In this document: positions 1 through 64,000 of the stretch, one piece after another
How the letters are laid out: each line of letters starts with the position of its first letter
How positions within the stretch are numbered: the stretch's first letter is position 1
From: Marinirhabdus gelatinilytica
GTDB taxonomy: Bacteria > Bacteroidota > Bacteroidia > Flavobacteriales > Flavobacteriaceae
Assembly (NCBI RefSeq): GCF_003353425.1
Contig: NZ_QRAO01000001.1
Span: forward strand, 558,001 to 622,000
Length of the DNA stretch: 64,000 bases
Reading direction: 5' to 3'
Made by a program: the position numbers and the translations under genes
Notes under the pieces: generated by a model
The model's database searches: none
What the model saw: the letters and a program-made list of their open reading frames with translations, nothing else
Told to the model about the DNA's origin: nothing

Positions 1-1
1 C

Positions 2-535
2 GGGGTGTCCGTTTTGTTAGTAGACGATGAGCTCCCAGCTGGAGATATAAGCCAAATAAGATTAATCTTGGGTAGCAACAATACCATTGTAGTAAACGGG
101 GAAACATTCCCATTACAAACTCCTAGTTCACAACAGTCGGGTTTAAAAATAAATGTGAATGAGACTCTCGAGGGAGGTGTTTTCTACGAATTTATTCTAG
201 ATTTTGACGTAGACAAGTCCATCGTGGAACAAGGTAACGGAGGTTATTTGTTAAAACCGGTTATAAGAGCTTCAACCGAGGCTGAGACAGGAGCCATGAC
301 AGGAGCTGTATTGCCGCTTGGAATACAAACATTAGTAACTGCGGAAAACGCCACGACTGAAATCTCGGCTTTTACCAACGAAGCAGGTGTTTTTGTACTT
401 AGTGGTGTTCCAGCTGGAACATATACCGTTACGTATGAAGCAGATGTGGCATTAGGGTTCCCACCAGTAGTTGTGACGAACGTTGGTGTGGAGATAGGTG
501 CCGTTACCGAATTGGATACCGTCGTCTTTGAATAG
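2..535 (+). CDS. DUF4382 domain protein with C-terminal regulatory-like domain (5' partial)
   Basis: The reading frame is already open at the window edge, so the true start and any signal peptide lie upstream. The N-terminal part, with its I-x-L-I-L-G and NGETFPL-type segments, resembles the end of the DUF4382 domain found in Bacteroidota lipoproteins. The last 80 residues form a carboxypeptidase-regulatory-like beta-sandwich, recognised by NEAGVFVLSGVPAGTYTV and the closing VGVEIGAVTELDTVVFE. The protein is probably surface-exposed, but no substrate can be named. The next gene carries a homologous domain, which suggests a local duplication of this module. A hairpin terminator follows the stop codon. 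The DUF4382 name is a family-level inference; the beta-sandwich is clearer. Confidence 0.72.
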   Translation, partial: GVSVLLVDDELPAGDISQIRLILGSNNTIVVNGETFPLQTPSSQQSGLKINVNETLEGGVFYEFILDFDVDKSIVEQGNGGYLLKPVIRASTEAETGAMTGAVLPLGIQTLVTAENATTEISAFTNEAGVFVLSGVPAGTYTVTYEADVALGFPPVVVTNVGVEIGAVTELDTVVFE

Positions 536-558
536 ACCCACGTGATAATTGCATAATG

Positions 559-589
559 AAAGGATACTCTTTGGGAGTATCCTTTTTTG
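559..589 (+). terminator. Intrinsic terminator after the DUF4382 gene
   Basis: A 10-bp perfect stem, AAGGATACTC (560-569) with GAGTATCCTT (575-584), has a 5-nt loop and runs into a T-rich tract. It lies 24 nt after the stop codon. Confidence 0.85.
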
Positions 590-700
590 TTTAACATTTT
601 GTATAGTTAATTAGGGGTTAAACTTCACGTTAATCATTGTTAAGGAGGGCTTTAAAGATACTGTCAGTAAGTATTTTTAAACTATAAAATTAACGATACC

Positions 701-1111
701 ATGGAACGCAAGAATTTATTGATACAACGAACGCTACAATCCCTAATTAAATATGGATCATTTTTAGTGATTATCATGACAGTGGTCTTTGCGTGCAGTG
801 ACACTACAGAAGCAGAAGAAACCACGATTGACGATCCCGTAGCAAATTTGACCTTTAAAACAGACGGTGCCATTATGGGAAGCGTGATTGCTCCCAATGC
901 CGAAGTTGAGATAATCGCGGCAAATTCTGAAGATATGATTATAGGAACTACCAACGAGAACGGAGAGTTTTTTATCACAGGCTTCGAAGCTGGCACCTAT
1001 ACTATTAAAATCTCAACAGAAAATTCAGAAAAAGAAGAAATCTTTAATGATGTTGAAGTAAACATTGGTGAGGTTACAGCACTTGGAACCGTAGATCTGG
1101 CCGCACAATAA
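701..1111 (+). CDS. Small lipoprotein with carboxypeptidase-regulatory-like domain
   Basis: This 136-residue protein begins with a basic segment and the hydrophobic stretch GSFLVIIMTVVFAC. Cys-32 is a likely lipidation site, so it should be an exported lipoprotein. After an acidic, Thr-rich linker there is a single domain of about 75 residues with NENGEFFITGFEAGTYTIKI and a closing segment ending GEVTALGTVDL. The same domain ends the preceding gene, whose corresponding strings are NEAGVFVLSGVPAGTYTV and GAVTELDTV. Such domains usually sit in front of a larger module; here the domain is the whole mature protein. It has its own terminator. The start at 701 gives a long n-region; an ATG at 776 would shorten the signal sequence too much. 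Confidence 0.75.
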   Translation: MERKNLLIQRTLQSLIKYGSFLVIIMTVVFACSDTTEAEETTIDDPVANLTFKTDGAIMGSVIAPNAEVEIIAANSEDMIIGTTNENGEFFITGFEAGTYTIKISTENSEKEEIFNDVEVNIGEVTALGTVDLAAQ

Positions 1112-1135
1112 GATTTAAGTTTTTTTTAATATTCA

Positions 1136-1160
1136 GGGATGCAACAGCATCCCTTTTTTT
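1136..1160 (+). terminator. Intrinsic terminator
   Basis: GGGATGC (1136-1142) pairs with GCATCCC (1147-1153) around an ACAA-type loop, followed by seven T residues. Confidence 0.88.
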
Positions 1161-1185
1161 ATGTCCTTTTCACAGCCTTGCCTAT

Positions 1186-1216
1186 TTTGAAAAATTTATT
1201 CGGTTTTCTATTTTTG
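1186..1216 (+). promoter_or_regulatory. Bacteroidota-type promoter upstream of the bat operon
   Basis: A -33 TTTG at 1186-1189 is followed, after exactly 19 bp, by a perfect -7 box TATTTTTG at 1209-1216. This fits the Bacteroidota primary sigma consensus (TTTG-N19-TAnnTTTG). The expected start near 1220 gives a leader of about 135 nt before moxR. The 1112-1354 gap otherwise holds only the terminator and AT-rich DNA. Confidence 0.7.
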
Positions 1217-1354
1217 AGAACTCCAAAAAATGATGAAATGTTTAGGTTTGGGCTTCGTCTTTTTAACCAATCATTAACAACAATTGCCATAATAAATAGG
1301 CAATTTGCGTGGTTAATAGTCACATAGCTTACAACAGAAAAAGAATCTAGTATT

Positions 1355-2359
1355 ATGGAAGAGAACACTACCGCCCTAGACATTGGCGCATTGAACGAAA
1401 AAATTGAAAAAGAGAGTGCCTTTGTAGATATTCTTACCTTAGAGATAAACAAAGTGATCGTAGGCCAAAAACACATGGTAGAGCGCTTGCTCATAGGCCT
1501 TTTGGGCCAGGGACATATTCTTTTGGAAGGGGTGCCTGGACTGGCAAAGACCCTTGCGATAAACACCCTCTCTAAAGCGGTTCACGGAAGTTTTAGCCGC
1601 ATCCAGTTCACACCAGATTTACTGCCGGCCGATGTTATAGGTACCCTAATCTATAATATGAAGTTGAACGATTTTAGCATCAAAAAAGGACCCATTTTTG
1701 CCAACTTTGTCTTGGCAGACGAGATTAACCGTGCGCCTGCAAAGGTACAATCGGCATTATTGGAGGCCATGCAGGAAAAGCAGGTGACCATTGGCGAGGA
1801 AACCTTTATTTTGGATAAGCCCTTTTTGGTAATGGCTACCCAAAACCCTGTGGAGCAGGAAGGAACCTACCCTTTGCCAGAAGCACAAGTAGATCGTTTT
1901 ATGCTTAAGACCGTAATTAAATATCCATTGCTACAGGATGAGCAACTTATTATGCGCCAAAATCTCAAAGGTGGTTTTGAAGAGGTGAACCCGGTTGTAT
2001 CGCTGGACCAGATCAAGCGTGCGCAAGCTGCCGTTAGAGAGGTGTACATGGACGAAAAGATTGAAAAATATATCCTCGACATTATTTTTGCTACGAGAAC
2101 TCCTGAAAAATATGGTCTGGCAGATCTCAACCCACTTATTAGTTTTGGTGCCTCTCCGCGTGGAAGCATCAATTTGGCGATGGCTGCAAAATGCTATGCG
2201 TTTATTCGCCGAAGGGGTTATGTGATCCCAGAAGACGTTCGTGCAGTGGTGGAGGATGTACTACGCCACCGTATCGGTATCACGTACGAGGCCGAAGCCG
2301 AAAACATCACTTCTGAAGATATCATTCAGAAAATAGTTAACGTAATCGAAGTGCCCTAA
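1355..2359 (+). CDS. moxR: MoxR-family AAA+ ATPase
   Basis: This 334-residue AAA+ ATPase has Walker A GVPGLAKT at residues 59-66, Walker B VLADEIN at about 119-125, and the MoxR-typical run EAMQEKQVTIG followed by MATQNPVEQEGTYPLPEAQ. MoxR proteins act as chaperone-like ATPases on von Willebrand factor A (vWA) partners. Two vWA proteins (BatA, BatB) and a DUF58 protein are encoded just downstream, so the partner set is local. The length is normal for the family. It is the first gene of the bat operon and has a good promoter about 140 bp upstream. The cytoplasmic location follows from the lack of a signal peptide. The family call is certain; the physiological substrate of the Bat complex is not known from sequence. 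Confidence 0.96.
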   Translation: MEENTTALDIGALNEKIEKESAFVDILTLEINKVIVGQKHMVERLLIGLLGQGHILLEGVPGLAKTLAINTLSKAVHGSFSRIQFTPDLLPADVIGTLIYNMKLNDFSIKKGPIFANFVLADEINRAPAKVQSALLEAMQEKQVTIGEETFILDKPFLVMATQNPVEQEGTYPLPEAQVDRFMLKTVIKYPLLQDEQLIMRQNLKGGFEEVNPVVSLDQIKRAQAAVREVYMDEKIEKYILDIIFATRTPEKYGLADLNPLISFGASPRGSINLAMAAKCYAFIRRRGYVIPEDVRAVVEDVLRHRIGITYEAEAENITSEDIIQKIVNVIEVP

Positions 2360-2443
2360 CCATTTTAGATTTCAGAAGTACGAATTACAAATGTGAACAA
2401 CACAACGATCGTAATTCTAAAATTGCAAATCGTAAATCAAAAA

Positions 2444-3307
2444 ATGGACACCAAGGAACTCTTAAAAAAAGTACGGAAAATCGAAATCAAGACACGTCGC
2501 TTGAGCGATCACGTGTTTGGTGGCGAGTATCACAGTACGTTCAAGGGGCGTGGGATGACCTTTTCTGAAGTGCGCCAGTACCAATTTGGGGACGATGTGC
2601 GGAATATAGACTGGAACGTGACAGCACGTTACAACGAGCCTTTTGTAAAGGTATTTGAAGAAGAACGGGAACTTACCTTGATGTTGATGGCAGATATATC
2701 GGGTTCGGAATTTTTCGGGACCGATAGTCAATTTAAAAATGAAATCATTACCGAAATCGCTGCAACCCTTGCGTTTTCGGCCATGCAGAACAACGACAAA
2801 ACGGGCTTGATACTTTTTTCAGATGAAATTGAACTGTTCATTCCACCAAAAAAAGGAAAGAGCCACGTATTGCGCATCATACGGGAGCTGTTGGAATTTC
2901 AGCCCAAGAGCAAAGAAACAGATATAAGCCAAGCCCTTAAATATTTCACCAACGTTATGAAGAAGAAAGCTATTGTTTTTGTGCTTTCAGATTTTATTAC
3001 AGAGGGTTACAAAGACACTTTAAAAATTGTTGCCGGTAAGCACGATGTCACGGGCATACGCGTGTACGATCGTCGTGAGGAAGAAATCCCCAATCTGGGA
3101 ATGGTACAAATGCAGGACGAGGAAACCGGCGAGCTGCTACTAGTGAACACCAGTTCCAAAGGCGTCCGCACGCAGTACAATACCTATTACCGCGAGCGGG
3201 TGGATTATTTCCAAGAAGCCTTTACCAAGAGTGGAGCAGGAGCCATAAGCTGCCGAACGGACGAGAGCTATGTAAAAAAATTGTTAGGATATTTTAAAAG
3301 AAGATAA
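2444..3307 (+). CDS. DUF58 domain-containing protein (Bat operon)
   Basis: The 287-residue product carries the DUF58 signature: GMTFSEVRQYQFGDDVRNID, then W-N-V-T-A-R, then a vWA-like core starting LMLMADISGS. DUF58 proteins follow moxR in nearly all Bat-type operons and are thought to work with the ATPase. I place the start at 2444 (MDTKELLKKVRKIE) because this matches the usual family N-terminus. The frame is open upstream to a GTG at 2393, but the extra residues come from the AT-rich filler between moxR and this gene. No signal peptide or membrane segment is evident, so the protein is probably cytoplasmic or peripheral. Confidence 0.93.
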   Translation: MDTKELLKKVRKIEIKTRRLSDHVFGGEYHSTFKGRGMTFSEVRQYQFGDDVRNIDWNVTARYNEPFVKVFEEERELTLMLMADISGSEFFGTDSQFKNEIITEIAATLAFSAMQNNDKTGLILFSDEIELFIPPKKGKSHVLRIIRELLEFQPKSKETDISQALKYFTNVMKKKAIVFVLSDFITEGYKDTLKIVAGKHDVTGIRVYDRREEEIPNLGMVQMQDEETGELLLVNTSSKGVRTQYNTYYRERVDYFQEAFTKSGAGAISCRTDESYVKKLLGYFKRR

Positions 3308-3449
3308 TTTGTCTCCGACGAGAGAGGCGCGAACGAGAGGAAGACACAGCGAGTGTTCACCCTTGCTTAAATCTAATATGACAAAGTACGAGTTTCATAA
3401 AATAAAGTTGAAGAAACAAGGGGTTTCACCTCGAGTGTTTTTTGACAGC

Positions 3450-5078
3450 ATGCCAAGAAAGGTATCGAGAGGCTTCTTTCTTCTTTTCTTTTTCTTCCTT
3501 GCCCTTACATCAACTGCCCAAGTGACCTCCTCTATAGACACTGCTCAAATTCGTATTGGTGAGGAAATCAAGTACAATGTATATGTAGAGGCAGACACAA
3601 CAGATCTGGTAGTTTTTCCAGAAGGACAAACATTTCTGCCGCTGGAAGTGATTGAGAGCTATAAAGTTGATACAACCTTCGAGGAGCGCAAGATGCGCCT
3701 CCTCAAAAAATATGGGTTAACGCAGTTCGATTCGGGTTCCTATACCATCCCGCCACAAAAAATTGTAGTTAATGAACGGGTATTCAACCTGGATTCCATG
3801 CGGGTGGAGGTTAGGGACGTTGCCGTGGATACCACCAAACAAAAAATGTTCGAGATAAAACCAGCGATCGAGGTGGAAAAACCGCCTTTCGATTTTTGGA
3901 AGTTGTTACCGTGGCTCGTTGGCTTGTTGCTCGTTGCGGGGATTATTGGTTTTATCCTGTTCCGAAGAAAAAAAATACGCGATGCCAAGGAAGAGCAATT
4001 GCCTCCCTATGAGGAAGCATTGGTAGCCCTGCAAAGCCTGGATAATTCTACATTTCTGAAAGAAAACAAAAGCAAGGAGTACTATTCACAACTAACGGAA
4101 ATCGTAAAGCGCTATCTGGATCGTGAAGTGGACGAAACTGCGCTGGAAAGTACAACGGACGAGCTCATCGCAAGAATGAGATTACTGAAAGATGGTGGTA
4201 ATTTCGATTTTGAAGCCGAGGACATACAACGTTTGGACGCTATCCTAAAAAGGGCAGATTTGGTAAAATTTGCCCGTATGCAACAGGTGGAGCATCAAGC
4301 AAAAGAGGATAGGGTGGTCGTGGAAGAAATCATAAACCACACTCACGAAGCCGTACCCGAACCTACTGAGGAAGAGTTGCTGGAAAACGAACGCTACTTG
4401 GAAGCACAGCGCAAAAAGAAACAACGCAAAAAATTTATCTATGCGGGTGTCGGTATTCTGGCAGCATCAATAATAACTGGAGCGATTTACGGAAGCATCA
4501 ATGGGTTCGACACCTTAAAAGACGATGTGTTGGGTAATGAATATCGAGATTTAGCGGAAGGGCGCTGGTATAAAAGTGAATATGGGAGCCCAGAAGTTAT
4601 TCTGGAAACCCCAGAAATTTTAGTGCGTACCGAAATAGAAATACCCGAGGGGGAGAACATTGCGGCGCAAACCGCAAATGTATTTAGTGCGGGGAGTTTG
4701 ACTGATCCCTTATACGTCATGGTTACCAGTACACAGACCAAAAATGCCCAGGAGGAGGTTAACCTAGAGCCCTTAATGGATGCGAAGCTTTCAGAATTGG
4801 AACGTCGAGGTGCTTTGAACATGATAGTTAAAAGGGAAGAGTTCAATACTGAAAAAGGTATAAAAGGCCTAAAAGCCTATGGGCAGTTTAATGTTTCAGT
4901 AGGAAACAATAAAGTGCAGAAAGACCAGAGTTACTATGAACTACTTTTGTTTGCCCAACAAAACGGGGTACAGACTGTGTTGGTGGTATACCAGAATGAT
5001 GGTCGTTTTTCAGTAGGGATTAAGGATAGAATCATCAATTCGGTAGAACTGGAACTACAAGAAACCAAAGACAACTAA
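3450..5078 (+). CDS. BatD-like membrane protein of the Bat operon
   Basis: The product has 542 residues from the ATG at 3450, which gives a clean signal peptide (MPRKVSRGFF, a Phe-rich core, then STAQ). After an Ig-like periplasmic region comes a membrane segment (PWLVGLLLVAGIIGFILF) with a basic end. Next is a cytoplasmic helical domain resembling those of BatD/DUF4381 proteins (EEALVALQSL...YYSQLTEIVKRYLDREV), then a second membrane helix near IYAGVGILAASIITG, then a C-terminal domain rich in beta-strand-forming residues. Earlier in-frame ATGs at 3309 and 3378 exist, but the DNA before 3450 looks like intergenic filler. The stop codon overlaps the batA start by one base, so the two genes are translationally coupled. 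It is encoded in the same operon as the true BatD (8263) but differs in layout. Confidence 0.82.
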   Translation: MPRKVSRGFFLLFFFFLALTSTAQVTSSIDTAQIRIGEEIKYNVYVEADTTDLVVFPEGQTFLPLEVIESYKVDTTFEERKMRLLKKYGLTQFDSGSYTIPPQKIVVNERVFNLDSMRVEVRDVAVDTTKQKMFEIKPAIEVEKPPFDFWKLLPWLVGLLLVAGIIGFILFRRKKIRDAKEEQLPPYEEALVALQSLDNSTFLKENKSKEYYSQLTEIVKRYLDREVDETALESTTDELIARMRLLKDGGNFDFEAEDIQRLDAILKRADLVKFARMQQVEHQAKEDRVVVEEIINHTHEAVPEPTEEELLENERYLEAQRKKKQRKKFIYAGVGILAASIITGAIYGSINGFDTLKDDVLGNEYRDLAEGRWYKSEYGSPEVILETPEILVRTEIEIPEGENIAAQTANVFSAGSLTDPLYVMVTSTQTKNAQEEVNLEPLMDAKLSELERRGALNMIVKREEFNTEKGIKGLKAYGQFNVSVGNNKVQKDQSYYELLLFAQQNGVQTVLVVYQNDGRFSVGIKDRIINSVELELQETKDN

Positions 5079-6079
5079 TGCAACAATTTGAATTTGTACA
5101 TCCACAATTGTTCTGGCTGCTGTTACTGCTGCCACTGCTTGTTGTTTGGTATCTCTGGAAACGCAAGCAACAAACCGCCGCGTTGCAAATTTCCAGTATT
5201 AAGGGTTTTAAGACCGGAAAGAACTGGTTGGCGAGGGTACGGCCATTGTTATTTGTGCTTAGGTTGTTGGCACTGGCTGCTATTATCGTGGCCATGGCAC
5301 GCCCCAGGACCGTAGATGAAAGCACACGTATAAAAACTACTAAAGGAATAGATATTGTAATTGCGGTAGATGTTTCGGCAAGTATGCTGGCACGCGATTT
5401 AAAACCTAATAGATTGGAGGCCTTAAAATCGGTTGCTGCTCGCTTTATCAACAATCGTCCCAACGACAGGATAGGTGTGGTGGAATATGCAGGTGAGAGT
5501 TATACCAAAACACCCTTGACGAGCGACAAAACCATTGTGCTTTCAGCAATGAAGGATATTAATTACAACACCATCATTGAAGGCGGAACAGCCATCGGGA
5601 TGGGATTGGCAACGGCTGTAAATAGGCTAAAGGAAAGCACCGCGAAGAGCAAAGTGATAATTTTAATGACCGATGGTGAGAACAATAGCGGGTTTATAGA
5701 CCCGAAGATTGCAAGTGAGCTGGCAGTAGAATTCGGTATTAAAGTTTATACCATTGGCCTGGGAACTAAGGGGAATGCACTTTCGCCCATTGGCATTCGT
5801 CCGGACGGTTCCTTCCAATATGGAATGCAGCAAGTAGATATAGACGAAGAACTGCTGAAAGAAATAGCCGAGGTGACCAGCGGCCAATATTTTAGGGCCA
5901 CGAGCACCACAAAGCTCAATGAGATTTACGAAGAGATAAACAAATTGGAAAAAACCGATATTGAGGAACTAAAGTTTAAGAGTTATGATGAAAAATACCG
6001 TCCGCTCATATTTCTGGCCCTTGCCTTGCTGGGGTTAGAATGGTTGTTGCGCTATACGGTATTTAGAAGTTTTGTGTAA
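5078..6079 (+). CDS. batA: BatA, vWA-domain membrane protein
   Basis: This 333-residue protein has the BatA plan: two N-terminal membrane helices (LFWLLLLLPLLVVWYLW and PLLFVLRLLALAAIIVAMA), a vWA domain with an intact MIDAS motif DVSAS at residues 98-102, and a C-terminal helix (PLIFLALALLGLEWLL). TDGENNSG supplies a further metal-site Asp. BatA and BatB are thought to form a membrane complex displaying their vWA domains, driven by MoxR. The family was named for aerotolerance in Bacteroides fragilis. The start overlaps the stop of the upstream gene (TAATG). Unusually, a 150-bp gap containing a palindrome separates it from batB. Confidence 0.95.
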   Translation: MQQFEFVHPQLFWLLLLLPLLVVWYLWKRKQQTAALQISSIKGFKTGKNWLARVRPLLFVLRLLALAAIIVAMARPRTVDESTRIKTTKGIDIVIAVDVSASMLARDLKPNRLEALKSVAARFINNRPNDRIGVVEYAGESYTKTPLTSDKTIVLSAMKDINYNTIIEGGTAIGMGLATAVNRLKESTAKSKVIILMTDGENNSGFIDPKIASELAVEFGIKVYTIGLGTKGNALSPIGIRPDGSFQYGMQQVDIDEELLKEIAEVTSGQYFRATSTTKLNEIYEEINKLEKTDIEELKFKSYDEKYRPLIFLALALLGLEWLLRYTVFRSFV

Positions 6080-6127
6080 ACCAGCAACCTCACTCAATGG
6101 GCAATGTAGCATTCTCTCCTTAAAGGA

Positions 6128-6147
6128 AACCTTCCGGCAGGAAGGTT
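6128..6147. repeat. Palindromic element in the batA-batB gap
   Basis: AACCTTCC (6128-6135) pairs perfectly with GGAAGGTT (6140-6147) around GGCA. It lacks a T tract, so it is not an obvious terminator. It occupies a junction that is normally short in this operon. Confidence 0.6.
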
Positions 6148-6229
6148 AGGAGCGTAACTAGGATTAACAATGAAATAGACACAAACCAATTATAGATAGT
6201 AAAATTTACCCAAGCAAATTAATAGCAAT

Positions 6230-7267
6230 ATGCAACTAGAACAACCCATTTACTTTTACCTTCTGCTCGCAATCCCTGTGATTGTGCTGCTGTTTGTGGG
6301 TGTTCTTATTTGGAAACGTCAGGCCCAAAAGAAATTTGCAGACGCAGAACTGCTTAAAAGACTGAGCCCAAACCGCTCCATTTTCAAGCCCGTGTTAAAG
6401 GTTTTTATTTTTTGTTTGGCTATTGCCTGTTTGGCTATTGGTTTGGTAAACCCAAAAATAGGCACCAAGATTGAAGACGTTAAACGTGAAGGGGTAGATG
6501 TTGTCTTTGCTCTGGACGTCTCCAAAAGTATGCTGGCCGAAGACATTGCCCCCAACCGTATCGAAAAATCAAAACAACTCGTCACTCAAATATTGAATAG
6601 CCTAGCGGGCGATAGGATTGGGATTATTGGCTATGCGGGGAGTGCATTTCCGCAGGTGCCCATTACGACCGATTTCTCTTCGGCAAAATTATTTCTCAAC
6701 AATATGAATACCGATATGGTATCCAGCCAAGGAACCGCAATTAACGAGGCGATTGAAATGGCAAAGACTTATTATAATGACGAAGAACAGACCAACAGGG
6801 TGCTGTTCATAATTTCAGATGGCGAGGACCACGAGGGTAACATTGAAAGTATTGCTGCAGAAGCGGCTGCACAGGGCATAAAAATATATACCATTGGGGT
6901 AGGTACCGAAAAAGGTGGCCCCATCCCAATTAAGCGAAACGGAATTTTACAATATTACAAACGCGACCAAAACAACGAGCAGGTAATCACCCGTTTGGGA
7001 GAAGAAACCCTAAAACAGATTGCCGAAGAAGGTAACGGAAGCTACATTCCAGGAAACAACACTAAGGAAGTGGTCTCAACTGTGACAGCTATCCTTAACG
7101 GAATGGACAAAAAGACATTCGAGGCCAAGCAATTTACCGATTTTAAGGACCAATTCCAGTGGTTTCTCGCCGGGGCATTGTTTTTGTTGATATTGGATGT
7201 GCTATTGCTGGAAAGAAAAACAGCATGGCTCAAAAAACTGAATTTATTTAATGAAGCTGAAAGATAA
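6230..7267 (+). CDS. batB: BatB, vWA-domain membrane protein
   Basis: BatB (345 residues) parallels BatA: two N-terminal membrane helices, a vWA domain with MIDAS motif DVSKS at residues 96-100 plus SDGEDHEGN, and a C-terminal helix (FLAGALFLLILDVLLLE). The two proteins are paralogues with the same layout, and both MIDAS sites look functional. The stop codon ends one base before the best batC start, so batB and batC are tightly linked. Their membrane topology places the vWA domain together with the DUF58/MoxR partners on one face, as in other Bat systems. Role beyond the stress-tolerance link is inferred. Confidence 0.95.
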   Translation: MQLEQPIYFYLLLAIPVIVLLFVGVLIWKRQAQKKFADAELLKRLSPNRSIFKPVLKVFIFCLAIACLAIGLVNPKIGTKIEDVKREGVDVVFALDVSKSMLAEDIAPNRIEKSKQLVTQILNSLAGDRIGIIGYAGSAFPQVPITTDFSSAKLFLNNMNTDMVSSQGTAINEAIEMAKTYYNDEEQTNRVLFIISDGEDHEGNIESIAAEAAAQGIKIYTIGVGTEKGGPIPIKRNGILQYYKRDQNNEQVITRLGEETLKQIAEEGNGSYIPGNNTKEVVSTVTAILNGMDKKTFEAKQFTDFKDQFQWFLAGALFLLILDVLLLERKTAWLKKLNLFNEAER

Positions 7268-7268
7268 G

Positions 7269-8156
7269 ATGAGGAATCATAAGAACATATTTTCAATACT
7301 TGTAATGGTTACATTGCTGGTATTCTCTTCGGAAATTTCCGCACAAGAGAAAGAGGACAAGACCTTACAAAAAGAGCAGAAACAACTGCTTCGGGAGACC
7401 AAACAATTAAATAGTGAAGCAAGTGTAGCATTGGCTGAAGACAAGTTTGTTGAGGGGGAGGCAGATTACCGAAAGGCCATCGCAATTAACCCAAAGAGCG
7501 AAACCGCAAAGTATAATTTGGGAAATGCCTATTACAATAAAGCGAAGAACGATGAGGCTATGAGCCGTTTTCAACAAGCTGCAGATGTGGCAACTTCAAA
7601 AAATGATAAACACAGTGCCTATCACAATTTGGGAAACACCTATATGAATGCCAAGCAATACCAAGATGCCGTAGACGCCTATAAAAATGCCCTTCGCAAC
7701 AATCCAAATGACGATGAAACACGATACAATCTAGCTTTGGCAAAGGATTTGTTGGAGAAAAACCCTCCAAAAGGTGGTGAGGGTGACAACAAGGACCAGG
7801 ATAAAAACCAGGATAAGAACGATCAAAACGAAGACAACCAAGATAAAAAAGACGAAGAAGGAAAGGACAAAGAGGGAAGTGAGGGCGACGAAGAAGAGGA
7901 TAAGGACAAAGGCGATGAACAGAACGATGAAAAGAAAGGCGAAAATGAAGAGGATAAAGGTAAACCAGACCAACCCAACGAGGGAGAACAGGACAAAGCC
8001 GACAAAAAACAACCCCAACCCCAACCTGGCCAAATGTCTCCCCAGCAAATTAAAAACTTGTTAGAGGCCATGAACAACGAAGAACAAAAGGTACAGGAAA
8101 AGATAAACGCCAAAAAGCAAAAAGGAGCCAAGGTAAAATCTGAAAAGGATTGGTAA
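7269..8156 (+). CDS. batC: BatC, TPR protein with charged tail
   Basis: From the ATG at 7269 the product has 295 residues and a normal signal peptide (MRNHKNIFSILVMVTLLVFS, then SEISAQ). TPR repeats follow: AEADYRKAIAINPKS-like, KYNLGNAYYNKAKNDEA, AYHNLGNTYMNAKQYQDAVD and YKNALRNNPNDDETRYNLA. The last third is a low-complexity run of Lys, Asp, Glu, Asn and Gln (about 7780-8010) followed by a Pro/Gln stretch and a short conserved end, QIKNLLEAMNNEEQKVQEKI. This charged tail is usual in BatC homologues of Bacteroidota. An ATG at 7251 overlaps batB and is the alternative start. The protein is periplasmic and probably scaffolds the BatABDE proteins. Confidence 0.92.
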   Translation: MRNHKNIFSILVMVTLLVFSSEISAQEKEDKTLQKEQKQLLRETKQLNSEASVALAEDKFVEGEADYRKAIAINPKSETAKYNLGNAYYNKAKNDEAMSRFQQAADVATSKNDKHSAYHNLGNTYMNAKQYQDAVDAYKNALRNNPNDDETRYNLALAKDLLEKNPPKGGEGDNKDQDKNQDKNDQNEDNQDKKDEEGKDKEGSEGDEEEDKDKGDEQNDEKKGENEEDKGKPDQPNEGEQDKADKKQPQPQPGQMSPQQIKNLLEAMNNEEQKVQEKINAKKQKGAKVKSEKDW

Positions 8157-8262
8157 AGCACTACAAAGTTGAAAAAACCATATACACGTTGAAACCTCTG
8201 TGTCCTCAGTGCCTCTGTGGTGAGATTACATGTTATGAATAGAGAAAACAATACAAATTAGA

Positions 8263-10032
8263 ATGAAAAAACTTCATTTTTTATTCCTAGTAATTTTTGT
8301 GCTGGTAGCAAACATCACCAGCGCACAGGTTACTTTTGAGGCGAAAGTGAGCAAGAAAAAGCTTGGGCTCAACGAGCGCCTTCGGGTAGATTTTGAGATG
8401 AACCAAGATGGCGACAACTTTAATCCGCCAAGTTTTGAGGGTTTCCGCGTTGTGGGAGGTCCCAACCAGGCCATCAGTAACTCCTACTTCAACGGAAAAC
8501 GCAGTTATTCAAAAACATACTCCTATTTCCTTTCACCACTCCGGAAGGGTAGTGCAACCATTGGGCAGGCCACTATCGAAATAGATGGAGAAACCTATAA
8601 AACCACGCCTGTCTCGGTTACCATTACCGATGCCGTTAAGCTATCAAAAGACGGTAGCAATGCCGAATATCTAGCAGAGGAAAACGTGCACCTTGTAGCC
8701 GAAGTCTCTAAAACCAGCCCGTATTTAAGCGAGGCCATTACGGTTACCTACAAATTGTATGTCTCGCATGATGTAAGCATTACCAGTAATTGGCGAGAAG
8801 TAAACACTCCAAAGTATGCCGATTTCTGGAGCCAGAACATCAATACAAGGGGGAACTATAAGATTTACGAGGGTAAATATAATGGCGAGGAATACCGTTA
8901 TGTAATTCTCCGCTCTACCGTACTCTATCCACAAAAAACAGGTGAGCTGGATATTGAACCATTAACGTTAGACATACCTATTGATGTACGTACCAACAAG
9001 CGCGATATTTTTGGCCGCCAGCGCATGGCACGGGTAAACAAAACCGTTTCGGCAGGGAGCCGGACCATAAATGTAAAGCCGTTGCCCGTTGAGGGAAAAC
9101 CAGATAATTTTACTGGAGCCGTGGGCGATTTTCAGTTTCAGGTACATACCAACAAGAATACGCTGGACGCTAATGAATCGTTGGAACTCACCACAAAAAT
9201 TTCAGGAAAAGGGAATTTGAAACTTTTTGATCTTCCAAATTTAAAACTGCCCAGCGCCTTGGAAGTGTATACACCCGAACGTGACAACCAAGTAACGGTG
9301 AAAAGTGACGGGATGCGTGGGACTATTTCAGAAAAATATACCGTAGTACCGCAGTTTAAGGGGAATTACCCAATTCGCCCTATTACATTCTCCTATTTTA
9401 ACCCAAAGACCGAACGGTACGAAACGCTTTCCAGCGAGGAGATTGTGATCAATGTTGAAAACGGTCCAGTAGCAAGTGAAAAACCAGCTGAAGACACTGC
9501 TATTACTGCTACTGAAGATTTGGACGATGCACAATTTAAATTTATTAAACTGGATGCAAACTTGGAGCCTATTGCTACAGCACCTTTTTTTAAATCTACT
9601 TTGTTCTGGTCGTTGTTGGGCGGGCCTATGTTGTTGATTCCGTTGTTCATCGTGGCAGGAAAGAAACGCCGTGAGCGCCTGGCCGATGTGGAGGGAATGA
9701 GACTTCGGAAAGCAGACCGATTGGCAAAAAAATATTTGGGGGAAGCCAAGAAAAACATGAACGACCGCGTGGTATTCTATGAGGCCTTGGAGCGAGCCTT
9801 CCATAACTACTTGAAAGCAAAGCTGAATATCGAGACGAGTGATTTCAGCAAAGAAAAAATATCGGCACTATTAACTGAAAGACAAGTACAGCCCGAAGTA
9901 GTTTCAGAATTCATACAATTGTTGAAGAGCTGCGAATATGCCCGCTACACTCCTACCAGCCAAGTGGCAATGCAACAGGATTACGAAAAAGCGGCACGGG
10001 TGATTTCAACCATAGACAAACAAATTCGATAA
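8263..10032 (+). CDS. batD: BatD, oxygen-tolerance family protein
   Basis: This 589-residue protein starts with a signal peptide (MKKLHFLFLVIFVLVANITS, then AQ). It has several Ig-like beta domains with the BatD hallmark near residue 45-75 (FNPPSFEGFRVVGGPNQAIS) and repeated K-G-x-x-x-I strands. A single membrane helix lies near residues 450-470 (LLGGPMLLIPLFIVAGKKRR), and a helical cytoplasmic tail contains FYEALERAFHNYLKAKLNI. The length matches BatD proteins. It follows batC after a 106-bp gap and is separated from batE by one base. It should be anchored in the inner membrane with its large part in the periplasm. Confidence 0.94.
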   Translation: MKKLHFLFLVIFVLVANITSAQVTFEAKVSKKKLGLNERLRVDFEMNQDGDNFNPPSFEGFRVVGGPNQAISNSYFNGKRSYSKTYSYFLSPLRKGSATIGQATIEIDGETYKTTPVSVTITDAVKLSKDGSNAEYLAEENVHLVAEVSKTSPYLSEAITVTYKLYVSHDVSITSNWREVNTPKYADFWSQNINTRGNYKIYEGKYNGEEYRYVILRSTVLYPQKTGELDIEPLTLDIPIDVRTNKRDIFGRQRMARVNKTVSAGSRTINVKPLPVEGKPDNFTGAVGDFQFQVHTNKNTLDANESLELTTKISGKGNLKLFDLPNLKLPSALEVYTPERDNQVTVKSDGMRGTISEKYTVVPQFKGNYPIRPITFSYFNPKTERYETLSSEEIVINVENGPVASEKPAEDTAITATEDLDDAQFKFIKLDANLEPIATAPFFKSTLFWSLLGGPMLLIPLFIVAGKKRRERLADVEGMRLRKADRLAKKYLGEAKKNMNDRVVFYEALERAFHNYLKAKLNIETSDFSKEKISALLTERQVQPEVVSEFIQLLKSCEYARYTPTSQVAMQQDYEKAARVISTIDKQIR

Positions 10033-10033
10033 G

Positions 10034-10783
10034 ATGAAAAAGATATTCTTCATACTGTTGGCATTGGTTTCGAGCGTGGTTTGGTGCCAAAACAACGCCT
10101 TGTTCGAGCAAGGGAAGGAGCATTACAAAAACGGAAAGTTTCAAGAAGCCATCAATGCCTGGGAAAAGGTCTTGGACAACGGGAAGCACTCGGCTTCGTT
10201 GTATTTCAACCTGGGCAATGCAAACTATAAACTGAACAATATTGGCCCCAGTATTTACTATTACGAAAAGGCATTACAGTTGGCCCCGGCAGATAGCGAT
10301 ATAAAGACCAACCTAAAGTTTGCCGAGAACACCAGAATAGACGCTATTGAACCGCTCCCCAAGACCATTCTTAAACGTTGGTACGAGCAACTGGCAGGAG
10401 CTTTAACCTACGATGGGTGGGCCGTCACATCAGTAGTGGGGGCAATACTTTTTGTGCTCTTGTTCTTGAGCTATTGGTTTTCCGCTTCAGAAACTAAGAA
10501 GCGATTGTTTTTTATAACTTCGGTGGTATCGATCTTGGTGTTGCTGGTGGGATTGGTAATGGCGTATCAAACGTATGGAGATGTATTGCAGGATACACCT
10601 GCTATTGTGTTTTCAGAAAGCACCCAGGTAAAAAGCGAACCAAACATGGGCAGTGAAACAGCTTTTATCCTACATGAAGGTACAAAGGTGCAAATCACGG
10701 CGACGGAAGACAAGTGGATACGTGTACTTCTTGCCAACGGAAAAGACGGATGGATTCCCGCTAGCGATGTAAAAAGATTATAG
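10034..10783 (+). CDS. batE: BatE, TPR and SH3-like protein
   Basis: The 249-residue product has a signal peptide ending near WCQ, two TPR units (ALFEQGKEHYKNGKFQEAIN and SLYFNLGNANYKLNNIGPSI), then two membrane helices (AVTSVVGAILFVLLFLSYWF and FFITSVVSILVLLVGLVMAY). The C-terminal region is an SH3b-like domain (AIVFSESTQVKSEPNMGSET, then GTKVQITATEDKWIRVLL and DGWIPASDVKRL). This order defines BatE. It is the last gene of the bat operon; the stop codon of batD lies one base upstream. SH3b domains in this setting may contact peptidoglycan, which is an inference. Confidence 0.94.
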   Translation: MKKIFFILLALVSSVVWCQNNALFEQGKEHYKNGKFQEAINAWEKVLDNGKHSASLYFNLGNANYKLNNIGPSIYYYEKALQLAPADSDIKTNLKFAENTRIDAIEPLPKTILKRWYEQLAGALTYDGWAVTSVVGAILFVLLFLSYWFSASETKKRLFFITSVVSILVLLVGLVMAYQTYGDVLQDTPAIVFSESTQVKSEPNMGSETAFILHEGTKVQITATEDKWIRVLLANGKDGWIPASDVKRL

Positions 10784-10822
10784 ATTTAATAATTGCTTAA
10801 CAAAAAATTGTAGGACAATTAC

Positions 10823-10830
10823 TATTTTTG
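10823..10830 (+). promoter_or_regulatory. -7 box upstream of a small exported protein
   Basis: TATTTTTG matches TAnnTTTG perfectly. The nearest TTG is only 12 bp upstream, so the -33 element is poor. It lies 23 nt before the GTG start. Confidence 0.4.
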
Positions 10831-10853
10831 TTCCTTCAAAAAATTAACCAACG

Positions 10854-11147
10854 GTGCAGTTTAAAAGTATATTTTTCTTATTGGCTTTTACGTGGTGTAT
10901 TCTTACACCTGCTGTAGTCACGCTCTGTGATATCAAGACCGATGTGGCTGCATTGTTTTCTATGAACGAAGAAGAAACTGCAGATGCATTTAAGCTTGGG
11001 CCAAAAGAATATAACGCCCCGGACTCTATAACAGATGGATTCCTTTCAGAAGAATTACTGAAAAAAAGAACCTCCATTGCCTATAAAGCTCAGTTTTGGG
11101 AAACCGTTTCGCAAGAAACCATCTCTCCCCCTCCCGAACGCAGCTAG
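10854..11147 (+). CDS. Small exported protein of unknown function
   Basis: This 97-residue product is read from a GTG start, since no ATG lies near the hydrophobic N-terminus (FKSIFFLLAFTWCILTPAVV). The rest is acidic and contains FSMNEEETADAFKLGPKEYN and a Pro-rich end. I do not recognise a family. The position between batE and the sulP gene, and the -7 box just upstream, support a real short gene. The N-terminus could be a signal peptide or a single membrane anchor. Small proteins of this shape are frequent between operons in Flavobacteriaceae. Confidence is moderate because it rests on a start codon other than ATG and no recognised homologue. Confidence 0.55.
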   Translation: MQFKSIFFLLAFTWCILTPAVVTLCDIKTDVAALFSMNEEETADAFKLGPKEYNAPDSITDGFLSEELLKKRTSIAYKAQFWETVSQETISPPPERS

Positions 11148-11167
11148 ATTTTTTTCGGTTTTTTAAC

Positions 11168-11211
11168 AGCGCGATATGCGCTACATTATAATATTCCCGA
11201 GACTCTTCGGG
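11168..11211 (+). promoter_or_regulatory. Two consecutive hairpins in the leader of the first sulP gene
   Basis: AGCGC-GATAT-GCGCT (11168-11182) and CCCGA-GACTCT-TCGGG (11196-11211) are two perfect 5-bp stems within 45 nt, ending 16 nt before the ATG at 11227. They may act as leader structures or as the 3' end of the preceding transcript. No T tract follows directly. Confidence 0.4.
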
Positions 11212-11226
11212 TTAAAAATCTATGTT

Positions 11227-12819
11227 ATGTTTTCAAATTTAAAGAACGATCTCCCAGCGAGTATCGTAGTATTTTTTGTTGCCCTTCCACTGTGTTTAGG
11301 TATTGCTTTGGCTAGTGGCGCCCCACTTTTTTCAGGTTTAATTGCCGGTATTGTGGGTGGAATTGTTGTAGGAGCCTTAAGTGGTTCGCAAATTGGGGTT
11401 AGTGGCCCCGCAGCGGGACTTGCCGCTATTGTATTAACTGCCATTGGCACGCTTGGTGGCTGGGAAAATTTCTTGGTTGCCGTTGTGTTGGGGGGTGCCA
11501 TTCAAATTTTGTTTGGGATACTCAAGGCCGGAGTCATTGGATATTATTTCCCGTCTTCGGTAATCAAGGGTATGTTAACGGGTATAGGGATCATTATTAT
11601 CCTAAAGCAAATCCCGTATTTTTTCGGTTTGGACAAAAATCCAGAGGGCGATTTTGCATTCCTTCAAGTAGATGGAGAGAACACCCTTACAGAACTATTA
11701 AAGACCATAAATGCTATTATTAGTGGAAACTTAGATATGGGTGCTACCATCATTGCATTTATTGCTATTGCAATCTTAATTTTGTGGAGCAATGTATTGA
11801 GCAAGAAAGGGAAATTCTTTCAACTGGTGCAAGGACCTTTAGTTGCTGTAGTGGTAGGGATTGTTTACTTTTTCTTGACAAGGGATTCAAATTTGAACTT
11901 GGCTAGCGAACACTTGGTTTCTGTTCCTGTTCCTGAAAGTATTTCAGACTTTAGAGATCAATTTGCGTTTCCTAATTTCAGTGTAATCGGGAATCCAGAA
12001 GTCTGGATCACTGCATTTACCATAGCATTGGTAGCTAGTTTGGAAACATTGCTTTGCGTGGAAGCAACAGATAAGTTGGACCCACAAAAAAGAGTAACAC
12101 CTACCAACAGAGAACTACTTGCTCAAGGTACAGGTAACATGATTTCTGGATTTATAGGGGGGCTGCCTATTACTCAGGTAATCGTTAGGAGTTCTGCGAA
12201 CATACAATCTGGAGGCCGTACCAAGGCGAGTGCTATTATACACGGATTCTTTTTGTTGATCTCGGTAATGACCATACCTCACATCCTTAACTATATCCCA
12301 CTTTCGGTACTGGCAGCCATTCTGTTCATTGTAGGATACAAATTGGCCAAGCCTTCAACCTTTAAGGCACTGTACAACGCGGGTTGGAAGCAGTTTGTTC
12401 CATTTATAGTTACCGTAGTAGGGATTGTATTTACAGATCTGCTCATAGGTATTGCACTAGGACTTGCAGTAGGAATAATAGTAGTACTACTGAAAAGCTA
12501 TCAAAACTCTCACTTCTTACATATTGAGGACAAGAGCAACGGACAGCACAAAATAAATATGACCCTTGCCGAGGAGGTAACCTTTTTTAACAAAGGGGCC
12601 ATATTGAAAGAGCTGGATAGCCTGCCTAGAGATACCTATTTAGAACTTGATGTAAGAAAGACAAGATATCTAGACAATGATATTATTGAAATATTGGACG
12701 ATTTTGCTTTCAAGGCAAAAGAGCGTAATATAGATATCAAGATAATTTCAGAAAGAGGCGTGGCCGAAAACCCAGAGAGCTTTATTGAATTTTTTAGACT
12801 AAGACCTAAATCTGCTTAA
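11227..12819 (+). CDS. SulP-family anion transporter (probable bicarbonate uptake)
   Basis: This 530-residue multi-pass membrane protein shows the SulP family plan, with GIALASGAPLFSGLIAGIVG, SGSQIGVSGPAAGLAAIVL and NRELLAQGTGNMISGFIGGL. A short STAS domain ends the protein (INMTLAEEVTFFNKGAILKE to IKIISERG). SulP proteins carry sulfate, bicarbonate or other anions. A beta-carbonic anhydrase two genes downstream and a second SulP beyond it favour inorganic carbon transport, as proposed for similar clusters in marine flavobacteria. I chose the ATG at 11227 (MFSNLKNDLPASIVVF) because an upstream ATG at 11176 would translate the two leader hairpins. A Usp-like gene follows after 11 nt. Confidence 0.88.
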   Translation: MFSNLKNDLPASIVVFFVALPLCLGIALASGAPLFSGLIAGIVGGIVVGALSGSQIGVSGPAAGLAAIVLTAIGTLGGWENFLVAVVLGGAIQILFGILKAGVIGYYFPSSVIKGMLTGIGIIIILKQIPYFFGLDKNPEGDFAFLQVDGENTLTELLKTINAIISGNLDMGATIIAFIAIAILILWSNVLSKKGKFFQLVQGPLVAVVVGIVYFFLTRDSNLNLASEHLVSVPVPESISDFRDQFAFPNFSVIGNPEVWITAFTIALVASLETLLCVEATDKLDPQKRVTPTNRELLAQGTGNMISGFIGGLPITQVIVRSSANIQSGGRTKASAIIHGFFLLISVMTIPHILNYIPLSVLAAILFIVGYKLAKPSTFKALYNAGWKQFVPFIVTVVGIVFTDLLIGIALGLAVGIIVVLLKSYQNSHFLHIEDKSNGQHKINMTLAEEVTFFNKGAILKELDSLPRDTYLELDVRKTRYLDNDIIEILDDFAFKAKERNIDIKIISERGVAENPESFIEFFRLRPKSA

Positions 12820-12830
12820 AACCAAGAACT

Positions 12831-13640
12831 ATGAAAAATGACAAAACAAAAAAGTTACTGGTATTGGTAGATTTTAGCGATAACAGTGAAAAAGTGATAA
12901 AGAGCGCAATAAAAATGGCGCAGGTTGTAAACGGTGAAATTGAATTATTTCACGTACGTAAACCAACCAGTATCGTGAAGAAAGAAAATACACTCTCGGC
13001 AGTACGTGTCATAAAGGACCATTACGTACAACTGGAGCAACAAATGAAATCTTTGATCAACAAGGTACAGGAAATAAAACAGGTTAAAACGAGACATTCC
13101 TTTGCCTTTGGAAACGTAAAGAACGAAATCAGTAATCATATAGAAGCTACAAAGCCCGATATAGTGGTTTTAGGCAAAAACAGTTCTAGGACACCCGATT
13201 TTATGGGAGATAATGTCCTACCTATTGTCCTTAAAAAATACAAGGGGCTTGTAATGATAGCAGATAGTGATGAAGTACTGGACATCCAGTCCAAACTTAA
13301 TCTGGGACTTTACAACGCAAAATTCTTTGAGGCCAAAAGTTATTGGGATGCATTGCTTTCAAATACCGAAAGCCCGATGTACACGTATGAAATTGGAGCG
13401 TCTATTGCTACCTCAAACAGTGTGGAAAGTACCCATAGAGAGGGTGCAATTTCCTATATTTTTGAGAAAAAAGACCAGATGGTAGAGACAATGTCCAGTT
13501 ATATGGATAAGAATAAAGTAAACCTTTTGTTGGTAAACAGAAAATCTAATCCTGACACCAACAAGACGGAACTGAAAATTTCAGAATTAAAATCATTATC
13601 ACAAAAATTAAAAGTCCCCATGTTATTGGCAAATAGCTAA
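12831..13640 (+). CDS. UspA-like universal stress protein
   Basis: The 269-residue protein opens with KKLLVLVDFSDNSEKVIKSA, the typical beta1-alpha1 segment of UspA domains. The first domain ends with KPDIVVLGKNSSRTPDFMGD and VLPIVLKKYKGLVMIAD. A second, more diverged half follows (residues 140-269) and ends with LKVPMLLANS. The length therefore fits a tandem Usp protein. The nucleotide-binding loop G-x2-G-x9-G(S/T) is not clear in either half, so ATP binding is uncertain. It sits between a SulP transporter and carbonic anhydrase and is probably co-transcribed with the former. A role in adjusting transport to energy state is an inference only. Confidence 0.82.
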   Translation: MKNDKTKKLLVLVDFSDNSEKVIKSAIKMAQVVNGEIELFHVRKPTSIVKKENTLSAVRVIKDHYVQLEQQMKSLINKVQEIKQVKTRHSFAFGNVKNEISNHIEATKPDIVVLGKNSSRTPDFMGDNVLPIVLKKYKGLVMIADSDEVLDIQSKLNLGLYNAKFFEAKSYWDALLSNTESPMYTYEIGASIATSNSVESTHREGAISYIFEKKDQMVETMSSYMDKNKVNLLLVNRKSNPDTNKTELKISELKSLSQKLKVPMLLANS

Positions 13641-13686
13641 ACAACAATGGAATTTTTTGTATATTAAAAAACATAAATAAAAAACT

Positions 13687-14313
13687 ATGAAAGCACAAAC
13701 AAAAGAGACACAAAGCGCATATACCCCACATTCTGCTGTAGAAGCACTAAAAGAGGGGAACCAGAGGTTTTTGAACAAACAACAAGTTACTAGGGATTTA
13801 TTAGGACAGGTAAAAGACACAACAGGCGGGCAATACCCATTTGCTGTTGTATTGAGCTGTATAGACTCCCGTGTACCTGTTGAGTTGGTTTTTGACCAAG
13901 GGATTGGCGATATTTTCAGTGCCCGTGTTGCAGGAAATATTGTAAACGAAGACCTGTTGGGAAGTATAGAATACGGTTGCAAGGTGGCTGGAAGTAAAGC
14001 AGTTGTTGTTTTGGGACACACAGGGTGTGGAGCCGTAAAAGGAGCCTGCGACGATGTACAATTGGGTAATATCACGCCACTATTGGCAAAGATAAAACCA
14101 TCAGTAGAAGCTGTAAAGAGCCCAGAAGAAAGTGATCTAAGAACCAGCTCCAATGCAGCCTTTGTACACGATGTGGTATACAAGAACGTAGAGCTCACTT
14201 TGAACAACTTACGTAATGATAGTCCGTTGTTGCGTGACATGGAAAACGATGGTGACATTGCCGTTATAGGAGCTGTATACGATGTAGCCTCTGGTAAAGT
14301 AGATTTTCTCTAG
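13687..14313 (+). CDS. Beta-class carbonic anhydrase
   Basis: This 208-residue enzyme interconverts CO2 and bicarbonate. The zinc ligands and catalytic dyad are visible: Cys-58, Asp-60 and Arg-62 in SCIDSR, and His-111 and Cys-114 in VLGHTGCGAVKGA. ARVAGNIVN and GSIEYGCKV are further family landmarks. There is no signal peptide; the protein should be cytoplasmic. It lies between two SulP transporter genes, an arrangement consistent with bicarbonate uptake followed by conversion for carboxylases or pH control. A strong terminator follows, separating it from the second transporter gene. Confidence 0.95.
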   Translation: MKAQTKETQSAYTPHSAVEALKEGNQRFLNKQQVTRDLLGQVKDTTGGQYPFAVVLSCIDSRVPVELVFDQGIGDIFSARVAGNIVNEDLLGSIEYGCKVAGSKAVVVLGHTGCGAVKGACDDVQLGNITPLLAKIKPSVEAVKSPEESDLRTSSNAAFVHDVVYKNVELTLNNLRNDSPLLRDMENDGDIAVIGAVYDVASGKVDFL

Positions 14314-14345
14314 TACACTATAAACGAAACAGATTATTTTTTGAA

Positions 14346-14381
14346 GAAAAGGGTCGTGCCCGCAAGGGTTGACCCTTTTTT
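14346..14381 (+). terminator. Intrinsic terminator after carbonic anhydrase
   Basis: AAAAGGGTC pairs with GACCCTTTT at 14347-14377, with an inner CCC-GCAA-GGG mini-hairpin, followed by T residues. Confidence 0.85.
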
Positions 14382-14468
14382 TATTATTTTTAAACAATTA
14401 CATGCAGTGATAAACGTGGTAGCATGACCCAAAACGGCAAAATAAAGCCAACTAAAATTTCAATATTT

Positions 14469-16316
14469 ATGAAAAATATTTTTACTAACCTTCGAGGAAA
14501 TATTTTTGGAGGAGTTACCGCAGGAATCGTTGCATTACCCTTGGCCTTGGCATTTGGGGTTCAATCTGGACTAGGACCCGATGCAGGCTTATACGGAGCT
14601 ATATTCATAGGCTTTTTTGCATCGCTCTTTGGAGGGACAAACACCCAGATCTCTGGACCTACTGCGCCTATGACAGCGGTGTCCATGGTAATCATCGCAG
14701 GTATTATAGCTGCAAACGATGGAGATGTGGAAAAAGCACTTCCTTATATACTTTTGGTGTTTTTGCTGGCGGGTCTCATGCAAGTGGGGCTTGGGGTATT
14801 GGGATTGGGAAAATATATTAAATACATCCCATACCCCGTGGTTTCTGGCTTTATGACAGCAATTGGAGTTATAATATTGATTACCCAGCTGTTGCCTATG
14901 ATGGGGTATTATGCCAACGCAGATGATGATTTTATTGAACAATTTAAACCCGAAGCGGAAGAAGTCCTGCTGGATAAAATCCTAAAAGAAGAAGCCGCAG
15001 AAGATATTTTGGTGCTGGAGGACTTTAGAGAAACCGTACGCCGAGCCGAGCGTATCACGGAAAACGATATCCAGATGGAATCAAAAACCTTGGCAAAATC
15101 GGCAAGCTCTGGGGTGTTGGGCTCTATAAAAACACTGCCAAGAGCCATTAAGAACATTAACTGGTTGGAATTTATACTAGCCTCGTTGACCATCTTCATA
15201 ATCTACGGCTTCAAGAAAATAACAACAGCAGTACCCTCCACCTTGGTAGCTTTGTTAGTGGTCTCGGCAGGCGCTTATTTTTTAAAGTTAGACTACCAGC
15301 CTATTGAACAGATCCCAGGAGGTTTCCCTATGCCTAATCTAGATATGTTTGCCAATTTTAGCTTTGGTCAAATTTCACCTTACATCTTTACAGCATTAAC
15401 CCTTGCGTTCCTGGGTGCCATCGACTCTTTGTTGACCTCGGTGGTGGCAGACAATATGACCAAGACAAAACACAAACCCAATCAAGAATTGATTGGACAA
15501 GGTATTGGGAATAGTGTTGCTTCTATTTTTGGGGGAATTCCTGGTGCAGGAGCAACTATTAGAACAGTTGTAAATATCAGTTCTGGAGGAACCACTAAGC
15601 TCTCGGGAATGATTGCAGCTCTATTACTATTGGTTATATTATTGGCATTAGGACCTGTTGCTTCACAAATCCCAGCGGCAGTACTGGCAGGAATTTTAAT
15701 CACCGTAGGTATTGGGGTGATGGACTATAAAGGATTAAAGGCGATCCCTAATATGCCTTTGAGCGAGATAGTAGTGATGATGGTGGTATTGGTACTTTCG
15801 GTTTTCTGGAATTTGGTATACGCCGTTGGGATTGGCCTGGTTCTGGCATCATTGATCTTCATGAAAAAAATTGGAGATGCTTCAGCAAAACGATCTAAAT
15901 TGGTGCCATTGGGCAATGCAGACGAGCTAAAAATGAAATGGAGCGATGAGGTAGGTTTCCCTGAAAATCTCAAAGAAGAGGTTTTTATAAAGCGCCTGGA
16001 TGGGCCATTGTTCTTCGGTAATACAAGCGATTTCCAAGAATTGGCAAAGGGTATTCCTGCAACAGCCACACACCTTATAATCAGGATGGGAAAAGTACCA
16101 TATATAGATCAATCTGGGCTATATGCCCTGGAAGATACACTTCTGCGTCTTAGACGTGGTGGAGTAAAAATAATTTTGATCAACCTACAAAAGCAACCTC
16201 AAGTCATGATGGAATCTATAGATATAATTCCAGACCTCGTGCCGGAAAAGCGAATCGTAAAATCATTTAGGGAAGCTATGATCTACATTAAGGAGAATGT
16301 TGAAGATGTAGTGTAA
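14469..16316 (+). CDS. SulP-family anion transporter with STAS domain
   Basis: This 615-residue SulP transporter contains VALPLALAFGVQSGLGPDAG, GGTNTQISGPTAPMTAV and NQELIGQGIGNSVASIFGGI. A full STAS domain lies at the C-terminus (EEVFIKRLDGPLFFGNTSDF to VPYIDQSGLYALEDTL). Between the membrane helices near residues 145 and 235 it has a charged insertion of about 85 residues, richer in Glu and Asp than the same loop of the first SulP protein in this cluster. The start at 14469 parallels that of the first SulP protein; an ATG at 14424 would add 15 polar residues. Substrate is probably bicarbonate or sulfate; context favours bicarbonate. Confidence 0.88.
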   Translation: MKNIFTNLRGNIFGGVTAGIVALPLALAFGVQSGLGPDAGLYGAIFIGFFASLFGGTNTQISGPTAPMTAVSMVIIAGIIAANDGDVEKALPYILLVFLLAGLMQVGLGVLGLGKYIKYIPYPVVSGFMTAIGVIILITQLLPMMGYYANADDDFIEQFKPEAEEVLLDKILKEEAAEDILVLEDFRETVRRAERITENDIQMESKTLAKSASSGVLGSIKTLPRAIKNINWLEFILASLTIFIIYGFKKITTAVPSTLVALLVVSAGAYFLKLDYQPIEQIPGGFPMPNLDMFANFSFGQISPYIFTALTLAFLGAIDSLLTSVVADNMTKTKHKPNQELIGQGIGNSVASIFGGIPGAGATIRTVVNISSGGTTKLSGMIAALLLLVILLALGPVASQIPAAVLAGILITVGIGVMDYKGLKAIPNMPLSEIVVMMVVLVLSVFWNLVYAVGIGLVLASLIFMKKIGDASAKRSKLVPLGNADELKMKWSDEVGFPENLKEEVFIKRLDGPLFFGNTSDFQELAKGIPATATHLIIRMGKVPYIDQSGLYALEDTLLRLRRGGVKIILINLQKQPQVMMESIDIIPDLVPEKRIVKSFREAMIYIKENVEDVV

Positions 16317-16370
16317 CTATCATAACCTTAAAAGGGAAAGAAGATAACTAAAAGTCTCAAACTCGTTTTG

Positions 16371-16395
16371 TCAGGTTGAGCGTAGTCGAAACCTT
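16371..16395. repeat. Interspersed 23-bp element, copy 1
   Basis: CAGGTTGAGCGTAGTCGAAA plus CCT recurs at 32073 with two mismatches. It lies between two convergent transcription units. Sequences of this kind are scattered in flavobacterial genomes; function is unknown. Confidence 0.55.
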
Positions 16396-16460
16396 TGTGA
16401 AATAGCAACATGTCATAGTCCTTGGCTAAGCCTATACAGAGATCACGAGATACCTTTTGG

Positions 16461-17006
16461 TTATCTTTTTTTCTCTTCCGAAATCTCCTCTGGTTGGGAT
16501 GTTTCTTCTTCAGTTTCAAAACCGTCAACTCCCTTCAGTATGTAAGGCACAATCAATGGGGCCAAACTTGCAACGGGGGTATATAAAACCGAATCCTCTC
16601 TTTTTTCTTCTGAAAGGATTGAAAAGGAAGGTGATGCATTCACGAACATAAACACTACACTTATGATTAAGGCAAATTTCAGCACATTAAAAACAGCACC
16701 CAAGAGCTTGTTCACGATGCCCAGTGCAGCAAAATCGGCTATTTTGGTGAGTGCTTTTCCCGCGAGCGATATTAGCAGTACAACAATTAAAAACGTGGCC
16801 GCAAAGGCTGTGAGGTTCACTGTTTGCTCGTTCCAGTCTGTCCATCCAGCAATGTAACCTGCGGCAAAACCAGAAAAATATACGGCACAATAAACACCAA
16901 GAATTACCCCTATCAAACTTGCCAGGGCGACAAAAAGTCCTTTTCTAAACCCTACTACAAGAGCAATAAGGAGGATGATACCCAATACAACATCTATGGT
17001 GTTCAT
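16461..17006 (-). CDS. CvpA-family membrane protein
   Basis: The 181-residue product starts with MNTIDVVLGIILLIALVVGF-RKG, the typical CvpA opening, and contains four hydrophobic helices (also LIGVILGVYCAVYFSGFAAG, LTAFAATFLIVVLLISLAGK, VFNVLKFALIISVVFMFVN). It ends with an acidic cytoplasmic tail. CvpA proteins are inner-membrane proteins linked to colicin V production and envelope stress resistance in other bacteria; the molecular activity is not established. The gene is transcribed opposite to its neighbours, with the interspersed 23-bp element downstream of it. Confidence 0.88.
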   Translation of the reverse strand: MNTIDVVLGIILLIALVVGFRKGLFVALASLIGVILGVYCAVYFSGFAAGYIAGWTDWNEQTVNLTAFAATFLIVVLLISLAGKALTKIADFAALGIVNKLLGAVFNVLKFALIISVVFMFVNASPSFSILSEEKREDSVLYTPVASLAPLIVPYILKGVDGFETEEETSQPEEISEEKKR

Positions 17007-17150
17007 AAATTTTCAGTTTAAGTGAACTACCTCAGGGCATGCCCACAAGGTATCCGTTGGAAATTAATTATTTTTAGAGACAACCCTAGGAGTATTAAAC
17101 CCCGATTATCGAGTAAAGATAACAAATGCTTAGAATAGTAGTTTGAAGCG

Positions 17151-17180
17151 TTTAATTTTCAGCAAGAGGGCGTACCTTTG
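17151..17180 (+). promoter_or_regulatory. Promoter of the 118-residue hypothetical gene
   Basis: The -7 box TACCTTTG (17173-17180) is perfect, with a TTTA -33-like element 18 bp upstream. The expected start near 17184 is about 29 nt before the ATG. Confidence 0.6.
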
Positions 17181-17212
17181 TAGTATAGAAAAAAACAAGT
17201 TAGGCATACACT

Positions 17213-17569
17213 ATGGCAAGGGACCAAATTTTGAAAGAACGCTGGGAGGCACTGGTATCGCAGTTGAGCAACCGCTTTGCCGATGGGGAGCCTCTGGATC
17301 TGGATGCCATTATCTACTTGGTTGGGGTACAAGAGCTGGGGCAGTTGCACCGTAAGTTCAAAAAAGATGAAAAAATAAACCTCATGCATATTGCCATTTG
17401 CCGCTTACTGGAGCCATTTGGGTATTATGAGTTCGATTTTTATGATGAACAGGGCTGGCCACATTACAAAGTGCTGGAACAATTACCGCCATTAAAAGCT
17501 GGAGAACAAGCTGTTTTGATGAAAGAAGCCATTGTTCAGTATTTTATTGAGAATGAAGTGATATCCTAA
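17213..17569 (+). CDS. Conserved hypothetical protein upstream of pheS
   Basis: This 118-residue soluble protein has no signal peptide or membrane segment. Its visible features are RWEALVSQLSNRFADGEPLD, an amphipathic helix region, LMHIAICRLLEPFGYYEFDF and YDEQGWPHYKVLEQLPPL. I recognise no catalytic motif and assign no function. The aromatic-rich central portion suggests a compact alpha/beta fold. It has its own promoter, and a short palindrome and another -7 box separate it from pheS, so the two genes need not be co-transcribed. Confidence 0.78.
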   Translation: MARDQILKERWEALVSQLSNRFADGEPLDLDAIIYLVGVQELGQLHRKFKKDEKINLMHIAICRLLEPFGYYEFDFYDEQGWPHYKVLEQLPPLKAGEQAVLMKEAIVQYFIENEVIS

Positions 17570-17590
17570 CCCAAGTATATAATTCCCAAC

Positions 17591-17630
17591 ACCGCAATGC
17601 GGTAAGTTTTGTGGAGTTTCCGTAATTTTG
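17591..17630 (+). promoter_or_regulatory. -7 box and upstream palindrome before pheS
   Basis: A perfect -7 box TAATTTTG is at 17623-17630. A palindrome ACCGCAATGCGGT (17591-17603) occupies the place of the expected -33 element, where no TTTG is seen at the right spacing. The start would be near 17634, about 44 nt before the ATG. Confidence 0.5.
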
Positions 17631-17677
17631 CCCATTCATAAATTAAAACGTTCATAAATTGTGTGCGTAACCGAAAT

Positions 17678-18697
17678 ATGATAGAGAAGATTAAAGAACA
17701 TATTGCCCAAGTTGAAGCGTTCAACACGACCAATCCAGACGAGATAGAGCAGTTTCGTATTAAATATTTGGGGCAAAAAGGATTGCTGAAAGATTTTTTT
17801 GCTGAATTCAAGAACGTTCCCAACGAACAAAAAAAGGAATTTGGACAAACTATAAACACGCTTAAAAGTAAAGCCCAGGATAAAGTAAACACCCTAAAGG
17901 AAGCCCTAGAGAATACCGAAGAAACCAAAGGGGTTTATGGAGACCTTTCCCGCCCTGGAGAACCTTTCCAGTTAGGGTCCCGCCATCCTATCTCTATTGT
18001 GAAGAACAAAATCGTGAACATCTTTTCACGAATAGGTTTTAATGTTTCTGAAGGTCCTGAAATTGAAGATGACTGGCACAATTTTACAGCCCTTAATTTA
18101 CCCGAATATCACCCAGCACGTGACATGCAGGACACGTTTTTTATACAGACCAACCCTGACGTACTGCTGCGTACGCACACCTCTTCGGTACAGGTGCGTT
18201 ATATGGAAAACAACAAACCTCCCATACGTACCATTTCCCCGGGGCGCGTGTATAGAAACGAAGCTATCTCTGCTAGGTCGCATTGTTTTTTCCATCAAGT
18301 AGAAGGTTTGTACGTGGACAAGGGTGTGAGCTTTGCAGATTTAAAGCAAACCTTACAATATTTTACTACTGAGCTCTTCGGAAAGTCAAAAATTAGATTG
18401 CGCCCTTCGTATTTTCCCTTCACCGAACCAAGTGCCGAAGTAGATGTTTACTGGGGACTTGAAACCGAAACCGATTATAAAATGACCAAGGGGACGGGCT
18501 GGCTGGAAATCATGGGTTGCGGTATGGTAGATCCCAATGTGCTGGAAAATTGCGGCATTGACAGTAGTGAATATTCAGGTTTTGCCTTCGGAATGGGGAT
18601 AGACCGTATTGCACTTTTGTTGCACCAAATTCCAGACATTAGGATGTTGAGCGAGAACGATATTCGTTTCTTGGAGCAGTTCAAAAGTGCAGATTAG
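17678..18697 (+). CDS. pheS: Phenylalanine-tRNA ligase alpha subunit
   Basis: This 339-residue subunit has the N-terminal coiled-coil arm (residues 1-90) followed by the class II catalytic core. Landmarks are FQLGSRHPISIVKNKIVNIF, GPEIEDDWHNFTALNLPEYH-PARDMQDTF, motif 2-like ISPGRVYRNEAISARSHCFF and motif 3 GFAFGMGIDRIALLLHQIPD. It charges tRNA-Phe together with the beta subunit, which is not in this window. I chose the ATG at 17678 (MIEKIKEHIAQVEAFN); a GTG at 17663 is also in frame. Length is normal. Confidence 0.97.
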   Translation: MIEKIKEHIAQVEAFNTTNPDEIEQFRIKYLGQKGLLKDFFAEFKNVPNEQKKEFGQTINTLKSKAQDKVNTLKEALENTEETKGVYGDLSRPGEPFQLGSRHPISIVKNKIVNIFSRIGFNVSEGPEIEDDWHNFTALNLPEYHPARDMQDTFFIQTNPDVLLRTHTSSVQVRYMENNKPPIRTISPGRVYRNEAISARSHCFFHQVEGLYVDKGVSFADLKQTLQYFTTELFGKSKIRLRPSYFPFTEPSAEVDVYWGLETETDYKMTKGTGWLEIMGCGMVDPNVLENCGIDSSEYSGFAFGMGIDRIALLLHQIPDIRMLSENDIRFLEQFKSAD

Positions 18698-18789
18698 CCT
18701 TGTTTACTTAGGTGCAATTGTAATATAAACCCATACTTTCGTTAAAGATCACTGAGCAACCTTTATGGTTGGATTTTCAAAAAAATAAT

Positions 18790-19185
18790 ATGAAGAGGGA
18801 TATTGAAATACCTGTGGTTAAGGATGTTTACGTAGCAGCGGTTTACGAATTTAATGAAGAATACAATACCCACGACTGGAACATATACCTAATCAATAAC
18901 GGGAATGCACCTATAGACACCGTTTTGGTGGTGATGCAGGGATATGATGAAAAGGATATGACGGCTCCCATGCGAAAATCCATTGCCGTGGTTCCCGCCA
19001 AAGGATTTGCCAAGCTGGAATATATAGATGAGAGTGTTTTTAAACTGGACAACTTTTTTACCATCACCTACTTTTTGGATAACAAAATGTACGACAAACG
19101 CTTTGAGTTACCACGGTTTTCAATTACCCGAGACAATGCTGTGGACCTTCCTGTTTTAGGGGAAAAAGGGGTATTGGCTAGGTGA
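18790..19185 (+). CDS. Conserved hypothetical protein downstream of pheS
   Basis: From the ATG at 18790 this is a 131-residue soluble protein. The visible features are VVKDVYVAAVYEFNEEYNTH, HDWNIYLINNGNAPIDTVLV and a beta-rich body ending RFSITRDNAVDLPVLGEKG. The alternation of hydrophobic and polar residues fits an immunoglobulin-like or beta-sandwich domain. I do not recognise the family. It is convergent with gpsA: the stop codons are one base apart, with no terminator between them. The gene is likely real because of its codon use and the pheS association, but the function is unknown. Confidence 0.78.
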   Translation: MKRDIEIPVVKDVYVAAVYEFNEEYNTHDWNIYLINNGNAPIDTVLVVMQGYDEKDMTAPMRKSIAVVPAKGFAKLEYIDESVFKLDNFFTITYFLDNKMYDKRFELPRFSITRDNAVDLPVLGEKGVLAR

Positions 19186-19186
19186 T

Positions 19187-20191
19187 TTAATTTAACTTTT
19201 CCGTTAATTTTTCCATCACTTTTTTAGGATCTTTTCCTTCATATAAAATGCTGTAGACTGCATTTATAATAGGAGTTTTGGCTTTCTTTTTCTTTTTGGC
19301 CTGGTTTAGCTCGTAGGCACTTTTGGTGGCATAATAGCCTTCGGCCACCATGTTCATTTCCATCTGTGCACTTTTTACGGTATAGCCTTTCCCGATCATG
19401 TTTCCGAAGAGACGGTTTCGGCTAAAGGTGGAGTAACCCGTTACCAACAAATCTCCTAAATAAGCAGAACCGTTAATGTCCCGTTTCATTTTATGAACCC
19501 TTTTTACATAGCGCTTCATCTCCCGTATGGCATTGCTCATCAACACACTCTGAAAGTTGTCACCGTACCCCAACCCATGGGCAATCCCCGCAGCAAGTGC
19601 ATAAATGTTCTTGAGCATAGCAGCATATTCGGCACCAATAATGTCGTCGCTAGTGGTACATTTTATGTAATCGCACCGTAGGGCATTTGCCACGATTTCG
19701 GCTTTTTCATTATCTGCACAGGCAATGGTGAGATAGGAGAGACGTTCCAGTGCAACTTCTTCTGCATGACAGGGACCGGTGATCACACCAATATTTTTGA
19801 AAGGTATCTTGTAATGTGTGTAAAAATGGTCCCCTACGATCAAGCTACTTTCAGGGACTATCCCCTTTATGGCCGAAAAAATAACCTTACCCTCAAGGGA
19901 TTCGGTCAATTTTCCTAGTTCGGAATGTATAAATGCTGAAGGAATCACGAATACAAGATAATCGGCATAAGCGACCATCTCGTTAATATCGTTGCTCAAT
20001 TTCAGCTTTTCGGGATGAAACTCTACCGAAGACAGATAGTTGGGATTGTGCTGTTCTTTTTTTATATGCTCCAGTGCATACACACTACGCATGTACCAAC
20101 CCACTTCTTCAAGGTTTTCACAGAGCATCTTTACAATGGCCGTGGCCCAGCTCCCGCCTCCAATTACAGCAAATTTTGGTTGGTTGGTCAT
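19187..20191 (-). CDS. gpsA: Glycerol-3-phosphate dehydrogenase [NAD(P)+]
   Basis: The 334-residue enzyme reduces dihydroxyacetone phosphate to glycerol 3-phosphate for phospholipid synthesis. The dinucleotide-binding site is AVIGGGSWATAIVKML at the N-terminus. Further signatures are FVIPSAFIHSELG, SAIKGIV, the active-site GPCHAEEVA and AAMLKNIYALAAGIAHGLGYGDN, and DLLVTGYSTFSRNRLFG. The C-terminus is Lys-rich (AKKKKKAKTPIINAVYSIL). Length is typical and there is no signal peptide. It is transcribed alone, convergent with the preceding gene. Confidence 0.97.
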   Translation of the reverse strand: MTNQPKFAVIGGGSWATAIVKMLCENLEEVGWYMRSVYALEHIKKEQHNPNYLSSVEFHPEKLKLSNDINEMVAYADYLVFVIPSAFIHSELGKLTESLEGKVIFSAIKGIVPESSLIVGDHFYTHYKIPFKNIGVITGPCHAEEVALERLSYLTIACADNEKAEIVANALRCDYIKCTTSDDIIGAEYAAMLKNIYALAAGIAHGLGYGDNFQSVLMSNAIREMKRYVKRVHKMKRDINGSAYLGDLLVTGYSTFSRNRLFGNMIGKGYTVKSAQMEMNMVAEGYYATKSAYELNQAKKKKKAKTPIINAVYSILYEGKDPKKVMEKLTEKLN

Positions 20192-20402
20192 AGTGTATTG
20201 TTTTAATTACATTTCAGCAATCATATATTCATTTAAGCCTTACTGCCCATGTGCAGGGCATTAAGGGATGACTAAAATACGGAAAATAAAAGGCTAGGTA
20301 AAACGCTGAAATTCAATTTAATAAAACTTTGGCACGTTTTTAGATTTTCTGTAACCATCAATCGCCTTCAGTATTTAGTTCTGAAGCATAAAACGAACGG
20401 TT

Positions 20403-21323
20403 ATGAGAGTCTTGAAAATTTTATTTGGTTTTGCCCTTTTGGCAACAGTATTTGTTTCCTGTCACGTAGAAGAGGTGGTGGTAGTGGAAGATCCCTATAT
20501 AGATCCAGCCCCATCCATTACATTAAACCAGCTGCTCAATACCTACGAGCTATGGTATGTGGACATAAACCGCTCCAATGCTTCTGGACAAATTCCTTTT
20601 ATGCAAATAGCCTTTACGCTTTCCTTTAGGAATGGCGATGTGTTGGCAAACAACAACTTGGTGGGCATAGGTGACCAAGGGTACGGCTTTGGGATACCGG
20701 TAGGATTTTACGATGCGTACGATTTTGTATTGGATATTTCGCACGATATAGACGGATTTGTAACCTTTGATGTTACCCAATTGAACGATACCGAAATAGA
20801 ACTCTACAACCCAGATCTAGGGCTCCGCTATGTTTTGGTCGGGTACCAAAGAAGCAATTTTGACTACGACCTCTTGTTCTACGAGAACATACATTATTTT
20901 GTCCAGGAATATACTGCTTGGGAAAAATTTTCGACCATGGGCGGCGCTCCTAACGAATTTGATTACGAGCATTTCCTTCAGTTCTTGCCCGGTGGAGGTG
21001 ATGGGAATTTCCAGAGCTCTCAGGATCCTGTGGGAAGCAACGTGTATAACCTATACTGGTATTACACAGGGGTTTATAATGTAGACGATGTGCCCGGAAA
21101 TGCTTATTTGAAATATTTAACACTCGATTACGATTATCTGGGCAATGAATACTTTGAATTGAACGTTATAAATGACAACACCATAGAATTGTTCCATGAA
21201 ACATCGGGAACAGTCTACACCTTTAAGGGCAGAGGGTATATTGAATACAAGAGTGGAAGGGGCAAATTAAGAATTCCCAAAGCTACAATAGAAAAGAAAA
21301 TGAAGAAAATCTCTTCCATATAG
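20403..21323 (+). CDS. Lipoprotein of unknown function
   Basis: This 306-residue product has a lipoprotein signal: MRVLKILFGFALLATVFVSC, with Cys-20 as the lipidation site, followed by HVEEVVVVEDPY. The mature part contains ITLNQLLNTYELWYVDINRS, a run of Asp/Tyr-rich beta segments, GNVYNLYWYYTGVYNVD-like repeats, and a basic end. The two halves each have a segment of the form D-I-D/Y-x-N-x-E-x-E-L, suggesting two related beta domains. The nadD gene lies convergent downstream. Homologues at this position have at times been named after nadD by neighbour, which the sequence does not support. No function is assigned. Confidence 0.82.
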   Translation: MRVLKILFGFALLATVFVSCHVEEVVVVEDPYIDPAPSITLNQLLNTYELWYVDINRSNASGQIPFMQIAFTLSFRNGDVLANNNLVGIGDQGYGFGIPVGFYDAYDFVLDISHDIDGFVTFDVTQLNDTEIELYNPDLGLRYVLVGYQRSNFDYDLLFYENIHYFVQEYTAWEKFSTMGGAPNEFDYEHFLQFLPGGGDGNFQSSQDPVGSNVYNLYWYYTGVYNVDDVPGNAYLKYLTLDYDYLGNEYFELNVINDNTIELFHETSGTVYTFKGRGYIEYKSGRGKLRIPKATIEKKMKKISSI

Positions 21324-21380
21324 ACCCACAAGCGGGTTTAGAGAACTATAAAATATTGAAAACTTTTTTGGTTGGTTATG

Positions 21381-21422
21381 ACCGCCCCGAAATTCGATCT
21401 TGAATGTAGGGGCGGTTTTTTA
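21381..21422 (+). terminator. Intrinsic terminator
   Basis: ACCGCCCC (21381-21388) pairs with GGGGCGGT (21409-21416), followed by T residues. It serves the lipoprotein gene. Confidence 0.87.
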
Positions 21423-21432
21423 TTTGGACGTT

Positions 21433-21490
21433 CCCGAGCGGTCGCTCGGTCGGGCTTTCAGCAGTACACGGTACTTTGCTTCAATCCCTA
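21433..21490. repeat. GC-rich palindromic intergenic element
   Basis: CCGAGCG (21434-21440) pairs with CGCTCGG (21443-21449) and is followed by GGGCTTTCAGCAGTACACGG and a tail running to the nadD stop. It is richer in GC than its surroundings and looks like a member of an interspersed flavobacterial repeat family. Only one copy is in the window. Confidence 0.5.
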
Positions 21491-21499
21491 ACGCAAGGA

Positions 21500-22141
21500 C
21501 TACCTATAGAAATTCATCTCATCCAGATATTCCCAAACATTCTGTGGGAGCATGGGACGGATGTTCTTGTCTTCTTTGATTGCTTTCCTGATAAATGTAG
21601 AAGAAAGCTCCATAATGGGGGCTTTTACCAAACGTATAGTTGGATGTTCAGCAGACACTCCCTTGGCTCCTTCAGGGTGGGATTTACCAGTAGTTTCCCC
21701 CTTGAGGGGGGCTAGGGGGGTGTTCACCCTTGGGTACACAAAGATTTCATACCGATCCAGGATAACCTCGTAGTTTTTCCATTTGTGAAGGTTCTTTAAA
21801 TTGTCCTCACCCATAATGAGGCAGAATTGCTGCCGGGGATACTTTTCATCCAGCACAGCAAGTGTGTTTACGGTATAGTTTGGTTGCGGAAGGTCGAACT
21901 CTACTTTACTGGATTTGATTTTGGGATATTCTTCCAGCGCAATATCTACCATAGCAATGCGGTGGTGATTGTCCAACAAGGTACTTTTCTTCTTATGTGG
22001 GTTGTGTGGGGTAACCACCATCCACACCTCGTCAAGACCACCAAACTCTACCATATGGTTTGCAATGGTAAGGTGCCCTACATGGATTGGGTTAAAAGTA
22101 CCAAAATAGAGGCCTATCTTTTTATTCTTCTTCGGTGACAT
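21500..22141 (-). CDS. nadD: Nicotinate-nucleotide adenylyltransferase with an internal insertion
   Basis: The 213-residue enzyme makes nicotinate adenine dinucleotide from NaMN and ATP. The nucleotidyltransferase motif is GLYFGTFNPIHVGHLTIANH near the N-terminus; the second motif is ELSSTFIRKAIKE near residues 178-190. Between them, residues of about 139-166 (NTPLAPLKGETTGKSHPEGA and following) do not look like NadD. They are encoded by a GC-rich repeat-like stretch at 21644-21727 with internal palindromes. The insertion preserves the frame and sits in a surface-loop region before the ISSTxxR-type motif, so the enzyme may stay active. The start overlaps gmk by 20 nt. Confidence 0.93.
   Translation of the reverse strand: MSPKKNKKIGLYFGTFNPIHVGHLTIANHMVEFGGLDEVWMVVTPHNPHKKKSTLLDNHHRIAMVDIALEEYPKIKSSKVEFDLPQPNYTVNTLAVLDEKYPRQQFCLIMGEDNLKNLHKWKNYEVILDRYEIFVYPRVNTPLAPLKGETTGKSHPEGAKGVSAEHPTIRLVKAPIMELSSTFIRKAIKEDKNIRPMLPQNVWEYLDEMNFYR
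21644..21727. repeat. Palindromic repeat-like insert inside nadD
   Basis: The stretch contains CCCCC-TTGA-GGGGG (21697-21710) followed by CTAGGGGGG, and CCTTGGCTCCTTCAGGG. This is typical of intergenic filler but here is translated as about 28 residues of NadD. Confidence 0.6.
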
Positions 22142-22736
22142 CGTTAAAAATGGGTTTTGCGATGTGCTCTGCCACTAAGTCTTCAGCTTCTTCAAGCGCG
22201 TGCTGCAAATCGTCGTTCTCGATTATAAAATCGAAGCGTGGTGCCGTGGCCATCTCTACACTCGCTTTAGCTATGCGTATGTTTATCTTTTCCTCACTTT
22301 CGGTAGAGCGTTTTTTTAAGCGTATCTTCAGCTCTTCTACACTAGGGGGTTTTATGAAAACTGCTAGTGTACGTTCGGGATATTTCTTTTTAATGCGAAG
22401 GCCCCCCACTACATCAATATCAAAAATAACGTTCTTTCCTTTTGCCCAAATACGTTCTACTTCGCTATAAAGGGTCCCGTAGAAGTTGTCGCGGTACACT
22501 TCTTCCCACTCCAGGAATTCATCATTTTTCATCTTTTGCTTAAAATCCTCTATGGATAAGAAATAGTAGTCTTTCCCGTGCTCTTCTTCTCCTCGTGGAG
22601 CTCTTGAGGTTGCAGAGACGGAGAATTCCAGATTAAGTTCCTCTACACTCAGCAAATGGCGTACAATGGTAGTTTTGCCACTTCCCGAAGGTGCTGAGAA
22701 TACTATAAGTTTTCCTCCTTTTTGTGATGTTGTCAT
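22122..22736 (-). CDS. gmk: Guanylate kinase
   Basis: This 204-residue enzyme phosphorylates GMP to GDP. The P-loop is SAPSGSGKTTIVRHLLS near the N-terminus. The GMP-binding region is SVSATSRAPRGEEEHGKDYY-F, and the lid region contains VFIKPPSVEELKIRLKKRST. DIDVVGG is the Walker B-like strand. Length is standard. The nadD start lies within its 3' end (20-nt overlap), so the two nucleotide-metabolism genes are coupled, as in other Flavobacteriaceae. yicC lies 116 bp upstream on the same strand, with no recognisable feature in the gap. Confidence 0.97.
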   Translation of the reverse strand: MTTSQKGGKLIVFSAPSGSGKTTIVRHLLSVEELNLEFSVSATSRAPRGEEEHGKDYYFLSIEDFKQKMKNDEFLEWEEVYRDNFYGTLYSEVERIWAKGKNVIFDIDVVGGLRIKKKYPERTLAVFIKPPSVEELKIRLKKRSTESEEKINIRIAKASVEMATAPRFDFIIENDDLQHALEEAEDLVAEHIAKPIFNDVTEEE

Positions 22737-22852
22737 ATTTTCAATTCTGTAAAATTGAGCGTTCTATTTTTTTAAACATTTATATTAACCAAGAGACTGA
22801 GTGTACAAGTAAAGGCACTCAACTCAGTAACCTAAAAACTCAATCAACTTTT

Positions 22853-23710
22853 TTACAGTACATTGAGTGCCTGTTCTTTTATTTTTTCGAGTTCGTCCTT
22901 CATTTGTACCACGAGTTGCTGCATTGGGGCAAAATTGCTCTTGGAGCCTATGGTGTTGATCTCCCGACCTATTTCTTGAGAGATGAAGCCTAATTTCTTT
23001 CCGTTACTATCCTTAGAGTTTATGGCTTCCCGAAAATAATTCAAGTGGTTTTGAAGTCTTACTTTTTCTTCGGTGATGTCGTATTTTTCAAGATAATAGA
23101 TAAGTTCTTGCTCAAAGCGGTTTTCGTCCACTTTTTCTTCCAATTCGCTCACGGCATTGCGCAATCGTTCTTTTACATTTTCTATTCTGGTGGCGTCTAT
23201 CGCAATCACTTCATTGAGCAACCTTTCAATAGCGTCTATTCGCTCCAAAAAGTCTTTATTCAATACTTCGCCTTCATCAGTTCGGTAAGTATTTATTTCT
23301 TTCAGCGCAGTTTGGACTGCTTTTAAAATTTCAGCAAACTCACCTTCGTCAATCTCTTCGCGTTCAGTCTTTAGGGCATCGGGCATGCGTACGGCCATTT
23401 TGAGGAGCTCGGTCTCATCGCCATTTACCACTGCTTTTAATTGGTTAATATATTCGTTCACTACGGCTTGGTTCACCTTGGTAGTGGTTTCTTCTCCCGT
23501 CATCTCAATATAAAGGTTAAAATCTACCTTTCCTCGTTTTAGGGAGTTTGCCAACAAATTCCGAATCTCTAGCTCCTTTTCACGATATGACGAAGGCACC
23601 CGGGCATTTATGTCCAGATTTTTACTGTTGAGCGATTTTATCTCTACTGTTATTTTTTTGGTGGCAAGCTGGATGATATGCTTCCCGTAACCGGTCATGG
23701 ATTGGATCAT
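22853..23710 (-). CDS. YicC family endoribonuclease
   Basis: The 285-residue protein starts with the family signature MIQSMTGYGKHIIQLATKKI and contains EIKSLNSKNLDINARVPSSY. The conserved C-terminal block includes ENRFEQELIYYLEKYDITEE, LQNHLNYFREAI and GKKLGFISQEIGREINTIGS. YicC proteins act as endoribonucleases in other bacteria. The gene precedes gmk and nadD in the same direction, a very common arrangement with gmk. There is no signal peptide. A -7 box lies 17 nt upstream of the start. Confidence 0.95.
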   Translation of the reverse strand: MIQSMTGYGKHIIQLATKKITVEIKSLNSKNLDINARVPSSYREKELEIRNLLANSLKRGKVDFNLYIEMTGEETTTKVNQAVVNEYINQLKAVVNGDETELLKMAVRMPDALKTEREEIDEGEFAEILKAVQTALKEINTYRTDEGEVLNKDFLERIDAIERLLNEVIAIDATRIENVKERLRNAVSELEEKVDENRFEQELIYYLEKYDITEEKVRLQNHLNYFREAINSKDSNGKKLGFISQEIGREINTIGSKSNFAPMQQLVVQMKDELEKIKEQALNVL

Positions 23711-23726
23711 ACGTCAAGATTTGGTG

Positions 23727-23734
23727 CAAAGATA
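23727..23734 (-). promoter_or_regulatory. -7 box upstream of yicC
   Basis: The minus strand reads TATCTTTG, a perfect TAnnTTTG. The -33 element is weak. Predicted leader is about 13 nt. Confidence 0.45.
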
Positions 23735-23757
23735 CGCATTTGTAACCCTTTGCTACT

Positions 23758-24111
23758 TTACTTAGGGTTTCCCTTTTTGTCGAAATATTTGTTGAGGTAC
23801 ACTTCGGTAGCTGGGATTATGGCAACGATAACTATGGTATGTATAATAATACTTACTAAAAGATTATGCTTCGGGTATAGAAAATACCCAAAGAGAGGAA
23901 GCCCCAAGCAATACAGCTGCCAAATGAACATAGTGGATAAGCTATAGTCATTTGCGGCCCGCCATACTTTTTCGTTGGCCATAGATCGTTTTGTGCGGTA
24001 GCCATATAACCAATTTATTTTCTTGGGCGGATTTTTCTTGAAAATATAGGCCAGCAGTACCATAAAAGCTATATAGCCAAGGCCAACCCAAAGTTGCGAT
24101 TCATTGTCCAT
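23758..24111 (-). CDS. SdpI-family membrane protein
   Basis: This 117-residue protein has three or four membrane helices (LWVGLGYIAFMVLLAYIFK; MFIWQLYCLGLPLFGYFLY; LLVSIIIHTIVIVAIIPATE). Between the first two is INWLYGYRTKRSMANEKVWR-AANDYS, the hallmark of the SdpI/YhfL family. In Bacillus, SdpI gives immunity to the SdpC killing factor, but many homologues are stand-alone and their role is unknown. No toxin gene is nearby. It overlaps the 3' end of the YheT-like hydrolase gene by 11 nt, so the two are coupled. Confidence 0.85.
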   Translation of the reverse strand: MDNESQLWVGLGYIAFMVLLAYIFKKNPPKKINWLYGYRTKRSMANEKVWRAANDYSLSTMFIWQLYCLGLPLFGYFLYPKHNLLVSIIIHTIVIVAIIPATEVYLNKYFDKKGNPK

Positions 24112-25060
24112 TTATAAACTCTACTGTTCTTTTTTCTGAATAATATACCCTATTGGTTTCATGAAATCCAACATGTCCCCCATGTTTGGGAGTTTCAAGA
24201 TAAATATTCTTATGGTTATTTGCAATTCCATAGGGATAGCATTCTTGCGATAAAAAACTGTCATTCTTAGCATTTAAAATAAGCACGGGCACCATTATCT
24301 TGGGTAAATACTGTAGGCTACTACTTTGTTCATAATAATCATACGCATCCTTGAAACCATGTGCTTTGGCCGTGTACAGGTTATCAAAATCCAACAAGTT
24401 TTGAATCTTGCTCAATTCTCCGGCATTCATCGCATCCGGAAAATTGGGCATTTTCCTTTTGTATTTTTTTCGGAGGTCTTTAATAAAGGTCTTACTATAC
24501 ACTAGGTTTTCAAATTTAATGAGTTGTTCCAAAGCACCTCGCAGGTAAAGGGGAGCAGAAATGGCGACTCCACTTTTTACCTGTGCAGGTAAGTTGTCCC
24601 GTTCACCCAGGTATTTTAGCAGCACGTTGCCTCCCAAGCTAAACCCAATTAATGTAATTTCTTTATAATCGTAACATTGCAATATGTGGTCTATAAGTTC
24701 GGTGAGATCATCTGTCCTTCCAGAATTATAAGATAGGTACAGTCTGTTATCTTCGCCGCTACAGCCCCGGTGGTTCATTGCTGCAATATCCCAGCCATTC
24801 TCTGTCAAAACCTTTGCTTGTCCTTTTATATAGACCCTTTGGGCGTTGCCCTCCAGCCCGTGCAAGAGGATGGCTACTTTATGGCTCTTATCTCTAGAAT
24901 AGGACCAATCTACATCTATAAAATCACCATCGCTCAATTCTAGCCGTTCCCTTTTTTGCAATACCCTTGGCACAGGCCGTAGCTTGGCCGAATAGATCGT
25001 TGCAAAATGGCCATTTTTAAAAAGACCTTTTGCTTTATATGGTGAAAATACATTGGGCAT
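24101..25060 (-). CDS. YheT-family alpha/beta hydrolase
   Basis: The 319-residue protein has the YheT-type opening KGLFKNGHFATIYSAKLRPV and an alpha/beta-hydrolase core: ILLHGLEGNAQRVYIKG (oxyanion region), MNHRGCSGEDN, the nucleophile elbow GFSLGGNVLLKYLG with its Ser, ILNAKNDSF carrying the acid Asp, and HGGHVGF with the catalytic His. The triad is thus complete. Substrates of this family are not settled; carboxylester hydrolysis is likely. The protein has no signal peptide. The SdpI-like gene follows with an 11-nt overlap. Confidence 0.92.
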   Translation of the reverse strand: MPNVFSPYKAKGLFKNGHFATIYSAKLRPVPRVLQKRERLELSDGDFIDVDWSYSRDKSHKVAILLHGLEGNAQRVYIKGQAKVLTENGWDIAAMNHRGCSGEDNRLYLSYNSGRTDDLTELIDHILQCYDYKEITLIGFSLGGNVLLKYLGERDNLPAQVKSGVAISAPLYLRGALEQLIKFENLVYSKTFIKDLRKKYKRKMPNFPDAMNAGELSKIQNLLDFDNLYTAKAHGFKDAYDYYEQSSSLQYLPKIMVPVLILNAKNDSFLSQECYPYGIANNHKNIYLETPKHGGHVGFHETNRVYYSEKRTVEFINGQ

Positions 25061-25273
25061 AAATGTGCTGTAAAACAGAACAGCTAAAATACAAGTTTAC
25101 TATTGTATAGAACAACCCTTTATTAGCTTCAAGATGGCACCTTTTTTAGGACTATTGTAACACATGCTCACAATCTTTTCTAAATTATTTTTTTTGATGC
25201 CCTAGTTTCGATATTATCATACATAACAACAAATAGTTGTATTAGGATATAATAACAAACAAAAAAAGAAGCT

Positions 25274-26023
25274 ATGAATAAATTTGAAGGAAAAACAATA
25301 TTCATCACGGGAGGAACCAGTGGGATAGGTAAGGCCACCGCCAAGGAATTCTTGGACCAAGGTGCAAAGGTGATCTTTACCAGCCGCAAACAAGAAAATG
25401 TAGAAAAAACCGAAAAAGAATTGGGCGAAAATGCCAAAGGCTTTGTGAGTGATGCAGGAAAGTGGCAGGATATAGAGAACCTCACCAGTAAGCTTACTAA
25501 CCACACAGACCAAGTTGATGTATTGTTTGTTAATGCAGGATTTGCTGGATTTAGCCCCGTAACGGAAACTACCCAGGAAGAATGGGATAACCAATTCAAT
25601 ACCTTGGCAAAGGGAGGCTTCTTTACGGCTCAGAAAACGTTGCCATTAATGAAGGAGGGAAGTAATATAATCTTTAATGCAAGTATTGTAACCGATATGG
25701 CAATGGACGGTGGAGCCGTATATAGTGCTGCAAAAAGTGCAGTAAAACACATCTCAAAAAGTTACGCCAATGAATTAAAAGGAAATAAAATTCGCGTAAA
25801 CTCTATAAGCCCAGGCCCAATTGGGACCAATTTTTACAATGAGGCAGGGTTGCCAGACGAACAAAAAGAGAACATGAAGGAGCAAATCAAGCAACAAGTA
25901 CCTATGAGGCGTTTTGGAGAGGCCAAGGAAATTGCCAAAACCGTAGCATTTTTGGCGAGTGACGATGCCAGTTATATCACGGGACACGATATCCAAGTGG
26001 ATGGTGGTATGGTTCAATTATAG
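25274..26023 (+). CDS. SDR-family oxidoreductase
   Basis: This 249-residue classical short-chain dehydrogenase has the cofactor motif TGGTSGIGKATAKEF at the N-terminus, NAGFAG, the catalytic Ser in NASIVTD, and the YSAAKSA motif with Tyr and Lys. NSISPGPIGT and the C-terminal YITGHDIQVDGGMVQL complete the fold. It probably oxidises or reduces a small alcohol or ketone with NAD(P)H; the substrate is unknown. It lies upstream of a TetR gene in the same direction, separated by a terminator-like hairpin. The palindromic TetR operator is not seen upstream of this gene, so it may be regulated differently. Confidence 0.93.
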   Translation: MNKFEGKTIFITGGTSGIGKATAKEFLDQGAKVIFTSRKQENVEKTEKELGENAKGFVSDAGKWQDIENLTSKLTNHTDQVDVLFVNAGFAGFSPVTETTQEEWDNQFNTLAKGGFFTAQKTLPLMKEGSNIIFNASIVTDMAMDGGAVYSAAKSAVKHISKSYANELKGNKIRVNSISPGPIGTNFYNEAGLPDEQKENMKEQIKQQVPMRRFGEAKEIAKTVAFLASDDASYITGHDIQVDGGMVQL

Positions 26024-26042
26024 AATATTGTAATTTTTCACT

Positions 26043-26077
26043 AAACCTCAAAGGTCTGGAAGATCCTTGAGGTTTTT
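26043..26077 (+). terminator. Terminator-like hairpin after the SDR gene
   Basis: AAACCTCAA pairs with TTGAGGTTT (26043-26076), with further imperfect pairing inside, followed by a short T run. Confidence 0.7.
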
Positions 26078-26090
26078 ATATTCAGGATAT

Positions 26091-26121
26091 TTTGATATTT
26101 AGATACCAATCGGTATCTTTG
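26091..26121 (+). promoter_or_regulatory. tetR promoter overlapped by its palindromic operator
   Basis: The -33 TTTG (26091-26094), 19 bp and -7 box TATCTTTG (26114-26121) fit the Bacteroidota consensus exactly. An 18-bp inverted repeat AGATACC-AATC-GGTATCT (26101-26118) covers the spacer and half of the -7 box, an ideal position for repression. The start point predicted from the box falls on the ATG at 26125, suggesting a leaderless mRNA. Confidence 0.75.
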
Positions 26122-26124
26122 CGT

Positions 26125-26715
26125 ATGCGAAATGCAGAAACCACAAAACAATTAATACTGAAGGAGAGTGCCAACCTGTTCAATACCCAAGGATACAAGG
26201 CAACTTCCATAAGCGATATCACCAAGGCAACCGGTTTGACCAAAGGGGCTATTTACCGTCATTTTGAAAGTAAAGGCCATCTGGAAAAACAGGCGTTACG
26301 CAGTCTGGGAAAATTGATGTTTACCGAACTTGGCGAAAAAATTAAACTAGCTCCTAATTTTCAATCTAAGATGGAAGCTACCTTTGCTTTCTTTGAAGAG
26401 TATATGCACACACCTCTCTACAAGGGAGGATGCCCCTTAATGAATGCTGCCGTTGAAGCAGACGATACCAACTCACCCCTGCGCCAGCAAACCTATAATA
26501 TGCTGGCACAGCTTAAGGCATCGTTACAAAAAATCACCGAAAATGGTATTAAAAACGGGCAGGTGAGACCAGAGACGGATTCAGTATTTTACGCTACCAT
26601 CTTTATTGCAACTCTTGAAGGAGGCATTATGATGAGCAAACTGGAACGCAATGATGACGCAATCACAAAAACCATTCAGCATTTAAAGAAATTGGTTGAG
26701 GAAATTTCAATCTAA
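26125..26715 (+). CDS. TetR/AcrR-family transcriptional regulator
   Basis: The 196-residue protein begins with a TetR helix-turn-helix: TTKQLILKESANLFNTQGYK followed by ATSISDITKATGLTKGAIYR-HFESKGHLEKQAL. The C-terminal domain (TetR_C-like) has YKGGCPLMNAAVEADD, typical of one TetR subgroup. I chose the ATG at 26125; a TTG at 26092 is in frame but lies within the promoter. A palindrome matching a TetR-type operator overlaps this promoter, and its reverse-complement twin lies before the next gene, so the protein probably represses itself and the hydrolase/thioesterase genes. The inducer is unknown. Confidence 0.93.
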   Translation: MRNAETTKQLILKESANLFNTQGYKATSISDITKATGLTKGAIYRHFESKGHLEKQALRSLGKLMFTELGEKIKLAPNFQSKMEATFAFFEEYMHTPLYKGGCPLMNAAVEADDTNSPLRQQTYNMLAQLKASLQKITENGIKNGQVRPETDSVFYATIFIATLEGGIMMSKLERNDDAITKTIQHLKKLVEEISI

Positions 26716-26733
26716 AAAAAATTTAACACTATA

Positions 26734-26749
26734 GATACCGATTGGTATC
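26734..26749. promoter_or_regulatory. Second copy of the TetR operator
   Basis: GATACCGATTGGTATC is the exact reverse complement of the 16-bp operator core at 26102-26117. It is centred about 19 bp before the start codon of the hydrolase gene at 26761. Confidence 0.7.
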
Positions 26750-26760
26750 AAACTATACTT

Positions 26761-27624
26761 ATGAAAAAATTAGCCACAAAAGCCCTGGGCAAGTTTATTA
26801 ACAGTACAGCAATACTATTCCCAAAATGGAACGCTAAGTTTACCTTTAATCTGCTTTCCAAGGTGCAGCGTGTAGGTATTTCAGAAAATGGTAAAGCATT
26901 CTTGGAAACGGCTACCCAGCAATATCTGGAAGTAGGTAACGAGTCAGCAGTGTTACACAAATGGGGCACTGGTCCAGAAAGCATTTTGTTACTGCATGGC
27001 TGGATGAGCAATAGCCAGCGTTGGAAACCGTATGTAGATTTATTGGATCTGGACCGTTTTACCGTATATGCATTGGATGCTCCGGGACATGGTTATGCAA
27101 AGGGGAACCGTCTCCATATTGAGATGTACCGCAAGGCCGTGGCTGCTGCCCTGCAAGAAATAGGGGCTGTAAACACGCTGGTGTGCCACAGTTTGGGAAG
27201 TTTGGCGGTGAGCTACTTGTTTTTGGAGAATCCCAGTGTGTCCATCCGTAAATATGTGATCATGGGAGCACCCTCAGGAATGGATGCTATTTTCGATTAT
27301 CTCATAAAAATGTTGGGTCTTTCTAAGAGAGCCATGGCAAATTTGGACACTAAGGTTGTTACGGTGCTGAAGGTGCCACACCAAGAGATAACACTGGCAA
27401 ATTTTTTCAGAAACGTAGATAATCCTGTACTGGTGGTCCATGACAGGACCGATGCTGTTACCCCATTCAAACCTATTGAAGAAGCGCTTTCAAACAATCA
27501 AGAAATAGAAACTTTTATTACTGAAGGATTACAGCACGACCTAAAAAGCGAAGCCGTGTACGAGCGTGTGATCTCATTTGTTCAAGACGCCAAAAGTTTC
27601 GTACTGCATAGTCATTCAGCTTAA
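26761..27624 (+). CDS. Alpha/beta hydrolase controlled by the TetR regulator
   Basis: This 287-residue hydrolase shows LLLHGWMSNSQRWKPYVDLL (oxyanion region), ALDAPGHGYAKGN, the nucleophile elbow VCHSLGSLAVSYLF, the acid in VVHDRTDAVTPFKPI and the His near EGLQHDLKSE. The triad looks complete. No signal peptide is convincing. The TetR operator copy sits just upstream, and the thioesterase gene lies 42 bp downstream in the same direction. The pair may degrade or detoxify an ester or thioester compound, which is an inference from context. Esterase, lipase and haloperoxidase-like activities remain possible. Confidence 0.9.
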   Translation: MKKLATKALGKFINSTAILFPKWNAKFTFNLLSKVQRVGISENGKAFLETATQQYLEVGNESAVLHKWGTGPESILLLHGWMSNSQRWKPYVDLLDLDRFTVYALDAPGHGYAKGNRLHIEMYRKAVAAALQEIGAVNTLVCHSLGSLAVSYLFLENPSVSIRKYVIMGAPSGMDAIFDYLIKMLGLSKRAMANLDTKVVTVLKVPHQEITLANFFRNVDNPVLVVHDRTDAVTPFKPIEEALSNNQEIETFITEGLQHDLKSEAVYERVISFVQDAKSFVLHSHSA

Positions 27625-27666
27625 ATTTCTAAAATAAAAATTAAACAACCCCACAAACTATAATGT

Positions 27667-28143
27667 ATGTATACAAAAGAATTTGAAGTCCGTTGGAACG
27701 ATATAGATGCCAACCGTCACTTGGCCAACAGTGCCTATATAAACTATATGAGCCATACCCGTCTCAGCTTTATGTTGGAAAATGGTTTTGGCCAGACTGA
27801 AATGGTACAACACAACATTGGCCCCGTGGTTTTTTACGAACATATGTTCTATTTCAAGGAAGTGTTCCCGGGCAAACCCATAAAGGTCTCATTGCAACTG
27901 AAGGGGATTAGCGAAGATGGGATGTACTTTTCGTTTCTCCACAATTTTTATGATGAAAGAGGACGAAATGTGGCCCGTTGCGAAATGATGGGTGGTTGGA
28001 TAGACCTCACCGAGCGAAAACTTAGAGCCTTGCCCGAAGTTTTGCTCAATAACCTGAACACATTGGAAAAGACGGAAGATTTTTATACCATCACAAAAGA
28101 AGACACCCGCCGTCATGGGCAGGTGCCCGAAAATCTAGAATAG
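27667..28143 (+). CDS. Acyl-CoA thioesterase (4HBT hotdog family)
   Basis: The 158-residue protein has the hotdog-fold thioesterase signature FEVRWNDIDANRHLANSAYI followed by NYMSHTRLSFM, with the catalytic Asp. It is the right length for a single 4HBT domain. Probable action is cleavage of acyl-CoA thioesters in the cytoplasm. It follows the TetR-linked hydrolase gene. An ATG four bases upstream (27663) is in another frame, so 27667 is the start. Its stop codon abuts the stop of the convergent SnoaL-like gene with no base between, and no terminator separates the two. Confidence 0.9.
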   Translation: MYTKEFEVRWNDIDANRHLANSAYINYMSHTRLSFMLENGFGQTEMVQHNIGPVVFYEHMFYFKEVFPGKPIKVSLQLKGISEDGMYFSFLHNFYDERGRNVARCEMMGGWIDLTERKLRALPEVLLNNLNTLEKTEDFYTITKEDTRRHGQVPENLE

Positions 28144-28509
28144 TTATTCACCAGGATTGTCGTAAAAGAACTCTTCCTGTACAATTTTCCCGTCTTGTAC
28201 TTGATACACCCCAACCTCGCTCATCGTACTGCGCTGGCCGCTGGGTTTATGGGTGGTGTCCATGGTGTGGCGTACGGCAAACCAGTTATCGGCCACGATG
28301 GGATCACTGGTCTCACTGCTGTGTACCTCAAAGTTTTCCTGCCACCATTGGCCTTTTTTCTGTACTTCTTCCATTCCTTTGGCTACGGGGAACTCTCCAC
28401 CTTGCTCTTTGCTCACGATATTTGGACTGTACAATTGTTCATAGCATTTGCGCTCTTCTCCAGCATTGCACCATTTCACAAGATTATTGGCTATTTCTTC
28501 GGTTTTCAT
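28144..28509 (-). CDS. SnoaL-like (NTF2-fold) protein
   Basis: This 121-residue protein has the SnoaL-like layout: KTEEIANNLVKWCNAGEERK-CYEQLYSPNIVSKE, an internal VADNWFAVRHTMDTTHK, and a beta-rich end EVGVYQVQDGKIVQEEFFYD. NTF2-like folds of this size often bind or isomerise small molecules, but many are uncharacterised. There is no signal peptide. It is transcribed towards the thioesterase gene, with directly abutting stop codons. The EamA transporter gene lies upstream on the same strand after a short gap. Confidence 0.85.
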   Translation of the reverse strand: MKTEEIANNLVKWCNAGEERKCYEQLYSPNIVSKEQGGEFPVAKGMEEVQKKGQWWQENFEVHSSETSDPIVADNWFAVRHTMDTTHKPSGQRSTMSEVGVYQVQDGKIVQEEFFYDNPGE

Positions 28510-28556
28510 GATTGTAAGGTTTTAAAAATTAGAACCTTAAAGGTACGCTTTTAAAT

Positions 28557-29471
28557 TCATTTTTTTGTTGCTGAAATGTTATGGGGAGGTTTCTTTTTTC
28601 GTGTCGTGAGAAATACACCCGCAAAAATTAAAATCGCTGCTACCACCCGAATGGGCGAAAGCGAATCTGCCCCCACCACAATAGCAAAGGCAACGGCAAT
28701 AAGGGGTTGTAAATACATAAAGACCCCTATTACTGAAGGACTCAATTGCTTCAGCGCAAAAATGTTGAAAAGATACGTAAGTACGGTAGTTCCCACTACT
28801 ACAAAGCCAAGCTTCCAAATAGCCGAAAATTCCAGGGTAGCCCAGCTTACTTCAGAAAATTGTGAAAATCCTATGGGCAGGTTTATAAAAAAGGCGATCA
28901 AAAACAGATATTTCATCAAGGTAATGGAGTTGTATTTTGCTACTAACGGCTTTACCAAGATGAGATAAAAAGCATAGGAGGCTGCATTTACAATAAACAG
29001 CAAATTACCCATCGGGATGTTTGGGGCATTAGGTTGTGTCTTGGCACCAAACAGAATAAGGGTGAGCGCTCCAGCCAAGCCCAGGGTTATCCCAACGGCC
29101 TTGAGCCAAGTAACTCGCTCTTTGAGAATGAAAGCAGAGAGAATGAGCAATAAAACTGGCGAAATTGTAATAACAACACTACTATTTATAGGGGTTGAAA
29201 GCTCCAGCCCCTTAAAGAACATATTCATGTTCAGTACCATTCCAAAACCGGCACAAGCTATAAAACGAAGCCAGTCTCGCTTGTCAATTTTTTCAGAAGG
29301 ATAAAAGAAGCTAAGGACAAGGAACACCAAAGCGGCACCGCTCACCCGTAGCAATATGAAGCCATAAGGGCCAATAACCCCTGGCATTAAACCCTTGGCA
29401 ATAGTGTGATTAATACCATAAATGGTACTGGCAGCCGTGGCAGCGAGCAATGCGAGTAGTCGTGGGTTCAA
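28557..29471 (-). CDS. EamA/DMT-family transporter
   Basis: The 304-residue protein has about ten membrane helices arranged as two five-helix EamA repeats. Landmarks are TIYGINHTIAKGLMPGVIGP, VITISPVLLLILSAFILKER in the first repeat and VIGVFMYLQPLIAVAFAIVV in the second. The C-terminus is basic (TRKKKPPHNISATKK). Such drug/metabolite transporters export or import small molecules such as amino acids or nucleotides. Nothing in the sequence or neighbours shows which. Confidence 0.9.
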   Translation of the reverse strand: MNPRLLALLAATAASTIYGINHTIAKGLMPGVIGPYGFILLRVSGAALVFLVLSFFYPSEKIDKRDWLRFIACAGFGMVLNMNMFFKGLELSTPINSSVVITISPVLLLILSAFILKERVTWLKAVGITLGLAGALTLILFGAKTQPNAPNIPMGNLLFIVNAASYAFYLILVKPLVAKYNSITLMKYLFLIAFFINLPIGFSQFSEVSWATLEFSAIWKLGFVVVGTTVLTYLFNIFALKQLSPSVIGVFMYLQPLIAVAFAIVVGADSLSPIRVVAAILIFAGVFLTTRKKKPPHNISATKK

Positions 29472-29535
29472 ATAAAACGGTTTTTAACCTGTCAGGGTTT
29501 GGTTGGATAACAGTCAGGCAAGCTGTGTGTTTGTT

Positions 29536-29892
29536 TTAGCTACCGTGAATCGATTTCTTGGCCGCCTCAACGGTTTTTTTGCTATTACCTATAAAAATTT
29601 CGTCGTTATTTACAATTACGGGTCTTTTTAAAAATGTGTAATGTTCCAAGATCAGGTTGAGATAATCCTCATCCAACAATTTTTTGTCCTTTAGTTTTCG
29701 CTCTTTGTACAGGCGGGCTCTTTTGTTGAAAAGGGCTTCATAACTATCGGTCATATTGTACAGCTCTTCCACTTCATCTTCGGTAATTCCTTGGGTTTTT
29801 ATGTCCTGGGTAATAAAGGACTGGGGAATATTTATCTCGTCCATAATGCGCTTACAAGTGTCGCAAGTACTTAAATAATATACTTTTTTCAT
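29536..29892 (-). CDS. ArsC/Spx-family thioredoxin-fold protein
   Basis: This 118-residue protein has the ArsC-family plan: KKVYYLSTCDTCKRIMDEIN, with a CDTC motif at residues 10-13, and LKRPVIVNNDEIFIGNSKK near the end, which carries the RP element. The Cys pair resembles thioredoxin-type redox sites more than the single-Cys arsenate reductase form. Proteins like this are called arsenate reductase family by name, but the substrate is unproven. It is cytoplasmic by lack of a signal. A near-consensus -7 box lies about 27 bp upstream. Confidence 0.88.
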   Translation of the reverse strand: MKKVYYLSTCDTCKRIMDEINIPQSFITQDIKTQGITEDEVEELYNMTDSYEALFNKRARLYKERKLKDKKLLDEDYLNLILEHYTFLKRPVIVNNDEIFIGNSKKTVEAAKKSIHGS

Positions 29893-30015
29893 GATGTGGG
29901 CTTTAGGGTTGTTCAGTACAAAATAAATTCATTTTAAATATCTATTCACCTTTTTAAAGTAATATTAACGTAGCTGAAATTTGTAAGCATGGAAATGTCT
30001 TCGACACCATGTAGA

Positions 30016-30780
30016 TCATTTAAGTGAAACCTTCAGCAAATCTTCTATTTTGGAGATAGGGATTTCTAGCACGATGGGTCCTGCTGCGTATGGTGCGATC
30101 TCGTACTGGTTGTACTGAAGGGTGACGAACTCCTTGGAAATACCAAAGGTTTCAGGAAGGTAAAAAGTGTCATCCTCAAACCAGAACCCTGTAGCATTGA
30201 TACTGTTTTGCTGCGGAATGTCGTGGTCTTTTCTGAAACGTGTTTCAGCAATCTCACTAAATGTTGAAACATCTTGAAAAACATCCTCATAGCCAAGCAA
30301 TGCGCCGGATTTCGGGTCAAAATTCTCAAAGACCACCATGCCATACCCATGGGCCCCTCCCGTATACAAGTAGTTTCGGCAACTCACGGAAAGTAATTCT
30401 TTATTGTTGAAGGATTCCAGCACGGTAATTTCAGCAAAATATTCGGCAGAGAGGCCCGGGAATTCGGCACTGTGGGTACGGTACAACGCTATAAAATCTT
30501 CCATGGCCTTTTCAATCGTAGGGGCTGTGCTTCCGCTCTCGTCCTCGCCAACATATAGCGACTGGATGACAAAATCTTCAATTTCGGTATTGATTTTTTC
30601 TGAAGCTTCTGTCTTGCCATTCACTTTGAGGTATTCAATGGTTATTTCTGGACAGCTAACTTCTTGGCAACCGGACAGTTCTTTTTGGGTTATCTCCTTA
30701 GCGGTGGTTTCTAAGGGTTTTCGGCAACCGCCCAACAGTAAAAGTAATAGCGTTAGGCCGAGGTATATTTTGTTATTCAT
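30016..30780 (-). CDS. DUF3298/DUF4163 lipoprotein
   Basis: The 254-residue protein has a lipoprotein signal (MNNKIYLGLTLLLLLLGGC, with Cys-19). The N-terminal half resembles DUF4163 (ITIEYLKVNGKTEASEKINT-EIEDFV), and the C-terminal half resembles DUF3298, seen in YLYTGGAHGYGMVVFENFDP and SGALLGYEDVF. This pair of domains also occurs in PdaC and RsiV-type proteins, which bind peptidoglycan or lysozyme. Here it is a periplasmic or outer-membrane lipoprotein of unknown function. The gene is divergent from the PLP enzyme gene, and the two promoters occupy the same 50 bp. Confidence 0.88.
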   Translation of the reverse strand: MNNKIYLGLTLLLLLLGGCRKPLETTAKEITQKELSGCQEVSCPEITIEYLKVNGKTEASEKINTEIEDFVIQSLYVGEDESGSTAPTIEKAMEDFIALYRTHSAEFPGLSAEYFAEITVLESFNNKELLSVSCRNYLYTGGAHGYGMVVFENFDPKSGALLGYEDVFQDVSTFSEIAETRFRKDHDIPQQNSINATGFWFEDDTFYLPETFGISKEFVTLQYNQYEIAPYAAGPIVLEIPISKIEDLLKVSLK

Positions 30781-30784
30781 TTCA

Positions 30785-30831
30785 CAAAATTACGACAGTT
30801 TTTCGAGTACGAAAGTAAACCTTTACTTTTG
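30785..30831. promoter_or_regulatory. Interlocked divergent promoters
   Basis: On the minus strand TAATTTTG (30792-30785) has a TTTC 18 bp upstream (30814-30811). On the plus strand TACTTTTG (30824-30831) has a TTTC 19 bp upstream (30801-30804). The two elements interlock, so RNA polymerase binding to one should exclude the other. The minus-strand start is predicted one base before the ATG. Confidence 0.6.
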
Positions 30832-30861
30832 ATACACTTATAAAGAAAAGACAATTTGTAT

Positions 30862-32004
30862 ATGAAATTCAATACAAAAACAATCCACGGAGGACAGCAC
30901 GAGGTAGATCCAGCGTATGGGTCGGTCATGCCGCCCATTTACCAAACATCAACCTATTCGCAATCTACGCCGGGAGGTCACAAAGGTTTTGAATATTCCC
31001 GAAGCGGAAACCCCACACGGTCTGCCCTCGAACGCTCATTGGCAAGTTTAGAAAACGGAAAATTTGGTTTGGCATTTGCTAGTGGTCTTGCTGCAATAGA
31101 TGCAGTTATAAAATTGTTGAAACCAGGAGATGAGGTAGTTTCCACAAGCGATCTTTATGGAGGGAGTTACCGCCTCTTTACCAAGATTTTTGAAGACCTT
31201 GGGATCAAGTTCCATTTCATTGGAATGGAAAATGCAGCAACGATCGAAAATTACATAAACGATAAAACCAAACTCATTTGGGTTGAGACACCAACCAACC
31301 CCATGATGAATATAATTGACATAAAGGCCACTGCCGCAATCGCCAAGAAACACAATGTGTTGTTGGCAGTAGACAGCACGTTTGCAACACCATATCTGCA
31401 GAAACCACTGGATTTAGGGGCAGATATCGTGATGCACAGTGCAACAAAATATTTAGGTGGCCATAGCGATGTGGTAATGGGTGCCTTGGTTGTTAAGGAA
31501 GAAAAATTGGCCGAAAAACTTTATTTTATCCAAAATGCAAGTGGAGCTGTTTGTGGCCCACAGGACAGCTTTTTGGTTCTTCGCGGAATTAAGACGCTGC
31601 ACATTCGTATGCAGCGCCATTGCGAAAATGGAAAAGCTATTGCGAACTTCTTAAAAAACCACCCAAAGATTGAAAAGGTGTATTGGCCAGGGTTTGAAGA
31701 CCATGCCAATCATGAAATAGCTAAATCACAGATGGAGGATTTTGGAGGAATGATCTCGTTTGTCACAAAGGGAAACGATTACGATCAAGCAATCAAGATT
31801 GTTGAAAACCTGAAAGTGTTCACCCTAGCGGAAAGTTTGGGAGGGGTAGAGTCATTGGCTGGGCATCCAGCATCTATGACCCACGCTAGTATTCCTAAGG
31901 AAGAACGTGAGAAAACAGGAGTTGTGGATAGCCTTATAAGACTCTCAGTAGGTATTGAAGATATAGACGACCTTATTGCAGACCTGGAACAGGCCATAGG
32001 CTAA
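30862..32004 (+). CDS. Cystathionine gamma-synthase / Cys-Met metabolism PLP enzyme
   Basis: This 380-residue enzyme belongs to the Cys/Met metabolism PLP family. It shows MPPIYQTSTYSQSTPGGHKG, YSRSGNPTRSALERSLASLE, AFASGLAAIDA, the DSTFATPYLQKPLDLGADIV segment and the PLP-lysine motif HSATKYLGGHSDVVMG. VESLAGHPASMTHASIP is the C-terminal active-site segment. The likely reaction is formation of cystathionine from an activated homoserine; cystathionine gamma-lyase or methionine gamma-lyase activity is possible and cannot be told apart by eye. I chose the ATG at 30862; an earlier TTG is in frame. The promoter and terminator frame it as a single-gene unit. Confidence 0.92.
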   Translation: MKFNTKTIHGGQHEVDPAYGSVMPPIYQTSTYSQSTPGGHKGFEYSRSGNPTRSALERSLASLENGKFGLAFASGLAAIDAVIKLLKPGDEVVSTSDLYGGSYRLFTKIFEDLGIKFHFIGMENAATIENYINDKTKLIWVETPTNPMMNIIDIKATAAIAKKHNVLLAVDSTFATPYLQKPLDLGADIVMHSATKYLGGHSDVVMGALVVKEEKLAEKLYFIQNASGAVCGPQDSFLVLRGIKTLHIRMQRHCENGKAIANFLKNHPKIEKVYWPGFEDHANHEIAKSQMEDFGGMISFVTKGNDYDQAIKIVENLKVFTLAESLGGVESLAGHPASMTHASIPKEEREKTGVVDSLIRLSVGIEDIDDLIADLEQAIG

Positions 32005-32023
32005 ATACAGTACCGTTAAACAT

Positions 32024-32056
32024 AAAAAAGTGCGAAACCTATGTTCGCACTTTTTT
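32024..32056. terminator. Bidirectional terminator
   Basis: AAAAAAGTGCGAA pairs perfectly with TTCGCACTTTTTT around a 7-nt loop. The A and T tracts on both sides let it serve the PLP enzyme gene and the convergent barrel gene. Confidence 0.88.
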
Positions 32057-32072
32057 ACATTATTTTCTCTGG

Positions 32073-32095
32073 CAGGTTGAGCGGAGCCGAAACCT
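32073..32095. repeat. Interspersed 23-bp element, copy 2
   Basis: CAGGTTGAGCGGAGCCGAAA plus CCT differs from the copy at 16372 by two bases. Its last bases overlap the stop codon of the downstream barrel gene. Confidence 0.55.
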
Positions 32096-32906
32096 AATCT
32101 AAGTAATAAATATACCCAATATTCAGCCAATAGGTCCACTCGTTTGCCTTGTTTTCTGGCACAGGCCTAGTTCCGTTGTTGTCTAGGGAAGGATTAAGGC
32201 CATCAAGATAGTCTGTAAAATAGTAAGTCCACCTTCCGTCTAACATTAAATCACTAAGGGGTGTAAGCTTATATCGTACCCCTATACTGGTAACAATTGC
32301 CCATGTAGAACCTGCTTCTTGCTGAAATGCGTTTCTATATTTTTCAGGCGTTGTGGCTAAGGGCCCTCCTACAATGTTGAGTTCACCAAGATCTGAGGTC
32401 ACCTCAGGATCGTATGAAACATAGTGTGCCCCCAAGCTAATGAATGGTGCTATTTTATAGGAACCAGCTGCAAAGTCACGGATACTCAACGGGAAATATT
32501 CAAGCTGCGAACCAATTTCAAAAACACTGGTCTTGCCTTTCATGGCACGCAATTGGTCTGCAAATTGCCCTTGTTGGTCCGGGTCTACCCAACGACCAAA
32601 ATGCTCTAGATTTGTTACGTGATAGTCAATCTCGTTACGTAGCTTAAAGTGGTCGTTAAAATACGTATCCCTAGTATAACAGTTACAGTCTGCACGATAC
32701 GAAAAATTAAGATAGTGAATGAGTCCTACACCAATCCCAATGTTCCCAGAGTTGGTTTCAAAGTCATTACGCTGCCCAAAGTCGGAATACAGGGCTACAG
32801 GGCCGGTAATTATCCCTACTTCGTGGGAAAAACCAAATTGGCTATAAACTCCTTGACATAAAGTGGTTAAGAAGAGAAATACCAATGCAAATTTCTTGGC
32901 ATTCAT
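32094..32906 (-). CDS. THC0290_0291-like outer-membrane barrel protein
   Basis: The 270-residue product has a signal peptide MNAKKFALVFLFLTTLCQGV, then YSQ, and a mature part typical of small outer-membrane beta-barrels, with alternating aromatic residues and an end WTYWLNIGYIYYLD. The segment EVGIITGPVALYSDFGQRND followed by FETNSGNIGIGVGLIHYLNF-SYRADCNC matches my recollection of the flavobacterial THC0290_0291 family, which sits next to glutamate dehydrogenase in related genomes. Function is unknown. The frame is open further upstream, but the ATG at 32906 gives the only proper signal peptide. It is divergent from gdhA. Confidence 0.82.
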   Translation of the reverse strand: MNAKKFALVFLFLTTLCQGVYSQFGFSHEVGIITGPVALYSDFGQRNDFETNSGNIGIGVGLIHYLNFSYRADCNCYTRDTYFNDHFKLRNEIDYHVTNLEHFGRWVDPDQQGQFADQLRAMKGKTSVFEIGSQLEYFPLSIRDFAAGSYKIAPFISLGAHYVSYDPEVTSDLGELNIVGGPLATTPEKYRNAFQQEAGSTWAIVTSIGVRYKLTPLSDLMLDGRWTYYFTDYLDGLNPSLDNNGTRPVPENKANEWTYWLNIGYIYYLD

Positions 32907-32933
32907 GTTTTTTAGGTTTAGATTGAGACGTAA

Positions 32934-32963
32934 CAAATATATAAAAACATATCTAACACGAAA
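32934..32963 (-). promoter_or_regulatory. Promoter of the barrel gene
   Basis: The minus strand has a perfect -7 box TATATTTG (32941-32934) with a TTTC 18 bp upstream. Predicted leader is about 24 nt. Confidence 0.6.
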
Positions 32964-33022
32964 ATATATAGTGCACATTTGCCTTAAAGCTGAAAAAGTG
33001 TAGCAAATTTTACGATATACCT

Positions 33023-33030
33023 TATATTTG
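33023..33030 (+). promoter_or_regulatory. gdhA -7 box
   Basis: TATATTTG is a perfect -7 box; the next base is C, giving the 9-mer TATATTTGC shared with three other promoters in the window. The -33 element is weak. Predicted leader is about 37 nt. Confidence 0.6.
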
Positions 33031-33040
33031 CACCTTATAA

Positions 33041-34414
<1,374 letters not shown>

Positions 34415-34434
34415 TCTTGTCTGAAATTTTTTTT

Positions 34435-34467
34435 AAAAGGCTATCCCTTAAAAGATGGCCTTTTTTT
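34435..34467 (+). terminator. Intrinsic terminator after gdhA
   Basis: AAAAGGC-TATC pairs with GAT-GGCCTTTT (imperfect) around a short loop and is followed by a run of T. Confidence 0.8.
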
Positions 34468-34533
34468 GTAACCCGTTTCTTGCAATAAATACTATTTTAG
34501 CGTGTTATTGTTTTGGAACACTTTTCATACTGT

Positions 34534-36855
34534 ATGAAATATCTTTTCACTCTTTTTGCCGTAGTAACGGTATTGCTACATACAAAAGCCCAGAATTTTG
34601 AAAACGAATGGACCGGGCATTTCTCTTATGTTTCCATACAGGCAATCTCCCAAGGAAACGATAGAATCTATGTAGCTGCCGAAAACGCCGTGTTTTCCTA
34701 TGACCTTTCTACACAGGAACTTGAAACCATTTCAACAATAAATGGACTTTCAGGAGAACAAATATCTGCTCTTTATTATAGCGAAAACTTCAACCTTCTG
34801 GTAATAGGATACGAGAATGGATTGATGGAGATAGTGCTGGATGGAGAAGAGAATATCCTAACAGTGGTAGATATTTTGAACAAACCTACAATCCCTCCCA
34901 ACCAAAAACAGATCAACCAATTCAATGAATATGAAGGGAATTTGTATATAGCTGCCGCATTTGGGATTTCCGTGTTCGATCTCGCATTGCTGGAGTTTGG
35001 CGATACCTATTTTATTGGCGATGGCGGCGAACAGATAGACATTACAGCTACAGCTGTTTTGCCACCATACATTTATGCGTCTACCACAGATAATGGGATA
35101 CGTAGAGCCTTGGTGGAAAGTGACAACCTGATAGATTTTGAACAATGGGACCAAATTGCTGGCGGAGGCTATTTAGGGATAGTACGAGCCGGCAACCAAG
35201 TGTTTGCGGCAAATTCAAATCAACTCTATTCCGTGGTTGGGGGTCTGCAGGTGGTAGAAACTATCAACGGGACTATCTTGGAAATCAATGGGCAAAACGG
35301 TGTTATAAATATTGTTACGGCTGCTGGGGTTAGGGTTTACGATGAAAATATCTCCTTGCTGGCGTCGATATTCAATGTTAATGGTGTTGATGGATTTTTG
35401 TTGCAAACAGGTTTTTCGCATAATAACTTCGTGTATCTTGGAACTACAGAGCAAGGTGTATTCCAAGTCCCTTTTGGAACCAATGAAGGAGAACAACTAT
35501 TGCCTGATGGCCCTCTTTTTAACAGTAGTTTTTCTATAGACGCCTCACCAGGACAATTGTGGTTGAATTTTGGAGATGTTACGGTAAATTTTAACCCATA
35601 CCCTCTTACAAAGAAAGGAATAAGTAATCTACGGGAAGGTGCCTGGACCAATATTTCCTACGACGAACTCACTGAAACACTGGGGAAGGAAGCGAACGAT
35701 CTTGTGAGGATAAAGATAAACCCAAACAATCCCAACGAGGTGTTTATGAGCTCTTTTCAAAAAGGGATACTACAGATTGATGACCAGACCCCTATTAAGA
35801 TGTTCGATGAATCTAATTCATCTCTCGAAATTACAGCTACTGAAACGAATGGCCCCCCAAACCCTAACTTCGGTATCCGCATCTTCGGGTTGGATTACGA
35901 CAATCAAGGGAATCTCTGGGCGGTACAGGCAAAAGACGAAAACGGCCTCATACGTATTTCACCCCAAGGACAGTTGCAGCAATTGGATATCTCGGATATT
36001 TTCAACTTTTCAGACCTGAATTCCTCTCCTCTTGCCCTTACTGAAGTTAAAACTACAAGAGAGAACCACGTGTTCTTTGGATCTGTTAGTGAGGGATTGG
36101 TAGGTTATAATTCCAGTACCGGGAGCTTTGTAAAAATTTCTGAAGACCCAGGAAACGGGAACCTTCCCAATAAAACAATACGATCGTTGGCCATAGACAA
36201 TAACAATAGATTGTGGATAGGAACCTTGGAAGGTTTAAGGGTTCTCTTTAATCCAGGGGGTGTTTTTGGTGAAAATGGCAATATTGAGACGCAACCTATC
36301 ATCATCCTTGAAGACGGGGTGCCACAAGAGCTTCTTTTTGAGCTTACCATAACCGATATTGAAGTAGATGGCGCAAACAATAAATGGATTTCCACAGCTG
36401 CTTCAGGTGTGTTCTATCTCTCTTCGGATGGGCAGGAAACGCTTTTGCAGTTTAATAAAGACAACTCTCCATTGCCCTCAAACAATGTGCAAGATATAGC
36501 CATAGACAGTTTTTCAGGAGTTGTGTACTTTGCCACAGTAAATGGGCTCGTAGCCTACAATGGTACCTCTACTGCGCCACGTGATAACTTAGAAGACGTG
36601 TATGCCTTTCCAAATCCTGTAAGACCACAATATAAGGGCAATGTTACCATAGATGGGCTTACCGCAAATGCCAACGTTAAAATAACCGATATTACCGGAA
36701 ACCTGGTTTTCGAAACCACAAGCGAAGGAGGTAGCGTACAATGGGACACCACGGCCTTTGGCGAATATAAGGTGGCCTCTGGGGTATATCTGGTTATCAT
36801 TACTGCTGCAGATGCCATCGAGAAGAAAGTGACCAAAATTATGGTAGTACGCTAA
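34534..36855 (+). CDS. porZ: PorZ-like T9SS protein
   Basis: The 773-residue protein has a signal peptide (MKYLFTLFAVVTVLLHTKAQ) and two beta-propeller regions with repeats such as LYIAAAFGISVFD, RLWIGTLEGLRVLFNPGG, NKWISTAASGVFYLSSDG and VVYFATVNGLVAYN. The C-terminus has a T9SS type A sorting-like domain, YAFPNPVRPQYKGNVTIDGL to KKVTKIMVVR. This layout, and the recO gene directly downstream, match PorZ, a part of the T9SS attachment complex that brings A-LPS to PorU. recO starts within its stop codon (TAATG). If not PorZ proper, it would be a related propeller protein. I chose the ATG at 34534 over a TTG at 34513. Confidence 0.86.
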   Translation: MKYLFTLFAVVTVLLHTKAQNFENEWTGHFSYVSIQAISQGNDRIYVAAENAVFSYDLSTQELETISTINGLSGEQISALYYSENFNLLVIGYENGLMEIVLDGEENILTVVDILNKPTIPPNQKQINQFNEYEGNLYIAAAFGISVFDLALLEFGDTYFIGDGGEQIDITATAVLPPYIYASTTDNGIRRALVESDNLIDFEQWDQIAGGGYLGIVRAGNQVFAANSNQLYSVVGGLQVVETINGTILEINGQNGVINIVTAAGVRVYDENISLLASIFNVNGVDGFLLQTGFSHNNFVYLGTTEQGVFQVPFGTNEGEQLLPDGPLFNSSFSIDASPGQLWLNFGDVTVNFNPYPLTKKGISNLREGAWTNISYDELTETLGKEANDLVRIKINPNNPNEVFMSSFQKGILQIDDQTPIKMFDESNSSLEITATETNGPPNPNFGIRIFGLDYDNQGNLWAVQAKDENGLIRISPQGQLQQLDISDIFNFSDLNSSPLALTEVKTTRENHVFFGSVSEGLVGYNSSTGSFVKISEDPGNGNLPNKTIRSLAIDNNNRLWIGTLEGLRVLFNPGGVFGENGNIETQPIIILEDGVPQELLFELTITDIEVDGANNKWISTAASGVFYLSSDGQETLLQFNKDNSPLPSNNVQDIAIDSFSGVVYFATVNGLVAYNGTSTAPRDNLEDVYAFPNPVRPQYKGNVTIDGLTANANVKITDITGNLVFETTSEGGSVQWDTTAFGEYKVASGVYLVIITAADAIEKKVTKIMVVR

Positions 36856-37574
36856 TGGTAGTTGCTACACGGGCCATAGTGCTCTCCTCCCTAAAATATG
36901 CCGAAGCAGATCTCATTGCCCATTGCTATACACTAAGTGATGGTAGGAAAAGCTACCTTTTGCGGCGTATCCTCAAATCGAAGAAAGGCGCATTAAAACC
37001 ATCGTTGTTTCAGCCCTTGACCCAGCTGGAACTAATTGCCAAGCATAAAAACAAAGGCACCCTGGAAACTATAAAAGAGGCCAAAATCTATTATCCTTAT
37101 AAAACCTTGCATACCGATGTTGTTAAAACCTCGGTTGTTATGTTTTTATCTGAAGTTTTAAGGGACGCCATACAAGAAGAGGAAGCTAACCCAAATTTGT
37201 ACGGTTATTTGTCCCAATCACTCAATTTTTTGGATGGCGCTGAGGATTTTGCCAACTTTCATATTTATTTTTTACTGAATCTCACACAGTATCTAGGCTT
37301 TTTTCCTGATGCTTCCGAAAGTAAAGCGCTTTACTTCAATTTATTGGAGGGTAATTTTCAGCATACAGCTACAAACAACTATTGTGAAGAGGGGGAACAT
37401 GTTACTGCTCTAAAAAGGTTCTTCGGCATAAATTTTGAGGCATTGTCTCAAATTAAATTGAACAAAAAAACAAGATTGGAGGTCTTGCATTTGTTGATAC
37501 GCTATTATCAATTACATTTGCAGGGCTTCAAAAAACCGAAATCCTTAGCTGTACTTAACCAACTTTTCCAATGA
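36855..37574 (+). CDS. recO: DNA repair protein RecO
   Basis: The 239-residue protein starts with TRAIVLSSLKYAEADLIAHC-YTLSDGRKSYLLRRILKSKK, the OB-fold N-terminal domain of RecO. The C-terminal helical domain contains FHIYFLLNLTQYLGFFPDAS. The Cys4 zinc site of some RecO proteins is absent. RecO works with RecF and RecR to load RecA onto SSB-coated DNA. The start overlaps the porZ-like stop by one base, and its own stop overlaps the start of the TonB-dependent receptor gene (ATGA), so three unrelated functions are translationally coupled. Confidence 0.95.
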   Translation: MVVATRAIVLSSLKYAEADLIAHCYTLSDGRKSYLLRRILKSKKGALKPSLFQPLTQLELIAKHKNKGTLETIKEAKIYYPYKTLHTDVVKTSVVMFLSEVLRDAIQEEEANPNLYGYLSQSLNFLDGAEDFANFHIYFLLNLTQYLGFFPDASESKALYFNLLEGNFQHTATNNYCEEGEHVTALKRFFGINFEALSQIKLNKKTRLEVLHLLIRYYQLHLQGFKKPKSLAVLNQLFQ

Positions 37575-39970
37575 TCGTACGATTATCCTTGAGCATAATT
37601 GCTTGCCTCTTTTTTGTATCACTTACCGCACAAACCATAACCGTAAAAGATAAAGCATCTAATTTGCCCGTTGCTGGAGTTGCAGTTTTTAATGATAGCA
37701 AATCCAAGAGCGGCGTTACCGATTTTGATGGTAAAGTGGATATTTCGGCCTTTGGAGCATCAGAAAAAATTACCTTCAAGCATATTTCCCATCTGGAATT
37801 CACGATTTTAAAAAGCCAGATAGAGGGCAACACTGTGTACTTGGAAGAAGATGCCAGCAAGTTGGACGAGGTGGTTCTGTCCGTTTCAAAATTTGGACAA
37901 AAGAAGCGCGAAGTGCCTCAACAGGTTTTGAGTGTTACAAGTGAGGATGTACTGTTTGGTAATCCGCAAACGGCTGCAGACCTGTTGGAGAGTAGTGGGC
38001 AGGTGTATGTGCAAAAGAGCCAGTTGGGTGGAGGAAGTCCCTTGATTCGGGGATTCTCTACCAATAGACTGCTCATCGCCGTGGATGGGGTTCGTTTTAA
38101 TACTGCAATTTTTCGTGGTGGAAATGTACAGAACGTTATCTCCATAGATCCATTTGCGATAGAGCGCACCGAAGTGATCCTAGGACCTGGCTCAGTTCCC
38201 TACGGGAGCGATGCCGTGGGAGGAGTAATGAATTTTTATACCAAAAAACCTAAATTTTCTTTTGAGGAAGGGATGGCAATCTCAGGAAACGGAACGGCCC
38301 GCTATGCTACCGCAAATAATGAAAAAACGGGGCATTTCGATATTAATCTAGGGATGAAGGAGTGGGCTTTCCTAACAAGTGTTACCTATAGCGACTTTGA
38401 CGATCTAAGAATGGGGAGCAACGGTCCCGATGATTATTTGCGCAATGGATATGTAGAAACCATAGGGGGTGTGGATACTGTCTTGCAAAATGAAGATCCA
38501 CTGGTGCAAACACCCACAGGGTACAGCCAGATCAATGCTATGCAAAAGGTGCGGTATATGCCCTCGAACAATTGGGATTTCAATCTCGGGCTTTTTTATA
38601 CAACTACCAGCGATTATCCAAGGTACGATAGGCTCATTAGAAAAAGCGATGGTCAATTTCGCTCTGCAGAATGGTATTACGGTCCCCAAGAATGGTTGAG
38701 CGGAAATCTGCAGATAACCAACAAAGCCAAAGGATTGTACGATGAGAGTAAGCTCACGCTTTCCTATCAAAATTTTAAGGAAAGCCGAAACGATCGTGAC
38801 TTTGAAGGTGAACTATTGTTTGAGACAGACGAAAGTGTGCACGCTTACACAGCGGGTTGGGACTTTAGCAAAAAAATGGGCAACAACACACTGTTTTATG
38901 GCTTGGAATATGTTTTCAATAAAGTGAACAGTGTTGGCCAACAAACCAATATAAACACATCTGAAACTGCCCAGACGGCTTCAAGATATCCAGATGGGAG
39001 TACTTGGCAATCCCTTGCGGGATATGCAAGTTTACAGTCCAAGTTAAGCGAATCGCTATCGTTCCAGGGAGGATTGCGCTATAACCATATCTTGGTAGAT
39101 GCTACGTTTGATGATAGTTTTTTTAATTTCCCTTTTTCCGAAGCGAACATAAGCACGGGTGCGTTAACGGGAAGCGCAGGATTGGCTTGGCAGGCCAGTG
39201 AAATTCTGGGGTGGAAACTGAACTTTGGAACCGCCTTTAGGGCTCCCAATATTGACGATGTAGGAAAGATTTTTGATAGTGAACCCGGGAGCGTAGTAGT
39301 GCCCAATCCAGATTTAAAACCAGAATATGCTTACAACGGAGAGTTGGGAGCCAACCTTAACTTTAGCGATATCGTAAAAGTTGAAATGGCCACCTTCTAC
39401 ACCATCTTGGAAGATGCACTTGTGCGTCGTGATTTCAACCTGAACGGGCAAACCCAAGTGGAATACCAAGGTGAATTGAGCAACGTACAGGCAATTCAAA
39501 ACGCTGCAAAAGCCGAAGTTTATGGTTTCGAGGTTGGTCTGGAAGTGAATTTTACAGAAACATTGCAGCTCACCTCACAATACAACATCACCGATGGTTT
39601 CGCCGAAGAGGACGATGGTACCAAGGCCCCTAGCCGTCACGTGGCGCCACAGTTTGGTAACAGTCATTTAAAGTATGCATGGAATAAATTTAAACTGGAT
39701 GCTTTTGTAGAGTACAATGGCCAGTTCGATTTTGAGGATTTGGCGCCCAGCCAGCAAAGCAACGATTTTTTATATGCAAAGGATGCCAACGGAGACCCTT
39801 TTTCGCCAAACTGGTACACACTTAATTTTGGAGCGCAATATAAGGTGACCGAGGCCTTGCAGCTAAATGCAGTTTTAGAAAATATTACGGACCAACGTTA
39901 CAGGCCCTACTCAAGTGGTATTAGCGCCCCAGGGAGAAACTTAATTGTAGCGGCCAGTTATGCGTTTTAA
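37571..39970 (+). CDS. TonB-dependent receptor with CarboxypepD_reg-like domain
   Basis: This 799-residue outer-membrane receptor has a signal peptide, a regulatory-like N-terminal domain (KDKASNLPVAGVAVFNDSKS to HLEFTILKS), then the plug: ESSGQVYVQKSQLGGGSPLI-RGFSTNRLLIAVDGVRFN and PFAIERTEVILGPGSVPYGS. The rest is a long barrel ending in Phe (PGRNLIVAASYAF), the usual outer-membrane C-terminal residue. NITDQRYRPYSSGISAPGRN is the typical last barrel segment. The plug resembles those of siderophore or vitamin receptors; the ligand is unknown. No SusD partner is next to it, so it is not a glycan (SusCD) pair. It ends the porZ-recO operon. Confidence 0.93.
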   Translation: MIVRLSLSIIACLFFVSLTAQTITVKDKASNLPVAGVAVFNDSKSKSGVTDFDGKVDISAFGASEKITFKHISHLEFTILKSQIEGNTVYLEEDASKLDEVVLSVSKFGQKKREVPQQVLSVTSEDVLFGNPQTAADLLESSGQVYVQKSQLGGGSPLIRGFSTNRLLIAVDGVRFNTAIFRGGNVQNVISIDPFAIERTEVILGPGSVPYGSDAVGGVMNFYTKKPKFSFEEGMAISGNGTARYATANNEKTGHFDINLGMKEWAFLTSVTYSDFDDLRMGSNGPDDYLRNGYVETIGGVDTVLQNEDPLVQTPTGYSQINAMQKVRYMPSNNWDFNLGLFYTTTSDYPRYDRLIRKSDGQFRSAEWYYGPQEWLSGNLQITNKAKGLYDESKLTLSYQNFKESRNDRDFEGELLFETDESVHAYTAGWDFSKKMGNNTLFYGLEYVFNKVNSVGQQTNINTSETAQTASRYPDGSTWQSLAGYASLQSKLSESLSFQGGLRYNHILVDATFDDSFFNFPFSEANISTGALTGSAGLAWQASEILGWKLNFGTAFRAPNIDDVGKIFDSEPGSVVVPNPDLKPEYAYNGELGANLNFSDIVKVEMATFYTILEDALVRRDFNLNGQTQVEYQGELSNVQAIQNAAKAEVYGFEVGLEVNFTETLQLTSQYNITDGFAEEDDGTKAPSRHVAPQFGNSHLKYAWNKFKLDAFVEYNGQFDFEDLAPSQQSNDFLYAKDANGDPFSPNWYTLNFGAQYKVTEALQLNAVLENITDQRYRPYSSGISAPGRNLIVAASYAF

Positions 39971-40037
39971 AGCAAGTTTTTTTTGAAATTTTCACAAAAA
40001 AACACAAGTTCTATTTTTTCAGAATAATTAAATGATT

Positions 40038-40045
40038 TATATTTG
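40038..40045 (+). promoter_or_regulatory. tRNA-Asn promoter -7 box
   Basis: TATATTTG followed by C is a perfect -7 box; a T-rich -33-like element ends about 19 bp upstream (40015-40018). Start point near 40049, about 40 nt before the mature tRNA. Confidence 0.65.
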
Positions 40046-40088
40046 CGACCGCTAAAAGGGTAATACCTTTTAATTTTCTATAAGAAAT

Positions 40089-40162
40089 TCTCCCTTAGCT
40101 CAGTTGGTTAGAGCATCTGACTGTTAATCAGAGGGTCCTTGGTTCGAGCCCAAGAGGGAGAG
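40089..40162 (+). tRNA. tRNA-Asn (GTT)
   Basis: The cloverleaf can be drawn by hand. Acceptor TCTCCCT (40089-40095) pairs with AGGGAGA (40155-40161), D arm GCTC...GAGC, anticodon stem TCTGA/TCAGA with loop CTGTTAA giving anticodon GTT, and T arm CTTGG-TTCGAGC-CCAAG. The length is 74 nt with discriminator G. The 3' CCA is not encoded. Confidence 0.97.
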
Positions 40163-40172
40163 CAAATTTTTG

Positions 40173-40203
40173 AAACCCTACTTTCGAGTAGGGTTTTTTT
40201 TAT
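40173..40203 (+). terminator. Terminator of tRNA-Asn (TTCG tetraloop)
   Basis: AAACCCTACT (40173-40182) pairs with AGTAGGGTTT (40187-40196) around TTCG, then a run of T. Confidence 0.92.
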
Positions 40204-40214
40204 GGAATATACCT

Positions 40215-40325
40215 TGGGGTTTTGACGAGAACCTGCCTGCCGCAGGTAAGGTTTATCCTGAGTAAGCAAGGCGCGAGCTTATCGAAGGGAGCCCCTGAAT
40301 GAGCATCTCACTCGTACCAAAAAAG
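40215..40325. repeat. GC-rich palindromic filler after tRNA-Asn
   Basis: In the 417-nt gene-free stretch between the tRNA and the next gene, this part holds CCTGCCTGCCGCAGG and a run GCTTATCGAAGGGAGCCCCT, typical of interspersed flavobacterial repeats. The rest of the gap is AT-rich leader DNA with a weak promoter. Confidence 0.5.
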
Positions 40326-40333
40326 CAAACGCT

Positions 40334-40366
40334 AAGACTTTACTCTCCAGTAAGGTCTTTTTTTAT
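40334..40366 (+). terminator. Second terminator-like hairpin
   Basis: AAGACTTTACT (40334-40344) pairs with AGTAAGGTCTT (40349-40359), one G-T pair, around CTCC, then T residues. Confidence 0.75.
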
Positions 40367-40581
40367 GACCATAGGTACCCCATTAATTTTTTTCAAAGAT
40401 ATTTCGGTTTTGGTGTAGCATTTTTCCGAGGGCTTAAGTTTTTAAAAATCAGATTGATATATAGGCTTTAAAATCTATAACGAAAAGTATTGTAGAGATT
40501 TTCCTCTTAGCGGCACGCAGATTAATTTTATTTATAACGTATTTTTATATATACTTGTTTCTTATTCACCTCTTTTATCTT

Positions 40582-43500
40582 ATGCCCAAAATATTTTTGC
40601 TAGGAGCTGCATTACTTTTTGCCAGCACCCTATACTCTCAGGAAAAAATTACGTACACACCCTATCAGGATCTTTTAGAAGAAATAAAAACTTCCTTACA
40701 AAAAGATGACTTTAAAGGCGTCCTTCTCTCGTTAGATAAAGTTAACAAAAACGATTCAACCTATTGTGGAGCCCTCTCTACAAAATCGTACTATCATCTT
40801 CAGTTAAAAAACTATGAAGATGTAATAAAGATCGCCAACCAAGGTATTGAGTTGGGGTGCCACGATGTGCAGGAAATTTTCCATATAAACAAGTTGGCGG
40901 CCTTGGTAGATTCCGAGAATTATACAGAAGCCTTGGAAGCAGCAAAGAATTCCCTCGAGATATATCCCATGAATAGTCTGCTGTGGTATAATAAGGCGTA
41001 TGCGCTCGAGGAACTTGGCCGTAAGAAAGAAGCAGTTTCTGCCTATATGGAAAGTATGGCAAGAAATCCCTTCGATCCTGCTCCACACTTGAGGATAGGG
41101 AACCTGTACTACAAGCAGGATAAAAAGGCACAAGCATTAATGGCACTAAATATGTTCTTGATCCTTCAACCTAATTTGCAAGAGACATTCCCAATCCTTA
41201 AACAGCTCAATAGCATTGCCGCGACTCCAATTTCTGAAACCGAAGAAGAACAGGTGCTCACAGAAGAAGATTCTAAATTCAAGGAGATAGATTTGATATT
41301 GAACCAAAGAGTAGCTCTTTCTAAAGGCTATGACGCGGGCAACCGAATAGATATTGCAGTGATAAAACAGAACCATGCGCTATTCACCAAGTTAAAGGAC
41401 ATGAAGGAAGGCGATGGGTTTTGGAGCACCAAGTACGTGCCACTCTATAAATGGGTCATGGAGAATGATCTTTTTGACGATTTCAGCTACACATTGGCGT
41501 ACAGTGCAGAAAACGAATCACTCCAAAGAATCGTCTCCAGAAAAAGCGATGAGGTGGAAGCCTTCTTGGGGGCTTTCTCTACGAAGTGGTTAGAGTTGTT
41601 GGGAAACAACAACGGAAAATATTACGAATATGAAGGGGAGATTGTAAGGGCAATGGGTGAAGTTGAAGATGAGGCCCCCGTAGGAGAATGGGTGTTTTAT
41701 GAGGATAACGGGCAACCATTATTAAAAGGTGCCTTCACAAAAAAAGGGGAAAGAAATGGTAAATGGGTATGGAACTATACTAACGGAAAGGTAAAAGAAG
41801 AAGCTACTTACAATAAAGATAAAAAAGAAGGTGAGTACAAAATGTATTATCCCAATGGGAAAGTAAGCCTAGAGGCCTTTTATAAAAACGACGAGCTTCA
41901 CGGCCCCTATAGGAGCTATACCAATAAAGGGGCACTCACACACGAAATACAATACAAAAACGGAAAAATTGATGGTGACTACCGCTCTTATTTTTCGGTT
42001 GGAAAACCTGTGATAGAATACAGCACTACCTATAAAAATGGTGAAGTTGCTGGAGATTTGTTGGAATATCATCTTAATGGAGAGGTATATCTAAAAAGTA
42101 CTTTTTCAAACGGAAAGAGAAACGGTGCCGAAACACAATATTTCAGCAATGGAAATATTGCCGGGGAAGCGCATTATAAGAACAATGAGTTGCACGGGAA
42201 ATACAGCACCAACTTTAAAAATGGACAAACACAAGATGAGGGGACTTATAAAGAGGGCAAAAGAGATGGCTTGTGGAAAACCTATTATATCGACGGAACC
42301 TTAGAGTCAGAGTCTTTGTACGACGACGGCGAAATTGAAGGAATATCGAAATTTTATAATACCAAAGGATCCTTACATATAGAGTATGAGTATAGGCGAG
42401 GTAACATTATTGCCTATAAATTTTATGACGATGAAGGAAAACTCATTAAGGAAGATAAAAGAAGAGGAGGAAAATTTAACTATGAATCCTATACACCCTA
42501 CGGGGTTAAGATTATAGAAGGTCTTTACGATGTAGATGGAGGTAAATCTGGGCTTTGGACCTATTATAACGATTATGGGGTTTTGGCATCCAAAATCACC
42601 TACAAACAAAACACCTTGGACGGCCCTTACACAACCTATCACGAAAACGGCCAGATAGAAGTAGAGAGCTCCTATAAAAACGATAAGCTGGATGGATATT
42701 ATGCAGCTTACTATCCTAGCGGGCAATTACAGGCTCAGGGCTGGTATGTAGATGGTCTGGAACAAGGAGAATGGGGCTACTATTATCCCAACGGTGAGTT
42801 GAGCTTACGTCCCTATTACCACAACGGAAAAAACCATGGAGAACAAATAAGCTATGGGGTAGATGGTACAAAGGAGAGTATAACCCATTTCGAGTATGGA
42901 GATATTATTGCGGAAGTACTTTTAGATGAAAACGGGAAACCATACCAAGAAGTAGATTATGTAAACAACAAAGACACCTATACAATAACCTATAATTTCC
43001 CCAATGGAAAGCCACGTAATGTGTACAACTACAAGAACGGATACAAACACGGTGCGTACGTAGGCAAAAATTTTGACGGAACAACCACTTCCCAAGGAAA
43101 CTTTTTACAAGGCTTCCAAAATGGAACCTGGAAATTTTATTTCGACGACGGCGCTTTGCAAACCACCAGTAATTACGATACAGATTTATTGGATGGATCC
43201 TACAAAAGATTTTTTGAAACGGGAGAGTTAAGCGTCAAGGCCAATTATGTAGCAGGAAAGCTCAATGGGCCCTATGAGTCGTATTACGAAAGTGGGACTT
43301 TGGACACAAAGGATTTTGACGTAATGGGCGAAACCCACGGAAGAAAAGAGAGCTACAGTCCAGAGGGCAAGTTACAGATTATACGGTACTACGACCACGG
43401 TAGGATAATAGGATATAGCTACCTGGACGAGAATGGAAACGAAAAACCCACAATCCCAATAGAAAATGGAACCGCTAAAGTAATTTCTTATTATGATAAT

Positions 43501-43851
43501 GGAGTAAGATCCAGAGAGTTCGAGTATATAAAAGGAAACTTAGTGGGTAGCTACAAAACTTACCACTACAACGGGAAGCCTGAGTACGATGCCAACTACA
43601 AAGATGGTGAATTCCATGGCCAAGAAACGAAATATTTCATGGACGGTACCCAAAAGCAAATCAGGAACTATAAGGACGGTCTCCTACACGGAGTGCAAAA
43701 AAGGTTCTTCAAAGACGGAAAAGTAAAAGAAGAGATTACCTACGTGTACGATGTTAGAAATGGTATTGCCAACTATTACAACGAGCAAGGTTCCCTCATA
43801 AAAAAGGACACATACCGTAACGGGATCGTAATTAACTCTGAAAAAATATGA
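40582..43851 (+). CDS. Secreted TPR and YwqK/MORN-repeat protein, about 30 repeats
   Basis: The 1089-residue product starts at the ATG at 40582, which gives a signal peptide (MPKIFLLGAALLFASTLYSQ). Residues of about 30-200 form TPR repeats (LLWYNKAYALEELGRKKEAV, PHLRIGNLYYKQDKKAQALM). From about residue 365 to the end are roughly 30 YwqK/MORN-like repeats of 23-24 residues with the pattern G-x-Y/W-x-x-Y-Y-x-N/D-G-x-L-x-x-E-x-x-Y-K-N-G. Three higher-order units end in G-x-I-I followed by a D-E/D-x-G motif, spaced 166-167 residues apart. MORN-like repeats may bind membranes, lipids or proteins. The gene overlaps the next one (ATGA). No sorting domain is present, so location is periplasm or outer membrane. 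Confidence 0.88.
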   Translation: MPKIFLLGAALLFASTLYSQEKITYTPYQDLLEEIKTSLQKDDFKGVLLSLDKVNKNDSTYCGALSTKSYYHLQLKNYEDVIKIANQGIELGCHDVQEIFHINKLAALVDSENYTEALEAAKNSLEIYPMNSLLWYNKAYALEELGRKKEAVSAYMESMARNPFDPAPHLRIGNLYYKQDKKAQALMALNMFLILQPNLQETFPILKQLNSIAATPISETEEEQVLTEEDSKFKEIDLILNQRVALSKGYDAGNRIDIAVIKQNHALFTKLKDMKEGDGFWSTKYVPLYKWVMENDLFDDFSYTLAYSAENESLQRIVSRKSDEVEAFLGAFSTKWLELLGNNNGKYYEYEGEIVRAMGEVEDEAPVGEWVFYEDNGQPLLKGAFTKKGERNGKWVWNYTNGKVKEEATYNKDKKEGEYKMYYPNGKVSLEAFYKNDELHGPYRSYTNKGALTHEIQYKNGKIDGDYRSYFSVGKPVIEYSTTYKNGEVAGDLLEYHLNGEVYLKSTFSNGKRNGAETQYFSNGNIAGEAHYKNNELHGKYSTNFKNGQTQDEGTYKEGKRDGLWKTYYIDGTLESESLYDDGEIEGISKFYNTKGSLHIEYEYRRGNIIAYKFYDDEGKLIKEDKRRGGKFNYESYTPYGVKIIEGLYDVDGGKSGLWTYYNDYGVLASKITYKQNTLDGPYTTYHENGQIEVESSYKNDKLDGYYAAYYPSGQLQAQGWYVDGLEQGEWGYYYPNGELSLRPYYHNGKNHGEQISYGVDGTKESITHFEYGDIIAEVLLDENGKPYQEVDYVNNKDTYTITYNFPNGKPRNVYNYKNGYKHGAYVGKNFDGTTTSQGNFLQGFQNGTWKFYFDDGALQTTSNYDTDLLDGSYKRFFETGELSVKANYVAGKLNGPYESYYESGTLDTKDFDVMGETHGRKESYSPEGKLQIIRYYDHGRIIGYSYLDENGNEKPTIPIENGTAKVISYYDNGVRSREFEYIKGNLVGSYKTYHYNGKPEYDANYKDGEFHGQETKYFMDGTQKQIRNYKDGLLHGVQKRFFKDGKVKEEITYVYDVRNGIANYYNEQGSLIKKDTYRNGIVINSEKI

Positions 43852-45776
43852 TTACAAGAATCCTAACAACACTGTGCTTGTGCATTTCCGTAGGCACCTT
43901 TGGCCAAGAGTCCCAAGATTTTCTGAAATATAAAAACCTATATCCAGAGGATAGGTACGTAAGGCTCCAGCAGGCACAAAATGTAGAGATTGACCTATCG
44001 AGGGATAAAATAACCATTGTCCAGAATTTTATTGAAGAAGATCTTTACCTGGACGATGGCGCCAATCTCAACTCCAAGGAGTCTCTCAATTTTTCTTCCT
44101 TTTATGAGTTGGAATCCATAGAGGCCAGCTCTTTTAGTTTCGATGGCGGCAAGTACCGTAAGGAAACAGTAGAGAATTTTACCGAACGGGACGACCAGAG
44201 CAGATCTTTTTACGATGATACCAAGACCATAAACTTTGTGTATAAAAACCTCAGGAAAGGCTCCAAAACAAGGCTCGAGTATAAAGAGAACGTTAAGGAC
44301 CCACGCTTTCTTAGCCCATTCTTTTTCGGAAATTATTACCCTATAGAAAACAGTAGTCTAGAGATTGAAGTCCACAAAGATATAGACATACGGTTCCTCG
44401 AATTCAATACCGAAGGGATCGACGTTCAATATGAAAAAGAGGAAAAAAGAAACAAGAACATTTATAGATGGCGAATAAAAAACATAGACAAGTTTGAATA
44501 TGAACCTAATGCACCAACTTTTAAGAGCGTAGTCCCGCATATTATACCCGTGATAAACTCCTATAAGGTTGATGGAAAAAAGATTTCGGTACTCAACGAT
44601 GTTTCAGACTTGTACAACTGGTACGCCTCACTGGTAAAAAATGTAAATACCAAGGAAAGCAGTAAAGACCTTAAAAATACAGTAAACACCCTAGTATCGG
44701 GCCTGGAAACAGACCTCGAAAAGGTAAGGGCTATTTACTATTGGACACAGGAAAACATAAAGTACATTGCTTTCGAGTATGCCCTAGGTGGGTTTATTCC
44801 TAGGGAAGCCAACGATGTTTTCAACAAAAAATATGGCGACTGTAAGGACAATTCCAGCATCTTAAAAGAAATGCTAAAAATAGCAGGTATCCAGGGAAGT
44901 TTAACCTGGGTGGGCACTAGGGAAATACCCTATACGTACAAACAAGTTCCCACGCCCTTGGTGGATAACCACATGATTTTGTCCTACACAGAAAATGGGG
45001 AGACCTATTACCTAGACGCAACGGGAAGGTATACCCCTTTGGATATGCCAACTTCTTTTATTCAAGGAAAAGAGGCGCTGGTAGAAAATGGCCCCGATGC
45101 CTTTTCTATAAAGCAAATTCCTATTGTTCCAGCTTCAAGAAATTCGATAACCGAGAGTACAACCTTGCGCTTGGAAGGGGATAGGTTGGTGGGTGCTTCA
45201 AAAGCAAGTTTGACGGGCTACCCGAAAAGTCGGTTTTTCTCCAATCTGGAAAACATGGACAGCAAGTCCCAAATAGATATTTTATATAAAGACTTCTTTG
45301 AAAAAGGCAACAACAAATTCCTCATACAAACCTATACCGAAAACAATAAGTATAGCTACGAACTTCCTTTCTTGGTAGATTACGAATTTTCCATCGAAGA
45401 TTACGCAAGAAAATTGGGCGACGAAATATACATAAACCTCAATTTAAACAAGTTGGCGTCAATGTATAAAACCGAAGAAGATAGAGAGCTCCCTGTTGAA
45501 TATGACTTTAAGCAAAAATTTTCGCATACCACAACATTCCAAATTCCTGCTGGGTACAAGGTTACCTATTTGCCAGAGAATGTAGTAGCCTCTAACGAGC
45601 TTATGGATATTAAGGTAAGCTATCAAGACAAAGGAGACAGTATTGTTTACAACCAAGAAATACTGGTAAAATTCATTATTCTGGATACCGCCCAACAGCA
45701 ACAACTCAATAAATTAATAGAACAGGCCGAAAAAGCCTACAAAGAAGTTTTAGTCCTAAAAAAATCAGCACCATGA
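43848..45776 (+). CDS. DUF3857 and transglutaminase-core protein, intact triad
   Basis: This 642-residue exported protein has a signal peptide (MITRILTTLCLCISVGTFGQ), a DUF3857 beta-rich domain up to about residue 250, then a transglutaminase-like core. Catalytic residues are in place: Cys-332 in YGDCKDNSS, His-375 in DNHMIL and Asp-390 in YLDATGRYTPL. A C-terminal beta domain follows. Related DUF3857 proteins of Bacteroidota are often neighbours of uncharacterised envelope genes. Reaction may be transamidation or peptide/amide hydrolysis. It overlaps both neighbours by the ATGA arrangement, so all three are one operon. Confidence 0.9.
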   Translation: MITRILTTLCLCISVGTFGQESQDFLKYKNLYPEDRYVRLQQAQNVEIDLSRDKITIVQNFIEEDLYLDDGANLNSKESLNFSSFYELESIEASSFSFDGGKYRKETVENFTERDDQSRSFYDDTKTINFVYKNLRKGSKTRLEYKENVKDPRFLSPFFFGNYYPIENSSLEIEVHKDIDIRFLEFNTEGIDVQYEKEEKRNKNIYRWRIKNIDKFEYEPNAPTFKSVVPHIIPVINSYKVDGKKISVLNDVSDLYNWYASLVKNVNTKESSKDLKNTVNTLVSGLETDLEKVRAIYYWTQENIKYIAFEYALGGFIPREANDVFNKKYGDCKDNSSILKEMLKIAGIQGSLTWVGTREIPYTYKQVPTPLVDNHMILSYTENGETYYLDATGRYTPLDMPTSFIQGKEALVENGPDAFSIKQIPIVPASRNSITESTTLRLEGDRLVGASKASLTGYPKSRFFSNLENMDSKSQIDILYKDFFEKGNNKFLIQTYTENNKYSYELPFLVDYEFSIEDYARKLGDEIYINLNLNKLASMYKTEEDRELPVEYDFKQKFSHTTTFQIPAGYKVTYLPENVVASNELMDIKVSYQDKGDSIVYNQEILVKFIILDTAQQQQLNKLIEQAEKAYKEVLVLKKSAP

Positions 45777-47737
45777 TAAAGAATGTTTTTGTTTGTATTG
45801 TACTTTTCATTACGGCAACCGCTTTAGCACAAAAGCCAATCTACAAATCCTACAACTGGGAAAAGGAGCCAAGCTTTAAGGTGCCAGAAGCCAAAGACGA
45901 AAAAATAGCGACCCTAAAGCACGCTGTAGTTGCCGAATTGTATATGGACAGAAAAGAAGAGCTCACCGAGTACTTCCTTGAGCACGAGGTGCTATGGCTA
46001 AACAGTAACGAAAAGATTGAAGAGTACAACAAGATTTACCTTCCCTATTCCAACACATCAAAAATTGTGGTCAACAAAGCAAGGGTAATATCGAAAGATG
46101 GGAAAATCACGGAGATAGACCCTTCAAAGATATTCGAGTCCAAGAATGAGGAAACCGGTGCCTTGGTACAGTATTTTGCGCTGGAAGGAATAGAAAAGGG
46201 TAGCATTGTAGAACATATTTATGTTTACGAACGTTCGCCCAAGATCAATGGAAATCGCATTAGTCTACAAAACTACATGCCCAAGAACAATGTAACCTTC
46301 GACCTATATGCCCCCTCACATTTGGACTACAAATTTAAGAGCTACAATGGTGCACCAGAAGTAACAAAGATGGAAGATATAGAAGACAGGAACCATTGGG
46401 GTATCACCGCTACAGACTTTACGGGCGTAGCCGAAGAAGAAGTCTCTGCATATTGGGCATCTACCGCCTTTTTGGTGTACGTGCTGGACGGGAACACTGC
46501 GGCGGGCACCGTTGGGATAACGTCCTATAGCACACTTGTAAAAAGGTTGTTTCCATATTATTATCCAGAACACTCAAAACGAACACAACGAAATATTGAA
46601 AAGTTTGCAAAAGATGCCATTGGTAATAGCAAGGAAACAGAAGAGAAAATAAGAAGCTTGGATCGCTACATAAAATCCAACGTATACCTTTCTGATTCGG
46701 GAAGCGATGATGCAAAGGATATTGATGAAATCCTCAAAAACAAGGTCGCAAACGAAACGGGAGTGCTTAGATTGTACATAACCCTGCTTACCTCTCTTGG
46801 TATAGAGCACGAGATGGTCATTACCAGCGATCGTCAACATATAAAATTCGACAAAAATTTTGAGGCCTATAACTTCTTGTCAGATTTTCTAATCTATTTC
46901 CCAGAATTCAACACCTACCTTTCTCCTACAGAATATGAAACTAGGTATGGTTTTCCACCACCTTTCCTAACCGATAACTACGGGCTCTTCATTAAAAAAG
47001 TTAAACTTGGAGACTATACCTCCGGAGTAGGTGAAATAAAATACATCCAGCCCAACACGGCAGACCAGACGGTGGATAATATGTTAATTGACATTTCTTT
47101 TGAAAAGGATAATATTTCAAAAATCATCGTGGATTATACACGTGAAATGGGTGGCTATTACAGTAGTTTTATACAGCCCTTTATCCACTTGGTTAAAAAG
47201 GAGGACAAAGACGAGCTCATGGAGAGCTTCATTAAGAATATAAACGAGAACGTAACCATAAACAGTAAAGAGATAGTAAACGGAAAACCAGAACTTTTTG
47301 GGATAAAACCATTTACCATTGTGCTTAATTACGATAGTGAAGCTTTTGTGGAAAAAGCAGGTAACAAGTATTTGTTCAAGATAGGCGAACTAATAAGCAA
47401 ACAAATTGAAATGTACCAAGAAAGCGAGAGGGTCCTGGATGTAGAAGAAAGGCACACACGTACCTATTTGCGTACCATAACCATGGAAATTCCCGAGGGA
47501 TACGAGATTGCCAATCCAGACGATATCAACATAAAACACGAGTACAGCAGTAACGGTGAGCCCTTCTTTTCGTTCCACTCCCATTACAAAATAGAGGACA
47601 ACCTACTCACCATAACTGCAGATGAGTACTACCATAAAAATAAGGTAGATGTCTCTTTATACGAAGAATACAGAAAAGTAGTGAATAGCGCAGCAGACTT
47701 CAATAAAATTACACTGGTACTGCAACCTGTTCAATAA
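45773..47737 (+). CDS. DUF3857 protein with degenerate transglutaminase core
   Basis: The 654-residue exported protein (MIKNVFVCIVLFITATALAQ) has the same plan as the previous gene: DUF3857 domain, transglutaminase-like region, C-terminal beta domain. At the position of the catalytic Cys (YGDCKDN in the neighbour) it has KVANETGV, so the Cys is replaced by Glu-328, and the His/Asp motifs are not recognisable. It should be catalytically dead, but the fold seems kept over the full length. It starts within the stop of the active paralogue. A partner or regulator role is an inference. A 182-nt gap with tandem repeats separates it from a histidine kinase gene. Confidence 0.85.
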   Translation: MIKNVFVCIVLFITATALAQKPIYKSYNWEKEPSFKVPEAKDEKIATLKHAVVAELYMDRKEELTEYFLEHEVLWLNSNEKIEEYNKIYLPYSNTSKIVVNKARVISKDGKITEIDPSKIFESKNEETGALVQYFALEGIEKGSIVEHIYVYERSPKINGNRISLQNYMPKNNVTFDLYAPSHLDYKFKSYNGAPEVTKMEDIEDRNHWGITATDFTGVAEEEVSAYWASTAFLVYVLDGNTAAGTVGITSYSTLVKRLFPYYYPEHSKRTQRNIEKFAKDAIGNSKETEEKIRSLDRYIKSNVYLSDSGSDDAKDIDEILKNKVANETGVLRLYITLLTSLGIEHEMVITSDRQHIKFDKNFEAYNFLSDFLIYFPEFNTYLSPTEYETRYGFPPPFLTDNYGLFIKKVKLGDYTSGVGEIKYIQPNTADQTVDNMLIDISFEKDNISKIIVDYTREMGGYYSSFIQPFIHLVKKEDKDELMESFIKNINENVTINSKEIVNGKPELFGIKPFTIVLNYDSEAFVEKAGNKYLFKIGELISKQIEMYQESERVLDVEERHTRTYLRTITMEIPEGYEIANPDDINIKHEYSSNGEPFFSFHSHYKIEDNLLTITADEYYHKNKVDVSLYEEYRKVVNSAADFNKITLVLQPVQ

Positions 47738-47838
47738 CAGCAATTCTATATCTGTTTACTACCCTTTCGAGCACTGGGGTGCCAGAATATGGGTAATGAT
47801 TGCATAAAAGCTATAGTTTTCAACCCTTTAAAGATTCT

Positions 47839-47908
47839 TCAAATTCTAACTCAAACCTCTCAAATTCTAATCCAAACAACATAAAATGGGTCCTTTGTGA
47901 TATTTTCG
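47839..47908 (+). promoter_or_regulatory. Direct repeats and near-consensus -7 box before the histidine kinase gene
   Basis: TCAAATTCTAACTCAAAC (47839-47856) and TCAAATTCTAATCCAAAC (47860-47877) are 16/18 identical and spaced 21 bp apart, two helical turns. TATTTTCG (47901-47908) is a 7/8 match to the -7 box. No -33 element is seen where expected. This is what an activator-dependent promoter looks like. Confidence 0.5.
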
Positions 47909-47919
47909 TCTTTTAATTT

Positions 47920-49887
47920 ATGTGTATGAGGCTATTTACGTTTCTAGTTGCTTTTTTATTTTGTGTTTCATGGGTGTTTGCTCAGGACACAATAATCGAT
48001 AGCCTTCAAAACAAAGTGGCTCAAACCTCCAGCCCTCTTGAAAAAGCAAAGGGATACAACGCTATTGCAAACCTCTACAAGTACAGCGATCCCAATAAAA
48101 TGTTGGAGTTCGGCAAGAAAGCCCTTTCCATTTCAGAAGACAACAACCTAAACATCCAAACGGGAAATGCATACCTAAATTTAGGGACTGCAAATATTAT
48201 TTTGGGAGATTATAAAACGGCTATGGATCAGTTTGTCTGGGCAAAGTCAATTTTTGAAGAAGTACCAGAGACCACCCAAAACCGTGAAGAAACCAAAATG
48301 GGAACCGCAAAAGCTATTGGCTATATGGGAGTTGTTTTTTCAGAGCAGAGCAATTATACCAAGGCATTAGAGTGCTACCTCAAGGCTGCTAAAATGTATG
48401 AAGACCTACAGGATATGGGCCAAGCTTCAAAAATATTCAACAATATAGGAGTAGCATACAAATCACAGGGAGCCACAGAAAAGGCATTGGAGTATTTTTT
48501 AAAGGCTTTGGAGATACAGGTAGAGCTAGCAGATGTGAACAAGGGAATTACACAAACCAACATTGCCAATATCTATTTTAACCAGGACAGGTTAGAAAAA
48601 GCTTTTCAATACTATACCGCAGCCAAAAGCAGTATCGATGAAAACCCTAACCCAAGAGCTCTGGGAGAATGGTACAACAATATAGGACGATATTACAGTG
48701 CCCAAAATTATCCTGATAAAACATTGGATAGTTGGGAAAGAGCAATCAAATCCTTTAAAAGCATTGGAGATAAGTTTGGTCTGGCAGATACGTATTTACT
48801 CATTGCTGAATTCCAAAAAGAAAATAATAATGCAACACAAGCTGTAGCAACTGCCAATACGGCATTGCAATTAGCCTCCGAGACCAATGTGCTGGAACAG
48901 ATCGCAGTAGCAGAAAAACTGCTAAGTGATAGTTATGCGCAAATAGGGAATACTTCCAAAGCCTTACAACACTATAAAGCATATAGCACGGCAAGAGATA
49001 GCCTCTATAAAAGGAACGATGTAAGAAAAGCGGTAGAAGCAGCCATGAACTATGAGTTTGAAAAGAAGGAACTATTGCGAAAGGAAGAAAACCAAAAGCG
49101 GGAGCTTTTGCTTAAAGAAGAAGCCAAGAGTAATACTATGAAACTGCTGTTCGGGGCGTTGATCGCCTTACTGCTATTTGGGATAGGGTTTTTGATCTAC
49201 AATCGCCAACAGCTTAAGAAAACACTTACGCTCCAAAAAGAACTGGCAGAATACGAGCAAAAAGCATTGCACCTGCAAATGAACCCACACTTTGTCTTTA
49301 ACTGTTTGGGGTCTATTTCCAGTTTTATTGTGCAGAATGGGACCGATAGCGCTATAAAATACCTCTCAAAATTCTCAAAATTGATGCGATTGACGCTGGA
49401 ATATTCAAAGGAATCGCTTATTCCTATAGACAAGGAGATAGAAAGCCTTCAGAATTATCTGGAACTGGAGCAGCTACGATTCAACAACAAGTTCAATTTC
49501 AGTATAACCAAGGATCCTGCCATAGAGGACGACGTGGCCTTGCCCCCATTGTTGATCCAGCCATTTATTGAAAATTCCATCATTCACGGTGTAGTACCCA
49601 AACAGGAAAAAGGGGAAATCTCCATTTCCTTTTCGGTTTCTGAAACTTCCCTACAGTGTATTATAATAGACAATGGAGTGGGGATAGAACAATCCAGAAA
49701 AAATAAACAAAACTTGGTACTGGCCCATAAATCGATGGCATTGGGAATTATACAAAAACGACTGGAGATGATTACCGAAGCTACCCAAAAGCAGGCCAAT
49801 ATAAGCATTGAAGAGTTAGCCCAAAATGGGGAGGTGACGGGCACCAAAGTGGTTCTACAACTCCCTTTACAATATGAAAACGGCTAA
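47920..49887 (+). CDS. TPR-containing LytS-type sensor histidine kinase
   Basis: The 655-residue protein has a signal-like N-terminus (MRLFTFLVAFLFCVSWVFAQ), a periplasmic TPR region with repeats such as ALECYLKAAKMYEDLQDMGQ and AFQYYTAAKSSIDENP, a membrane helix (KLLFGALIALLLFGIGFLIY), a coiled coil, and a His-kinase domain with LHLQMNPHFVFNCLGSISSF (phosphorylated His-457). Its ATPase domain has LPPLLIQPFIENSIIHGVV. The domain order TPR-membrane-LytS-type kinase is common in Bacteroidota. The LytTR regulator gene follows 20 nt downstream. An ATG at 47926 is the alternative start. Confidence 0.93.
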   Translation: MCMRLFTFLVAFLFCVSWVFAQDTIIDSLQNKVAQTSSPLEKAKGYNAIANLYKYSDPNKMLEFGKKALSISEDNNLNIQTGNAYLNLGTANIILGDYKTAMDQFVWAKSIFEEVPETTQNREETKMGTAKAIGYMGVVFSEQSNYTKALECYLKAAKMYEDLQDMGQASKIFNNIGVAYKSQGATEKALEYFLKALEIQVELADVNKGITQTNIANIYFNQDRLEKAFQYYTAAKSSIDENPNPRALGEWYNNIGRYYSAQNYPDKTLDSWERAIKSFKSIGDKFGLADTYLLIAEFQKENNNATQAVATANTALQLASETNVLEQIAVAEKLLSDSYAQIGNTSKALQHYKAYSTARDSLYKRNDVRKAVEAAMNYEFEKKELLRKEENQKRELLLKEEAKSNTMKLLFGALIALLLFGIGFLIYNRQQLKKTLTLQKELAEYEQKALHLQMNPHFVFNCLGSISSFIVQNGTDSAIKYLSKFSKLMRLTLEYSKESLIPIDKEIESLQNYLELEQLRFNNKFNFSITKDPAIEDDVALPPLLIQPFIENSIIHGVVPKQEKGEISISFSVSETSLQCIIIDNGVGIEQSRKNKQNLVLAHKSMALGIIQKRLEMITEATQKQANISIEELAQNGEVTGTKVVLQLPLQYENG

Positions 49888-49907
49888 ATTTACCAGAAAC
49901 ACACTTT

Positions 49908-50669
49908 ATGATAAGCGCAGTTTTAGTAGACGACGATAAAAACCTCCGTAACGGGATGAAAAAACTATTGGCTCGTTTTGCACCATCGATTTCAATTGTT
50001 GGAGAGGCAGACAGTGTTGCCACTGGAGTTGCTGTGATACAAAGATCACAACCGCAGGTAGTATTCCTGGACATTCAGTTGAACGATGGGACGGGGTTCG
50101 ATATTTTGGAAAAAGTTGCAGCGGCAAACCAAACGATATCCTCAAACATCGTATTTATAACTGCCCACGAACAATATGCTATCAAGGCGTTCAGGTTCAG
50201 TGCGCTGGATTTTTTACTGAAGCCGGTAGATCCCGAGGAGCTTCAGAAGGTAATCGAGAAAATTAAGAGCGTGGTACAAAAAAAGAGTGACTTTTCGCAC
50301 ATAGACCTGTTGCTGGAGAATATAAGAAAGAACGTGGACAACTTTAAGCGCATTGCATTGTCAACCTCGGATGGGATTCATCTTTTTGATATCAGCAATA
50401 TTATACGCTGTGAGAGTGAAGATAATTATACCAAGTTCTATATAGAGGACCATAAGCCCGTGCTTATTTCAAAAACCCTCAAGGAATATGAGGAATTACT
50501 GGGCGAGCATAATTTTGAGCGCATCCACCAGTCGCACTTAATAAATTTGAATTACTTGAAATCTTATATAAAAAAGGATGGTGGCTATGTGGTGATGGCA
50601 GATGGGAGCAGGTTGCCCATTTCACAGAGAAAACGAGAACGATTGCAAACTATCTTAAAGACGATGTAG
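49908..50669 (+). CDS. LytTR-family response regulator
   Basis: This 253-residue response regulator has a receiver domain (MISAVLVDDDKNLRNGMKKL; phosphoacceptor Asp-55 in VVFLDIQLNDG; VFITAHEQYAIKAF; DFLLKPVD) and a LytTR DNA-binding domain (ISNIIRCESEDNYTKFYIED, FERIHQSHLINLNYLKSYIK, GSRLPISQRKRERL). It should be phosphorylated by the kinase encoded just upstream and bind direct-repeat DNA. The repeats at 47839-47877 are candidate targets, though their spacing differs from classical LytTR sites. Cytoplasmic. Confidence 0.94.
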   Translation: MISAVLVDDDKNLRNGMKKLLARFAPSISIVGEADSVATGVAVIQRSQPQVVFLDIQLNDGTGFDILEKVAAANQTISSNIVFITAHEQYAIKAFRFSALDFLLKPVDPEELQKVIEKIKSVVQKKSDFSHIDLLLENIRKNVDNFKRIALSTSDGIHLFDISNIIRCESEDNYTKFYIEDHKPVLISKTLKEYEELLGEHNFERIHQSHLINLNYLKSYIKKDGGYVVMADGSRLPISQRKRERLQTILKTM

Positions 50670-50754
50670 CGAATTCTAAATGAAACCATCTATTTGCTCA
50701 TTGAGCTGCTGCATACTTAAAGGACATACGTACATTTATTGAAAATTAACTATT

Positions 50755-52743
50755 ATGAAAAAATTACTTCTTCTCCTGCTACTAGTCACGGGTGCTGCCA
50801 GTGCTCAAATCGTAAACATTCCGGATCCAGCTTTTAAAGCTGAATTGATCGCCGATGGTGTGGACACCAATATGGATGGTGAAATACAGGTGACAGAAGC
50901 AATGGCGACAATAGCGATTGATTTGGAAACGCTGGAGATTACAGATCTTACGGGGATTGAAGCTTTTGTAAACCTGGAAACTTTTCAATCTATACATATA
51001 TCGCCAACAGTTGTGGACCTCACAAGCAACATAAACTTAACCCAAGTAGAAATAGTTGATTCAGCAATTAGTCCTATAGCTTCTATTGACATTTCATCAT
51101 GTACCGCACTTGAAGAACTTATCATATCCGGAACTTCAATTACTAGCTTGGATTGTACTACCAACGTAAATTTAACGGCATTATATATAGCTGGAAACTC
51201 TTTGCTCGAAACAGTTTTTATAAAGAACGGAAGTGATGAGAGTTCAAATATGGGTCCAGGAAGTTGGTTGGAAAATTGGTTGTTCGGAAACAATCCTAGC
51301 TTGCTGTATGTATGCGCAGATGAGTTTCAAGTTCAAGAAATACAGGGCTTCGCAGGGACAAACTATAATGTAAACAGCTACTGCAACTTCCCTCCTGGAG
51401 GCGATTATAATACCATTACAGGTGTTTCTAGGTTTGATGAAGAGAATGATGGATGTGACCTTACCGATCTTGCCATTCCCTATCAAAAATATAATGTTGA
51501 CCTCAATGGAGGTGCCAATTCCACCGTATATGCAGATAGCCTGGGTGTCTACAATTTGTATGTGGCCGAAACTGGAACCTATAATATTACCCCGGACCTG
51601 GAGAACCCGAGTTACTTTTCCATAACACCTTCGCCAGCGAGCGTAGTAGTTCCGGCTATAGACAACAGTATTGTGCAACAGGATTTTTGTATAACAGCAA
51701 ATGGGGTCAATCCAGATCTGGAAGTGGTTTTTGCTCCATTGGTACCTGCGAGTCCGGGCTTTCAAGCCTTTTACTTGCTCAGTTACAAAAACAAAGGAAA
51801 CCAAGCCATGGACGGTGATGTAACTTTTAATTTTGATGACAACGTTATAGATTTTATTGGAGCCTCTGCACAGCCGGACATAGAAGCGTTTGGAGAACTT
51901 ACTTTTAATTTTACAGATCTTGAGCCTCTGCAAACTGTGAACATCTATATGTATTTGTATATAAACAGTCCAACGGACACACCGCCAGTTAACATAGATG
52001 ACGTGCTAGAGTTCACTGCTACCATTAACCCTATTGCTGGGGACGAGTTTCCAAATGATAATATTTTTGATTTTGATCAAATAGTCGTTGGCTCTTACGA
52101 CCCAAACAATATAATTTGTATAGAGGGGGAAAGCGTAGCTACTACCTACATTGGAGAGTACCTGCACTATATAATCAATTTTGAAAACACGGGCAATGCC
52201 CCTGCCCAGAACATAGTGGTTACTATGGAGGTAGACCCAGAAGATTTTGACCAAGAAAGTTTGCGGGTACTTACAGCCTCTGATGACATGTACGTAAATG
52301 TGGTGGGCAATTTGGTCGAGTTTAATTTCCCTGAAATTTTCTTGGATACAGGTGGCCACGGTAACATACTCCTTAAAATGAAAACCAAGGAAACGTTAAC
52401 CACAGCGGACGAAGTAGCACTTCAGGCCAATATTTACTTTGACTATAATTTCCCGGTACTCACAAACGAAGCAGTTACATCTTTTAGAATATTGGGGGTA
52501 GATGGGTTTGATGTGTCACATATTTCGGTATTCCCTAATCCTACCAATAATATTGTAAACATCCAATCTCTTTCAACAATCAAAAATATTGAAGTGTACG
52601 ATGTACAAGGCAGAAAGATACAAGCGGTAGAAGCCACCCAGCAAAACACCCAAGTAGATATTTCAGCTTTAAGAACAGGGGTTTATTTCTTCTCGATCAA
52701 AACCGAAAAAGGAAGTACCGTGAAAAAGATAGTGAAACGTTAA
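50755..52743 (+). CDS. T9SS-secreted LRR-like surface protein
   Basis: The 662-residue protein has a signal peptide (MKKLLLLLLLVTGAASAQIV), then leucine-rich-like segments (ALEELIISGTSITSLDCTTN, LTALYIAGNSLLETV), beta-sandwich modules (GDYNTITGVSRFDEENDGCD; NPDLEVVFAPLVPASPGFQA) that resemble the DUF7619-type conserved repeat, and a C-terminal type A sorting domain: ISVFPNPTNNIVNIQSLSTI to GSTVKKIVKR. It should cross the outer membrane by T9SS and be fixed to the cell surface. It lies just after the two-component genes and may be a cargo of the same regulon, which is an inference. Confidence 0.9.
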   Translation: MKKLLLLLLLVTGAASAQIVNIPDPAFKAELIADGVDTNMDGEIQVTEAMATIAIDLETLEITDLTGIEAFVNLETFQSIHISPTVVDLTSNINLTQVEIVDSAISPIASIDISSCTALEELIISGTSITSLDCTTNVNLTALYIAGNSLLETVFIKNGSDESSNMGPGSWLENWLFGNNPSLLYVCADEFQVQEIQGFAGTNYNVNSYCNFPPGGDYNTITGVSRFDEENDGCDLTDLAIPYQKYNVDLNGGANSTVYADSLGVYNLYVAETGTYNITPDLENPSYFSITPSPASVVVPAIDNSIVQQDFCITANGVNPDLEVVFAPLVPASPGFQAFYLLSYKNKGNQAMDGDVTFNFDDNVIDFIGASAQPDIEAFGELTFNFTDLEPLQTVNIYMYLYINSPTDTPPVNIDDVLEFTATINPIAGDEFPNDNIFDFDQIVVGSYDPNNIICIEGESVATTYIGEYLHYIINFENTGNAPAQNIVVTMEVDPEDFDQESLRVLTASDDMYVNVVGNLVEFNFPEIFLDTGGHGNILLKMKTKETLTTADEVALQANIYFDYNFPVLTNEAVTSFRILGVDGFDVSHISVFPNPTNNIVNIQSLSTIKNIEVYDVQGRKIQAVEATQQNTQVDISALRTGVYFFSIKTEKGSTVKKIVKR

Positions 52744-52764
52744 TTGAGTAGGTGCGTTTATTTT

Positions 52765-52797
52765 AAACTCCCAATCATGTGAACATGGTTGGGAGTT
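52765..52797. terminator. Long hairpin between convergent genes
   Basis: AACTCCCAATCATG (52765-52778) pairs with CATGGTTGGGAGTT (52784-52797), one G-T pair. A clear T tract is missing, so it may be a weak bidirectional terminator or an RNA-stabilising structure. Confidence 0.6.
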
Positions 52798-52815
52798 ATA
52801 TATTTCGGGAGCTTT

Positions 52816-53754
52816 TCAGTCCAAATTTTTAAGCATTATACTCGTCATCTCATCGAGCTCTACCTCGTGTTCCCATCCCCAGTCTTCCCTAGCGTGGGAG
52901 TCGTCTATACTTTCGGGCCAAGAGTCGGCTATGGCTTGTCTAAAGTCGGGTTCGTAAGTTATGGTAAAATCTTGCTTTTGCTTTTTAATGCTCGTTGCAA
53001 TTTCTTCGGGATTAAAACTCATAGCGGCTAGGTTATAAGAGTTCCTAATCTTTATATTTCCTGAAGGCGCCTCCATAATACCAATGGTAGCCTTAATGGC
53101 ATCGTCCATATACATCATAGGTAGTGTGGTTTCGGCATTCAGAAAGCAAATATATTGGTTGTGCTTAATTGCCTTGTGGTAAATATCCACGGCATAGTCT
53201 GTAGTGCCGCCCCCTGGCATGGTCTTATAGCTTATAAGCCCGGGGTAACGTATGCTTCGTACATCTATTCCGTGTTTTTTATAATAATATTCGCACCAGC
53301 GTTCTCCTGTTTGCTTGCTTATCCCGTATACCGTACTTGGTTCCATAACGGTACGTTGTGGGGTATTGATTTTTGGGGTAGTGGGGCCAAAGACCGCAAT
53401 GCTAGAGGGCCAAAAAATCTTATCGATCTTTCCGTCCTTTGCCAGGTTTAGCACGTTAAAGAGAGAGTTCATGTTCAAATTCCAGGCTCGCATAGGGAAT
53501 TTCTCTGCAGTGGCAGAGAGCATTGCGGCCATCAAGTATACATCGGTAATTTCATATTTAATAACAATGTCCTGTACCGCCTCATAATCTGTAGCATCCA
53601 ATATTTCAAAGGGGCCGCTTTTCATCATTTCATCGTCTCCCTCCCGTATGTCACTGGCAATTACTTTGTGGGGAGCGTACATATTTCGTAGCGCCATAGT
53701 AAGCTCTGTACCTATTTGCCCGCAAGCACCAATAATGAGGATACGTTTTTTCAT
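52816..53754 (-). CDS. NAD-dependent epimerase-like L-threonine 3-dehydrogenase
   Basis: This 312-residue extended SDR enzyme has the cofactor motif RILIIGACGQIGTELTMALR, LMAAMLSATAEKFPMRAWNL-NMNSLFNVL, and the catalytic Tyr/Lys in STVYGISKQTGE. RYPGLISYKTMPGGGTTDYA and ADSWPESIDDSHAREDWGWE fit the L-threonine dehydrogenase branch of UDP-galactose-epimerase-like proteins described in Flavobacterium frigidimaris. It should oxidise L-threonine to 2-amino-3-ketobutyrate. Length is typical. Transcription is opposite to the preceding surface protein gene. Confidence 0.88.
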   Translation of the reverse strand: MKKRILIIGACGQIGTELTMALRNMYAPHKVIASDIREGDDEMMKSGPFEILDATDYEAVQDIVIKYEITDVYLMAAMLSATAEKFPMRAWNLNMNSLFNVLNLAKDGKIDKIFWPSSIAVFGPTTPKINTPQRTVMEPSTVYGISKQTGERWCEYYYKKHGIDVRSIRYPGLISYKTMPGGGTTDYAVDIYHKAIKHNQYICFLNAETTLPMMYMDDAIKATIGIMEAPSGNIKIRNSYNLAAMSFNPEEIATSIKKQKQDFTITYEPDFRQAIADSWPESIDDSHAREDWGWEHEVELDEMTSIMLKNLD

Positions 53755-53840
53755 AGTTACTTTGTGTAGTTATCAGGGTTAAAATTTTCAATCGTAAAGA
53801 TACACATTCTACACTGTATCAATTTTACATAGCTTTAACT

Positions 53841-53868
53841 TTTGGGAGTACTATAACACTTATATTTG
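53841..53868 (+). promoter_or_regulatory. Promoter of a small lipoprotein gene
   Basis: TTTG (53841-53844) and TATATTTG (53861-53868) are separated by 16 bp. The -7 box is perfect and continues with C (TATATTTGC); the spacing is slightly short. Confidence 0.55.
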
Positions 53869-53887
53869 CGCCATACAGCCTTTTACG

Positions 53888-54481
53888 ATGAAATGTAAGA
53901 TCTCTTTACCTATATGGGCTTTCGCAATACTTTATGTGATGGTAGCGTGTGCAAACTCTTCAGAAGAACAACTACCCGTTACCAATACTGAAGAAAAGAA
54001 CATAGTTTATGGAAGCCATCTGCCTGAATTGCCAAGCCTTTCGGAAGCCGCAAGAACACAGGCCATTGCGTGGTCGGTTTTTGAAGATTTCGAAACAAAC
54101 ACAAAGAGACTCAAGGGGAAGACCAAGCCAGCCATTGGCAATATAGCTGAGCAATTGATCCAGCAAACCGACTCCCTGTTGCTCAACATCCCAGATTCTA
54201 TAGATACACGTCCCGTCCACGCTCGTTTAATACTCGTTAACACAAGGGCAAAGCTTTTAGGGCAATTGGCAAAGGAGCATAATGCAGATTCGCTAAGGCT
54301 GGAGACCAACTTACAGGAAATGAATACCGCGGTGCAAAACCTTTTTATCGAGATGAACCGAAAGTTCAGAAAAGGAAAAATCGACGAACAACTCAAGGAA
54401 ACCGAAAAAAAGGAACTGGAAAAACAACAGAAATTTCTGGACTCGGTCTACAAAGCCGAATTAGAAGATAATAATAATTAA
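53888..54481 (+). CDS. Small lipoprotein with charged helical body
   Basis: The 197-residue product has a hydrophobic N-terminus (ISLPIWAFAILYVMVAC) with Cys-22 as the likely lipid site, preceded by V-A. The mature protein is rich in Glu, Lys, Asn and Gln and is predicted to be helical, with RLILVNTRAKLLGQLAKEHN and a C-terminal stretch of KEKKELEKQQKF type. No family is recognised. It is followed after 58 nt by the M13 peptidase gene in the same direction, and the two are probably co-transcribed. A chaperone-like or tether role is possible but not shown. Confidence 0.8.
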   Translation: MKCKISLPIWAFAILYVMVACANSSEEQLPVTNTEEKNIVYGSHLPELPSLSEAARTQAIAWSVFEDFETNTKRLKGKTKPAIGNIAEQLIQQTDSLLLNIPDSIDTRPVHARLILVNTRAKLLGQLAKEHNADSLRLETNLQEMNTAVQNLFIEMNRKFRKGKIDEQLKETEKKELEKQQKFLDSVYKAELEDNNN

Positions 54482-54539
54482 CTGTAACATTTATAGCAGT
54501 TTCAATACCTATATCCAAACTATTAAATAAACCAATAAA

Positions 54540-56615
54540 ATGAAAAAAAACATCATAACCTCCTTTGCTGCTGTTGCTGCCTTGGCCCTAGTGGTTACTT
54601 CTTGCGACGATAAGGACAAAGGGAAAGACATGGCCCAGGCCGATACCGAGGAAAGAGGTATTATCCTTTCCAATATGGATACCACCGTGAGTCCCAAAAA
54701 AGATTTCTACAATTACGTAAACGGAAACTGGATGAAAAACACCGAAATTCCAGACGACCAAGTACGTTGGGGAGGTTTTGGGGTGTTACGTAAATCAACC
54801 GATAAGGACGTATTGAAAATATTAAACGATGCTAAGGAAAGTGGAAAGTACGGTCCAGAGACAGACCAAGCCAAAGCCTTGGCCATATTCTCTTCAGAAT
54901 TGGATACTGTGGCTAGGAACGAAGCGGGAATCAAACCGTTACAACCAGCCTTGGACGCCATTGCCGGCATTGAAACCGTAGAAGATTTCCAAAAGGTAAT
55001 GACCACCCGTGCAACCGAAATTTCACAACCTTTCTTTGGGATTGCAGCATTTAGCAACCCTAGCAATAGTGCAATGAATTCGGCCTACCTAACTCCAGGT
55101 GGTTTAGGGCTTCCAGATCGTGATTACTATACCAATACAGATCCAAAGTCTATCGAGATTCGCGACAAATACGTAGACCATATTACAAGAATGCTACAGT
55201 ACTTGGGCGATACCGAAGAAGAAGCTCGCAAACAAGCTGAAACTATCTTGGCTTTTGAAACCAAGCTGGCAGAGCCAAGACTGGACAAAGTGGCAAGCCG
55301 TGACTTCAGAAACTTTAACAACCCAAGGAGTATGGAGCAGGTGCAAAACATGGTACCCGCCATACAATGGCAAGAAGCATTAAAAGATTTGGGAGTTACC
55401 AAGACGGTAGATACGCTTATCGTAATGCAACCCAAGTATATGGAAACGGTTCAAAATACCTTATCCCAGAAAAACATCGATACCTGGAAAACAGTAATGC
55501 GCTGGCAAACATTGAACAGTGCCGCAGGAGCCCTTTCTACCGAAATTGAGCGCGCTAACTGGGAGTTCTACAGCCAGTATTTAAGTGGTGCCAAGAAACA
55601 GAAACCAGCAGACGAGCGTGCTCTTAGAACAGTTAACGGAAGCGTAGGAGAAGCTGTGGGACAATTGTACGTAGATGAAAAATTTCCTCCAGAAGCAAAG
55701 GAAAAAGCTGAAACAATGATTGCTAACGTAATCGAAGCATACCAAGATAGAATCATGAACCTAGATTGGATGAGTGAGGAAACCAAGAACAAAGCAGTAG
55801 AAAAACTGAACAAATTTACAGTTAAGATTGGCTATCCGGACAAGTGGGAAGACTACTCATCTATGGATGTAAAGGCAGAAAATTCGTATTACGAAAACAT
55901 GATGGCCGTAAGCGAATGGCAATTCAAGGACAACTTGGATAAGATAAACGAGCCTGTGGATAGGACGGAGTGGGGTATGTCGCCCCAAACGGTGAACGCA
56001 TATTTCAATCCTTTCAATAACGAAATTGTATTCCCAGCTGCAATACTACAACCACCTTTCTACGATTACAAAGCAGACGAAGCGGTGAACTACGGTGGAA
56101 TAGGAGCCGTTATCGGTCACGAAATCTCACACGCTTTTGATGATAGCGGTGCCCGTTTTGACGGTGACGGAAACTTGGTAAACTGGTGGACCGATGAGGA
56201 CCTTGAAAAATTCACCCAGCGAGGAAATGCCTTGGCTGAGCAGTATGACAAGGTAGAGGTGCTTGACAGTGTGTTCATTAACGGTAAATTTACATTAGGA
56301 GAAAACATTGGTGATCTTGGTGGATTGTTAGGTGCTTATGACGGCCTTCAGAAATTTTATGAAGAAAACGGCCGCCCTGGAAAAATCGATGGATTTACTC
56401 CAGAGCAGCGCTTCTTTATGAGCTGGGCAACAGTTTGGAGAACCAAGCAACGTGATGAAGCATTGCGCACACAAATTAAAACAGACCCACACTCTCCAGG
56501 TATGTACCGTGCCACGGAACCGTTAAAGAATATTGATGCTTTTTACGAAGCTTTTGATATTAAGGAAGGCGATCCTATGTACGTAGCCCCAGAAGACAGG
56601 GTGCGTATTTGGTAA
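54540..56615 (+). CDS. M13-family (neprilysin-like) metallopeptidase lipoprotein
   Basis: This 691-residue peptidase has a lipoprotein signal (FAAVAALALVVTSC, Cys-22) and the M13 plan: an N-terminal domain beginning KDFYNYVNGNWMKNTEIPDD, the zinc motif HEISH at residues 527-531 (VIGHEISHAFDDSGARFDG), the third ligand Glu-588 in ENIGDLGG and Asp-592, and the C-terminal FMSWATVWRTKQRDE with RATEPLKNIDAFYEAFDI. It should cleave peptides in the periplasm or at the outer membrane. Length is normal for M13. A terminator follows. Confidence 0.96.
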   Translation: MKKNIITSFAAVAALALVVTSCDDKDKGKDMAQADTEERGIILSNMDTTVSPKKDFYNYVNGNWMKNTEIPDDQVRWGGFGVLRKSTDKDVLKILNDAKESGKYGPETDQAKALAIFSSELDTVARNEAGIKPLQPALDAIAGIETVEDFQKVMTTRATEISQPFFGIAAFSNPSNSAMNSAYLTPGGLGLPDRDYYTNTDPKSIEIRDKYVDHITRMLQYLGDTEEEARKQAETILAFETKLAEPRLDKVASRDFRNFNNPRSMEQVQNMVPAIQWQEALKDLGVTKTVDTLIVMQPKYMETVQNTLSQKNIDTWKTVMRWQTLNSAAGALSTEIERANWEFYSQYLSGAKKQKPADERALRTVNGSVGEAVGQLYVDEKFPPEAKEKAETMIANVIEAYQDRIMNLDWMSEETKNKAVEKLNKFTVKIGYPDKWEDYSSMDVKAENSYYENMMAVSEWQFKDNLDKINEPVDRTEWGMSPQTVNAYFNPFNNEIVFPAAILQPPFYDYKADEAVNYGGIGAVIGHEISHAFDDSGARFDGDGNLVNWWTDEDLEKFTQRGNALAEQYDKVEVLDSVFINGKFTLGENIGDLGGLLGAYDGLQKFYEENGRPGKIDGFTPEQRFFMSWATVWRTKQRDEALRTQIKTDPHSPGMYRATEPLKNIDAFYEAFDIKEGDPMYVAPEDRVRIW

Positions 56616-56634
56616 TACCGAAAAATAAAAAAAT

Positions 56635-56666
56635 AAAAAGGAGTCCATCTTGGGCTCCTTTTTTTA
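56635..56666 (+). terminator. Intrinsic terminator
   Basis: AAAAAGGAGTCC pairs with GGGCTCCTTTTT around a short loop, one mismatch, then T residues. Confidence 0.87.
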
Positions 56667-56761
56667 TAAGAAATAGTATAATTCCCACCTTGAGTTGGAA
56701 GGGGGTTGTAATCCAAGTGCTCATTAAATCTAAGCACATCAAATCATCAACTAATTCGTTT

Positions 56762-57556
56762 TCAAATATCCTCTAGAAACGTATAATTCAAAATCTTTTC
56801 TAAAGTAACCGAACCCACTTGTTTGAAACCCCTGTCCTCATTTTTGGCATATTGTGGGGGGTCCAATCCCAATTCTTTGGCTTTTTTGGTATAGTAGTCC
56901 TTTTTCAAGGGGTGGTTGGGATGTACTGCATTAAAGATATGGCCGAAGGCTTGTTGCTTTAATATTTCAACCAAAATGGCAATGCAATCGGTACGGTGTA
57001 TCAGGTTCACAGGGGCGTTACCTCCACTTAAATCGGTTCTTCCGGCCAAGTAGCGTGCGGGCTGTCTAGAGCCACCTATAAGGCCTCCAAACCTTACTAT
57101 ACTGGTAGCTGGGCTTGCGGTAAAAAATAATTGCTCCACTTGTTTCAGTTGACGGCCTGCTTCATTTTCGGGTTTTGGAACATCGGTCTCGGTTACGGTA
57201 CCCTGCTCGTCACCATACACAGAGGTACTACTTATAAAGATACACTTGGGAACCTTCGCCATTTCAATTTCAGCCAAAAAACGGGTCATCTTCAGCACAT
57301 AATCGGCCCCGGTATTTCTACGTAACCCTGGGGGTATCATAATAATGAGCACCTCTAGATTTTCAAGAAAGGCTTGAGGCTCTCCGTTTACGCCAGTTTC
57401 AGTAATTTCTAGAGGAAAAGCGTTGTATCCTTTTTGTTGGAGGGACGTAGCTTTTTGTAACGATGTTGCCGTGCCCTTTACGGTATGTCCCAGTGTTTTT
57501 AGTTTGGCGGCCAAGGGTTTCCCCAACCAGCCCAATCCGGCTATGCCTATTATCAT
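56762..57556 (-). CDS. NAD(P)-binding epimerase/SDR-like protein
   Basis: The 264-residue protein starts with MIIGIAGLGWLGKPLAAKLK, a Rossmann dinucleotide-binding site, and contains IFISSTSVYGDEQGTVTETD and VNLIHRTDCIAILVEIL, which match extended SDR proteins of the YeeZ type. The YxxxK active site is not clear, so oxidoreductase activity is uncertain. It may act on a nucleotide sugar or other carbohydrate. It is convergent with the M13 peptidase gene and lies upstream, on the same strand, of nothing obviously related. Confidence 0.83.
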   Translation of the reverse strand: MIIGIAGLGWLGKPLAAKLKTLGHTVKGTATSLQKATSLQQKGYNAFPLEITETGVNGEPQAFLENLEVLIIMIPPGLRRNTGADYVLKMTRFLAEIEMAKVPKCIFISSTSVYGDEQGTVTETDVPKPENEAGRQLKQVEQLFFTASPATSIVRFGGLIGGSRQPARYLAGRTDLSGGNAPVNLIHRTDCIAILVEILKQQAFGHIFNAVHPNHPLKKDYYTKKAKELGLDPPQYAKNEDRGFKQVGSVTLEKILNYTFLEDI

Positions 57557-57610
57557 AAATTGAAATTTTCTAGTTTCAAGCTTGGTTTTTTAAAGAATTG
57601 AAGATATACC

Positions 57611-59980
57611 TTATTCAACCGAAATTGGGGATACCATCGATGAATCTGTAGCTTTTTCAACCTCAAGCATCAAGTCGTCCACCACGAAGCTACGGTGTAT
57701 CACCACTGCATCGGTATTAACAAAGGGCTTTGGCATAGTATGCTTAGGTCTTTTGTTGATAGAAAACTGAGGGTGCGCAAGCAGGTCGTAAGAATACTCC
57801 AACACCTGAAAGTTGAGCGGTATATCTTTTTGAACCGAAAAAGAAACTTCCAGCGAATCTTCATCTGCCACAAAATAACGCAATAGCATATTGCTTTTAC
57901 GGTTGTGGAAAGCATTATCCGTTGTGTCTTTGGGAACAATCTTTCCATTAAATGAAAGGGTTTCAAATTGTGTTTCAGCGTTTGTATACAGCCCTATTTC
58001 GTGGACATCTCTCTTTGGAATAATAGTAAATGTTACCTTCCTTGTATTTTGCAGGGTGGTATCCTGTTCCAGTCTTAGCTCCAAGGGTGCGATGTTCTTG
58101 GAAGGTGCCTTGGCTGCAAAACTATAACCTGTATTGTATTTACTTCCTGCGGCACTGGTTACGTATTTACTGGCTTTTTCGGGGTTTTCACCCAAGTATC
58201 CTTGGGTCCAGGGGTCTAGAACCTTGTCGTAAGTAAGCCAAAAGCTCTCGTTGGTATCTGTATTTTGATAGTATACCAAGCTATTGGGCTTTTGGCGGGT
58301 TTCGGTAAAGTCACTTTTGGCGTGGGCCACAAAGAATAATACGACCGTAAAAAGGAAACTTCCCAAAGCAATCATGTTTTTCCAACGATAAAACCCAAAA
58401 ACGGGAACCAACAACCCAAACAGCAATACGACAAATACACAACTAATCACCAACATCTTCAAACCTAATCCCACAGGAAAAAACTGAATGAGCGGCGCAA
58501 AAAACGAAAGTGCGGGAACAGCCAATAATGTTAAGAAAATCAGACTCGGCTTTTCCTGTTTCAGCAGCACAAAAAGGGATAACAACCCAAAAAATATAGG
58601 AATGATCCAATACGCAGCACCCTTTAAGAATATTGCAACGGCTGCGTTCACAATGAGCCACAGGGTTAGCGGTGCCACGTAAAAGCTAGCAACTGCTTTT
58701 TTGGAATTAAACTTTCGGTATATTTTAAAAGTGATGGCAGTTGAGAGTAGTACAAAAAATGCTATGTACCAATGGCCATTGTATGTGAAACCGTGCTGTA
58801 TTTCGGTATATTGGGGATAGATAGCTTTTAATAGCATCCAGCCCAAATAGCCTAGAGCACCGCAAATAACCAGTGATAGTAGCAGTGCTCCAAAACCTCT
58901 GCCCACTGCTTTCCCTTGTAGTCTTCTTTTTGAAAACCCATAAAAAAGCAACACTAAAAATAGTGCCACCGCAACCACGAGCATAGGAATGACCCATGAA
59001 AAAGAGTAGGTGACCATCTTTACAAAAGGAGCGTTTACGTACACGTGATCTTGTTCGGCCTTTAGGGTGGAAAGATCTGCCTCTGCAAAATAATGAAGCA
59101 ATGGCAATAGGTAACTTCCTTGGTGCTGTAGTGTTTCTCGGTCTAATCGTTCATAGGTGTCGTTGGCGGTATGGTAGTCGTAATGGTCGTCTATAAACGC
59201 GAAGAAAAAACTATCTATATCGCCGTCTTTACGAAATATGGTAGAGTCTGTATCATTGGGCAACATTTTATAGATACTGTACATCAAGGATGAAGCAACG
59301 GGGTACTCAGGATTAGCGGCTACAAACGCTTTTATGAGATTGGCATTCCCGCCGTTGGTCTCCAAGATCATATTACTGGGGCCACCACTTCCACGGGCTT
59401 CAAAATTAAGCACGAGACCTGCGTTTTTGGCCAGTGGGTGCTCGTTTACGAACAGCTGGGCACCATCTAGCCCAATTTCCTCAGCATCGGTAAAAAGGAC
59501 TACAATATCGTTTTTGGGCTGTTTGCCAGCGGCTTTGTATGCCCGCAAGCTTTCTAGGATTGTAACAATGCCACTTCCTGCATCGCTGGCACCAAAACTG
59601 GGAACTTTGGCACTATCGTAATGCGAAAGTAACACAAGCGATTTTCCGTTTCCTGTTCCTTTCCAAACGCCAATAATATTCTTGGGGCGGTCCAAACCTC
59701 GCCAGCCTTTGTTTAGCACAAAGCCTTCCTGTACCTCGGTCTCAAGCCCCAGGGCCTGTAATTCCTTTAATAAAAACGCACGTACTCGAGTATGTTCCTC
59801 GCTACCGTGGTAATGTGGCGCTTTGGAAATTTCCTTTAGGGGGGTGAGGGCACGTTGGGTTGAAAATTCGGTTGGTGGAGCGCTGGCATCTACGCCCTCG
59901 TTCGGCATTAAACTAAAAAAGCTATACCAAATAAAGAACAGAACGAGTAAAAAAGAGAGGATGCCGGAGAGGAATTTCAT
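57611..59980 (-). CDS. M28-family peptidase with C-terminal membrane helices
   Basis: This 789-residue protein begins with a membrane anchor (LSFLLVLFFIWYSFFSLM). The M28 catalytic domain follows with its zinc ligands: His and Asp in LLSHYDSAKV, Asp in FGASDAGSG, Glu-Glu in FTDAEEIGLDG, Glu in NFEARGSGG and His in YDYHTANDTYERLD. Then come about eight or nine membrane helices (residues 320-560) and a C-terminal beta domain. The layout resembles eukaryotic Fxna/ERMP1 proteins. It probably acts as an aminopeptidase on the outer face of the inner membrane; the substrate is unknown. Confidence 0.92.
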   Translation of the reverse strand: MKFLSGILSFLLVLFFIWYSFFSLMPNEGVDASAPPTEFSTQRALTPLKEISKAPHYHGSEEHTRVRAFLLKELQALGLETEVQEGFVLNKGWRGLDRPKNIIGVWKGTGNGKSLVLLSHYDSAKVPSFGASDAGSGIVTILESLRAYKAAGKQPKNDIVVLFTDAEEIGLDGAQLFVNEHPLAKNAGLVLNFEARGSGGPSNMILETNGGNANLIKAFVAANPEYPVASSLMYSIYKMLPNDTDSTIFRKDGDIDSFFFAFIDDHYDYHTANDTYERLDRETLQHQGSYLLPLLHYFAEADLSTLKAEQDHVYVNAPFVKMVTYSFSWVIPMLVVAVALFLVLLFYGFSKRRLQGKAVGRGFGALLLSLVICGALGYLGWMLLKAIYPQYTEIQHGFTYNGHWYIAFFVLLSTAITFKIYRKFNSKKAVASFYVAPLTLWLIVNAAVAIFLKGAAYWIIPIFFGLLSLFVLLKQEKPSLIFLTLLAVPALSFFAPLIQFFPVGLGLKMLVISCVFVVLLFGLLVPVFGFYRWKNMIALGSFLFTVVLFFVAHAKSDFTETRQKPNSLVYYQNTDTNESFWLTYDKVLDPWTQGYLGENPEKASKYVTSAAGSKYNTGYSFAAKAPSKNIAPLELRLEQDTTLQNTRKVTFTIIPKRDVHEIGLYTNAETQFETLSFNGKIVPKDTTDNAFHNRKSNMLLRYFVADEDSLEVSFSVQKDIPLNFQVLEYSYDLLAHPQFSINKRPKHTMPKPFVNTDAVVIHRSFVVDDLMLEVEKATDSSMVSPISVE

Positions 59981-60096
59981 AGGGTTGGTTTTGGTGTTTT
60001 AAAAGTACAACATTTCAGTAAAAATGAATTCAGTTGAAATTTCCTTAACACAAAGCAATGGTTTTTTTACGTATCTTACCCTAAAGAAATGAAGTT

Positions 60097-60561
60097 ATGG
60101 CAATTAAAAGTTATATAGGCAAACGTGCCAAGGCAACAAAAGGTTCTTCTGAAAATATTAAGGTCTCAGACTATATGAGCACCAACTTGACCACCTTTAG
60201 GCCCGAACAGACCGTGCTGGAAGTGATGAACACGTTTATAAAGAAAAAGATATCCGGAGGTCCTGTTGTGAACGAAAAAAATGAACTGGTGGGTATTATT
60301 TCTGAAGGTGATTGTATGAAACAGATAAGCACCAGTCGCTACCACAATCACCCCATGCAGGATGCAAAAGTAGAGGACCATATGGTGAAAGAGGTAGAGA
60401 CCATAGATGGTGAAATGAACGTCTTTGATGCCGCTGATAAATTCCTGAATGCCAAACGCCGCCGTTTTCCCATCGTGCGAGAAGGAAAGTTGGTAGGCCT
60501 CATTAGCCAAAAAGATGTCTTAAAAGCTGCATTGGAATTGAAAGGCAATACGTGGAAGTAA
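60097..60561 (+). CDS. CBS-domain protein
   Basis: The 154-residue protein has two CBS motifs (VSDYMSTNLTTFRPEQTVLE; GGPVVNEKNELVGIISEGDC; VEDHMVKEVETIDGEMNVFD; RRRFPIVREGKLVGLISQKD). Paired CBS domains (a Bateman module) bind adenosine nucleotides and regulate partner proteins. There is no attached enzyme or transporter, so it is probably a small cytoplasmic nucleotide sensor. The N-terminal basic stretch (IGKRAKATKGSSENIK) is typical of stand-alone CBS proteins in this group. No partner can be inferred from the neighbours. Confidence 0.9.
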   Translation: MAIKSYIGKRAKATKGSSENIKVSDYMSTNLTTFRPEQTVLEVMNTFIKKKISGGPVVNEKNELVGIISEGDCMKQISTSRYHNHPMQDAKVEDHMVKEVETIDGEMNVFDAADKFLNAKRRRFPIVREGKLVGLISQKDVLKAALELKGNTWK

Positions 60562-60593
60562 ACCTTGACAGTTGAGCGGTTCAATATCCGTTC

Positions 60594-60950
60594 TTAAAGG
60601 ATCACTTCCGTCTTTACCAGCAAGTACCAATCGTTGTCCAAGGGCAAATAGCCTTGGTCATACACATAATTATATACACTGCCGGTTTTGGTAACGTACT
60701 GGCTGGTATAGAACTTAAAATTGAAACCGTGCTTTAGCATGGTTTCTTTTTTTACCTTGGTTTTGCCCTTTGTGTTCAACGCTTCCAAGATGCGGTAGTT
60801 TTTACGAAGCCTGTTGTTTATGTTCCGCAACAGATTTTTACCGTCTTTGTTCAACGAATTGTTATATGCGTTGCGGCAGGCATCGCTACAAAACCGCTTG
60901 TCTGCACGCCCTATCAATTTATCGCCACATTCTACACACTTTCGCTCCAT
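60594..60950 (-). CDS. Small zinc-ribbon protein (DUF2116-like)
   Basis: This 118-residue protein has an N-terminal zinc ribbon: CVECGDKLIGRADKRFCSDA-C. The four Cys form CxxC and CxxxC pairs that bind one zinc. The rest is basic (NNRLRKNYRILEALNTKGKT-KVKKET), with a beta-rich end (YVYDQGYLPLDNDWYLLVKT). The basic surface and zinc ribbon suggest nucleic-acid binding, but no target is known. It has no signal peptide and is transcribed alone, upstream of the DUF6268-type barrel gene on the same strand. Confidence 0.85.
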   Translation of the reverse strand: MERKCVECGDKLIGRADKRFCSDACRNAYNNSLNKDGKNLLRNINNRLRKNYRILEALNTKGKTKVKKETMLKHGFNFKFYTSQYVTKTGSVYNYVYDQGYLPLDNDWYLLVKTEVIL

Positions 60951-61039
60951 AGTTTAAAGATAAAGAAGTTTTTGAAAATGCAACACCATTACCTTTAGCC
61001 TTTGTAGCTTTACTTTGTTGTGCAGGTAGGGGGAGCATT

Positions 61040-61966
61040 TTATTCATCCCCGTCCAATACAGGTGTGGCAGGCGATTTGTCTGAAATATTAAAACGATAA
61101 ATAGCTTCAAATTTAAGATAGAGTCCGCCACTAATTTCAGGATTTAGCGGCTCACGATCGTCCCCAAAACTGAATGCCGAAAGCCCCAGATCAATGGTTT
61201 CGCCATTGCGGTACAGTTCATAATTGCTACTGGAGTACCCAAACTTAGCCCGTAGCAGCACGCTTTTTTGCAACGCGTTGAATTGTAGGTAGGTAGCAAA
61301 GTTCAGTTCGGTCACGTCGGCATACACATTGGCGTCGTTTTCGGTAATTCGGAAACTTCGGCCAATTCCTACATAGTCCATCCCTAATGTTATAATGTCC
61401 ATAGTGTAGTTTATGTCTACGGCAATGGGGAGCGATACGTCCATTTCAAATTTATTGTTGGGGCTCAAATAGTACCACCCCACGATGGGTGTGGTAAACA
61501 CACCAAAGGCTTCGGTAGAAGCGTAGAGCCCAAAGCGGTATTTCAAGTGTTCGGTTTTTTGGTATTTCAGCAATCCTACCCCTCCAAAATAGAAATCCTC
61601 GCCCGTACTGTTCACATAATCTGATGCTACTTTGGGCAAAAACACCACGGTACTGCTCCAGCGGTCGTTATAGGTAGAGGCCAGCCCCACTTTTATTATT
61701 GTGCTGTGAAGGGAAGTGAACGGGCCTTCAGGCTGTAGCTGGAGGTTGCTACGGTTGTAGACTGCTCCCGTGATAACGGCGTGATCGTCGTTCAAGACAA
61801 TGGGTACAGTAAGGTCGGCATCAAAAGATTTCACAAAAGTACTGTTTGCAGTACCTTCAAAATCGTTGTTAAAGGTTTGCCCGTAGCCTATCCGTAATAG
61901 GTCTACATAATCTTGGGCAAATAATGTTGGAGCTACAAGGCAAAACAGCAAATAGATTTTTTTCAA
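61040..61966 (-). CDS. DUF6268-like outer-membrane beta-barrel protein
   Basis: The 308-residue protein has a signal peptide (MKKIYLLFCLVAPTLFAQDY) and alternating strands with many Tyr and Asn, as in small outer-membrane barrels (DLTVPIVLNDDHAVITGAVY; KVGLASTYNDRWSSTVVFLP; FEMDVSLPIAVDINYTMDII). I recognise it as likely DUF6268. A final strand ends KFEAIYRFNIS before a short acidic tail. It may form a pore or be a structural protein; function is unknown. The DUF number is from memory of family sequence, so treat it as tentative. Confidence 0.8.
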   Translation of the reverse strand: MKKIYLLFCLVAPTLFAQDYVDLLRIGYGQTFNNDFEGTANSTFVKSFDADLTVPIVLNDDHAVITGAVYNRSNLQLQPEGPFTSLHSTIIKVGLASTYNDRWSSTVVFLPKVASDYVNSTGEDFYFGGVGLLKYQKTEHLKYRFGLYASTEAFGVFTTPIVGWYYLSPNNKFEMDVSLPIAVDINYTMDIITLGMDYVGIGRSFRITENDANVYADVTELNFATYLQFNALQKSVLLRAKFGYSSSNYELYRNGETIDLGLSAFSFGDDREPLNPEISGGLYLKFEAIYRFNISDKSPATPVLDGDE

Positions 61967-62039
61967 GATAAATGGTATTTGGTAGGTTGCTAAAGATAGA
62001 AAAAATAGTGAATTACTTGTTCAAACAATATTTTGGGCT

Positions 62040-62073
62040 TTTGGAAAGTTTAGTATAAATAAGCATATATTTG
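62040..62073 (+). promoter_or_regulatory. Promoter of the 190-residue lipoprotein gene
   Basis: TTTG (62040-62043) and the perfect -7 box TATATTTG (62066-62073, followed by C) are separated by 22 bp. Predicted leader is about 14 nt. Confidence 0.55.
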
Positions 62074-62090
62074 CCCAAAATAAATCAATT

Positions 62091-62663
62091 ATGAAAAACT
62101 TAAAAACAATTGTAATCGCTTTTATGGCCGTGGCAACTTTAGTGGCCTGTAAAAGTGACGACGATAATAACGAACAAGAGGCTTTTTTATTCAGTAACAC
62201 GAACCTAGCAGGTAATCACGACCTTACTTTTTTTACTATGAATGCGGAAATTATGGGTGAGGTAGCTGGGTTCCCTACAACTGTTATTATAGATGGTGTA
62301 GGGGATACCTTTCAGACAGTGGTGGATTTTACTGAAAATGGCACTATGTTATTGGATGGACAGTTTCGTATAGTAACAGAGGTTACAGTTGCAGGGGCAC
62401 CCGTTCCTTCAGACCCTGTGATAATTGACTTGGAGAACGAACAGGGAACTTACAGCATAGGCACTAATGCACAAACCATTACATTCGCCAATGTAAACAG
62501 TGACATACAGGTGATACAAGAGTTCCCTATAGATATAGTAAATGGTACCTGGGATGTGGCCTTGTTCAACGAAAATGAATTGCGTTTAACAAAGATGGAA
62601 ACCACTACCACAGCAGATGGTGATGCAGATATTATTGCAGAAATGAGATTTTTGAGACAATAA
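62091..62663 (+). CDS. Small lipoprotein of unknown function
   Basis: The 190-residue product has a classic Bacteroidota lipoprotein start: IVIAFMAVATLVACKSDDDN, with Cys-20 followed by KSDDDNNEQE, an acidic surface-export-like signal. The mature part is beta-rich (LAGNHDLTFFTMNAEIMGEV; TVVDFTENGTMLLDGQFRIV; NGTWDVALFNENELRLTKME), resembling a lipocalin-like barrel. The acidic residues right after the Cys fit the lipoprotein export signal that sends proteins to the cell surface in this phylum. No function is assigned. A terminator follows. Confidence 0.83.
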   Translation: MKNLKTIVIAFMAVATLVACKSDDDNNEQEAFLFSNTNLAGNHDLTFFTMNAEIMGEVAGFPTTVIIDGVGDTFQTVVDFTENGTMLLDGQFRIVTEVTVAGAPVPSDPVIIDLENEQGTYSIGTNAQTITFANVNSDIQVIQEFPIDIVNGTWDVALFNENELRLTKMETTTTADGDADIIAEMRFLRQ

Positions 62664-62684
62664 AACGAGACAATCCTGAAATTT

Positions 62685-62717
62685 TAAAAAGCCGCTCGTT
62701 TTCGAGTGGCTTTTTTT
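62685..62717 (+). terminator. Intrinsic terminator
   Basis: AAAAGCCGCTCG pairs with CGAGTGGCTTTT around a TTTT-type loop, one G-T pair, then T residues. Confidence 0.88.
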
Positions 62718-62820
62718 ATAAACAAAAAGTAACCTAACCCTAACATAGATAAGGCAATAACCGAATATTATTTACCGAAAAAATTAGTAAATTCGCACCC
62801 TTATTAAAACACACCGAAGC

Positions 62821-64000
62821 ATGAGCAACACATTCAAAGAATACAAAGGCTTGGACCTCCCAAAACTGGGCGAGGACATACTCGATTTTTGGAAAAAGGA
62901 ACAAATTTTCGAAAAGAGTATTGCCATTCGTGAGGGAGCCACACCATTCGTGTTTTTTGAAGGCCCGCCAAGTGCCAACGGCCTTCCGGGGATTCACCAT
63001 GTCATGGCACGCGCCATAAAAGATATCTTTTGTCGTTACAAGACCCAAAAAGGCTTTAAGGTAGATCGAAAAGCAGGCTGGGACACACACGGGTTGCCCA
63101 TTGAGTTGGGTGTAGAAAAAGAACTGGGCATCACCAAGGAGGATATCGGCAAGAAAATCTCCGTCGAAGCCTATAACGAAGCCTGCCGAAAGGCCGTAAT
63201 GCGCTATACCGATGTTTGGAACCAAGTAACCGAAAGCTACGGCTATTGGGTAGATATGGAAGACCCATATATTACCTACAAGCCTAAATATATGGAAACG
63301 GTCTGGTGGTTGCTCAAACAGATTTACAATAAAGAGCTGCTCTATAAGGGCTATACCATACAACCCTATTCGCCAAAAGCGGGAACGGGTCTCAGCTCAC
63401 ACGAGCTGAACCAACCGGGAACCTACCAAGACGTAACCGATACTACGGTGGTGGCTCAGTTTAAAAGTCCGCGTACCCCAAAAGAGGGGCATTCTATATG
63501 GGACGCCTTTAAGGTTTCCCCTCCCGCCGAAGGCTCGGGGGAGGCATCTTTCCTGGCTTGGACTACTACGCCGTGGACATTGCCAAGTAATACGGCACTC
63601 ACCGTTGGACCCAAGATAGAATATGTGTTGGTGGAAAGCTATAACCAATATACATTCCGGCCCATTTACGTGGTGCTGGCCAAGAATTTGGTAGGGAAGC
63701 AATTTGGCGGAAAGTACGAAGAGACCGATAATGAAGAAGTAGTAAAAGCATACAAACAAGGCGATAAAAAAATCCCTTTTAGGATTGTGGGCGAATGCAA
63801 AGGAACAGACTTGGTAGACATTCACTACGAGCAACTGCTAGATTATGCGAAACCACACAACAACCCAGAAAATGCATTTCGTGTCATCGCTGGTGATTTT
63901 GTAACTACTGAAGACGGTACAGGTATTGTGCACACGGCCCCAACGTTTGGGCAGGATGATGCGCAGGTAGCTAAGCAGGCTACGCCAGAAGTCCCGCCTA
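62821..64000 (+). CDS. ileS: Isoleucine-tRNA ligase (3' truncated by window end)
   Basis: The frame is open from the ATG at 62821 to the window edge (393 codons seen; the full protein should be about 1100 residues). The class I signature is GPPSANGLPGIHHVMARAIK, and DRKAGWDTHGLPIELGVEKE is the next landmark. FLAWTTTPWTLPSNTALTVG and ITYKPKYMETVWWLLKQIYN are typical of IleS; the editing domain begins near residue 195. Between TVVAQFK and FLAWTTT the segment PRTPKEGHSIWDAFKVSPPA looks longer than expected and is encoded in part by a palindromic GC-rich run (63517-63544). The enzyme charges tRNA-Ile. Confidence 0.95.
   Translation, partial: MSNTFKEYKGLDLPKLGEDILDFWKKEQIFEKSIAIREGATPFVFFEGPPSANGLPGIHHVMARAIKDIFCRYKTQKGFKVDRKAGWDTHGLPIELGVEKELGITKEDIGKKISVEAYNEACRKAVMRYTDVWNQVTESYGYWVDMEDPYITYKPKYMETVWWLLKQIYNKELLYKGYTIQPYSPKAGTGLSSHELNQPGTYQDVTDTTVVAQFKSPRTPKEGHSIWDAFKVSPPAEGSGEASFLAWTTTPWTLPSNTALTVGPKIEYVLVESYNQYTFRPIYVVLAKNLVGKQFGGKYEETDNEEVVKAYKQGDKKIPFRIVGECKGTDLVDIHYEQLLDYAKPHNNPENAFRVIAGDFVTTEDGTGIVHTAPTFGQDDAQVAKQATPEVPP
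63517..63544. repeat. GC-rich palindrome within ileS
   Basis: CCCTCCCGCC-GAAGGCTC-GGGGGAGG forms an imperfect hairpin in an otherwise conserved part of ileS, and it keeps the frame. It resembles the insert in nadD. Confidence 0.45.

Follow-up and report, generated by a model that had tools for sequence, protein, structure and literature searches.

A putative MORN-transglutaminase operon of Bacteroidota with an active enzyme and a degenerate twin, distinct from an adjoining LytTR sensor block

Introduction

Enzyme-pseudoenzyme pairs consist of one catalytic protein and one degenerate paralogue that are kept adjacent. In the literature searched we found no such pair described for transglutaminases, nor any paper on the function of DUF3857-transglutaminase proteins or on a MORN-linked operon. 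The DUF3857-transglutaminase family (PF12969, PF01841) has a solved member, 3kd4 (BDI_1141), which carries the label 'putative protease'. MORN and MORN_2 (YwqK-type) proteins form a second family of relevance here, and in protozoan MORN1 the repeats mediate dimerisation and oligomerisation, according to PMC7725318. LytTR systems such as YpdA/YpdB combine a His_kinase (PF06580) protein with a LytTR regulator, and PMC4847170 states ranges of 9-11 and 11-13 for LytTR operators.

Here we describe a locus of Marinirhabdus gelatinilytica at which members of these families lie together, in a window of 64,000 nucleotides (contig NZ_QRAO01000001.1, positions 558,001 to 622,000 of the forward strand). 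Two genes encode DUF3857-transglutaminase proteins, TGa and TGd, which resemble an enzyme-pseudoenzyme pair in that a catalytic and a degenerate paralogue stand side by side. The TPR-MORN protein encoded before them belongs to the MORN_2 repeat family but differs from other MORN_2 proteins in its TPR fusion, its constant repeat number and its position upstream of a DUF3857 pair. The histidine kinase (HK) and response regulator (RR) that follow have the same PF06580 and LytTR composition as YpdA/YpdB-type systems, but differ in the TPR sensor part of the kinase and in an operator candidate that stands before their own block only; with two 10-bp direct repeats 11 bp apart, it lies within both of the ranges quoted above from PMC4847170. 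Judged from sequence, the locus reads as two blocks, the MORN-TGa-TGd module (block 1, 40582-47737) and an unrelated sensor block, HK-RR-LRR (block 2, 47920-52743). The main discovery is block 1, a putative old operon of unstudied function.

Results

The genes are as the initial annotation described them: all ORFs lie on the + strand (Table 1), the MORN/TGa and TGa/TGd junctions are two 4-bp ATGA overlaps, and the Pfam assignments agree. TGd and HK are separated by 182 bp carrying the operator-like repeat. Judged by eye, MORN, TGa and TGd all have signal-peptide-like N-termini, which would place the three proteins in the periplasm, and none of them matched Por_Secre_tail in Pfam. Sigma-70-type promoter matches stood at the shuffled level (39 vs 38.3), and the pattern TAnn[TC]TTG, which 22 of 70 regions upstream of MORN contain compared with 13 after shuffling, was too weak to serve as a shared promoter motif. 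An anti-phage defence system was considered and set aside, PADLOC giving no match to MORN, TGa, TGd or LRR and only partial matches, of TPR type for HK (22.3 and 16.4 bits) and a single one for RR (19.2 bits).

Table 1. Features of the locus, in window coordinates.
Feature	Position	Strand	Basis
tRNA-Asn, edge of within-genus variable region	40089..40163	+	genus comparison
TPR-MORN protein (1089 aa)	40582..43851	+	ORF list, Pfam, structure model
TGa, DUF3857-transglutaminase-fold, Cys332-His375-Asp390 intact	43848..45776	+	ORF, Pfam, alignment
TGd, DUF3857 pseudo-transglutaminase, same fold, catalytic Cys and His lost	45773..47737	+	ORF, Pfam, alignment, model
LytTR-type operator candidate, perfect 10-bp direct repeat CAAATTCTAA with 11-bp spacer, upstream of HK	47840..47870	+	pattern search
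HK, TPR-His_kinase sensor kinase, separate block	47920..49887	+	ORF, Pfam
RR, LytTR response regulator, separate block	49908..50669	+	ORF, Pfam
LRR/DUF7619 protein with T9SS sorting tail	50755..52743	+	ORF, Pfam

The initial annotation had named beforehand an observation that would overturn it, namely that homologues of the repeat protein and of the DUF3857 pair mostly lie apart in relatives. It withstood this check, and their neighbourhood proved stronger than had been claimed. The order MORN-TGa-TGd was found in 71 of the 80 named loci (80 of 392 related stretches). Sampling other families of the class, which we take to be Bacteroidia in GTDB, gave the same order in 16 of 20 loci; these 20 were picked from at least 76 genomes, with at most 3 candidates scored per genome, and among them L221 duplicates the named locus L142, and L229 and L230 are near-copies. 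Four of nine further re-read loci have it as well, and the genera carrying the module include Dokdonia, Polaribacter and Winogradskyella. Within the family, a full-length MORN protein, a close TGa and a close TGd occur in the same 11 of 149 genomes; the module is contiguous in nine of ten relatives and split across contig ends in the tenth. The literature searched gave no function for this gene set, whose order is preserved across the class.

The module is nevertheless dispensable, since a minority of genomes carry it (11 of the 149 family genomes) and three of the five genomes of the genus lack TGd. Nor is MORN strictly required, because TGa-TGd or TGd occurs without it, in a Flavobacteriaceae set and in Flavobacterium-type loci (L123, L126, L134, L135); four of the 20 loci from other families and five of the nine further loci are MORN-less. 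In a quick tree, in which the long branches L060 and L215 meet, 46 rows (38 of them with MORN) grouped as a single MORN-linked TGd set, 15 rows without MORN fell outside it, and the MORN label needed 6 changes. Pairwise distances of the module genes were correlated (r 0.855-0.883 over 69 loci, 0 of 999 permutations as high, without a control gene), a result that joint inheritance of neighbouring genes would produce even if their products never touched.

The TPR-MORN protein consists of a signal-peptide-like N-terminus, TPR helices at about residues 28-214, more helices at about 230-341 and a MORN_2 beta array at 346-1089 with a 24-residue period and some 31 copies. In Pfam, MORN_2 scored 168.6 bits against a cut-off of 29.6 and TPR was also matched; the LIC20035 family adhesin (NF033566) was rejected as an identity, scoring 144.2 against a curated cut-off of 250. 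The structure model had a pLDDT of 90.4, and structure-search rows matched its helical TPR part only, hence they are uninformative on the MORN rod. MORN is the fastest-diverging of the three module proteins, and its sequence drifts to about 24% identity while the repeat number (~31) stays constant. The array measured 744-755 residues in all 36 sampled relatives (the full set of 20 MORN proteins from distant loci, every fifth protein among the named 71, and that of the window), with no indel run of 12 aa or longer. By the usual strand spacing, such an array is presumably a rod of roughly 30 nm, a rule-based estimate. That the repeat number is constant despite sequence drift suggests a length-dependent job for the MORN protein, and a role as scaffold would agree with it.

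DUF3857 was matched in both TGa (55.9 bits) and TGd (56.2 bits; cut-off 24.6), whereas Transglut_core reached 33.2 bits in TGa, above the 23-bit cut-off, and 21.7 bits in TGd, below it. The Cys332/His375/Asp390 triad was present in all 26 aligned TGa rows; the corresponding TGd columns held neither Cys nor His in any of 27 rows, and Asp in one. This bears out the earlier description of the pair as active and dead transglutaminases. Likewise, among full-length named orthologues, GDCK and NHM motifs were found in 74 of 74 for TGa and the Cys motif in 0 of 78 for TGd, the row counts of this motif survey (71, 74 and 78) being those that passed the length filter. In some TGd rows a His occurs within a few residues of the aligned column.

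Single-sequence PDB searches with TGa and TGd returned nothing useful, and 3kd4 was retrieved by a profile search. It reads YGTPLE where the active profile reads YGDCKA, i.e. without the Cys, so that the only relevant solved structure retrieved by the profile is itself a dead member. The TGd model (pLDDT 91.2) matched 3kd4_A over 475 aligned residues (Z 20.0, rmsd 4.1), the same overall fold, and PNGase 3esw over 146 (Z 10.0). TGd has probably retained the DUF3857-TG-C-terminal fold with catalysis lost, and the regulatory role first proposed for it would fit the lost active site.

The MORN-linked pair appears to be one case of a wider pattern in Bacteroidota, in which tandem DUF3857 genes encode one active member and one or two dead ones. 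Exactly one member with the catalytic Cys was found in 44 of 44 tandem arrays read among the matches listed (shuffles: mean 20.6, maximum 36), although the arrays share descent and are not 44 independent events. They come in four layouts and were drawn from 39 regions picked by eye among the matches listed plus six loci (L062-L067); members shorter than 400 aa may be missed. L183, which returned no ORF hit, is not counted in the 44; inspection by eye shows a frame carrying YGDCKALV and another, of 692 aa, that lacks the motif. The 44 active members have both Cys and His, and the 60 others lack Cys. Because 17 of these 60 keep the aligned His and 50 the Asp, the loss in dead members is above all that of the Cys. 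The pattern predicts that DUF3857 enzymes work as mixed complexes, which is testable in any Bacteroidota grown in the laboratory, and it cautions against assays of one member alone and against taking the 'putative protease' 3kd4 for an enzyme.

In block 2, HK matched TPR and His_kinase (PF06580) and RR matched Response_reg and LytTR, so that a PF06580 kinase adjoins a receiver-LytTR regulator, the arrangement taken here as the mark of a LytTR two-component system. The pair had been annotated as LytS-LytTR, a label that needs a small correction: at E up to 0.01, the Pfam families matched by HK were TPR, SNAP, Sel1, His_kinase and HATPase, with no LytS-type membrane sensor domain among them. The FimS kinase (NF053520) was rejected for HK, scoring 76.5 against a curated cut-off of 600. 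The LRR protein matched DUF7619 and a C-terminal Por_Secre_tail (60.2 bits, cut-off 27), and its gene adjoins HK-RR in all three same-genus genomes having them. The operator candidate before HK has 0 mismatches in the three genomes with HK.

Discussion

We give an even chance to the reading that TGd is a pseudoenzyme partner of TGa and that both work on or along a fixed-length periplasmic MORN rod. The TPR-MORN protein would act as a rigid scaffold, constant in length, that the TGa-TGd pair would either sit on or modify; TGd, as pseudoenzyme partners do, would most likely bind TGa or its substrate and so control or position TGa. The target would be a protein or peptide of the envelope, on which Cys332 would perform acyl transfer or hydrolysis, be it cross-linking, deamidation or cleavage of an amide. 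We are doubtful of the larger version, an undescribed periplasmic machine in which the rod, invariant in length, reaches across the periplasm or measures it and guides a transglutaminase dependent on its dead twin, with obligate DUF3857 enzyme-pseudoenzyme complexes of one catalytic and one or two dead subunits throughout the Bacteroidota. The MORN protein might instead be the substrate, cross-linked or cleaved by TGa and only presented by TGd, its fixed length being that of a structural product of MORN rods. Tight linkage, co-divergence and the constant array length speak for this, but it is unlikely in our view, as intact TGa occurs in MORN-less pairs and must therefore have another substrate there. 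In the TGd model, the DUF3857 part at the N-terminus is similar to the M1 aminopeptidase N-terminal domain and to OST1 (Z 9.4-11.2), a binding rather than catalytic fold, which would suit a TGd that binds carbohydrate or protein independently and merely shares the operon; the regular pairing of one active with one or two dead members in the arrays makes this quite unlikely.

The initial annotation had proposed one five-gene system with HK and RR as its sensor. This reading, of a single envelope system of five or six genes whose TPR kinase and LytTR regulator would act as sensor and controller of the MORN-transglutaminase genes, draws on the adjacency of the two blocks on the same strand here and, in swapped order, in the same-genus genome G151. 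It also draws on weak homologues near the module elsewhere: of HK and RR (73 and 66 bits) two genes past TGd in G016 (L040), of HK at L138 (53 bits) and, on the opposite strand, L226 (75 bits), and of the receiver at L235 (52 bits). HK/RR orthologues (>200 and >150 bits), however, occur in only one of the 80 named loci, the same-genus L077, where they lie on the module's other side. G150 has HK-RR-LRR at the site without MORN, TGa or TGd and has no TGd anywhere in its genome, and in Pukyongia (L089) the module adjoins the same NAD and PepO genes without HK, RR or LRR. No LytTR-type operator was found before MORN, the best upstream site having 8 of 20 mismatches; the operator candidate belongs to block 2 and not to the module. 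The integrated system is largely refuted and we consider it very improbable: MORN-TGa-TGd survives from it as one conserved set, and HK-RR-LRR stands as a separate block.

The site varies within the genus: among the other four genomes, block 2 stands there without block 1 in one, the blocks are in swapped order in another, and both are absent from the remaining two. The tRNA-Asn is probably an integration site; G150 carries a 39-bp exact match to its 3' half, beside restriction-modification genes. That the whole region is one mobile island at this tRNA was kept in part: the region is variable, but Pukyongia (L089) belongs to another genus and also has the module next to these NAD and PepO genes, so that long-standing residence followed by losses is as good a fit as recent acquisition.

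An operator regulon beyond HK was not supported, many weak sites being AT-rich repeats. With up to 3 mismatches, the pattern and its backward control gave 5 vs 2 sites in G000, 11 vs 1 in G151, 7 vs 2 in G150, 2 vs 3 in G073 and 7 vs 1 in G149. The next best site in this genome has 2 mismatches; in G150 a single further site differs at 1 position.

Composition and inheritance of the module

The open reading frames and overlaps reported in the initial annotation were present as described in the window (G000:C1:558001-622000; assembly of 24 contigs). By Pfam, the MORN protein contains TPR and MORN_2 repeats, and both the active-type TGa and the pseudo-transglutaminase TGd contain DUF3857 and Transglut_core. 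Downstream lie HK (TPR and His_kinase), RR (receiver and LytTR) and an LRR protein (DUF7619 and a T9SS tail).

Coordinates of the features discussed
Feature	Sequence	Coordinates	Strand
MORN	window	40582-43851	+
TGa	window	43848-45776	+
TGd	window	45773-47737	+
HK	window	47920-49887	
RR	window	49908-50669	
LRR	window	50755-52743	
Duplicated-pair locus L045	G057:C66	29000-48900	
Second-array locus L065	G000:C5	88000-107900 (array ~94.6-100.4 kb)	
Island locus L159	G150:C14	466000-485900 (island in 1-10600)	reverse complement
97-aa ORF	L076	4133-4426	reverse complement
97-aa ORF	L159	10185-10478	reverse complement

Among 149 genomes of the family, the same 11, including that of the window, hold full-length MORN, close TGa (>540 bits) and close TGd (>530 bits). 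The three genes are contiguous and in this order in nine of the ten others; in the tenth, G016, they are split between two contigs, with MORN-TGa and TGd each at a contig end. The named loci are the best 80 of 392 TGd relatives that a scan of genome_contigs yielded; their record titles give mostly genera of Flavobacteriaceae, or no more than Flavobacteriales, Bacteroidia or Bacteroidetes. MORN-TGa-TGd occurs in 71 of these 80, TGa-TGd without full MORN in six (L123, L126, L134, L135, L138, with a TGa of 380 aa, and L143, which keeps a 159-aa MORN remnant), TGd without TGa in one (L150), and contig ends account for two (L145, L153).

Of 395 genomes from the class, at least 76 carry TGd relatives with E-values of 1e-30 or lower. 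Twenty loci from other families, hand-picked from these genomes, comprised 16 with MORN-TGa-TGd (MORN frames of 1090-1137 aa), two with TGa-TGd (L237, L240) and two with TGd alone (L236, L239). Nine further loci were re-read, with MORN upstream in four (L190, L192, L199, L204) and not in the other five (L058, L059, L060, L215, L220). Sixty-one TGd rows were placed in a quick maximum-likelihood tree: one set holds 46 rows, 38 of them with MORN, and 15 MORN-less rows fall outside. Across this tree, the MORN label requires 6 changes, versus 18.8 in shuffles. The four Flavobacterium-type MORN-less loci group together within the MORN set, the picture expected from a single loss.

Other arrangements were also observed. 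At L045 the pair is duplicated, in the order TGa-TGd-MORN-TGa-TGd. The MORN-less pairs of L046-L048 and L050-L057 recur in one context, mostly preceded by an opposite-strand gene of ~350 aa and followed by genes of ~311-320 and 345 aa. The Flavobacterium-type pairs of L123, L126, L134 and L135 adjoin an apparent aromatic amino acid gene cluster.

An active and an inactive transglutaminase fold

The Cys332, His375 and Asp390 of TGa are conserved in all 26 aligned rows, and all 27 TGd rows lack both Cys and His at the corresponding positions. A catalytic motif search of full-length rows from the named loci matched 74 of 74 TGa and 0 of 78 TGd proteins. The TGd model (mean pLDDT 91.2) gave a match of Z 20.0 to 3kd4_A from Parabacteroides distasonis, a structure that bears the title 'putative protease' (rmsd 4.1 over 475 aligned residues), and one of Z 10.0 to the TG domain of yeast PNGase 3esw (146 aligned). 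When aligned by a profile of active members, 3kd4_A reads YGTPLE at the Cys site; by its sequence, this solved structure is also without the catalytic Cys.

DUF3857 genes were sought in 148 genomes of the phylum, and 39 tandem regions, picked by eye among the matches listed, were read together with six other loci. In each of the 44 arrays whose ORFs were recovered, exactly one member bears the Cys; these are not 44 independent events, because the regions were chosen by eye and share common descent. In gene order (A, active; d, dead), the layouts were Ad 15, dA 13, ddA 9 and Add 7; in 10,000 rounds of shuffled labels, one-active arrays numbered 20.6 on average and 36 at most. Cys and His are present in all 44 active members; the other 60 members include none with Cys, 17 with His and 50 with Asp. 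In most active members the third aligned residue is Glu (33) instead of Asp (11).

The genome of the window carries a second tandem array, of the Add layout, at L065, beside DAHP synthase-, RsgA- and D-aminoacyl-tRNA deacylase-like genes.

A repeat array of fixed length

The MORN array of the window's protein spans residues 346-1089 with a period of 24 residues. Its length is 744-755 residues in 36 of 36 aligned proteins, with no indel runs of >=12, down to ~24% identity with the window's protein. The AlphaFold2 model (mean pLDDT 90.4) places TPR helices at 28-214 and more helices at 230-341, followed by a regular beta array to the C-terminal end.

Co-inheritance, gene order, the dead/active pairing, the modelled fold and the constant array length are supported directly. 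Signal-peptide-like N-termini, judged by eye, suggest that all three proteins are periplasmic; a simple pattern found lipobox-like N-termini in 3 of 71 MORN, 1 of 74 TGa and 3 of 78 TGd proteins. TGa and TGd may form a complex, and MORN may be a scaffold or substrate. Dimerisation and oligomerisation of protozoan MORN1 are mediated by its MORN repeats (PMC7725318), which would suit a scaffold role. In the library of openly licensed papers searched, DUF3857 occurs in one paper and DUF3858 in none, no text joined any two of MORN repeat, transglutaminase-like and Bacteroidota, and no title listed in wider searches concerned an operon of this type; other literature may hold one.

The sensor block is separate

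Judged by its neighbourhoods, the HK-RR-LRR block is separate from the module. We compared the site between tRNA-Asn and an NAD-dependent epimerase-like gene (named by eye) within the genus: G000 has the module followed by HK-RR-LRR, G151 (locus L077) has HK-RR-LRR ahead of the module, G150 has HK-RR-LRR without the module, and G073 and G149 have neither block, with other genes bearing T9SS-like tails there. Genome-wide, TGd was absent from G150 and G073, and G149 gave a 28.5-bit match alone; MORN and TGa were judged at the site only in G149 and G150. The module of Pukyongia (L089) has the same NAD and PepO neighbours but no HK-RR-LRR. The initial annotation had joined the TPR kinase and LytTR regulator with the module, a grouping largely contradicted by the G150 block and by the presence of HK/RR orthologues at only one of 80 named loci, L077. 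No such orthologue lies beside MORN-TGa-TGd in the nine contiguous family genomes. The best HK match by E-value is only 29-34% identical in nine of the ten other module-bearing family genomes, all except G016, where a pair with weak similarity to HK-RR (73 and 66 bits) lies two genes past TGd.

Upstream of HK, CAAATTCTAA-N11-CAAATTCTAA is perfect in three of three genomes with HK. The next-best match has 2 mismatches in the window's genome and 1 in G150, and 0.01 matches are expected in the window at <=3 mismatches. LytTR sites are described as two repeats of 9-11 nt, 11-13 apart (PMC4847170), and the candidate operator fits that form. The best match upstream of MORN has 8/20 mismatches, and the half-site GCGAATTCTAA is common to the LRR upstream regions of the same three genomes.

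At the tRNA-Asn site, L159 carries a mobile-looking island that encodes MmeI-type restriction-modification, a DEAD helicase and T5orf172 and terminates in 39 bp that match the tRNA-Asn 3' half exactly. A 97-aa ORF, GIY-YIG-like by eye, directly follows a tRNA-Asn end in two genomes of the same genus.
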